Shown: positions 1 to 35,549 of the stretch, piece after piece
Position numbering within the stretch: position 1 is the first letter of the stretch
Layout: every line of letters starts with the position of its first letter
Assembly (NCBI GenBank): GCA_027451505.1
Contig: DAIDJD010000009.1
Location: 1 to 35,549, forward strand
DNA: 35,549 bases
Reading direction: 5' to 3'
Source of the DNA: a candidate division FCPU426 bacterium
Lineage (GTDB): Bacteria > Oederibacteriota > JAJYGY01 > DAIDJD01
Made by a program: the position numbers and the translations under genes
Notes under the pieces: generated by a model
Seen by the model: only the letters and a program-made list of their open reading frames with translations
The model's database searches: none
What the model was told of the DNA's origin: nothing

Positions 1-1189
1 CCTCCAGGCGGCGGACCTCGGTCCGGGCCCAGACGTCGCCGTCGGGGTGGACGCTCGGGGCCATGGTCCGGATCCGGTAGTGGCCCAGGGGGTGGTCCCG
101 GCGCAGGTCGCGGTCCAGGCCGCAGGCCCGGGCGGCCGGGCCGACCATCCCCAGGGCCCGGGCCTCCCCGGACTCCAGGCGGCCCGGGCCCCGGAAGCGG
201 GCCTGCACCGAGGCCGAGCCGCGCAGGAGGGCCAGCGCGCCGGCCAGGTCGCGTTCCGCGGCGTCCAGCCGCAGGCCGAGTTCCCTGAGCCTGGCGGCGT
301 CCGCGTCGGCGGTCGTGCCCCCCGGGCGCACCCAGCCCCGGCCGAAGCGGTTTCCGCACAGGAGCGCGGTCATGTTGAGGAAATCGCCCCGCAGCCGCCC
401 GCAGTACGCCGCGGTGGGCAGGAAGCCGGCGTCGCCGGAGAGGGCGCCCAAGTCGCCCACATGGTTGGCGAGGCGCTCCAGTTCCAGGGCCAGCGCCCCC
501 AGGGCCATGCCGCGGGCCGGGGGCCGCGCCCCGGCCAAGGCCTCGAGCGCCGCGGAGTAGGCGAGCGCGTGGCCGATGGTGGTGTCCCCGGCCAGCGTCT
601 CGGCGATGTGCGGGCTCCGCGGACCGGGGCCGCCCGCCAGGGCCCGTTCCACGCCGCGGTGCTGGTAGCCAAGGAAGATCCCCAGGTGGAGCACGGTCTC
701 GCCGTCGCACTGGAAGCGGAAGCGCCCCGGCTCGATCACCCCCGCGTGGATCGGGCCCACGGCCACCTCGTGCACGCCCTCCCCCTCCACGCGGTACGGT
801 CTGCCCTCCGGGGCCGGTCCAGCGCCGGGGCCGGCGGTCCCGCGCACGGGCCCGGGGTCGGGATGGCCGACCGGATCGAGCCCGCATTGTTCGCGGATCT
901 CCAGTTCGAAGCGCTCCAATTGGGGGAATTCCGCCGCCAGGGAGGGGAAGGCGCCTCGGACGTGCGTCCGTCCCGCCCAGACCAGTCCCCGGGCGTCGTC
1001 GGCCAGGAGCGCCACCAAGGCGCCGCCGGAGCGCCCGCTTCCGGCGCAGAAGTAGGCGCTCGCCCGGCAACCCGCGGCCAGGCGTCCCCTCAGTTCCTCG
1101 GCGAACGCGCCCCAAGGGCGCCGGGGGACGGAGTCCCAGGCCACCGAGGCGCCGTTGCGCAGGGGCGTGTAGGCTCCCGCGGCCTTCAC
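1..1189 (-). CDS. Hydrogenase-4 / complex I-type large subunit (HyfG/NuoCD-like; probable Ehr-type), truncated by window edge
   Basis: Minus frame from GTG at 1189 (VKAAGAYTPLRNGASVAWDS...) open to position 1. Contains the conserved GVIEPGRFRFQCDGETVLHLGIFLGYQHRGVERAL segment of NuoD/HyfG large subunits. Start overlaps the preceding stop by 4 nt. Not in the ORF track because it runs off the window. Confidence 0.85.
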   Translation of the reverse strand, partial: MKAAGAYTPLRNGASVAWDSVPRRPWGAFAEELRGRLAAGCRASAYFCAGSGRSGGALVALLADDARGLVWAGRTHVRGAFPSLAAEFPQLERFELEIREQCGLDPVGHPDPGPVRGTAGPGAGPAPEGRPYRVEGEGVHEVAVGPIHAGVIEPGRFRFQCDGETVLHLGIFLGYQHRGVERALAGGPGPRSPHIAETLAGDTTIGHALAYSAALEALAGARPPARGMALGALALELERLANHVGDLGALSGDAGFLPTAAYCGRLRGDFLNMTALLCGNRFGRGWVRPGGTTADADAARLRELGLRLDAAERDLAGALALLRGSASVQARFRGPGRLESGEARALGMVGPAARACGLDRDLRRDHPLGHYRIRTMAPSVHPDGDVWARTEVRRLE

Positions 1190-2610
1190 GGCCGGCCCGC
1201 CAAGAGGGCGGCCCCGCCCTGGGCCAGCCCCCTCAGGGCGGGGGGCATCCACAGGCCCAGGCCGGCGGCCACGGCCAGCAGGGCCAGGGGCGGCAGGGTC
1301 GTCCAGGCCCCCTCATGGACGCGGCGCATCCCCGCGGGGGGGCTGTCGAGCACGGCCGCAAGGACGGCCCGGCCCAGGCCGAGGAACGCGAGCATCGAGA
1401 AGGCCAGCAGCAGCCCGGCGACCCATGGCCGACCGGCGCGCAGCGCCGCAGAGAGGAGGGTGAACTCGCTGACGAAGGGCGCGAACGGCGGGGAGCCGGT
1501 GACGGCGAAGAAGCCGGCCGTCAGCATGCCCCCGGACCAGGGCAGCAGACGCCACGCGCCCCTCACTTCGTCCAGGTGCTTGCTCCCGTACACCCGCTGG
1601 ATGTTGCCGGCGCACAGGAACATCGCCCCCTCCGCGACGGCCGCGAAGACCATGTGGAGGCACGCGGCGAAGACGCCCGCGCCGCCCAGCCCTAGGCCAA
1701 CGGCGAGGACTCCCATGTTCTCGACGCTGGAGTAGGCCAGCAGGCGTTTCAGGTCGCGCTGGCCCACGATGAAGACGCCGGCGACGGCCATTGAGGCCAG
1801 CCCGAGGACCACCAAGGGGGTGCCGGAACCCGCGCCCGGGCCCGCGGCGACGCAGACCTGGCGCACCCGCAACAGCGCGAGGAAGGCCGTCGAAGTGAGG
1901 ACCCCCGCCAGAAGCGTCCCGGCCACCCCGGGCGCCTCTCCGTAGGCGTCCGGCTTCCAGGTGTGCAGGGGGGCCAGGCCCATCTTGGTCCCGTAGCCCA
2001 CGAGCAGGAAGGCGTAGGCGAGGCGCAGCCAAGTCCGGGAGAGGCCCGGCGCCGAATGGATCAGGGCGTCCAGACCCAGGCCGCCGCCCCCCGGATTCCC
2101 CAGGCCGGCGTAGGCGAGGAAGAAGGTCCCCAACAGCGCCAGGGACGCCCCCGCGCCGCAGACCATGAGGTACTTCCAGGTGGCCTCGACCGAGGCCGGC
2201 CGCCGGCCGAAGTGGACCAGGGGCGCGCCCAGAAGGGTGGCCGACTCCACCGCGACCCACAGGAGGCCCAGGTGCCGCGCCAGCGCGGCGAGGCTCGCCG
2301 CCCCCAGGAACCCGAGCATGCAAGCGACGAACACCCGGTCGTCGCGGTCGGGACGTTCCCTGAGGTAGCCCAAGGCGTACACGGAACAGGCCAGGAACAG
2401 GCCGTCGGTGAGCACGAGCACCAGGGTCCCGGCCGGGTCCAGGCCCAGCAACGCCCCGGGCGCCGGGGCCGGAGCCGGTAGGGCGGCCAGGGTGAGCGCC
2501 AAGTGGGCCGCCGCGCCCGCCGGGAGGAGGGCCAAGCGCATCCCCCGACGGGGGAGCAGGAACGCGGCGGCCCCCAGGATCGGGCCGATGAGCACAAGCG
2601 CGACGAACAC
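1186..2610 (-). CDS. Hydrogenase-4 component F-like / NuoN-like proton-pumping membrane subunit (474 aa)
   Basis: Mrp-antiporter/NuoN-type sequence (GTKMGLAPLHTWKPDAYGEAPG..., RDLKRLLAYSSVENMGVLAVGLGLGG). Confidence 0.9.
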   Translation of the reverse strand: MFVALVLIGPILGAAAFLLPRRGMRLALLPAGAAAHLALTLAALPAPAPAPGALLGLDPAGTLVLVLTDGLFLACSVYALGYLRERPDRDDRVFVACMLGFLGAASLAALARHLGLLWVAVESATLLGAPLVHFGRRPASVEATWKYLMVCGAGASLALLGTFFLAYAGLGNPGGGGLGLDALIHSAPGLSRTWLRLAYAFLLVGYGTKMGLAPLHTWKPDAYGEAPGVAGTLLAGVLTSTAFLALLRVRQVCVAAGPGAGSGTPLVVLGLASMAVAGVFIVGQRDLKRLLAYSSVENMGVLAVGLGLGGAGVFAACLHMVFAAVAEGAMFLCAGNIQRVYGSKHLDEVRGAWRLLPWSGGMLTAGFFAVTGSPPFAPFVSEFTLLSAALRAGRPWVAGLLLAFSMLAFLGLGRAVLAAVLDSPPAGMRRVHEGAWTTLPPLALLAVAAGLGLWMPPALRGLAQGGAALLAGRP

Positions 2611-2613
2611 GGT

Positions 2614-3264
2614 TCAGTCCTTCAGCAGGTTCAGCCTGCGGGTGTCCAGGGAGGCGAAGGTCGCCTGGATTCGGTGGATGACGATACCGGCGACGAAGGC
2701 CGCCGCGAAAAGGTCCAACAGGACCCCCATCTCCACGATCAGGGGGGTCGATTCCGCCAGGAGAAGCCCGAACAGGAAGACGCCGTTCTCCAAGACGAGG
2801 TATCCCAGCACCTGGCCGATGGCCTTGGAGCGCGTGCCCATCAGCAGGAATCCGGAGGCGATGGTGGCGAAGGAGGCCGGAAGGATCAGCGAGCCCCGTT
2901 GGGCGGCGAGGACGGGGAGGCGGGGGGCGAAGCGCAGGGCGGCCGCGGTGGCCGCCGCGCCCAGGAGCACCCCGTAGGGGACCCCGCTCCTCGGTCGCTC
3001 CTCGTCCGGGGAGGCGGCCCCGCGCAGCGCGCCGCGGAGCATCCTGGGCACCAGATAGCCCTTCACCAGGACCGTGCCCGAGGCCAGCAGCAGGAGGGAG
3101 GCCCGGGGATGGGCCGCCAGGAGGGCGGGGACGCAGCCCAGTAGGGCCCCCTGTTGCGCGACGCTGCGGATCCCGTCCCGGGCCCGGAGGCGTCCCAACG
3201 CCGCAAGGTTGAGCGCCATGGCCGCCGCCACGAGGAGCTCCACGGCCCCGGAGGCGGCGTTCAC
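2614..3264 (-). CDS. Hydrogenase-4 component E-like (HyfE) membrane subunit (~216 aa)
   Basis: Frame of ORF 2614..4191(-), GTG start at 3264 overlapping the upstream gene stop by 4 nt. NuoK-like hydrophobic segments (VLGYLVLENGVFLFGLLLAESTPLIVEMGVLLDLFAAAFVAGIVIHRI). Confidence 0.8.
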   Translation of the reverse strand: MNAASGAVELLVAAAMALNLAALGRLRARDGIRSVAQQGALLGCVPALLAAHPRASLLLLASGTVLVKGYLVPRMLRGALRGAASPDEERPRSGVPYGVLLGAAATAAALRFAPRLPVLAAQRGSLILPASFATIASGFLLMGTRSKAIGQVLGYLVLENGVFLFGLLLAESTPLIVEMGVLLDLFAAAFVAGIVIHRIQATFASLDTRRLNLLKD

Positions 3265-4163
3265 GCCAGCGCCAAAAGCAGGGAGAACCCGGCCAACAGG
3301 CAGGCCCAGAGGAGCAGGACGGGAACGCGTCTCAGGCTCCAGCGTGCCAGGGCCGACTCGAGGACACCGACGGCGAGGGCCACGCCGGCCACGCCCGCCG
3401 CCAGGGCGACGCGGGGGCCCGCCGGGGGGCAGGGTCCCGGAAGGAGCATCCGGGCCAGCAGCGCCGCGAACAGGGTCAGCCTCAGCGCGGAGGCGTAGAG
3501 CGCCAGCGCCAACAGGGGGCCGCCGTGGTCCAGCAGCATGGCCTCGTGGACCATGGTCAATTCCAGGTGCGTCTGGGGGTCGTCCACGGGCAGGCGGCAG
3601 TTCTCCGCCAGGAGCACCACGAAGAGGGCCCCCGCGGCCAGCGCCAGGGCCGCACCGCCCCCCGCCGCGCGGGTCCCGGCCTCGAGCAGGCCGCCCAGCC
3701 GCGGCGACCCCGAAATCCGCGCCAGGGCCAGAAGGGAAAGCAGGAGCGCGGGTTCGGCGAGGCTGGAGAGGGTCAGTTCGCGGGCCGCTCCCATCCCGCC
3801 GAAGGCCGAACCCGTGTCCAGCGCCGTCAAGGTGGTGAAAAAGCGCCCCACCGCGATCAGGGCGGCGAAGGCCACGAAGTCGCCGGCGAAGCCCGCCGGG
3901 CCGGGGCGCGGCCCCAGGGGAAGCAGCAGCGCGGCCGCCAAGGTGGCGGCCAAGCCCAGGGCCGGCCCCAACTGGAAGACCCAGGTGGTCGTCGAGCCGA
4001 CCACGGCGTCCTTGCGCCAGAGCTTGGCCAGGTCGTGGTAGAGCTGGAACGCGCCGGGGCCGCGCCGCCCGGCGAAGAAGGCCTTGACCCGGTTGATGAG
4101 GCCGGGCGTCAGGGGGGCGGCGACGAGGAGCGCGGCGGTGTCCGCGATGGGCAAGGGGGCCAT
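3261..4163 (-). CDS. Hydrogenase-4 component C-like / NuoH-like membrane subunit (300 aa)
   Basis: Contains the NuoH/HyfC/HycD signatures RRGPGAFQLYHDLAKLWRKD and ENCRLPVDDPQTHLELTMVHEAMLLD. Confidence 0.92.
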   Translation of the reverse strand: MAPLPIADTAALLVAAPLTPGLINRVKAFFAGRRGPGAFQLYHDLAKLWRKDAVVGSTTTWVFQLGPALGLAATLAAALLLPLGPRPGPAGFAGDFVAFAALIAVGRFFTTLTALDTGSAFGGMGAARELTLSSLAEPALLLSLLALARISGSPRLGGLLEAGTRAAGGGAALALAAGALFVVLLAENCRLPVDDPQTHLELTMVHEAMLLDHGGPLLALALYASALRLTLFAALLARMLLPGPCPPAGPRVALAAGVAGVALAVGVLESALARWSLRRVPVLLLWACLLAGFSLLLALA

Positions 4164-4168
4164 GGGCT

Positions 4169-6142
4169 CTAGGCGAGGAGCAGGACGGCAAGGGTCAGCG
4201 CCGCCGCGGCCAGGTAGGCCTGTACGCGGCTGCGCTGGAACGAGCGCAGGTGGCCGAGGATCCGGTTGAGCCTCCGCCAGAGCGGGGCCATCCCGTGCTC
4301 GAGGACGATGTCCGGGGCCACGGACTCGATCCGGGAGGGCCCCGGCCAGAGGCGGCGCCCGGGGGGCTCACCCTCCATCCGCACCCTCAGCACCCCGCCG
4401 AAGAGTTCCACCAAGGACCGGGAGAGCGCGGTGGCCGTGGTCTGCGCCCTGGCGCCGCCCCCCGCGTACCCGCAGGCCCAGGTGTCCCCGCGACGCAGGC
4501 CGCGGCGGCGCAGCCAAGCGGAGGAGCCCAGGGCCAGGGCCGTGCCCAGCAGGACCAGCGCCGCCGCGGCTGGGGAGGTCCAGGCCAGCGCGGTCCCCAG
4601 AAGGGGCTCCGCGACCAACCCGGGCCTCCAGGTCTCCGCCACCCGCGCCAGGGGCCCCGCCAGGGGCGCGGCGGAACCCAGGGCCACGCAGCCTCCGGCG
4701 GCCAGGGCCATGGGAAGGAGCAGGCCCGCCGGCGCCTCGGTGGCCCGCCCGGCGTCTTGGGTCCGGGCCCGGCCCAGGAAGACCGCGGCTTGGATGCGGA
4801 CGGCGCCGGCCAGGGCCAGGGCCCCGGTGAAGGCCAGCGCCGCCAGGGCCAGGGGCACGGCCAGGGGCATCGTCGGGGATCCGGTGAGGGCGCGGGTCCC
4901 GCCCAGGTACAGCAGCCACTCCCCCACGAAGCCGTTGAGCGGGGGCAGGGCCGCGGCGGCGCCCGCGCCCACGGCCATCGCCAGGGCCGTGGCCGGCATG
5001 CGCCCCGCCAGGCCGCCCAGGCGGTCCAGGCTGCGGGTGCCCGTGGCGCGCTGGACCGCGCCCGCTCCGAAGAACATCAGGGGCTTGAACAGGCTGTGGT
5101 TCCAGCAGTGCAGCACGGCCGCCGCCACGCCCAGCGCCACCCAGCCCGGATGCCCGGTCGCGGCACCCAGCAGGGCCAGCCCGGCGGCCATGGCGGCCAC
5201 GCCCATGTGCTCCATGCTGCTGTAGGCCAGGCTGCGCTTCAGGTCGGACTGGGCCAGACCGAAGAGCGCGCCCCCGGCGGCCGAGGCCGCCCCGAGCGCC
5301 AGGAGGCACTGGCCCCACCAGGGTTGCGGAGCCGGGAGCAGCGCCGTGAGGCGCAGGATCCCGTAGAGCCCGACGTTGAGCATCGCCCCGGAAAGGACGG
5401 CGGAGGCGTGGCTCGGAGCGCCGGCGTGGGCCCCGGGCAGCCAGAAGTGCAGCGGGAACAGTCCGGCCTTCAGGCCGAAACCCGCCAGGGCGAGCAGGAA
5501 GGCGGCCGCCGCCGCCGTCGCGGGCAGCGCGGAGAAGGCGGTGCGGGACAGGGCGGTTGTGCCCGTGTGGGCCAGAAGCAGCGCGAACAGGGCGGCCAGG
5601 CAAAGGCTGCTGAGGTGGGCCGCCACCAGGTAGACCCAGCCGGCCCGGCGTATCCCCGGGTCGCCGTGTTCGCCCGCGGCGACGAAATAGCCGGAGACCT
5701 CCATGGCCTCCCAGGCCAGCAGGAAGGGCGCCGCGCCGCGCGAGAGAACCACAAGCCCCATGGAGGCGGCCAAAGCCGCCATCCAGGAGTCCAGGATGCG
5801 CCCCCGCGGGTGGTCCGCCCGGGCGTGGTAGCCCAGGCCGAACACGGCGCTGAGGCCGGGCACCGCGAAGATCGGCAGCAGGAAGGCCCAACTCAAGGGG
5901 TCCGCGCCCAGGCGCAGCGCGCCGATGGGCAGCCGCCCGGAAAGGGTCAGCGTCCCGGACAGCCCCCGGATGAGTCCGTCGATGGAGCAAAACAGGCCCA
6001 GGACGGCCCCGGAGAGCGTGAGGGCGCAGGCCAGGCGCTGGGCGCCCCCGGCGCGGCGGCGGTCCAACCACACGGCCGCCCCGGCCAAGGCCTGCAGGCC
6101 CAGCGCCAGAAGCGCTCCGGCCAAGTCCCCGGCCGAGGTCAC
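4169..6142 (-). CDS. Hydrogenase-4 component B-like / NuoL-like membrane subunit (~657 aa)
   Basis: Proton_antipo_M-type sequence (LKAGLFPLHFWLPGAHAGAPSHASAVLSGAMLNVGLYGILR; LKRSLAYSSMEHMGVAAMAAGLALLG). GTG start at 6142 overlaps the arsR stop; the ORF-track extension to 6400 is not needed. Confidence 0.9.
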   Translation of the reverse strand: MTSAGDLAGALLALGLQALAGAAVWLDRRRAGGAQRLACALTLSGAVLGLFCSIDGLIRGLSGTLTLSGRLPIGALRLGADPLSWAFLLPIFAVPGLSAVFGLGYHARADHPRGRILDSWMAALAASMGLVVLSRGAAPFLLAWEAMEVSGYFVAAGEHGDPGIRRAGWVYLVAAHLSSLCLAALFALLLAHTGTTALSRTAFSALPATAAAAAFLLALAGFGLKAGLFPLHFWLPGAHAGAPSHASAVLSGAMLNVGLYGILRLTALLPAPQPWWGQCLLALGAASAAGGALFGLAQSDLKRSLAYSSMEHMGVAAMAAGLALLGAATGHPGWVALGVAAAVLHCWNHSLFKPLMFFGAGAVQRATGTRSLDRLGGLAGRMPATALAMAVGAGAAAALPPLNGFVGEWLLYLGGTRALTGSPTMPLAVPLALAALAFTGALALAGAVRIQAAVFLGRARTQDAGRATEAPAGLLLPMALAAGGCVALGSAAPLAGPLARVAETWRPGLVAEPLLGTALAWTSPAAAALVLLGTALALGSSAWLRRRGLRRGDTWACGYAGGGARAQTTATALSRSLVELFGGVLRVRMEGEPPGRRLWPGPSRIESVAPDIVLEHGMAPLWRRLNRILGHLRSFQRSRVQAYLAAAALTLAVLLLA

Positions 6143-6519
6143 GCCACCCCTTTGGGATCCGGCCGCCGCGCGCGGCCGGGTCGCGCGGCGGGCTCCCCCA
6201 GGCGCGCCAGCAGGCGTTGGCTTTCCCGCATGCGCTTGCGCAGGATGGCGGAGACCGGGCGCAGCACGCGGAACACGTCCGGGTCCCGGATGCCGTAGTG
6301 GATGGTGGTGCCCTCGTGGCGGGTCTTCACCAGCCCCTCCTGGCGCAGGATGGCCAGGTGCTTGGAGACGCTGGGCTGGGGCATGTCCATGCGCGCGCAC
6401 AGCCGCCCGACCGGCAGCTCCCCGGCCCGGAGCAGCTCGATCAGGCGCAGCCGGGCCGGGTGCGCGAGCGCGCCCAGGAAGTCCGCTTTGACCTTGAAGA
6501 CGAATTCCTCCGACGGCAC
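6139..6519 (-). CDS. ArsR/SmtB-family transcriptional regulator (126 aa)
   Basis: wHTH: FLGALAHPARLRLIELLRAGELPVGRLCARMDMPQPSVSKHLAILRQEGLVKTRHEGTTIHYGI. Confidence 0.92.
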   Translation of the reverse strand: MPSEEFVFKVKADFLGALAHPARLRLIELLRAGELPVGRLCARMDMPQPSVSKHLAILRQEGLVKTRHEGTTIHYGIRDPDVFRVLRPVSAILRKRMRESQRLLARLGEPAARPGRARRPDPKGVA

Positions 6520-6526
6520 GGCGCCT

Positions 6527-6544
6527 CCTATATGAAAATATAGG
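6527..6544. promoter_or_regulatory. Inverted repeat CCTATAT-GAAA-ATATAGG, candidate ArsR operator
   Basis: Perfect 7-bp arms, 4-bp spacer, positioned at the predicted transcription start of the promoter above. Confidence 0.8.
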
Positions 6545-6547
6545 AAT

Positions 6548-6575
6548 ATTATAATCTTTGGAGGCGCGTTGTCAA
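6548..6575 (-). promoter_or_regulatory. Consensus sigma-70 promoter for the arsR-hyf-like operon
   Basis: Minus strand reads TTGACA (6575-6570) - 16 nt - TATAAT (6553-6548), directly upstream of arsR. Confidence 0.85.
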
Positions 6576-6593
6576 ATCACGGCGTCGGGCGGG

Positions 6594-6911
6594 TCAAATC
6601 CGCGCGGACGCCGGGCCGTCGAGGACCTTGTAGAGGTCCGCGTCCACGAGCTGGGGCGCGTTCGCCCAGCACGGGCAGTCGGGCACGTCCCGTTTGCCGT
6701 CCCGGTTGAGGCGGATCGCCTCCTCCAGGAGCGCGACCCGCCGCTCGGGCGGGGCCGACGAGTCCAGGCTGGCGTAGAGCTGGGAGTCCAGCTTTTGGGT
6801 CTCGGAGAGCCAGCAGGTGCAGTACGGCACGAGGCTCTTCTCCTCCCGGTGGTGGAGGATGGCCCGCTCCAATTCCTCGAGGCGTGCCGGAACGGCTGGG
6901 GGGGCGTCCAT
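6594..6911 (-). CDS. Small protein of unknown function with two CxCW half-repeats (105 aa)
   Basis: MDAPPAVPARLEELERAILHHREEKSLVPYCTCWLSETQKLDSQLYASLD...ALLEEAIRLNRDGKRDVPDCPCWANAPQLVDADLYKVLD. Good SD (GGAAGGAG) upstream of ATG at 6911. Confidence 0.75.
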   Translation of the reverse strand: MDAPPAVPARLEELERAILHHREEKSLVPYCTCWLSETQKLDSQLYASLDSSAPPERRVALLEEAIRLNRDGKRDVPDCPCWANAPQLVDADLYKVLDGPASARI

Positions 6912-7131
6912 GGTGCATCTCCTTCCGGGGAGGGTACGGTGCGCCGCGCTCCGGTCGGGGAGCCGGTCGAAGCGCGGGCCGCGCCGGCTACCGTGAGCAG
7001 GCTCCGGGAGCGCGGGACGCCCATGGTACGGAGCAAATTCCGTGCCGCGCTTCCTTGGGCGTGCGGCGCGCATCGGGGCCGGCCCTTGGGCGGCTGCGGT
7101 CTGGGGCCTTCACGGCCATGGTCCGGGCGTT

Positions 7132-7164
7132 TTGGGGTTGGGGTGCCGCGACCCCAATTGGGGT
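7132..7164. repeat. Cluster of TTGGGGT/ACCCCAA heptamers, including ACCCCAATTGGGGT palindrome
   Basis: TTGGGGTTGGGGTgccgcgACCCCAATTGGGGT read directly. Intergenic between the divergent small CxCW gene and the ywiC-like gene. Confidence 0.85.
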
Positions 7165-7286
7165 GTTCCCGCCAGGGCGGCTTTTCCCGCCCGCCGCCGG
7201 GTTTGGGACCAAGGTCACAGAGCGCGCCCCGCCCGCGTGGGAAGATGGTCTTGTCCCGGGAAACCGCCGGGGGTTTAGGGGGTGGC

Positions 7287-8132
7287 ATGGAACGTCCGAA
7301 AGGTGATCCGCCCATGGGAACGGGTGCGGCCCGAAGGTTCCGGGTTCCTGGCGAACATGGGGCTTGGTGGGCCTTCGGCACGACTTGGGCGGGCGCCTTC
7401 GCGCTGGCCTGGATTCGGCACGCCGACCGCGGGGCGTGCTTGGGGGCCGCGGCGGCCCTGGCGGCCGGGTTTCTGGCCCAGGATTGGGTTCTGGGGCTGG
7501 TCGCCGGGGCCCTGGGCCGGGGCGCGCCCGGCGCGTGGGGGGCCTCCACGGGTTGGCTTCTCGTGGCAGTGGCCGCGGCCGGGGCCGCCCTGACCGGCGT
7601 CCGCGCCGGGGCTCCGCTGGGCTGGAGCGCGCTTTGGTGCGCGCTCGCGCTGGGCGCCTTGGGAGGGCTGGCCCTGCGGGCGGTCGTCCCGGGCCGGGGA
7701 AGGCGTTCCCTCGCCGCCACCGCGGCGCTCCTGTCGGCCCCCGCCCTGGTTTTCGGTTGCCTGGCCTTCGGATTCACCCCGCGGGCGCTCGAGGCCTGGG
7801 CCTGGGGCTTGGTTTTCTACCCGGCCGCGACGCTCGCGGCCCAGGCCTTTGTCCGGGGCTTCCCGGAGCGGGCGCGCTGGGCCGGTCCGGCCCTGGTGGC
7901 GTCCCTCGGCTTGGCCGCCGCCGCGCTGAGGGCGCCCTTGGCGGCCCTGCTCCTTTCGGCCGATGCGGCCTTCCTTTGGGTCTCCATACGGCGGCGCTGG
8001 AGGCGGAGGCCCCAGGGCCTGCCCGAGCCCGCCGCGGTGCGCCGCTTCGGGTGGTACCAGGCGGGCTTCAGCGTGGCGCTCACGGCCGTTTGGGTGATGG
8101 TTTTCGGCGGGGTCCGGGTTCCCGGGACCTGA
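7287..8132 (+). CDS. YwiC-like family integral membrane protein (~281 aa)
   Basis: RFRVPGEHGAWWAFGTTWAGAFALAW motif near the N terminus, multiple TM helices. Start at 7287 or 7314; the ORF-track extension to 6558 is not supported. Confidence 0.8.
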   Translation: MERPKGDPPMGTGAARRFRVPGEHGAWWAFGTTWAGAFALAWIRHADRGACLGAAAALAAGFLAQDWVLGLVAGALGRGAPGAWGASTGWLLVAVAAAGAALTGVRAGAPLGWSALWCALALGALGGLALRAVVPGRGRRSLAATAALLSAPALVFGCLAFGFTPRALEAWAWGLVFYPAATLAAQAFVRGFPERARWAGPALVASLGLAAAALRAPLAALLLSADAAFLWVSIRRRWRRRPQGLPEPAAVRRFGWYQAGFSVALTAVWVMVFGGVRVPGT

Positions 8133-8199
8133 GTCACAGCCCGCGGCGGCCCGGCGTGGCACACTGGAACAGCCACGAACCCCTTCTCTTGGAGACCCC

Positions 8200-8697
8200 A
8201 TGGAATCCGAAGCGCCCTTTCCCCCGGCGCCGGGCGCGCGTGCGCTGGATGTCCGTCCCATCCTGGAGCGCGGCGGCGAACCCTTCGCCGAGATCATGGG
8301 CGCGGTGGCCGCGCTGGCTCCCGGGCAGGCCCTGTCCTTGCGCGCGCCCTTCGAGCCCAAGCCGCTCTACGCCGTACTGGAGGGCAAGGGCTTCGCCCAC
8401 CGCACCCGCAGGCTCGGCGACGCGGATTGGGTCGTCGAGTTCAGGCCGGCAGGGGCGGGGGCCGGGGAGGCGGCCCCCGAGATCGACGTCCGCGGCCTGG
8501 AGCCGCCCGAACCCATGGTGCGCATCCTGGAGCGGTGCCGGAGCCTGGCCGAAGGGGGCACGCTTAGGGTGGTGCACGACCACCGGCCCGAGCTCCTGTA
8601 TCCGCGCCTGGAGGCCCTCGGGCTCGCCCACGCCACGACCGAGACCCCGGACGGCCTGATCCACCTGGAGATCACCCGACCCCCCCGGGGAGCGTGA
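8200..8697 (+). CDS. Two-domain DUF2249 protein (165 aa)
   Basis: Two tandem LDVRPI.../IDVRGLEPPEPMVRILERCRSLAEGGTLRVVHDHRPELLYPRLEALGL units typical of DUF2249. Confidence 0.85.
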   Translation: MESEAPFPPAPGARALDVRPILERGGEPFAEIMGAVAALAPGQALSLRAPFEPKPLYAVLEGKGFAHRTRRLGDADWVVEFRPAGAGAGEAAPEIDVRGLEPPEPMVRILERCRSLAEGGTLRVVHDHRPELLYPRLEALGLAHATTETPDGLIHLEITRPPRGA

Positions 8698-9989
8698 GCA
8701 TGCCCCGCGAGGCGCTTCCCACGCGCCTGTTCTGGGGCGCCCTGGCGGCGGGTTTGGGGGCCGGGCTGGCGGCCCAGGTCCTGGTGGCCGTGCGTCCCGG
8801 GGATTTCACGCTGCATTGGTTCCGGGAGCCGGTGCAACTGGCCGCCCTGCACCTCACCACCCTGGGCTTCGTGGGCCTGCTCATCCTGGGCGTGCTCACC
8901 CAGTTCCTGCCCATGCTGCTGGGCCGGGGCCTGGGGTCGATCGCCCTTTCCGGCGCCGCACTGGGGCTTTTCGGCGCGGGATTGGCCGCGCTGGTGGCCG
9001 TCTTCCTGGGGTGGCGCTTCCCGGGGCCGGCCTGGGCCGCTGGGGCGGGTCTGCTCGGCGGGGCCCTGGTGATCCTGGCCCTGTCCGGGCCCGCCCTGCT
9101 CCGCGGCGGGGGCCGGCACGCGCTCACGCGGGCCACCCTGGCCTCGTCGTTGGCCTACTTGGTGGGCACGGCGCTCCTGGGCACCCTGATGGCCCAGGGT
9201 CTGGTGGGGTTCCCCAGGGTCTCGACCGGTCCCCTTGAGCTCATCCGGCTGCACGCCCACCTGGGGTTGGCGGGCTTCGGGACGCTGATGGTGTTCGGGG
9301 TCTCCTACGCCCTGCTGCCCATGTTCAACCTCTCCAAGGGTTGGTCCCCGTGGCCGGGCTGGGCGGCGCTGGCGGCCTTCCACCTGGGCCTGGGCGCGAC
9401 CGCCCTGGCCGCCCTGGCGGGCGTCCGCGCCGTCGGGCGTTGGGCCGACCCCCTTCTGGCCCTGGGAACGGTTTTTTACCTCTACCAGGTCCGCCTGATC
9501 CGGGCCAAGGCCGTGCGCCCCGCGGCCGACGCCAGCGTCCAGGCCTACACCTGGGCTTGCGCCTGTCTGGTGGGCGCGGCGCTGTGGTCCTGCGCGCTCC
9601 AGTCCCGCCCGGCTGAGCCGGGCGCCGACGCCGGGGTCGTCTACCTGCTGCTGTTCGGGTTCCTCGGCGGCGCCATCGCCAGCCAGCTCCTCAAGATCGT
9701 GCCGCTGCTCGCCTGGGTGGACCGGTTCTCCGGACTGGTCGGCCGGGCCGCCACGCCCTCGGCCGGCGACCTGCTGGACCCCCTGCTGGCGCGCCTGGTC
9801 CTGCCGCTGCACGCCGCGGCCGTGGCGGTCGGTTGCTGGGGCCTGGCCTCCCATGGGACGGGATGGCTGCGCCTGTCGGGATGCCTGGGGACGGCGTTGT
9901 TCCTGGACCTGGGAGGGATCGCGGTGGCGGCCCGGTTGAGGGGCGCCGCGCGGGTCGAGCCGGCGGCCCCCCAGGGCGCGCCGGCTTAA
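8694..9989 (+). CDS. NnrS-like / heme-copper oxidase subunit I-like integral membrane protein (431 aa)
   Basis: Polytopic. Conserved LAALHLTTLGFVG and LIRLHAHLGLAGFGTLMVFGVSYALLPMF His motifs. GTG start overlaps the DUF2249 stop; alternative ATG at 8700. Confidence 0.7.
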   Translation: MSMPREALPTRLFWGALAAGLGAGLAAQVLVAVRPGDFTLHWFREPVQLAALHLTTLGFVGLLILGVLTQFLPMLLGRGLGSIALSGAALGLFGAGLAALVAVFLGWRFPGPAWAAGAGLLGGALVILALSGPALLRGGGRHALTRATLASSLAYLVGTALLGTLMAQGLVGFPRVSTGPLELIRLHAHLGLAGFGTLMVFGVSYALLPMFNLSKGWSPWPGWAALAAFHLGLGATALAALAGVRAVGRWADPLLALGTVFYLYQVRLIRAKAVRPAADASVQAYTWACACLVGAALWSCALQSRPAEPGADAGVVYLLLFGFLGGAIASQLLKIVPLLAWVDRFSGLVGRAATPSAGDLLDPLLARLVLPLHAAAVAVGCWGLASHGTGWLRLSGCLGTALFLDLGGIAVAARLRGAARVEPAAPQGAPA

Positions 9990-10000
9990 GGGAGGCGGAC

Positions 10001-10339
10001 ATGGATTCGAACATCGACGGCGCGGAGGCCGGGCGGACCGGCCCCATCCCGGCGGAGGCCTATGGCGCGTTGCGCCAAGTGGTGGATCCCGAGCTGGGCC
10101 TGAACGTTGTGGACCTGGGCCTGGTCCTTTCCTTGGAACGCCGCGGCGGGGTTCTGGAACTGGACTACCAGCTCACCGCCGAGGGGTGCCCGGTCGCCTC
10201 CATCATCGAGGAGAGCATGCGTGCGGTCCTCGAGGCCCTGCCCGGGGTGGCCGAGGTGCGCATGCGGCGGATCGCCGACCCGCCTTGGGGCCCGGAACGC
10301 ATCACGCCCGAAGGCCGCGCGGCCCTCGGGCTCGCCTGA
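10001..10339 (+). CDS. MIP18/DUF59-family metal-sulfur cluster assembly factor (112 aa)
   Basis: LRQVVDPELGLNVVDLGLVLSLER...LTAEGCPVASIIEESMRAVLEALPGVAEVRMRRIADPPWGPERITPEGRAALG. Confidence 0.9.
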   Translation: MDSNIDGAEAGRTGPIPAEAYGALRQVVDPELGLNVVDLGLVLSLERRGGVLELDYQLTAEGCPVASIIEESMRAVLEALPGVAEVRMRRIADPPWGPERITPEGRAALGLA

Positions 10340-10348
10340 GGGGGCCGT

Positions 10349-10735
10349 ATGCGGTCCGAGGGCAAGGCGGTGGTGTACGGCTGCTCCGGGTGTTCCGGCG
10401 CGGGGCAGATGGCCAATGCCTTGGCGGTGCGCCTGGACCGCGAGGGCCGGGCCGAGATGTCGTGCATCGCCGGGGTGGGCGGCGGCGTGGAATCCCTTGT
10501 GCGTAAGGCGCGGTCCGCGGCCCGGGTCGTGGCCATCGACGGATGCCCCCTGCACTGCGCCCTAAACAGCCTGCGCCTGAGGGGCGTGGAGCCGGCGCTG
10601 CACGTCGACCTTGCGGCCTTGGGGGTGCTCAAGCGGCCCCATGGTGATTTCGATCCGGCGCAGGCCGGCGAAATCTACGGACGCCTGGCCCAGGCCCTGG
10701 CCGGGGAGCCCGCCCTTGCGGGCTCCCCGGACTGA
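10349..10735 (+). CDS. Putative zinc-binding protein with DGC domain (128 aa)
   Basis: VVYGCSGCSGAGQMANALAVRLDREGRAEMSCIAGVGGGV...VVAIDGCPLHCALNSLR. Confidence 0.85.
   Translation: MRSEGKAVVYGCSGCSGAGQMANALAVRLDREGRAEMSCIAGVGGGVESLVRKARSAARVVAIDGCPLHCALNSLRLRGVEPALHVDLAALGVLKRPHGDFDPAQAGEIYGRLAQALAGEPALAGSPD
10701..10730. terminator. Perfect 13-bp stem-loop overlapping the 3' end of the DGC gene
   Basis: CCGGGGAGCCCGC-CCTT-GCGGGCTCCCCGG, 5 nt before the end of the CDS; no T tract. Confidence 0.6.
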
Positions 10736-10775
10736 CGGCACACTGGGTCCTTCCGCCGCCATTGGAGATGCGTCC

Positions 10776-11501
10776 ATGCCGAACCAACGCCCGCCCAACG
10801 GTGTCCGCAAGGACCCGCCAGCGCCCACGACCCGGGACCTGGCCGGGTGCGAGCTGTTCGGCGAATTCGACGAGGCCGGCAGGGAGGAACTCCTCGCCGG
10901 TTCCTCCCTGCGGAGGCTGGCCTCCGGGGAGCGGTTGTTCGTCGAGGGCGAACCCTGCGCGGCCCTGCACCTGCTGCTGGACGGCGAGGTCAAGATGCAT
11001 AAGCTGTCGGCCCAGGGCAAGGAGCAGGTGGTCCGGCGCCTCAAGCCGGGGCAGATCTTCGGGGCGGCACCGCTGTTCACACCGGGAGGGACCTTCCCCG
11101 CGACCGCCGTGGCCCTGGCCCCTTCCCGGGTCCTGAGCGTGCCCAAGGCCCGGCTTTTGGCCTTCCTGGAGCGCCGGCCCGGGCGTTTCCTGCGCGTGCT
11201 GTCCTTTGTCTCCCAGCACCTCGAGCAGATGATGCGCCTCGCCGAGAGGGTGTCCCTGGAGAGCGTGCCGCGGCGCCTGGCGGGGCGGCTGCTGGAATTG
11301 GGCCGGGAACAGGGCGGCCCGAAGCCCGGGCAGGTCGTGCGCCTGGGGCGGTCCCAATCCGAATTGGCGGCCGATCTGGGCACCGTGCGGGAGGTCCTGG
11401 GACGCACCCTGCGCCGCTTCCGGGAACGGGGCCTGCTGCGCATGTCCGGGCGCAACGTCGTCCTTCTGGATCCCGAGGGCCTGGCTTCGGTCGTGGAGTG
11501 A
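10776..11501 (+). CDS. Crp/Fnr-family transcriptional regulator (241 aa)
   Basis: cNMP-binding-like domain (GEVKMHKLSAQGKEQVVRRLKPGQIFGAAPLF) plus C-terminal HTH (LGRSQSELAADLGTVREVLGRTLRRFRERGLLRM). Confidence 0.92.
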   Translation: MPNQRPPNGVRKDPPAPTTRDLAGCELFGEFDEAGREELLAGSSLRRLASGERLFVEGEPCAALHLLLDGEVKMHKLSAQGKEQVVRRLKPGQIFGAAPLFTPGGTFPATAVALAPSRVLSVPKARLLAFLERRPGRFLRVLSFVSQHLEQMMRLAERVSLESVPRRLAGRLLELGREQGGPKPGQVVRLGRSQSELAADLGTVREVLGRTLRRFRERGLLRMSGRNVVLLDPEGLASVVE

Positions 11502-11562
11502 GTGCGGCAAGGCCCGCGACGCGGCCCGGGACGGCGTCCTTCATGGGCCCCCAGGGTCGGCT

Positions 11563-12852
11563 GTGCTGAACCCCCAGCCTGAACAGATCCTTCCCCGGGC
11601 CTTCTGGCCCTTCCTGGCGGTCGCGCTGTTGAGCGCGGCCGCCTCCCAAGCGCTCCTGGCCCTGGCGCCGGGGGCCTACACCCTGCCGTACCTCCGCAAT
11701 CCCTGGATGCTGGCCTCCGTCCACCTGGCCGGGCTGGGCTGGCTGGGCACGCTGTTCTTGGCGGTGTCGGTCCAGGCCGGGCCCGTGCTCGCCCACCGGG
11801 ACCGGGGCCGGACCTGGGCGGCCTGGGCCGGGCCGGGCCTGTTCCACGCCGGGGCCCTGGGTTTGGTGGCCTTCATGGCCGGCCTGCGCGGCTGGGTCTG
11901 GCTCGGCGCGGCGCTGGCCGGCCTGTTCTTGGGGTACGCCGCGGAGGCGGGCCGCCTCGCGGGCTTGGCGTTCGGCGGCGCCCCGCGCACGCGCGCCTGG
12001 TCCGGGCTCGCCGCGGCCCACGCCTATCTCGCCGCGCTCATGGCCCTGGGCTCGCTCATGGCCGTCGGCCTCCTGCGGCCCCTCCTGCCCCAGGCCCCCG
12101 AAGTGAACCTGGAGTTCCACCTCCACCTGGCCCTGGTCGGCTTCGCCGGGATGGCGGTCCTGGGAATGCTTCCCAAGCTCCTGCGCCTATTCCTCGGCGC
12201 GACCCGCTATCCGACGTGGCCGGGTGTCTGGGCCGGGCGGGCGGTGCACGCCGCGCTGTCCCTGGAGTTCCTGGCTTGGCTGGGGGCGGGCCGGGCTTTT
12301 TCGGTCGCCGCCGCGTTGGCCGTCCTGGCCGCCGCCCTGGGCCTCGCCCTACAGGTCCTGCTGCAGTGCCGCGCCGCCTCAAAGCCGTTGGTGAGCAGTT
12401 CCTTCGCCCTCCAGGCCCTCGCGTTGGTGTGGATGCTGGCCGCCGCGGGCCTGGACGTGGCGCGGGCCGTCCGCGGCCTGTCCTACGCCGGGGACGCTTC
12501 GCTGGCGTACCTGGCGCTGTTCGGCTTCGTGGGGGGCGTCCTCCTGGGCACGATCCAGCGCATCGTGGCGGTGCTGGCGTGGATGCGGCGCTTCTGGGCC
12601 GTTTCCTCGGAACGGGAGGTGCCCACGGCCTGGGGCCTCATCCCGAAGGGGCCGGCCTGGGCCGCGGCCCTGCTGCACGCAGCGGCCGTGCCCTGTGGGG
12701 TGCTGGGCCTGGTGTGGCGGAGCCCGGGGCTCATCCGCCTGGCCGGCGCCGCGGGCTGCCTGGGCGTGCTCCTCACCTTGGCCCTCATCCCCTGGGCCCT
12801 GCTCCACGGCCGGGCGGGGCGGCTCCTCCCTAAGGAACCCGAGACCGTTTGA
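11563..12852 (+). CDS. NnrS-like / heme-copper oxidase-like membrane protein, paralogue of 8694-9989 (429 aa)
   Basis: Same architecture and His motifs (LASVHLAGLGWLG; LEFHLHLALVGFAGMAVLGMLPKLL; YLALFGFVGGVLLG). GTG start. Confidence 0.7.
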   Translation: MLNPQPEQILPRAFWPFLAVALLSAAASQALLALAPGAYTLPYLRNPWMLASVHLAGLGWLGTLFLAVSVQAGPVLAHRDRGRTWAAWAGPGLFHAGALGLVAFMAGLRGWVWLGAALAGLFLGYAAEAGRLAGLAFGGAPRTRAWSGLAAAHAYLAALMALGSLMAVGLLRPLLPQAPEVNLEFHLHLALVGFAGMAVLGMLPKLLRLFLGATRYPTWPGVWAGRAVHAALSLEFLAWLGAGRAFSVAAALAVLAAALGLALQVLLQCRAASKPLVSSSFALQALALVWMLAAAGLDVARAVRGLSYAGDASLAYLALFGFVGGVLLGTIQRIVAVLAWMRRFWAVSSEREVPTAWGLIPKGPAWAAALLHAAAVPCGVLGLVWRSPGLIRLAGAAGCLGVLLTLALIPWALLHGRAGRLLPKEPETV

Positions 12853-12914
12853 TTTCGACGCGGAAAGAGGTGCCCGCGGCCCTCATCCCCCGGCCTGGGG
12901 CCTCCGCGCCCCGC

Positions 12915-13514
12915 TCAGCGGGCGAATTCCGCCGCCGCGGGCCCGGCGCCTTCCCCCGGCCGACCGGCCAGCAGCGCCGCGCGCAGTCGGGTCCTCGCGC
13001 GGGCGAGGCGCGACATGACCGTCCCCATGGGTATCCCCAGGGCGGCGCCGATGGCGGCGTAGCGCAGCCCTTGGACGTCCCTGAGTTCGATGATCCTGCG
13101 GCCATCCGGGCTCAGGCCGCCCTTCAGCGTCTCCAGAAGGGCGAGCCGGGCGAGCCGCTGGACGTCCGCCTCGCCGTCGGAAACCCGACGCAGCGCGGCC
13201 GCGTGGAGGTACACCTCGAGGTCCCCCTCCCGGCTCACCAGGACGCGCCGCCGCGCGCGCAGGCGCGCGTAGCATAGGCGCAGGCAGATCTGGCGCAGCC
13301 AAGCGTAAATCGGCGCGCGGAACACGTATTCCCCCAACCTCCGGAACGCGATGATGTAGGTCTCCTGGACGATGTCCTCGGCGTCGGAATCCTGCCCGCC
13401 CAAAAAAAACCGGCTGGCCCGCAGCAGGCGGGGCCGGTACCTCTCGAAAAATTCCCTTTCAGCGTCCGGACTCCCCGCCAGCACGCGCCGGACCAGTTCC
13501 TGCTCTTCCACCAT
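12915..13514 (-). CDS. ECF-type RNA polymerase sigma factor (199 aa)
   Basis: Sigma-70 region 2 (DAEDIVQETYIIAFRRLGEYVFRAPIYAWLRQICLRLCYARLR) and region 4 (RRIIELRDVQGLRYAAIGAALGIPMGTVMSRLARARTRLR). Confidence 0.93.
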   Translation of the reverse strand: MVEEQELVRRVLAGSPDAEREFFERYRPRLLRASRFFLGGQDSDAEDIVQETYIIAFRRLGEYVFRAPIYAWLRQICLRLCYARLRARRRVLVSREGDLEVYLHAAALRRVSDGEADVQRLARLALLETLKGGLSPDGRRIIELRDVQGLRYAAIGAALGIPMGTVMSRLARARTRLRAALLAGRPGEGAGPAAAEFAR

Positions 13515-13568
13515 GGACCACCCGACACGGCACTGGGTCTGCCGGAATCAGCGGGTTTCGCTGTCCAT

Positions 13569-16500
13569 TCATTGTCCCCCCAATCCCGGCGCAACGTTGG
13601 GAATTGCGGGTCCACCCCCGGAAGCGCCCGGGTTCCGGTCCTCCGGGGGGCCCAGCACGACCAGCAGCGCATGGGATTCCCCGTCCAGGAGCAGCGGAAC
13701 GCGCGGGGACGGGCCCACCGGGAACTCCCGGCCGTCCAGTTCGAGGCGGGCCACGCCCCGGCACACCGAGCGCGGGTTCGTCACCCGGATCTCCCAACGC
13801 GTGCCGCCCCGCTCGAAGCGGATTTCGAAGCCCGGCCATTCGGGAGGGATGCAGGGTTCGATCCGCATCGAGTCCGCGTCCAGGGTCAGCCCCAGGATGG
13901 ATTCGATCCCCACCCGGTGCATCCAGGCGGCGGATCCCGTGTACCAACTCCAGCCGCCCCGGCCCACATGGGGCGGCATCGAGAGCACGTCACCGGCCAT
14001 CACGTAGGGCTCGATCCGGTATCGGAGCATGCCGGCCCTGGTCGAGGCGACCCTGGCGGGGTTGAGGGCGGCGAAGAGTTCGTGGGCCTTCGCGCCTTCC
14101 CCCAGGCCGGCGAACGCGGCCACCGCCCAGGCCGCGGCGTGGTTGTACTGCCCTCCGTTTTCGCGGATCCCCGGGGGATACCCGGCGATGTATCCAGGAT
14201 CAAGGCCCGCGCCGGTGAATGGCGGTTCCAGCAGGACCTGTTGGCCGCCTCCCTTCCTCCACAGGTGTTCCTCCAGCGCCGCCATGGCCCGCGCCGCCCG
14301 CGCCGGATCGGCGGCCCCCGAAAGGACCGCCCACGACTGGGCGATGGAATCGATGCGGCATTCCGACAGGGCCGCCGACCCCAGGGCGGTTCCGTCGTCG
14401 GAGAACGCGCGCCGGTACCAGTCCCCGTCCCAGCCCCGGCTTTCGACCGCGGCGACGACGTCCGCCGCCGCCGCGCTCCAGCGGGCCTCCCGGGGGCGCT
14501 CGCCCCGCGTCCGGGCCAGGACCGCGAAGCGCCTCAGGTTGTCCACCAGGAACCAGGCCAGCCAGACGCTCTCGCCCCTGCCCGCCCGGCCCACCCGGTT
14601 CATGCCGTCGTTCCAGTCGCCGCCGCCCATCAGCGGCAGCCCGTGGCGTCCGGTCGCGAGGCTGCGGTCGAGGGCCAGGGCGCAATGCTCGTACAGCGTG
14701 GCCGTGTCGCGCGTCGCGGTGGGGGTGAAATAGAGGTCGTCGGTCCCTTCGGCGAGCGGGGGGCCCTCGACGAAGGCGACCTCCTCCTCCAGGACGGCCC
14801 GGTCCCCGCTGGAGTCGACGTAGCGGGCCACCGCGTAGGGAAGCCAAAGGCGGTCGTCGGTGATGCGCGTGCGCACGCCCGCTCCGTGGGGCGGGTGCCA
14901 CCAGTGCAGCACGTCGCCCTCCTTGAACTGCTTGCCCGCGGCGCGCAGGAGGTGGTCCCGGACCGCCGCGGGGTTGGAATGGGCCAAGGCCACCACGTCC
15001 TGGAGCTGGTCCCTGAAGCCGTAGGCGCCCCCGCACTGGTACAAGGCCGTGCGCGCCCACAACCTGCAGCTGAGGGTCTGGTACAGGAGCCAGCGGTTGA
15101 GCATGAGGTCCATCGACCGGTCGGGGGTGCGCACCGTGAGGGCGCCCAGCGTCCGGTCCCAGAAGGACCTCACCTCCGCCAGCAGCCGGTCGAGGTCGCG
15201 GGCGCGGTAGTCCTCGACCAGTGCGGCGAGCCTCTCGCGGTCGGGCGCCTGCCCCAGAAGGACCCGGAATTCCGCGCTGGCGCCGGGTTCCAGGTCGACG
15301 GCGCGGCGCAGGCAGGCGCAGGGGTCCAGCCCCGCGCCGGCCCTTCCCGAAAGCGCCGCCCCCGTGCGCAGCGCCCGCGGTCGCCGGAGCCCGCCGTGCC
15401 GCCCCAGGAATTCCCTGCGGTCGCAGGTGTAGGATACGGGCCCGTTTCCGGCGTCCAGGAAGGCCAGCGCCTCGGGATGCGTCGGGTGGAAGGGGTTCCT
15501 GGCCGTCAACAGGCCCAGGGCGGCGTCCCACCCGGTGACGAGGGTGTGGGCCGTGGCCTGGGGCTCGGTCCCCAGCACCCAGGGAACGTAGGCCGTAAGG
15601 CTCAGGCGGCGCGGGCGCGCGGACACGTTCTCCACGACCAACCTTGAGATCTTGATGGGGTCGGACAGGGGCACGAACTGCGTCAGGACCATGCGGATGC
15701 CCCGCGCCGTCGACTCGAAGCGGCTGTAGCCCTGGCCGTGGCTGGCCCGGTAGCGGCCTCCCCTCAGGCGTATGGGCTGCGCGGTGGGGCCGAACAGGGC
15801 GCCGTTGTCCTCGTCGCGGACGTAGAAGGCTTCGCCTGCGGGGTCGCTGACGGGATCGTTGCTCCAGGGACTCAGTTTGTTCTCGCGGGAATTGCCCGAC
15901 CAGGTGGCGCCGGATCCCGACTCCGAGACCTGGAACCCGAACTGGGGATTCGCCACCACGTTGATCCAAGGGGCCGGGGTGTCCTTGCCCTCCTCGAGCG
16001 TCACCCGGTATTCCTGTCCGTCCTGCGCGAAGCCGCCCAGGCCGTTGGCCAATTCCAACGCGGACTCCGGGAGCGGGCCGCAGTCGGCCGCGTCCGCCGC
16101 GTCCAGCCAGGGCGGGGGGCTGGGGAGCGGCGCCACCCGCGCCAGTTGCTCGGAGAGGCTGCCGTGGCCGGCGTGCAGGACGGCCCGCGCCGCGCACAAC
16201 AGGAGGTCCCGTTCCCGCCGCGGCAGCAGGCAGGCCTGGACGACGTGGATGGCCCCGCCCCGGTCTCCGGGGCCCGGAGCCCGATGCGCGCGCGCGAGGT
16301 CCTCGATCCACCGCTGGAACTCCGCGGCGTAGGACGCGGGCTCCTCGTTCAGGACCACGAAATCCACGGCCAGGTTCTTGAGCCGCCAATATTCCCACGC
16401 CAGGACGAGTTGCCTGAGGATTTCCCGGTCCGAGGCCTCGTCCATCCTCAACAGCAACAAGGGAAGGGCCCCCGAGATGCCGCGCGACCAAAGGACACCC

Positions 16501-19500
16501 GGCCCTAGGCGGTTGGCGGCCATCAGTTCCGCGGGGGGCCTCAGCCGGGGATCCGGGTACAGGAGGTGCCCCGCCAGGGATTGGAAGAGACGGGCCTCCT
16601 CCGGCTGGATCCCGCGGTAGCGGAGCTGCACCTGGGCGTGGATCCGGGCCTGGCCGAACAGCCGTTCGACGTTCGCGCCGTCCCCGACTTTGGCGGCCAG
16701 GGCCAGGACCTTGGCGCGGCTGGAGGCGGCCATGGTCGCGAAGGTGACGTGCGCCTGGCCCCCGGCCTGCACGGTGATGCCCCGCCTGATGCTGAAGATC
16801 GGGTCCAGCACCGCGCCGACGCCCCCGGTGAAAAGCGCTCCCGGGGCCCCCAGGGCCGGATCGAAAATGTCGCGGCCCCGGCCGAGGAAGCGTGCGCGGT
16901 CGGTCTCGTGGCGCGCGTCCTCGGGTCCGCCGAGGCAGAGGTGGGCCGCCCAGGCCTCCTCCTCCGGCGATCCGCGGGGGCGCCGATGGGCAAGCAGGGC
17001 GCCCAGTTCGGGGACGTAATCCGTCTCGACGAACAGCTTGGCGAAGGCCTGGTGGGCCAGGTCGGCGTCCTCTTCCGAAAGGGACACTTCGGCATAGGAG
17101 GTCGCCTCGAGGTCCACCGGCCTGGTTCCGTGGTTGATGAAGGTGAGCCGGCGGACCTCCACATCGTCCTCGGGGCTGACCGCCACCTCGAGTCGGGTTT
17201 CGACGCCGCCGTCCCGGCGGACGAACTCGGCCTTGTCCTCCCTGAAGGAGACCCGGTAGCTGTCGGGCTCGGCGCGGCTGGGCAGGTAGGTGGCGCTCCA
17301 ATTCCGTCCGCTGTCGACGTCGCGGATGAGGATGAAGGTGCCCCAGGCCTCGACGGTGGGATCGGGCCGGAACCGCGTGACGCGGAGATGGTTCCAGCGG
17401 CTGAAGCCCCCTCCGGCGGACGTGAGCATGACGGAGTAGCTCCCGTTGCCCAGCAGGTGGGCCTGGGGAAGGGACTGGTGGGCGCCGTCATGGGAACGCT
17501 CTTGGGTCGGCGCCTCGTCGCGGAGGACCGCGACGTCCCCTTCATCCGCCTGGGCCGCGTGGGTGAGCACCACATTCCGCGGCGTGCGCTCCTGGAGCAG
17601 CAGCGAGGCCGACCGGAGCAAGGGATCGGCCAGGAACCTGGCCTGCATGGGCCCGTCCCGGAGGACATGCAGAAGCGCGATCAGGGTCATGCCCTGGTGG
17701 TGCGCCATATGGGTCCTCACGACGGCCCAGGCCCGGCCTTCGGGGAGGCGGTCCGGCCCGAAGTCCAGCGCGTCGAAGAAGCCATAGGTTCCCAGGGCGC
17801 CCATGGAGGCCAGGCGCTCCAGGTTTTCCGCGGCGACCGGCGGGTCCACCATCAGGGCGAGGGCCGTGGCATAGGGCGCCACGACCTGTTGACGCCCCAG
17901 CCCCTCCTTCATCCCCAGGCCGTCCACCCCGAAATCGGAGTACTGGTAGGTCATGTCGTTGTCGCGCAGGTTGTAGGCCGACTCCGACACGCCCCAGGGG
18001 ACGCCATGGTCCTTCCCGAAGGCCCTTTGGCGGCGGACCACCGTGCGGTACGTGTCCGCCAGGAGGCTGCGCGGCGGCGACCGCATCACCAGCAGGGGCA
18101 TCAGGTATTCGAACATGGATCCGGACCACGATAGCAGCGCGACGCCCTTCCCCGTGGCGGTGAACGGGCGCCCCAGGCGCGACCAATGCTCGGGGGCGAC
18201 GTCCCCCCGGGCCACCGCCACGAAGCTCGCGAGCCGCGCCTCGGAAGCGAGGAGGCCGTAGCAGCCGGCGTCCAGGCAGCCGCCCGCGGGCCGGTATCCG
18301 ACGGAAAGGAGGCGCTTGGAGGGGTCGTAAAGGAACCCGAAGTCCATGGCGGCGAAAAGGGCCTGGAGCCGCCCCGCCACCCGCCGCGCCCGGCCCGCGA
18401 GCCCGGCGGCGGCCCTCGCGGGGCCCTCGAGGCCCCTTCCCAGAAGGCCTTCGGAGGCCGAACCCAGCGGCGGGTTGAAGCCCGGCGGCAGGTCCATCAT
18501 GGGCGATCCGGCCAGGGCCGCGAGGTCGTCGTGCTCGCGTTGGAGGACGCCGGCCCAGCGCGCGAGTTCGGTGGCCGCCGGTTGGTCGTGCTCCTGGAGG
18601 ACGCTGGCCGCGATGTCGGCGAGCGTGTCGGCGGAGGCCTTGATTCGTCCCAACTGTTCGCGGAGCCCCGCGGCCCCCGCGGGTTCCTCGCGGACCGCCC
18701 CCGCGAGCCCCGCGAGCGCCGCCCGCAGGTCGAGGCGGTGCATGCCGGCCAGGCGCTCGAACGTCCCGGACAGGGCCGACTCCGCGGCGAGGTCCAGGCT
18801 GTCGGCCAGGCCCCGGCAGGCCCCCGCCGGGAACAGGGGCTGCTCCAGGAGTTCCAGCACGGATTGGCGGGCCACCAGGAGGTGCCCGGCCAGATTCCCG
18901 CTGTCCACGGTGGAGACGAACCGCGGCTCCAGGGGCCGGAGCGACTTCACGTCGTACCAATTCAGGAAATGGCCTCGGCACTTCTCCATCGCCTCCATGC
19001 TGTCGAGGGTGCGTTCGAGGCGGTCCAGGAACCGCGGGGCGGTCAGCCAGCCGAAGTCGCGAGCCGCCGAGCATGCGAGCAGGTACAGCCCCATGTTCGT
19101 GGGTGAGGTCCGTCCGGCCAGGGCCGGGCGGGGATCCTCCTGGTAGTTGTCCGGGGGCAGGTCGTGCGAGGACCCGTCCACGAAGGTCTCGAAATAATGC
19201 CAGGTGCGGCGCGCGGTGCGGCGCAGCAGGGCGACCCGCGCGGGGCCGAGCCGGCGGGCGGCGCGGCGGGGGCGCGGAAGGTCGAACCAGCGGCCCAGCG
19301 CGGGCGACGCCAGCCAAAGGGCCGCCAGGGCCAGGCCCAGGGGCCAGGCCGGGGGCCGGGCCAGGGCCAGCCCGGCCAGCATCGCGCAGCCCACGAGGGG
19401 CCCGGCCGCGAAGCGCCGGAGGGAGTCGCCCCGGCCCGGACTCCAGGGAACGGAGAAGCGCGCGGAGCTGGTCCATTCCAGCAGGCCGCGCCGGCTCACG

Positions 19501-22226
19501 AACAGGCGGAACAGCGCCCGGGCCACCGCGTCGGCGCTGCGGAGCGCATCGTAGGGGAGCAGGGCGGTCGAGAGCGCGAACTTCAGGATCCCGGCGCCCA
19601 GTTCCTCGGCCATGGAGCGCCAGTGGTTCCCCAGCGCGAAGTCCCGGCCCCTGGGGACCAATTCCGTGGCCAGGACCCCCAGCAGGGGGGGCAAGGCGAG
19701 GCCGGCGAGGGCGAAAGCCGACCACGCGGGCGCGTCGCCCGGGGGCAGGAACACCGCCGCGCACAGGAGCGCCAGGGACGCGGTGGGCAGCAGGCTGCGC
19801 CTCAGGTTGTCGGTCATCTTCCACCGGGCGACGATGCCCAGGCGGGCCGCGCGGCCGGCCCCGAAGCCCAGAATCCAGGGGAGCAGCTGCCAGTCCCCCC
19901 GCGTCCAGCGGTGTTCACGGGCGGCCGAAGCGCGGCCGTGCCCGGGTAGGCTCTCGAAAAGCTCGATGTCGCTCACCAGTCCCGCCCTGGCGAAGGAGCC
20001 TTCGAACAGGTCGTGGCTCAGCAGCGCGTTGTCCGGAACCCTGCCCGCGAGGCAAGCCTCGAAGGCGTCGACGTCGTAGATGCCCTTGCCCGCGTAGCTG
20101 CCCTCGCCGAAGAGGTCCTGGTACACCTCCGACACCGTGCCGACGTAGGGATCCGAACCGGCGCGGCCCGACCCCAGGCGGTTGAGCCAGGTGCTCTCCT
20201 CCTCAAAGGGGAGGATGGGGCTGATGCGGGGCTGGAGGATGCCGTAGCCGCGGATGACGCGGTCCCCGGAGGCGTTGAGGACCGGGCGGTTCAAAGGGTG
20301 CGCCATGGCCCCCACGAGCCTCCGGGCCGCTCCGCGCGGGAGGCGGGTGTCATGGTCCAGGGTGATGACGTAGCGCACCCCGGTCGGCGGCGCGGGCGCG
20401 TCCGCGCCGGAAACGGTGAAGCTGGTCCCGGGGGCGCCCCGCAGGAGCCGGTTGAACTCCATAAGCTTGCCGCGCTTGCGCTCCCAGCCCATCCAAACGC
20501 GGTCGCGCGCGTTGTAACGCCGGCGCCGGTGGTAGAGGCCGAACCGCGGGCCTCCGCCCGGGGCGGCCCCGTGGCGGCGGTTCAACTCCCCGATCCGCTC
20601 CCGCGCGTCCGCCAATAGGCGGTCCTCCCCCTCCAGCGTCTCGCCGGGGGCGTCGGCCCAATCCGTCAGCAGCGCGAAATGCAGATCCCCCTCCGGATTG
20701 GCGAAAAAATGCACCTCCAAGGATTCCATCAGCCCCTGGAAATCGCCATTGTCGGGCAGGATCACGGGCACGGCGACCACGGTGCGCAGGGACTCGGGGA
20801 CGCCCCCTTTGAGGGATAGAGCCGGCAGGGCGTGGGGCCGCCACAGCGCCATCACCGCGTGGTTGACGAGAGCCACGGCGATTTCGGAGGCCGGCAGGAG
20901 GGCCAGAAGGGCCACTCCCAGCGTCAGCGCCCCGCCCCCGCCGGGCGTGGACGCCCCCAGGGGCCAAGCCAGGGCCCCCACGGTCGCGCACCCGAGCGAG
21001 CCCAGGTAAAAGGGTGCGCCGAAGGATGTGACGGCCCGGCCCAGCCTGAGTCGCAGGGAGGGCCCATAGCCGATTCGGCGTTCGAAGGCCTCGCGGGCGG
21101 GTCCGATGAGGCATTCCCCCACGTCGCAGGATGCGTCGCCCGGCGGAACCTCCCCGGCCCGGCCGGCGCGGGCGGCCAGGCGGGCCACTTCGACCTCGCC
21201 GTGGCGGCTCCCGCGCGCCAGGTCCTCGATCGCGTGGCGGTAGCGGTCCCGGGTGGCGAAATTGAGCCCCGCGAAATCGAAGGCCCCTTCGAACACCCCA
21301 TCCACGAGGCTGAGGCGTTCGACGAAGGAGGGCCAGTCGTACAACGCGATGGCCCGCAGGCTGGCGATCACGTTCTCGCAGGTGGCGTTGCGGGTGGCTT
21401 GTTCCTGGTGATCGCGCCGGACCGCGGCTTCGGGGGTGGTCCCCTGGACCCCGAGCCTTTCCGACAGCCAAGCCAGCATCGGGCCGACCGATGCGTCCTG
21501 GTCCCCGAGCCGCCGCTGGAGGCGGGCGCTGAAGGCCAACGGCGGCATCCGGTCGCCCAGGCGCTCCCGCGCCAGGGCCGCGGACAGGACCGGGCCGGGC
21601 CCCAGGCCCAGGAGCAGGTCGGCGAGCCGGTCGGCTCGGCCGGTCGACCTGAGGTTGACGACGATGGCCCGGGCCTGACGCCGCAGGTTCTCCAGAAGCA
21701 CCATGCGCAGGGTGATGGGCAGGGCCCAGAGTTCCCCGATCATCAACGGTTGGGCGCGCTGGTAGGCCGCGACGAAGCGCAGCAGGGTCTCCGCATCGAA
21801 GTGGCTGTCGCAGTGCGCGACCCAGTTCCAGGCCAACGCGTAGATCCTGGGGAATCCCCTCAGTCCGCCATGACCCAGCTTCGGAAGGCCCCGGTAGTAG
21901 GCGGAGGGGAGTTCCTCGCGGATGGCCGCGTCCAGGTCCGACACCAAATGGAAATTGCCGAGCAGCGCCCTCGCCGCCGGCGGTACCGGTCGACCCAGCG
22001 CCGCGGCCTCCGCCAACTCCCGCTGGCAACGGGCGAGCACGCGGCCGTTCTCCCGAACCCTGGGCGCGAGGCTGCGCCCGAAACGCACACGCGGCGTCCC
22101 CAGGTGGTCCGCGGCCAGGGCCTGGGCGAGCCCCTCCAGGCGCTCCACCGAGAAGATCTCCTCGCGGATGGCGTTTTCGGGGGGGTCCTCGAAAGGCGCG
22201 TCCCAGCGCTCCGCCGCGACCGCCAT
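13569..22226 (-). CDS. ndvB: Cyclic beta-1,2-glucan synthase, NdvB/ChvB-like (GT84 + GH94; 2885 aa)
   Basis: Uninterrupted 8.66-kb ORF. GT domain motifs (YVITLDHDTRLPRGAARRLVGAM; HRWTRGDWQLLPW), glycoamylase-like DUF3131-type centre, C-terminal GH94 with GGGDWNDGMNRVG. Confidence 0.93.
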   Translation of the reverse strand: MAVAAERWDAPFEDPPENAIREEIFSVERLEGLAQALAADHLGTPRVRFGRSLAPRVRENGRVLARCQRELAEAAALGRPVPPAARALLGNFHLVSDLDAAIREELPSAYYRGLPKLGHGGLRGFPRIYALAWNWVAHCDSHFDAETLLRFVAAYQRAQPLMIGELWALPITLRMVLLENLRRQARAIVVNLRSTGRADRLADLLLGLGPGPVLSAALARERLGDRMPPLAFSARLQRRLGDQDASVGPMLAWLSERLGVQGTTPEAAVRRDHQEQATRNATCENVIASLRAIALYDWPSFVERLSLVDGVFEGAFDFAGLNFATRDRYRHAIEDLARGSRHGEVEVARLAARAGRAGEVPPGDASCDVGECLIGPAREAFERRIGYGPSLRLRLGRAVTSFGAPFYLGSLGCATVGALAWPLGASTPGGGGALTLGVALLALLPASEIAVALVNHAVMALWRPHALPALSLKGGVPESLRTVVAVPVILPDNGDFQGLMESLEVHFFANPEGDLHFALLTDWADAPGETLEGEDRLLADARERIGELNRRHGAAPGGGPRFGLYHRRRRYNARDRVWMGWERKRGKLMEFNRLLRGAPGTSFTVSGADAPAPPTGVRYVITLDHDTRLPRGAARRLVGAMAHPLNRPVLNASGDRVIRGYGILQPRISPILPFEEESTWLNRLGSGRAGSDPYVGTVSEVYQDLFGEGSYAGKGIYDVDAFEACLAGRVPDNALLSHDLFEGSFARAGLVSDIELFESLPGHGRASAAREHRWTRGDWQLLPWILGFGAGRAARLGIVARWKMTDNLRRSLLPTASLALLCAAVFLPPGDAPAWSAFALAGLALPPLLGVLATELVPRGRDFALGNHWRSMAEELGAGILKFALSTALLPYDALRSADAVARALFRLFVSRRGLLEWTSSARFSVPWSPGRGDSLRRFAAGPLVGCAMLAGLALARPPAWPLGLALAALWLASPALGRWFDLPRPRRAARRLGPARVALLRRTARRTWHYFETFVDGSSHDLPPDNYQEDPRPALAGRTSPTNMGLYLLACSAARDFGWLTAPRFLDRLERTLDSMEAMEKCRGHFLNWYDVKSLRPLEPRFVSTVDSGNLAGHLLVARQSVLELLEQPLFPAGACRGLADSLDLAAESALSGTFERLAGMHRLDLRAALAGLAGAVREEPAGAAGLREQLGRIKASADTLADIAASVLQEHDQPAATELARWAGVLQREHDDLAALAGSPMMDLPPGFNPPLGSASEGLLGRGLEGPARAAAGLAGRARRVAGRLQALFAAMDFGFLYDPSKRLLSVGYRPAGGCLDAGCYGLLASEARLASFVAVARGDVAPEHWSRLGRPFTATGKGVALLSWSGSMFEYLMPLLVMRSPPRSLLADTYRTVVRRQRAFGKDHGVPWGVSESAYNLRDNDMTYQYSDFGVDGLGMKEGLGRQQVVAPYATALALMVDPPVAAENLERLASMGALGTYGFFDALDFGPDRLPEGRAWAVVRTHMAHHQGMTLIALLHVLRDGPMQARFLADPLLRSASLLLQERTPRNVVLTHAAQADEGDVAVLRDEAPTQERSHDGAHQSLPQAHLLGNGSYSVMLTSAGGGFSRWNHLRVTRFRPDPTVEAWGTFILIRDVDSGRNWSATYLPSRAEPDSYRVSFREDKAEFVRRDGGVETRLEVAVSPEDDVEVRRLTFINHGTRPVDLEATSYAEVSLSEEDADLAHQAFAKLFVETDYVPELGALLAHRRPRGSPEEEAWAAHLCLGGPEDARHETDRARFLGRGRDIFDPALGAPGALFTGGVGAVLDPIFSIRRGITVQAGGQAHVTFATMAASSRAKVLALAAKVGDGANVERLFGQARIHAQVQLRYRGIQPEEARLFQSLAGHLLYPDPRLRPPAELMAANRLGPGVLWSRGISGALPLLLLRMDEASDREILRQLVLAWEYWRLKNLAVDFVVLNEEPASYAAEFQRWIEDLARAHRAPGPGDRGGAIHVVQACLLPRRERDLLLCAARAVLHAGHGSLSEQLARVAPLPSPPPWLDAADAADCGPLPESALELANGLGGFAQDGQEYRVTLEEGKDTPAPWINVVANPQFGFQVSESGSGATWSGNSRENKLSPWSNDPVSDPAGEAFYVRDEDNGALFGPTAQPIRLRGGRYRASHGQGYSRFESTARGIRMVLTQFVPLSDPIKISRLVVENVSARPRRLSLTAYVPWVLGTEPQATAHTLVTGWDAALGLLTARNPFHPTHPEALAFLDAGNGPVSYTCDRREFLGRHGGLRRPRALRTGAALSGRAGAGLDPCACLRRAVDLEPGASAEFRVLLGQAPDRERLAALVEDYRARDLDRLLAEVRSFWDRTLGALTVRTPDRSMDLMLNRWLLYQTLSCRLWARTALYQCGGAYGFRDQLQDVVALAHSNPAAVRDHLLRAAGKQFKEGDVLHWWHPPHGAGVRTRITDDRLWLPYAVARYVDSSGDRAVLEEEVAFVEGPPLAEGTDDLYFTPTATRDTATLYEHCALALDRSLATGRHGLPLMGGGDWNDGMNRVGRAGRGESVWLAWFLVDNLRRFAVLARTRGERPREARWSAAAADVVAAVESRGWDGDWYRRAFSDDGTALGSAALSECRIDSIAQSWAVLSGAADPARAARAMAALEEHLWRKGGGQQVLLEPPFTGAGLDPGYIAGYPPGIRENGGQYNHAAAWAVAAFAGLGEGAKAHELFAALNPARVASTRAGMLRYRIEPYVMAGDVLSMPPHVGRGGWSWYTGSAAWMHRVGIESILGLTLDADSMRIEPCIPPEWPGFEIRFERGGTRWEIRVTNPRSVCRGVARLELDGREFPVGPSPRVPLLLDGESHALLVVLGPPEDRNPGASGGGPAIPNVAPGLGGQ

Positions 22227-22327
22227 CTCAGCGGCCCGGGGCCGGCGGCGCCGGGTGGGGATGCTTCGGGTTTGCCATCATGTCCCCCGCCACGGTCGCG
22301 TGGCTCCTTCGGCGCGGAACGCCCCGG

Positions 22328-22732
22328 CTACCCCACCGGGGGAAGGCGGCTTTGTTCCTCCAGGACGCGCTTCAACCGTCCGAGGTCCGGCGGCCAGTCG
22401 AGGAAGTCGACGGCGCCCATCTTGACGGCGGCCACCACCTCCGCGAGCCTTGGCGTCGCGGCCGCCAGGACCACCGCCGCGCGGCCATGTTCCATAAGGA
22501 GGTCCGCCAGAAGGTCGACGCCTTCGGCGGCGCAGCAAACCACGATGACGTCGGGCAGGGATCGGCGCGTTCTCGCGACGGCCTCCCCGAGCGACGACAC
22601 CGGGGGCACCCTGTACCCTTGCCGTTTGAGGAAGCCGTTGAGCTTCCCGGTCCGGACTCCGGGGGCCGCCACGATCAGGGCCGTTCGCGGCGGATCCCCT
22701 CCGCGGGGGGTTGGCCTGGATGTTTCCGCCAT
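22328..22732 (-). CDS. Degenerate CheY-like receiver-domain protein (134 aa)
   Basis: ATG at 22732. TALIVAAPGVRTGKLNGFLKRQGYRVPPVSSLGEAVARTRRSLPDVIVVCCAAEGVDLLADLLMEHGRAAVVLAAATPRLAEVVAAVKMGAVDFLDWPPDLGRLKRVLEEQ follows the receiver fold pattern but lacks canonical acidic, Asp and Lys residues. Confidence 0.7.
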   Translation of the reverse strand: MAETSRPTPRGGDPPRTALIVAAPGVRTGKLNGFLKRQGYRVPPVSSLGEAVARTRRSLPDVIVVCCAAEGVDLLADLLMEHGRAAVVLAAATPRLAEVVAAVKMGAVDFLDWPPDLGRLKRVLEEQSRLPPVG

Positions 22733-22910
22733 GATTCCACCCGCCTGGGCACTGGGTTTGCCGGTTGGATCGTTCCTGCCGTCTGGGAATGCCCCGGCCG
22801 CGCCTTTTATTCCCCCTTTGGCGACGGAATAAAGGCCCCCCGCCGGGACATGGACTCTCGCCCAACGCCCGCGCATCCGCGCCGACCGGAGGGCCCCTAA
22901 GGGAGCTTCG

Positions 22911-23348
22911 ATGAACGCGATCCAAATCCTCGAAAAGGACCACAAGTCCGCCAAAAGCGCCATCCAGGAGATCGGAAGGAGCAAGGGCCAGAAAAAGAAG
23001 AGCCTGTTCGAGGACTTCAAGGAGGAACTCGAGAGGCACGACCGCGTCGAGGAGCAGGTCTTCTATCCCGCGGTCCAGGCGCACTCCCTGGCGGGGGACG
23101 TTCCGGCGATGGACCGGCAGGCCCACGAGGCCGTCGGGACCGCGCTCGGCCTCTTGGAAAAGATGCCCATTTTCGACCCGAGGTGGGATCCCACCTTCCG
23201 GGACATGCGCATCCAGCTCCTCAGGCATTTCGCCGACGAGGAAGGCAGGATCTTCCTCGCCGTGAAAAAGGCGATGAAACCCCAGGAGTTGGAGGACCTC
23301 GGCGGCAAGATGCGGACCTTCAAGGCGGGCCGCCCGCAGCCGGCCTGA
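22911..23348 (+). CDS. Hemerythrin HHE domain protein (145 aa)
   Basis: ILEKDHKSAKSAIQEI...FKEELERHDRVEEQVFYPAV...HEAVGTAL...QLLRHFADEEGRIFLAV. Confidence 0.92.
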   Translation: MNAIQILEKDHKSAKSAIQEIGRSKGQKKKSLFEDFKEELERHDRVEEQVFYPAVQAHSLAGDVPAMDRQAHEAVGTALGLLEKMPIFDPRWDPTFRDMRIQLLRHFADEEGRIFLAVKKAMKPQELEDLGGKMRTFKAGRPQPA

Positions 23349-23426
23349 GGAACGTGGCCTCCCCCGACGCCCGTCGTCCGTATCAGCGACCCTGGCGTCG
23401 GCGGTCGAGGCGGCCCTCCCCCGGGG

Positions 23427-23444
23427 CCCCCAAGGCGCTGGGGG
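23427..23444. terminator. Candidate hairpin CCCCCA-AGGCGC-TGGGGG between convergent hemerythrin and HPr-like genes
   Basis: Perfect 6-bp arms immediately before the HPr-like stop codon. A second wider repeat CCGACGCC...GGCGTCGG lies at 23364-23401. Confidence 0.45.
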
Positions 23445-23789
23445 TCAGTCTCTGCCTTCCCCGAAGGAGTCCAGGATCAGCGCCGCCATGGCGTCCATGC
23501 ACCGCCGGGCATCGTGGCCCTCGATCCGCAGTCGTATCCTCCCGCCGCGGGGTACGCAGGCCAGCATCATGGAAACGATGCTCTTGCCGTCCGCCACTTG
23601 GCCGTTCCCGTGGACCTCAATCGCGCTGGAGAAGGACCGGGCTATCTGGACGATCTTCGCCACCGGCCTGAGGTGCATGCCGTGTATATGGGTGATCTCG
23701 AATTCGCGTTCGTGGACCGGGGGCCCGGGATACGGCCCGCCGAGCCCCCCGGCGGGAGCGTTCACCGGCGGCCTTGGGGTGATGCCCAT
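23445..23789 (-). CDS. HPr-family phosphocarrier protein (114 aa)
   Basis: FEITHIHGMHLRPVAKIVQIARSFSSAIEVHGNGQVADGKSIVSMMLACVPRGGRIRLRIEGHDARRCMDAMAALI matches HPr His-15 (GxHxRP) and Ser-46 (GKSIxSxM) regions. Confidence 0.9.
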   Translation of the reverse strand: MGITPRPPVNAPAGGLGGPYPGPPVHEREFEITHIHGMHLRPVAKIVQIARSFSSAIEVHGNGQVADGKSIVSMMLACVPRGGRIRLRIEGHDARRCMDAMAALILDSFGEGRD

Positions 23790-24081
23790 GCGTGTCCTTT
23801 CAACGGCTTCGCTGTCAGGCCCGGCCCGTCAAACGGGGCGCAGGGCGGAGCTTTTCCCGCGGGTGGTCCGGGGTCCCGAGGGCCTAGGCGCAGGCTCCCT
23901 CAGCGAATGCCCGCGCGGGGCCCGTTATTCCCTGTTCCGGGACGCTCCGCGGTCTCTTGGGGGTCTTGGCCGCCGGGCCGCTGGGGCGCCGCCGCCTGGC
24001 CCCGGACCGAACGCGTGGATCCGGACGGATCGGGTAGGGACGTCGAAAATTAGGTGTGGACTTGAATGACGGCGCGCTATC

Positions 24082-24432
24082 ATGAACCTTATGCCTAACA
24101 AAGCCGTTCCGCTGGGTTCCGTATTCCAGGCGCTGGTGGATCCCACCCGGCGCGCCGTGATCGCCCGCCTGGCCCGGGGCCCGGCCTCCACCCTGGAGCT
24201 GGCCCGACCCTTCGCGATGTCGCTGCCCGCGTTCACGCAGCATATGGACGTGCTCGAACGCACCGCCCTGGTGCGTTCGAGCAAAGAAGGCCGGGTCCGC
24301 ACCTACACGATCGAGTCCGCGACCCTGAAGGCGGCCGAGGATTGGCTGGCGGGCCAACGGCGGGTCCGGGAGGCCGGTGGCGGCCGCCCGGAACGCCGCC
24401 CCAAGCCGCGCCCAGCCGGGAAACGGCGGTGA
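24082..24432 (+). CDS. ArsR-family transcriptional regulator (116 aa; alternative start 24091)
   Basis: VFQALVDPTRRAVIARLARGPASTLELARPFAMSLPAFTQHMDVLERTALVRSSKEGRVRTYTI. Confidence 0.9.
   Translation: MNLMPNKAVPLGSVFQALVDPTRRAVIARLARGPASTLELARPFAMSLPAFTQHMDVLERTALVRSSKEGRVRTYTIESATLKAAEDWLAGQRRVREAGGGRPERRPKPRPAGKRR
24251..24283. repeat. Perfect 14-bp inverted repeat inside the ArsR CDS
   Basis: TGCTCGAACGCACC-GCCCT-GGTGCGTTCGAGCA. Confidence 0.95.
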
Positions 24433-24480
24433 GCGCGGACGGCGCGCCGGGGCGGGCTATGGGAAGGGCTTGGGCGCGGC

Positions 24481-25347
24481 CTAGCTGAGGCTCAGTCCCA
24501 GGGCTTGGCAGAGCAGGAGCGCGCCGACGGCGACCAGCCCGACATAGACCCAACGCACGAAGGCCTCCACCCGCATCCGGCGGTTCAGGAGCCGGCCGAT
24601 GAGGACGGCGGGCAGGGCCACGGGCAGCGCCCACAGGTACGTGCGCGTCACCTCCGGGGTCCAGACTCCGGTCGCGCGGTACCCCAGCAGGACCAGGGCG
24701 CTGGCCGGGAAGAAGTATCCCTGAAGGGTGGCCCGGAAGCGCCGGGCCGGCCAACGCCGCATCGCCCCATAGAGGGCCAGGGGCGGGCCGTTCATGCCGT
24801 AGGCGCCGCCCAGCACGCCGGCGCAGAATCCGCACAGCGACAGCCAGCCGACATGGTCCCGCTTCAGTTCGGGAGGCGCGCGGACGGCCAGCGAATAGAG
24901 CGAGAACGTTAGGATGAAGCCGGCCAGCGCGCCTTCCACCCCCCGGGGATGCCCGCACTTGAGCAGGAGCAGGCCCAGCGGCAGGCCCAGGGCCGTGGTG
25001 CCCAGGAGCCACGCCGCGCTGGGCAGGTGGACCTGGTCCCAGTCCTGCGCCAGGACCAGGCCGGCGACCGTCACCGACAAAAGGGCCGCCAGGGGCGCCG
25101 CGACCTGCAGCGGGATGAAGATCGCCAGCAACGGCACGGCGACCAGGGCCTCGCCGAACCCGAGCGTGGAACGGATCAAGGTGGCGGCGAAGACGATCGC
25201 GAGGACTTCGGGAGTGGCGGTGGCGATGGCGGGTAACCGGAGTTTGGAGGCTTGAGGTGGGGCCAAAGATAGACCATCCGGGATTGGCGGGACAGTCCCT
25301 TCTTGAAATGGGGCTATGGGCCTAGCGGCGCACGGAGGTGGCGGCAT
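24481..25347 (-). CDS. TauE/SafE-family sulfite exporter-like permease (start uncertain)
   Basis: RSTLGFGEALVAVPLLAIFIPLQVAAPLAALLSVTVAGLVLAQDW... and GVLGGAYGMNGPPLALYGAMRRWPARRFRATLQGYFF. True start may be a TTG near 25260, leaving an intergenic gap to the divergent TonB receptor. Confidence 0.8.
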   Translation of the reverse strand: MPPPPCAARPIAPFQEGTVPPIPDGLSLAPPQASKLRLPAIATATPEVLAIVFAATLIRSTLGFGEALVAVPLLAIFIPLQVAAPLAALLSVTVAGLVLAQDWDQVHLPSAAWLLGTTALGLPLGLLLLKCGHPRGVEGALAGFILTFSLYSLAVRAPPELKRDHVGWLSLCGFCAGVLGGAYGMNGPPLALYGAMRRWPARRFRATLQGYFFPASALVLLGYRATGVWTPEVTRTYLWALPVALPAVLIGRLLNRRMRVEAFVRWVYVGLVAVGALLLCQALGLSLS

Positions 25348-27619
25348 ACGTGGGAATCTTGCCTTGAGAGGCCGGGCTCTGGTTTGGGTCCTGGTCCTGG
25401 GACTGTCCGCGTCCATCGGGGCCTTCCCGGCCGCGGCTTCGGCCGCGGGATCCGGTCCGGCCCATGGTCCAACCGGGGGTCCGGACGCGTCCGTCGCGGT
25501 CCGGGGCCTGGTCCACCGAATCGGCGCGCCGGACCCCATCCCGGGGGCCCGGATCCGCGCAACCGGGGGCGCAGGGGCGGCGGCCGACGCCGTCGCGGAC
25601 GGCCGCGGCGCCTACCGGATGGGCCTGGCCCCCGGGCGCTGGAGCCTGGCGGCCTGCGCCGACGGATACGGCTGCGTGACGCGCACCGTGGTCTTGAAGG
25701 CGGGGCGGCCGCGGCGCCTGGATTTGGCCCTGGCGCCCGAGCCCATCCAGGGCCTGGCCGTGACCATCCTGGGGCACCGGGAGGCGCCCCAGCCCGTGGA
25801 GGCATCGGTCAGCCGGGCCGAAATCAAGGAGATCCCGGGCACCTTCGGCGACGCCTTGCGGGCGGTGCAGATCCTGCCGGGCGTGGCCGCGCCCAGCGAC
25901 ATCTCCGGCCAGTTGCTGATCCAAGGCGGCGGGCCCAACGACAACCTCTATTGGGTGGATTCGGTCCCCTGGCCCATCCCCTTCCACTTCGGGGGGCTGG
26001 ACTCCACGGTGGACCCGGAGCTGCTCAGTTCCGTGGACCTCTATGGCGCGGGCTACGGGTCCCGCTGGGGAGGCGTGTTGGCCGCGGTCCTGGACGGACG
26101 GACCCAGGCCCCGCCCTCGGACCGGCTGCATGTCGAGGCGGACCTGAGCCTGCTGGAGGCCTCGGCCTCCCTGGCCGGTCCCCTGGGGCTCGGGAACGCC
26201 ACCTTCGCCCTCACCGCCCGGCGCAGCTATTTCGACCTGGTCGGCCGACTGGTGGGCCAATCCGACCTGCCGGTCTATGACGATTCCCAGGCCGTGGTCG
26301 ACTTCCATCTGGGGGCGAACAACCGCTTCCATATCCTGGCCATGGGTTCGGACGACGTTTTCAACGCGGTGCTGGGGGGTTCCGGTGGCGTGCAGGTGAA
26401 ATCCGGTGGCGCCCCGGTCAGCGGCTCGCTGATGTACGGGAACGCCTTCGAAAGCGGCGGCCTGGGCTGGACCAACACCTCGATCCGGGGTCTGGTCTCC
26501 ACCCTCACGCCCTACGTCTACCACACCGCGCAGGACCTGGGGATCACCCCCTTGGCCGACGACAACGCCCGCACCACCTTCGGGCTCAAGGAGGAGGCCG
26601 TCTATTCCGCCGGTTCCTGGCTCGGCCTGCGCCACGAGGTCAGCGCCGGCGGCGACGCGGAGTGGACCGCCTATTCCTTCAGCGGGATGCTGCCCCGGGT
26701 GACGAACACGGCCCAGGACAGCTTCGCGGACCTCACCTCCCTGCCCCAGGTCGCCTCGAACGTGTCCACCCGGGGCTGGGACGGCTACGCCTACATCCAG
26801 GACCGGGCGCGCCTGGACCGGTTCTGGGCCCTGACCCTGGGGCTGCACTACGACACGAGCACCCTGGTCGCGGACGGGGAGGTGGGCCCGCGCGCCGCGC
26901 TGGAATTCAAACCGACGCCCCGCGATACCTGGACCGCGGCCTGGGGCCTTTATGACCAAGCCCCCCTGCCCCTTCAGGTGAACCCGCAGTACGGGAATCC
27001 GGGCCTGGAACCGGAGTCCGCCCAGCACGCGGTCCTGAGCTATGAGCACGACTTCCTGGACTCGGTCATCCTCAAGGGCGACGCCTACTACAAGGCCCTC
27101 ACCGACCTCGTGGTGGCAGTCCCTTCGAACCCCGCCATCTACGCCAACGCGGGCCAGGGCGACGTCAAGGGCATGGACCTGTCGCTCAGCCAGGACCTGG
27201 GCGCCCTGTTCTGGACGCTCTCCGGCTCCCTGTCCCAGTCCGACCGGCTCGATTTGGCGGGCGAGCCCTGGAGCCTGTACCAGTACGACCAGCCCCAGAT
27301 CCTCAACGCCGTGGTCAGTTGGATGCCCGTCCCGCGCTGGACCTTGGGCGCGAAGCTGCGCTACAACTCCGGGGACCTTGTCCTGCCCGCCGGCGCCACC
27401 TGGTACACCCCCGCGGACCGTCTGCCCTACTACCTGCGGGTGGACCTGCGGGTGGAGCGGGCTTGGACCTTCCCGTACTGGTCCCTCAAGGCCTACTTCG
27501 AGATCCTCAACGTGCTGAACCGGCAAAACGGCGAGGCGGCGACCTCCTCCTCGGGCCAGAGCCAACAGGTGCCGGACCTGCCCAGGCTGCCGAACCTGGG
27601 CCTGGAGGTGGATTACTGA
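25316..27619 (+). CDS. TonB-dependent receptor with N-terminal carboxypeptidase-regulatory-like domain (start uncertain, possibly TTG near 25364)
   Basis: Signal-like N terminus, CarboxypepD_reg-like segment, plug (IKEIPGTFGDALRAVQILPGVAAPSDISGQLLIQGGGPNDNLYWVDSVPWP), barrel with C-terminal LGLEVDY. Confidence 0.88.
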   Translation: MGLAAHGGGGIRGNLALRGRALVWVLVLGLSASIGAFPAAASAAGSGPAHGPTGGPDASVAVRGLVHRIGAPDPIPGARIRATGGAGAAADAVADGRGAYRMGLAPGRWSLAACADGYGCVTRTVVLKAGRPRRLDLALAPEPIQGLAVTILGHREAPQPVEASVSRAEIKEIPGTFGDALRAVQILPGVAAPSDISGQLLIQGGGPNDNLYWVDSVPWPIPFHFGGLDSTVDPELLSSVDLYGAGYGSRWGGVLAAVLDGRTQAPPSDRLHVEADLSLLEASASLAGPLGLGNATFALTARRSYFDLVGRLVGQSDLPVYDDSQAVVDFHLGANNRFHILAMGSDDVFNAVLGGSGGVQVKSGGAPVSGSLMYGNAFESGGLGWTNTSIRGLVSTLTPYVYHTAQDLGITPLADDNARTTFGLKEEAVYSAGSWLGLRHEVSAGGDAEWTAYSFSGMLPRVTNTAQDSFADLTSLPQVASNVSTRGWDGYAYIQDRARLDRFWALTLGLHYDTSTLVADGEVGPRAALEFKPTPRDTWTAAWGLYDQAPLPLQVNPQYGNPGLEPESAQHAVLSYEHDFLDSVILKGDAYYKALTDLVVAVPSNPAIYANAGQGDVKGMDLSLSQDLGALFWTLSGSLSQSDRLDLAGEPWSLYQYDQPQILNAVVSWMPVPRWTLGAKLRYNSGDLVLPAGATWYTPADRLPYYLRVDLRVERAWTFPYWSLKAYFEILNVLNRQNGEAATSSSGQSQQVPDLPRLPNLGLEVDY

Positions 27620-27670
27620 CCCCGCCGCCCGGGCGCCTCCAGAAAAAGGTACCGGCGCGGGGCCTGGAGT

Positions 27671-27690
27671 GGTATCATGGGGTAGATACC
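27671..27690. promoter_or_regulatory. Inverted repeat GGTATC-ATGGGGTA-GATACC upstream of the metal-efflux genes
   Basis: Perfect 6-bp arms, ~30 nt upstream of the small exported protein start. Contains TATCAT that could serve as a -10. Confidence 0.5.
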
Positions 27691-27718
27691 CGCTCCATCT
27701 GGATTCTCGGATACGCGG

Positions 27719-28150
27719 TTGAAACGATGGGTGGTCCTTTTCGTCAAGCTTTCCCTGGTCCTGGCCCTCGGCTTTCAAGCTGGTGGGGTCGTTGGCTTTT
27801 GTTCGGCCACTTGCCCCTCAGGCGCGGCCCCGGACAACGCTTGCGCCCGGGCTTGCGCTCGGATGCGGATGGAACACCGGCTCCGCTACGGCTCCATCCC
27901 GGCCCTCTATGGGATGTCCTGCGGAGCGCGCGTGTCCCAGCCGGAGCCGCTCGCCCCGGCCGTGGAAAGCCCCTCTTTGGTTCCGGCCGTCTCCACGTTG
28001 GGCGCCGTGGACCTCACCCAACCCCGGGCCGCTTTCAGCCCGTACCTGCGTTCCATCCGCCACATCCCTGAACGAAGGGCGCCCGCCCGTTTCGCCGATT
28101 CAGGGCATTTGTCCGTCCCGGCCCCCAACGCCCCTCCGATCCTCGCGTAA
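27719..28150 (+). CDS. Small exported Cys-rich protein with twin CX3C motif, unknown function (143 aa)
   Basis: N-terminal signal-like MKRWVVLFVKLSLVLALGFQAGGVVG then FCSATCPSGAAPDNACARACARMRMEH. TTG start proposed. Confidence 0.55.
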   Translation: MKRWVVLFVKLSLVLALGFQAGGVVGFCSATCPSGAAPDNACARACARMRMEHRLRYGSIPALYGMSCGARVSQPEPLAPAVESPSLVPAVSTLGAVDLTQPRAAFSPYLRSIRHIPERRAPARFADSGHLSVPAPNAPPILA

Positions 28151-28233
28151 GAACGGCGTTCCGCCGCCCTTCCCCCTTTCGGGGAATCCGGGCGCGCGCG
28201 GGCGTTCGCCTTTCGCTGTGTCGGAGGAGCGCG

Positions 28234-29526
28234 ATGCGTTCCCACCTGTTTTTCCCGCTTTTCCTGGTATGTCCCTCGGTCCTATGGGCCGCCGCATCTG
28301 CGGTCGCGCCGGCCGGACCCGGTTTGAGCTTGGCCCAGGTCCTGGAATCGGTGCGGGCCCGCAATCCCGACTATGCCGCCGCCCGCGCGGACCTTGGGCG
28401 CGCCCGAGCCGAGGCCGGTGAAAGCTGGGCCCTGCCCGACCCGGAGGTGGGGGTGGAATATTGGAACGTGCCCCGCCCGGGACTGGATTTGGGCCAAGCC
28501 CAGCAGACCTGGATCGACTTTTCCCAGGATTTCCCCTCCCCCGCCAAACTCCTCGCCGCCGCGAGGGTGTACGCCCGCGCGCGGGACACGGCCGGGGCCC
28601 AAGCCGACGCCGTTTTGGCGGAAAAACTCGAGGCGGCCGCGGACGCCTATTGGGACCTCTACCAGGCCGCCGCGTCCCTGACGGCCCTGGCCCGGATCCG
28701 CGCGACCCTGGACCAATTGCTGGAAGCGGCCCGCCATCGGATCCGCTACGGCCCTTCGGACCGTATGGGCCAGTTCATGGTTCCCATGCTGCGCATGCAG
28801 CTCGCGGAGACGGACAACCAAGCCTTGTCCTTGACGCAGGACCGCACCGCGGCCGAGGCCAAGCTCGAGAGCCTGACGGGCTGGCCCGTGGGTGCGGCGC
28901 TCCCCAGGCCCCTCGGTGCCGCGCCGGATCCGCCTCCCGGGGATGAGGCCGGCTTCCTTGAGGCCGTGGCGTCCCGGGATCCCGCGGTCGCCGCGGCGCG
29001 GCGCGGCGTGCTCGATGCCGAGGCCCGCAAGAGCCTGCAGGACGCCGCTTGGCAACCCGACCTCATGCTCCAATACAGCACGATGAACGGGCCCGGCATG
29101 GCCCCGGCCGGTATGGCCATGGCCAAGGTCAACGTGCCGTTCCTGTACTTCTGGCGTCGGCGCGGGGAATCGGCCGCGGCCGAGAAAGGGGTGGAGCGGG
29201 CCCGGGACCTGCTGGCCGGCGCCCGGGCCGAGGCGCGGCGGCAGGGTGTCGCGGCTTGGTCGGCCTACCGGACGGCCCTGGCCCAATGGCGCCGTGGTCG
29301 CGACCTCATCGTGCCGGAGTCCCGGGAGGCCCTCGGCTTGGCCTTGGACGGCTTCGCCGGCGGGGACCTGGGCGCCTCCGAGGCGCTTCAGGCCGTGACC
29401 GCGTCCTGGATGGCCGAAAGCGGACAGATCCAGCTCCTTGCCCGTGTGGGGCGGGAGCGCGCCCTATTGGACCGCCTGGCCGGAGTCGGCCTGGGCGTCG
29501 GGAAGGAGGCCCGTCATGGGTACTAA
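28234..29526 (+). CDS. TolC/CusC-like outer membrane efflux protein (430 aa)
   Basis: GLSLAQVLESVRARNPDYAAARADLGRARAEAGESWALPDPEVGVEYWNVP; OEP repeats. First gene of a C-B-A efflux set. Confidence 0.88.
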   Translation: MRSHLFFPLFLVCPSVLWAAASAVAPAGPGLSLAQVLESVRARNPDYAAARADLGRARAEAGESWALPDPEVGVEYWNVPRPGLDLGQAQQTWIDFSQDFPSPAKLLAAARVYARARDTAGAQADAVLAEKLEAAADAYWDLYQAAASLTALARIRATLDQLLEAARHRIRYGPSDRMGQFMVPMLRMQLAETDNQALSLTQDRTAAEAKLESLTGWPVGAALPRPLGAAPDPPPGDEAGFLEAVASRDPAVAAARRGVLDAEARKSLQDAAWQPDLMLQYSTMNGPGMAPAGMAMAKVNVPFLYFWRRRGESAAAEKGVERARDLLAGARAEARRQGVAAWSAYRTALAQWRRGRDLIVPESREALGLALDGFAGGDLGASEALQAVTASWMAESGQIQLLARVGRERALLDRLAGVGLGVGKEARHGY

Positions 29527-30559
29527 GAGATTCGGGGCCACGGCCTTCGTGGCCCTGGCGGCGTTGGGGCTGCTGGCCTTCGGGGGCCGGCTGTGGGAGC
29601 GCGCATCCGCCCGCGACCAGGGGGCCCCGGTCCGACCGGTCCGGGAGCTTTGGCAGTGCCCCATGCATCCCCAGATCGTACGGGACCATCCCGGGTTCTG
29701 TCCCATCTGCCACATGCGCCTGGAACGGATGGCGGTCCCGGGGGATGCGGGGGGCGGGGCCGCGCCGGCCCGGACGCCGGAGGAGCCCTCCCCGCGCCGG
29801 GTGCTCAAGTACCGCAATCCGATGGATCCGACCGTCTTCTCCGACCATCCCATGAAGGACAGCATGGGCATGGACTACATCCCGGTGTATGCGCAACCGG
29901 ATCGGGGACCCGGCGAAGCGGGCGGCGGAAGGGGCGGATCGGCCGGGGCCCCGGATCGGGCCGCGTTCACGCTCTCCCAAACGGGGGAGCGGCTCATCGG
30001 GGTGCGCACGGCGCGGGCCGGGATTGTGCCGCTGGTGCGCACGGTCGGCATGGCCGGCCGCGTCGTGGGCCCCCACGAGGTGTCCGCCGAACTCCTGGAG
30101 ATCGACGCGGGCTCCCTTAAGGCCGGGACGCCCGCCGAAATCCAGGGGCCCGGCGGCGCGCCCCTGTGGGCGACGGTGGTCTCCGTGGGCCGGAGGGAGG
30201 ACGACCTGACGCGGGCTTTCGGCGTGCGCCTGGAGGTCCGCGGAGCCGCCCCCTGGATGCTCCCCGGGGTCTTCGTGGAGGTCTCGGCCCGGTGCGCCCT
30301 GGGGAGGGCCCTGGCCGTCCCTTCCGAGGCTGTGCTGGACACCGGGACTAGGCGCCTGGTCTTCGTCACGGACGGCCGGGGCCGTTTCGATCCGCGCCCC
30401 GTGGTCGTGGGCCGGCGGGGGGACGGCTTCAGCGAAATCCTCAGCGGGGTGGCCCCCGGCGAGCGGGTGGTGACCTCGGCCCAATTCCTGGTCGACTCGG
30501 AGTCCCAGTTTCAGGCCGCTTTGGACGCGTACACCGCGGGCTCGGGGGCGCGGCCATGA
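29516..30559 (+). CDS. Efflux RND periplasmic adaptor, CusB-like, with heavy-metal-binding domain (~347 aa)
   Basis: LWQCPMHPQIVRDHPGFCPICHMRLERM heavy-metal-binding domain and YRNPMDPTVFSDHPMKDSMGMDYIPVY CusB-type motif, MFP body. Start ATG 29516. Confidence 0.9.
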   Translation: MGTKRFGATAFVALAALGLLAFGGRLWERASARDQGAPVRPVRELWQCPMHPQIVRDHPGFCPICHMRLERMAVPGDAGGGAAPARTPEEPSPRRVLKYRNPMDPTVFSDHPMKDSMGMDYIPVYAQPDRGPGEAGGGRGGSAGAPDRAAFTLSQTGERLIGVRTARAGIVPLVRTVGMAGRVVGPHEVSAELLEIDAGSLKAGTPAEIQGPGGAPLWATVVSVGRREDDLTRAFGVRLEVRGAAPWMLPGVFVEVSARCALGRALAVPSEAVLDTGTRRLVFVTDGRGRFDPRPVVVGRRGDGFSEILSGVAPGERVVTSAQFLVDSESQFQAALDAYTAGSGARP

Positions 30560-33500
30560 TGGACCGCCTGATCGAAGGCTGCGCCCGCCACCGCTGGGCG
30601 ACCCTGGCCGTGGTGCTGCTCCTGTGCGGCTGGGCTTGGTGGTCCCTGGAGCGGACGCCCTTGGACGCCATCCCGGACTTGTCCGATACCCAGGTCATCG
30701 TGTATTCCCGCTGGGACCAGAGCCCGGACTTGGTCGAGGACCAGGTGACCGGGCCCATCGTCCGGGCCCTGATGGGGGCCCCCAAGGTCAAGGCCATACG
30801 GGGGCTCTCGGACTTCGGGTATTCCTACGTGTACGTCATCTTCGACAACGGGACCGACCCGTATTGGGCCCGCAGCCGGGTGCTGGAGTACCTGTCGAAG
30901 ATCCAGGGGGAGCTCCCCGAGGGGGTCAAGACCGAGCTCGGGCCCGACGCCTCCAGCGTGGGTTGGGTCTACGAGTACGCGCTGGTGGACCCCACGGGCA
31001 GGCTCGACCTTGGGCAGTTGCGCTCCTTCCAGGACTGGACCCTCAAGTACGCGCTGCAGTCCCTGCCCGGGGTCGCCGAGGTGGCCACGGTGGGGGGGTT
31101 CACGCGCGAGATCCAGGTCCAGGTGGATCCCGCCAAGCTCCTGGCCGACGGCGTCCCCATCCGGCGGGTCGTCGACGCCGTCCGGGGGGCCAACCGCGAG
31201 ACCGGCGCCGGCTTGATCGAGTCCGCGGGCCGCGAATACATGGTCCGCGGCCGGGGCTACGCCACCACGCCCTCCGACTTCGGGAGCGCGCCGGTGCGGT
31301 GGGATGCCCGGACCGGGACCGCCCTGCGGGTTCGGGACGTGGCCCGGGTGGTTTGGGGCCCGGACCGCCGCCGGGGGATCGCCGAGTTGGACGGCACGGG
31401 CGGCGTGGTCGGGGGCATCGTGGTGATGCGCCAGGGGGAAAATGCGCTGGCGGTCATCGATGCGGTGAAGCGTAGGCTGGAGGACCTCAAGGCCAGCCTG
31501 CCTCCCGGAGTCCGGATCGTGCCGGTCTACGACCGCTCGGACCTGATCCGGCGGGCCATGCACACGGTCCGCCACGAGTTGCTCCTGGAGATGGTCGTCG
31601 TCAGCCTGGTCATCCTGCTCTTCCTCTGGCACATCCCCAGCGCCCTCATCCCCATCCTCACCCTGCCCGTGGCGGTGCTGCTGGCCTTCATCCCCATGCG
31701 GCTCCTGGGCGTGTCGGCCAACATCATGTCCATGGCCGGGATCGCGGTGGCCATCGGCGCGATGGTGGACGCCTCCATCGTGGTGGTGGAGAACAGCCAC
31801 AAGCGCCTGGAGGAGTGGCAGGCCCGGGGGCGCCCCGGCGACCACCGCGGGGTCCTGGTGCGGGCCATCCAGGAGGTGGCCCGCCCGAGCTTCTTCTCGC
31901 TGCTCGTCATCGCCGTCGCTTTCCTGCCGGTCTTCGCCCTCACGGGCCGCGAGGGGCGCCTGTTTAAGCCCCTCGCCTGGACCAAGAACCTGTCCATGCT
32001 GGTGGCCGCCGTGCTCGCCGTCACCCTGGATCCGGCCCTGCGGCTCACGCTCATCCGCCTCGAGGAGTTCAGCTTCCGGCCCCGCTGGCTGGCCAAGGCG
32101 GCCAACGCCGTGCTGGTGGGCCGCGTGCACAAGGAGGAGGAGAACCCGGTCAGCCGGCTCCTGTTCAGGCTCTACCATCCGGTCGTGGCGTGGGTCCTGG
32201 CCCACCCGCGGCGGACCATCGTCGCGGCCCTGCTTTTGCTGGCGGCGACGGTCCCGGTCTATCTCCGTTTGGGCTCGGAATTCATGCCGAACCTGGACGA
32301 GGGCACCCTCCTGTACATGCCCACGGCCCTTCCGGGCATGTCCGTGGCCGTCGCGGAGGGCCTCCTGGGGCGGCAGGACCGCATCCTGCGGGCCTTCCCC
32401 GAGGTGGAGCGGGTCTTCGGCAAGGCCGGCCGGGCCGACACCCCGACGGACGTGGCCCCCCTGTCCATGTTCGAGACCACGGTGACGTTGAAGCCGCGGT
32501 CCCAATGGCCGGAGAAGCCCCGCTGGTATTCGGGATGGATGCCCGCGGGCCTCAAGCCCCTGGTCCGCTGGATCTGGGACGACCGCATGACCACCGACGA
32601 GCTCATCGAGCGCATGGACCGGAGCCTGCGCTTCGCCGGCATGCCCAACATCTGGACCCAGCCCATCATCAACCGCATCGACATGCTCGACACCGGCATC
32701 CGCACCCCGGTGGGGGTCAAGATCCTCGGGCCGGACTTGGGCGTCATCCAGGGGATAGGGGAGAAGGTGGAGCGCCTCCTGAAGGCGGTTCCAGGCACCC
32801 GTTCCGTGGTGGCCGAACGCAGCGCGGGGGGCTACTTCCTGGACGTGGATTGGGACCGGGAGGCGCTGGCCCGCTACGGCATCTCGGTGGCCGAGGCCCA
32901 GGACGACCTCGACGCGGCCGTGGGGGGTGCGGACGCGGGCACCGTGATCCTGGGCGCGCAACGCTACCCCGTGGTGGTGCGCTACCCGCAGGAGCTGCGC
33001 CAGGGCGGTTGGGCGCTGCGCCATGTCCTCCTGACCTCCCCCAACGGGGCCCCCGTGTCCCTCGGCGAGGTGGCCCGAATCCGGCGCGTGGAGGGTCCGG
33101 GCATGGTCCGGGACGAGGACGGGCAATTGGCCGGCTACGTCAGCGTCGACGTGGCCGGGCGCGACCTGGGCGGCTACGTCCGGGATGCCCGGGCCGCGTT
33201 GGCCAAGGGGCTCGCCCTGCCCCCCGGATACAGCATCCTGTGGAGCGGCCAGTACGAGGACATGCGCCACGCCAAGCGGAGCCTGGCCGTGGTCCTGCCC
33301 CTGACCCTGGTCCTGATCTGGGTGTTGCTCTACCTCAACACCGGTTCCGCGACCAAGACGGCCATCGTGCTCCTGGCGGTGCCCTTTTCGCTCATCGGGG
33401 CGGTCTGGCTGCTGTGGATCCTCGGCTACAACCTCTCCGTCGCGGTGGCCGTGGGCATGATCGCGCTGGCCGGGCTCGACGCCGAGACCGGCATCTTCAT

Positions 33501-33807
33501 GCTGCTGTACCTGGACCTGGCCCACGACGCCGCCGCCGCGGAGGGCCGCATGCGCGACGAGGCCGACCTCAAGGCGGCCATCGTCCACGGGGCCGTCCAG
33601 CGCGTCCGCCCCAAGGTCATGACCGTGGCCACGGCCTTCTGCGGCCTTTTGCCGGTCATGTTCGCGGTGGGCACGGGCGCCGACGTGATGAAGCGCATCG
33701 CCGCGCCCATGGTGGGGGGCCTGTTCTCGTCCTTCGCGCTGGAGCTGGCCGTGTACCCGGCGGTGTATTACCTTTGGAAGGCCAAGGGCATGCGCCCCGG
33801 GGCCTGA
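30556..33807 (+). CDS. CusA/CzcA-type heavy-metal efflux RND permease (1083 aa)
   Basis: CusA-like throughout (ERTPLDAIPDLSDTQVIVYSRWDQSPDLVEDQVTGPIV; YDRSDLIRRAMHTVRHELLLEMVVVSLVILLFLWH; AVAVGMIALAGLDAETGIFMLLYLDLA). Start overlaps the adaptor stop. Confidence 0.95.
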   Translation: MMDRLIEGCARHRWATLAVVLLLCGWAWWSLERTPLDAIPDLSDTQVIVYSRWDQSPDLVEDQVTGPIVRALMGAPKVKAIRGLSDFGYSYVYVIFDNGTDPYWARSRVLEYLSKIQGELPEGVKTELGPDASSVGWVYEYALVDPTGRLDLGQLRSFQDWTLKYALQSLPGVAEVATVGGFTREIQVQVDPAKLLADGVPIRRVVDAVRGANRETGAGLIESAGREYMVRGRGYATTPSDFGSAPVRWDARTGTALRVRDVARVVWGPDRRRGIAELDGTGGVVGGIVVMRQGENALAVIDAVKRRLEDLKASLPPGVRIVPVYDRSDLIRRAMHTVRHELLLEMVVVSLVILLFLWHIPSALIPILTLPVAVLLAFIPMRLLGVSANIMSMAGIAVAIGAMVDASIVVVENSHKRLEEWQARGRPGDHRGVLVRAIQEVARPSFFSLLVIAVAFLPVFALTGREGRLFKPLAWTKNLSMLVAAVLAVTLDPALRLTLIRLEEFSFRPRWLAKAANAVLVGRVHKEEENPVSRLLFRLYHPVVAWVLAHPRRTIVAALLLLAATVPVYLRLGSEFMPNLDEGTLLYMPTALPGMSVAVAEGLLGRQDRILRAFPEVERVFGKAGRADTPTDVAPLSMFETTVTLKPRSQWPEKPRWYSGWMPAGLKPLVRWIWDDRMTTDELIERMDRSLRFAGMPNIWTQPIINRIDMLDTGIRTPVGVKILGPDLGVIQGIGEKVERLLKAVPGTRSVVAERSAGGYFLDVDWDREALARYGISVAEAQDDLDAAVGGADAGTVILGAQRYPVVVRYPQELRQGGWALRHVLLTSPNGAPVSLGEVARIRRVEGPGMVRDEDGQLAGYVSVDVAGRDLGGYVRDARAALAKGLALPPGYSILWSGQYEDMRHAKRSLAVVLPLTLVLIWVLLYLNTGSATKTAIVLLAVPFSLIGAVWLLWILGYNLSVAVAVGMIALAGLDAETGIFMLLYLDLAHDAAAAEGRMRDEADLKAAIVHGAVQRVRPKVMTVATAFCGLLPVMFAVGTGADVMKRIAAPMVGGLFSSFALELAVYPAVYYLWKAKGMRPGA

Positions 33808-33818
33808 CGGGTGGACCG

Positions 33819-33839
33819 CCCCGGCCGCGGGGGCCGGGG
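33819..33839. terminator. Hairpin CCCCGGCC-GCGGG-GGCCGGGG between cusA-like and cupredoxin genes
   Basis: Perfect 8-bp GC arms 12 nt after the cusA-like stop; no T tract. Confidence 0.5.
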
Positions 33840-33866
33840 CCCCTTGAGCTTGTGAGGAGGTGTCCC

Positions 33867-34286
33867 ATGAGGAAGACCGTGTTCATCCTAACCCTGCTGG
33901 GCTTGGCCTTCGGCGTCGCGCCCCAAGGCCGCGCCGCGGGGGTCCCCGCGCCGTCGCCGACGGAGGGGGCCGGTGGCGGCGCCGTCCACGAGCCGGCGAG
34001 GCGGCCCCGAAGGGTCCCCCGGGCCGTCACCGTGGCCGTATCCGTCACCGAGGACGGGTTCGTCCCGTCCGAGATCCGGGCCCGCCGGGGCCGCCCGCTG
34101 AGGTTGGTCGTCACGCGCCGGACCGACGACACCTGCGCCCGCAGCATCGTGGTCCCGGAATACCATCTCAGCCGCGACCTGCCCCTGGGCAAGCCCGTGA
34201 GCCTGACGTTGATCCCGCGCAAGGCCGGGACCATCCACTTCGCCTGCGGCATGGGCATGGTCCAGGGGACGATCCAGGTGCGCTGA
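33867..34286 (+). CDS. Exported cupredoxin-domain protein (139 aa)
   Basis: Signal peptide MRKTVFILTLLGLAFGVAPQGRA, then VTEDGFVPSEIRARRGRPLRLVVTRRTDDTCARSIVVPEYHLSRDLPLGKPVSLTLIPRKAGTIHFACGMGMVQGTIQVR. ORF-track start at 32190 is out-of-frame antecedent sequence. Confidence 0.85.
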   Translation: MRKTVFILTLLGLAFGVAPQGRAAGVPAPSPTEGAGGGAVHEPARRPRRVPRAVTVAVSVTEDGFVPSEIRARRGRPLRLVVTRRTDDTCARSIVVPEYHLSRDLPLGKPVSLTLIPRKAGTIHFACGMGMVQGTIQVR

Positions 34287-34303
34287 CCCCCGGGCGGGGC
34301 GCC

Positions 34304-34325
34304 GGGCCGTGCCGCGGCATGGCCC
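34304..34325. terminator. Hairpin GGGCCGTGCC-GC-GGCATGGCCC downstream of the cupredoxin gene
   Basis: 10-bp arms with one mismatch. Confidence 0.4.
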
Positions 34326-34376
34326 AGGAGCGGTTCGCCCACTTTTGCGTCACAAACCCCCACCGACGGAGGCCCC

Positions 34377-34982
34377 ATGCGCAAGGTCATCCTCTGGATG
34401 TCGATCTCCCTGGACGGATATTTCGAGGGTCCGGACCGGGATATAAGCTGGCACAAGGTGGACGCCGAGCTTCACGACCACATGAACCGCGAACTCGCCA
34501 AGATGTCGGCGTTCCTGACCGGGCGCAAGACCCATGAACTAATGGCCGGCTTCTGGCCCGCGGCGGAACAAACGCACCCGGGCGACAGGCAAATGGCCGA
34601 ATTCGCGGCCCTTTGGAAGCGGATGCCGAAATACGTGTACAGCCGAACCTGGCAGGACACCTCCTGGAACAGCGTCCCGGTCCGCGCCGTGGTTCCGGCG
34701 GAGGTCCGGGCCCTGAAGGCCCTGCCGGGGGGCGACATGACCGTGGGAGGGGCCGAATTGGACGCGGAATTTATGAGGCTCGGCCTTATCGACGAGTTCC
34801 GGATCTACGTGCATCCCGTCGTGGTGGGCCAAGGCAAGCCGCTGTTTCCGGAGGGGACTCGAATGCAGGAACTGCGGCTTTTGGAGACGAAGGCCTTTGG
34901 GAACGGCGTGGTCATGATGAGATATGAGAAGAGCGCGAGCTTGGCACAGGGGGCGGGACAAAGCGGTAAGGCGGGCGTATGA
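34377..34982 (+). CDS. Dihydrofolate reductase / RibD C-terminal domain family protein (201 aa)
   Basis: MRKVILWMSISLDGYFEGPDRDISWHKVDAELHDHMNRELAKMSAFLTGRKTHELMAGFWP...DMTVGGAELDAEFMRLGLIDEFRIYVHPVVVGQGKPLFPEG. Confidence 0.92.
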   Translation: MRKVILWMSISLDGYFEGPDRDISWHKVDAELHDHMNRELAKMSAFLTGRKTHELMAGFWPAAEQTHPGDRQMAEFAALWKRMPKYVYSRTWQDTSWNSVPVRAVVPAEVRALKALPGGDMTVGGAELDAEFMRLGLIDEFRIYVHPVVVGQGKPLFPEGTRMQELRLLETKAFGNGVVMMRYEKSASLAQGAGQSGKAGV

Positions 34983-35016
34983 TTTCCGCACCGAAAGCGC
35001 CTCTTCCGGATGGATC

Positions 35017-35549
35017 GTGCCCCCCAAACGACGCTTCCTCGTCCTCGACGCCATGCGGGGAGTCGCCGCGATTTTCGTCGCCCAACGCCACACCCATGAC
35101 CTCTGGGGGCACCACCTTTGCGGCGCGAGTTACCTCGCGGTGGACTTCTTCTTCGCTCTCAGCGGCTTGGTCCTAGCCGAGGCTTATGGCGCGGAGTTGG
35201 ACGCGGGCTTGGGTTCGGGAAGGTTCCTGGCGATGCGGGTCGCCCGTCTTTATCCCCTTTATCTTCTCGGGGGCATCCTCGGCCTGGTCCCCATCATCCG
35301 GGAGGCGACGCGTTTGCCGCTCATGCGCGGCTACGCGATGGGGGTCGCGGTCTGCACCCTCGCCCTCCTTCCGCATGCCCCCTTCGGTCCCGCCTCCGGC
35401 CACCCTGCCCCACTGTATCCCGCGGACGTGGTCGCTTGGTCCATCGCCGCCGAGCTCCTGGTGAATTTCTTCTATGCGGCGCTGTGGACCCGGCTTAGGG
35501 GGCGGGTCCTGTTCCTTTGGCTTGGGCTCACCGCGATGGTCTTGGCGGT
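35017..35549 (+). CDS. Acyltransferase-3 (OafA/YrhL-like) family protein, truncated by window edge
   Basis: GTG-start frame VPPKRRFLVLDAMRGVAAIFVAQRHTHDLWGHHLCGASYLAVDFFFALSGLVLAEAYGAEL...RVARLYPLYLLGGILG. Not in the ORF track because it runs off the window. Confidence 0.85.
   Translation, partial: MPPKRRFLVLDAMRGVAAIFVAQRHTHDLWGHHLCGASYLAVDFFFALSGLVLAEAYGAELDAGLGSGRFLAMRVARLYPLYLLGGILGLVPIIREATRLPLMRGYAMGVAVCTLALLPHAPFGPASGHPAPLYPADVVAWSIAAELLVNFFYAALWTRLRGRVLFLWLGLTAMVLA

Follow-up and report, generated by a model that had tools for sequence, protein, structure and literature searches.

A Hyf-like operon truncated at the end of contig C9

The 35,549 nt stretch of DNA analysed here (the window) is contig C9 of a genome of 252 contigs (2.36 Mb, ~90% complete), and its position 1 is a contig end. 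This end cuts a Hyf-like operon on the minus strand, with the gene order B-H-E-F-L. An ArsR-type regulator stands at the head (6139..6519, −), and is followed by EhrB, a HyfB/NuoL-type antiporter-like subunit of 650 aa with the HxxNHSLFK motif kept (4169..6121, −), and EhrH, a NuoH/HyfC-like membrane subunit of 300 aa (3261..4163, −; PF00146, 6.9e-30). EhrE is a HyfE-like small membrane subunit of 215 aa (2614..3261, −) that matched PF00420 below the cut-off and the hydrogenase 4 membrane subunit model at 3.9e-18, and EhrF is a HyfF-like antiporter-type membrane subunit of 474 aa (1186..2610, −) that keeps TM7 K210 and TM5 E123. The last gene, EhrL, encodes a NuoC/NuoD-fused, HyfG/HycE-like large subunit, the first 396 aa of which are present before the contig end truncates it (2..1189, −). 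The presence of HyfB-, NuoH-, HyfE- and HyfF-like genes beside EhrL bears out the claim of the first-pass annotation that the membrane arm is retained.

The EhrL frame is open from 1189 to 2, and its residues, including HRGVERALAGGPGPRSPHIAETLAGDTTIGHALAY, match those previously quoted. Three lines of evidence identify it as a real gene rather than a chance ORF: a Pfam Complex1_49kDa match (3.4e-21), best orthologues from related genomes that are 48-63% identical across most of the query or its full length, and HycE (7z0s_E) as the best PDB match to the EhrL family profile (5.7e-75). The first-pass annotation had seen no cysteine at the L1 site, and re-reading of the frame agrees: the window reads AGDTTIGH, aligned on HycE C241-G-I-C244-G-F-A-H248, with the cysteines replaced by A and T.

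Several other features of the window were recorded. A small unannotated protein with paired YCTCW / DCPCW motifs adjoins the ArsR gene (6594-6910, −). A divergent cluster (7300-12852, +), likened to a nitrosative or respiratory stress cluster, encodes several multi-pass membrane proteins, FeS_assembly_P, a DGC-domain protein and a Crp-type regulator; one of the multi-pass proteins (8694-9989) gave no Pfam match. A very long open frame of 2885 aa occupies 13569-22226 (−).

The probable remainder of the complex on contig C220

A search of the genome for PF01058 small subunits returned four loci, one of them at the very start of contig C220 (G000:C220; L027/L032). This contig opens with the final ~48 codons of a large-subunit gene, RGRLLRYKVVDASFHNWPGVALAMRGGQLSDFPLCNKSFGLSYCGHDL, followed by a stop. 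The C-terminus reads ...LSDFPLCNKSFGLSYCGHDL*, and comparison with full orthologues identifies it as the end of an Ehr large subunit. In this end, NKSFGLSYCGHDL, the L2 motif (DPCxxC; HycE C531/C534) is gone, and the C-terminal CxxC is absent from the aligned position. A 266-aa fusion of a two-cluster ferredoxin (HyfH) domain and a NuoB/HyfI domain follows (L027:156-956), so that the HyfI/NuoB-like small subunit is present, whereas in E. coli HyfH and HyfI are not fused in this way. All eight ferredoxin-type cysteines are kept, and the proximal four-cysteine site is intact (residues C139, C142, C206 and C236). Because the searches yielded a single N-terminal piece of Ehr, on C9, and a single C-terminal one, on C220, the two are very likely one gene, joined here by homology and copy number rather than along a continuous contig; ~54 codons, including the HycE R478 region, fall between the contigs and are thus unseen for the host genome. 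Past the small subunit, C220 carries, by inspection, an apparent RND-type efflux gene on the opposite strand.

Loss of the NiFe ligands and a distinct pocket

To compare the active-site region across the family, a MAFFT residue table was compiled from 99 rows of Ehr, 10 of group-4 hydrogenases and 11 of NuoD, with C-terminal positions scored in the 97 Ehr sequences having a C-terminus. Residues are given in HycE numbering, and their roles are assigned as in the published FHL structure (PMC9474812). When the HMM is aligned to HycE (7z0s_E), L1 reads flsdrvCGiCgfaHstay against hlaeslaGDttigHalay in Ehr, and L2 reads sldpCysCtd against sfnLsyCGhD. Position C241 is A in 86 of the 99 Ehr sequences, S in 10, C in two and T in one; C244 is T in 83, S in 10, A in five and V in one, and is never C. 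C531 is S and C534 is G in all 97 sequences scored, and the canopy position Asp529 has N in 88, D in eight and, by direct reading, G in the C220 sequence of the host. A CxxC pair was looked for at the aligned L1 and L2 sites and found at neither. The first-pass annotation was therefore right that the N-terminal half of the NiFe ligand set is lost, but not in limiting the loss to that half, as C531 and C534 have been replaced too. Ehr large subunits do not have the four NiFe cysteine ligands of a group-4 [NiFe] hydrogenase and, with all NiFe-holding residues lost, Ehr must run on other chemistry.

The pocket is nonetheless strongly conserved. E193 (95/99), H284, R395, E437 and R478 are kept, and two signatures are specific to Ehr: G242, D243 and H248 in 99/99 (G-D-x4-H), and N525, K526, S527, F528, S531 and Y532 in 97/97 (N-K-S-F-x-x-S-Y). 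Complex I (NuoD/NuoB/NuoH) resembles Ehr in having no NiFe ligands, and its proton-path H, E and R are retained in Ehr. However, the complex I quinone sites are replaced, position 192 being Ile and position 242 Gly in 99/99 where the NuoD rows have H and Y/F, and the proximal cluster is built on CxxC in Ehr rather than on a tandem CC. Judged by its residues, the Ehr pocket is neither a hydrogenase site nor a canonical complex I site.

Phylogenetic placement and maturation genes

In a careful tree of 40 rows, Ehr formed one clade (100/100) that includes the window EhrL, and a single branch set Ehr plus HycE/HyfG apart from the other rows (98/98). A tree constrained to keep all hydrogenases together was 15 log units worse (p-AU 0.06), so the sister relation of Ehr to HycE/HyfG is favoured by these sequences, short of strict proof. 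Placement within a hydrogenase clade would have spoken against an Ehr assignment; EhrL falls in the monophyletic Ehr clade, outside the hydrogenase clades. A Foldseek search with the AF2-modelled structure of one orthologue (pLDDT 84.8) returned HycE as the best PDB match (E 1.2e-30, TM 0.84), with complex I C/D next. The E. coli formate hydrogenlyase/hydrogenase-4 systems (HycE, HyfG) are thus closest in both fold and sequence; like Ehr they have NuoC and NuoD fused, and they share the membrane-arm relatives and the hydrogenase-type CxxC proximal cluster, but they keep CxxC...CxxC and a C-terminal tail, and Ehr has neither. The position of Ehr is between group-4 hydrogenases and complex I, on the branch that joins them.

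The host genome encodes HypD on C14, and a HypB-like gene lies on C98 beside a canonical [NiFe] hydrogenase with the motifs RICGICPTSH and DPCLSCSTH; this separate enzyme explains the host hyp genes. A search for HypD in 18 Ehr-bearing genomes from the phylum of the host failed to find it in 14, including 10 of the 12 that are near-complete (≥90% complete). It was likewise not found in five of 12 further Ehr-bearing genomes from other groups. As most Ehr-bearing relatives are without HypD, Ehr is independent of NiFe cofactor synthesis and, so far as the HypD marker tells, occurs in hosts unable to make that cofactor.

These data bear on the proposal that Ehr is still a functional, if divergent, group-4 [NiFe] hydrogenase whose metal is bound by a different set of ligands. 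The sister relation to HycE/HyfG and the presence of HypD and HypB-like genes in the host would suit such an enzyme. The proposal is nevertheless largely refuted, and we consider it extremely improbable: the family consensus has no thiol at any of the four ligand positions, the protein ends at L2 with no C-terminal tail for maturation cleavage, HypD is missing in most Ehr-bearing relatives, and the Hyp genes of the host are accounted for by C98. Ligand positions, small subunit, phylogeny and hyp context all favour the original reading of an Ehr-type complex rather than a [NiFe] hydrogenase, and the window complex is almost certainly an Ehr complex, a family that already has a name; it is an additional member of a known gene family, and the family itself is not new.

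Ehr complexes have been known since about 2005, and we know of no function assigned to them in the ~20 years since. They have been described as lacking the ligand motifs, and as of unknown function, in Geobacter (PMC7894505, PMC13194489), Nitrospira (PMC10284858, PMC12342949), Sulfobacillus (PMC4378227) and Margulisbacteria (PMC6349859), and the earlier statement that the Ehr substrate is unresolved agrees with the literature (PMC10284858, PMC12342949, PMC4378227). The window has the same subunit set and the same loss of L1 and L2 as the Ehr of Geobacter (GSU0739-0745), Nitrospira and Sulfobacillus, and Geobacteraceae sequences share its clade.

Conserved and dispensable clusters of the small subunit

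All eight ferredoxin-type cysteines are kept in 73/92 small subunits, that of the host included, and in about 16-19/92 the ferredoxin-type clusters are diminished or gone. The ligands of one cluster have been lost as a set in Elusimicrobiota (L095/L105), Geobacter (L085/L104/L127) and some relatives, and both clusters in L114, L129, L047 and L048; the losses appear stepwise and in separate lineages. The four proximal-cluster cysteines persist in nearly all 92. Electron entry through the ferredoxin-type clusters cannot, therefore, be universal, and the persistence of the pocket and proximal cluster while these clusters were lost argues that the two form the functional core of Ehr. The same pattern could be explained if the large and small subunits had no net catalysis and the complex were an Mrp-like ion transporter in which the proximal cluster served as a redox-dependent gate, since several lineages have wholly or partly lost the ferredoxin-domain clusters and kept the pocket and proximal cluster. 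We regard this as improbable, because the strong conservation of the pocket suggests a bound ligand and most small subunits retain both extra clusters.

Complex I, quinones and the identity of the acceptor

Genes for menaquinone synthesis were sparse: MenD gave no match over the cut-off in 23 genomes, and MqnA/D were found in seven of the 23. We rejected the exclusion of quinone on these grounds, because UbiA-type prenyltransferases occur in nearly all of those genomes and NuoD in these genomes has its normal quinone motifs. NuoD was read in ten relatives and has its normal His/Tyr motifs there; the loci examined closely also contain a long series of complex I genes. Ten genomes (G002, G003, G006, G009, G011, G015, G019, G022, G027 and G031) combine a canonical-looking NuoD with no MenD over the cut-off and no MqnA/D; they are mostly near-complete, and a missed or novel quinone route, or scavenging, is possible.

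The coexistence of canonical complex I with Ehr (host contigs C78 and C139; GPQHPSTHG and R-x-D-Y in the NuoD of relatives) means that a second quinone reductase in the same genomes would need its own justification. Together with the invariant pocket signature, which is unlike NuoD and hydrogenases alike, it raises the possibility that the pocket substrate is neither H2 nor quinone but something such as a sulfur compound or small redox metabolite, which would add a chemical class, the third, to the complex I superfamily. No candidate substrate is at hand, however, and no conserved neighbouring enzyme indicates one; we hold this possibility to be a credible minority view. If it is true, the substrate would be bound in the former NiFe pocket by the G-D-x4-H / N-K-S-F-x-x-S-Y signature, beside the proximal [4Fe-4S] cluster, and in many hosts Ehr would be under the control of a PTS EIIA-type regulator.

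Genomic neighbourhood and regulators

A genome scan gave at least 573 confirmed Ehr matches, in Planctomycetota, Verrucomicrobiota, Geobacter, Geothrix, Elusimicrobiota and others. From these, 80 named loci were taken as a neighbourhood sample and joined by those of the relatives (~94 Ehr loci). The operon order (HTH)-B-(B)-H-E-F-L-S is fixed across many phyla. Within the 10 kb examined, no formate dehydrogenase, NuoEFG neighbour, or linked FdhF and HycB/HyfA-type ferredoxin recurred, and the loci showed no conserved neighbouring enzyme that hinted at a substrate. This bears on the proposal, made for Margulisbacteria and Saganbacteria (PMC6349859), that a formate dehydrogenase docks on Ehr (FDH-Ehr). 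It is a proposal about the electron donor, and would fit more than one acceptor. Growth of G. sulfurreducens on formate gives higher levels of Ehr subunits than conditions with hydrogen (PMC7894505), in keeping with a formate-driven complex, but given that no formate dehydrogenase recurs within 10 kb across ~94 loci, we think the proposal unlikely.

A gene combining HTH_17 and PTS EIIA-2 (PtsN-like) domains was found in ~50/94 Ehr loci across phyla, usually directly upstream of B (for example L093:2270-2974 and L035:17587-18249). Most of the HTH-EIIA proteins carry a PHxR-type active-site His, and the position of the gene suggests control of Ehr by phosphotransfer status. A narrow literature search found no report linking PTS EIIA to hydrogenase or Ehr. 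ArsR genes 44-50% identical to that of the window head other Ehr operons (L035, L039, L041 and L120 of Fibrobacterota). The idea that the window ArsR is a metal sensor was dropped, as the usual CxC-type metal site is absent, and a Rhizobium gene upstream of hyfB, considered as a further ArsR, is not one. In the Mycobacterium Rv0081-Rv0087 'formate hydrogenlyase' locus, compared by description only, the ArsR-family Rv0081 heads a hyc-type operon (PMC6177252, PMC3087520); its membership of Ehr is a lead only.

A putative mechanism and a divergent window copy

From the observed gene content, the loss of the four ligands, the proximal site, the pocket motif and the retention of most pumping residues, we infer a direction of electron flow, a ferredoxin donor, an acceptor and ion pumping. 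A low-potential carrier, probably reduced ferredoxin, would deliver electrons to the fused HyfH-like domain of the small subunit, with its two [4Fe-4S] clusters, from which they would pass through the proximal [4Fe-4S] cluster to an acceptor in the large-subunit pocket, the site taken up by NiFe in hydrogenases and by the quinone head in complex I. The acceptor would most likely be an organic electron carrier, and the energy would be coupled to ion pumping via the B-H-E-F membrane arm. As a whole, a low-potential, redox-driven ion pump with an organic acceptor in the pocket is our best explanation, which we favour by a little over an even chance; the fixed operon order, the HypD-free relatives and the formate-linked abundance of Ehr in G. 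sulfurreducens also speak for it. Redox-driven ion pumping by Ehr is, taken by itself, likely; ferredoxin as the donor is about evenly balanced, and an unusually bound quinone is the leading single candidate for the acceptor, though a tentative one. The replaced quinone His/Tyr, the non-universal ferredoxin clusters and the unusually divergent window copy count against this explanation. Constraints that lead to specific tests of Ehr function, also in the genetically tractable Geobacter, come from the residue table, from hosts that have no HypD, from the ferredoxin clusters that can be dispensed with and from the regulators that recur.

The window copy differs from other Ehr in having one HyfB-like subunit where several others have two, and ArsR rather than HTH-EIIA at its head. 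Its EhrL has a long branch and is changed at 5/73 near-invariant sites (median 0), so that of 93 Ehr large subunits it ranks third in deviation. In EhrF, K328 of the HxxNHxxxK segment, a Lys in 90/92 EhrF, is Glu in the window, and the adjoining His/Asn is Ala. The Ehr frames of the window are intact. With near-invariant sites changed and EhrF K328E, the copy may be drifting, whether by divergence or by slow erosion, or the complex may pump differently.

Additional Ehr copies were seen elsewhere. A Variovorax plasmid (L166) carries two different Ehr operons side by side (6932-14216 and 17628-24812) with a universal stress protein gene between them, and both pockets are ligand-free (GDSS../GDTT.., NKSF.LSY); the Ehr of a Rhizobium plasmid (L167) also lies near a universal stress protein gene. 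In a Verrucomicrobia genome, a second, divergent EhrL paralogue (L108:17166-19034) ends NKSFNLSYSGNDR and lies ~6 kb from the main EhrL.
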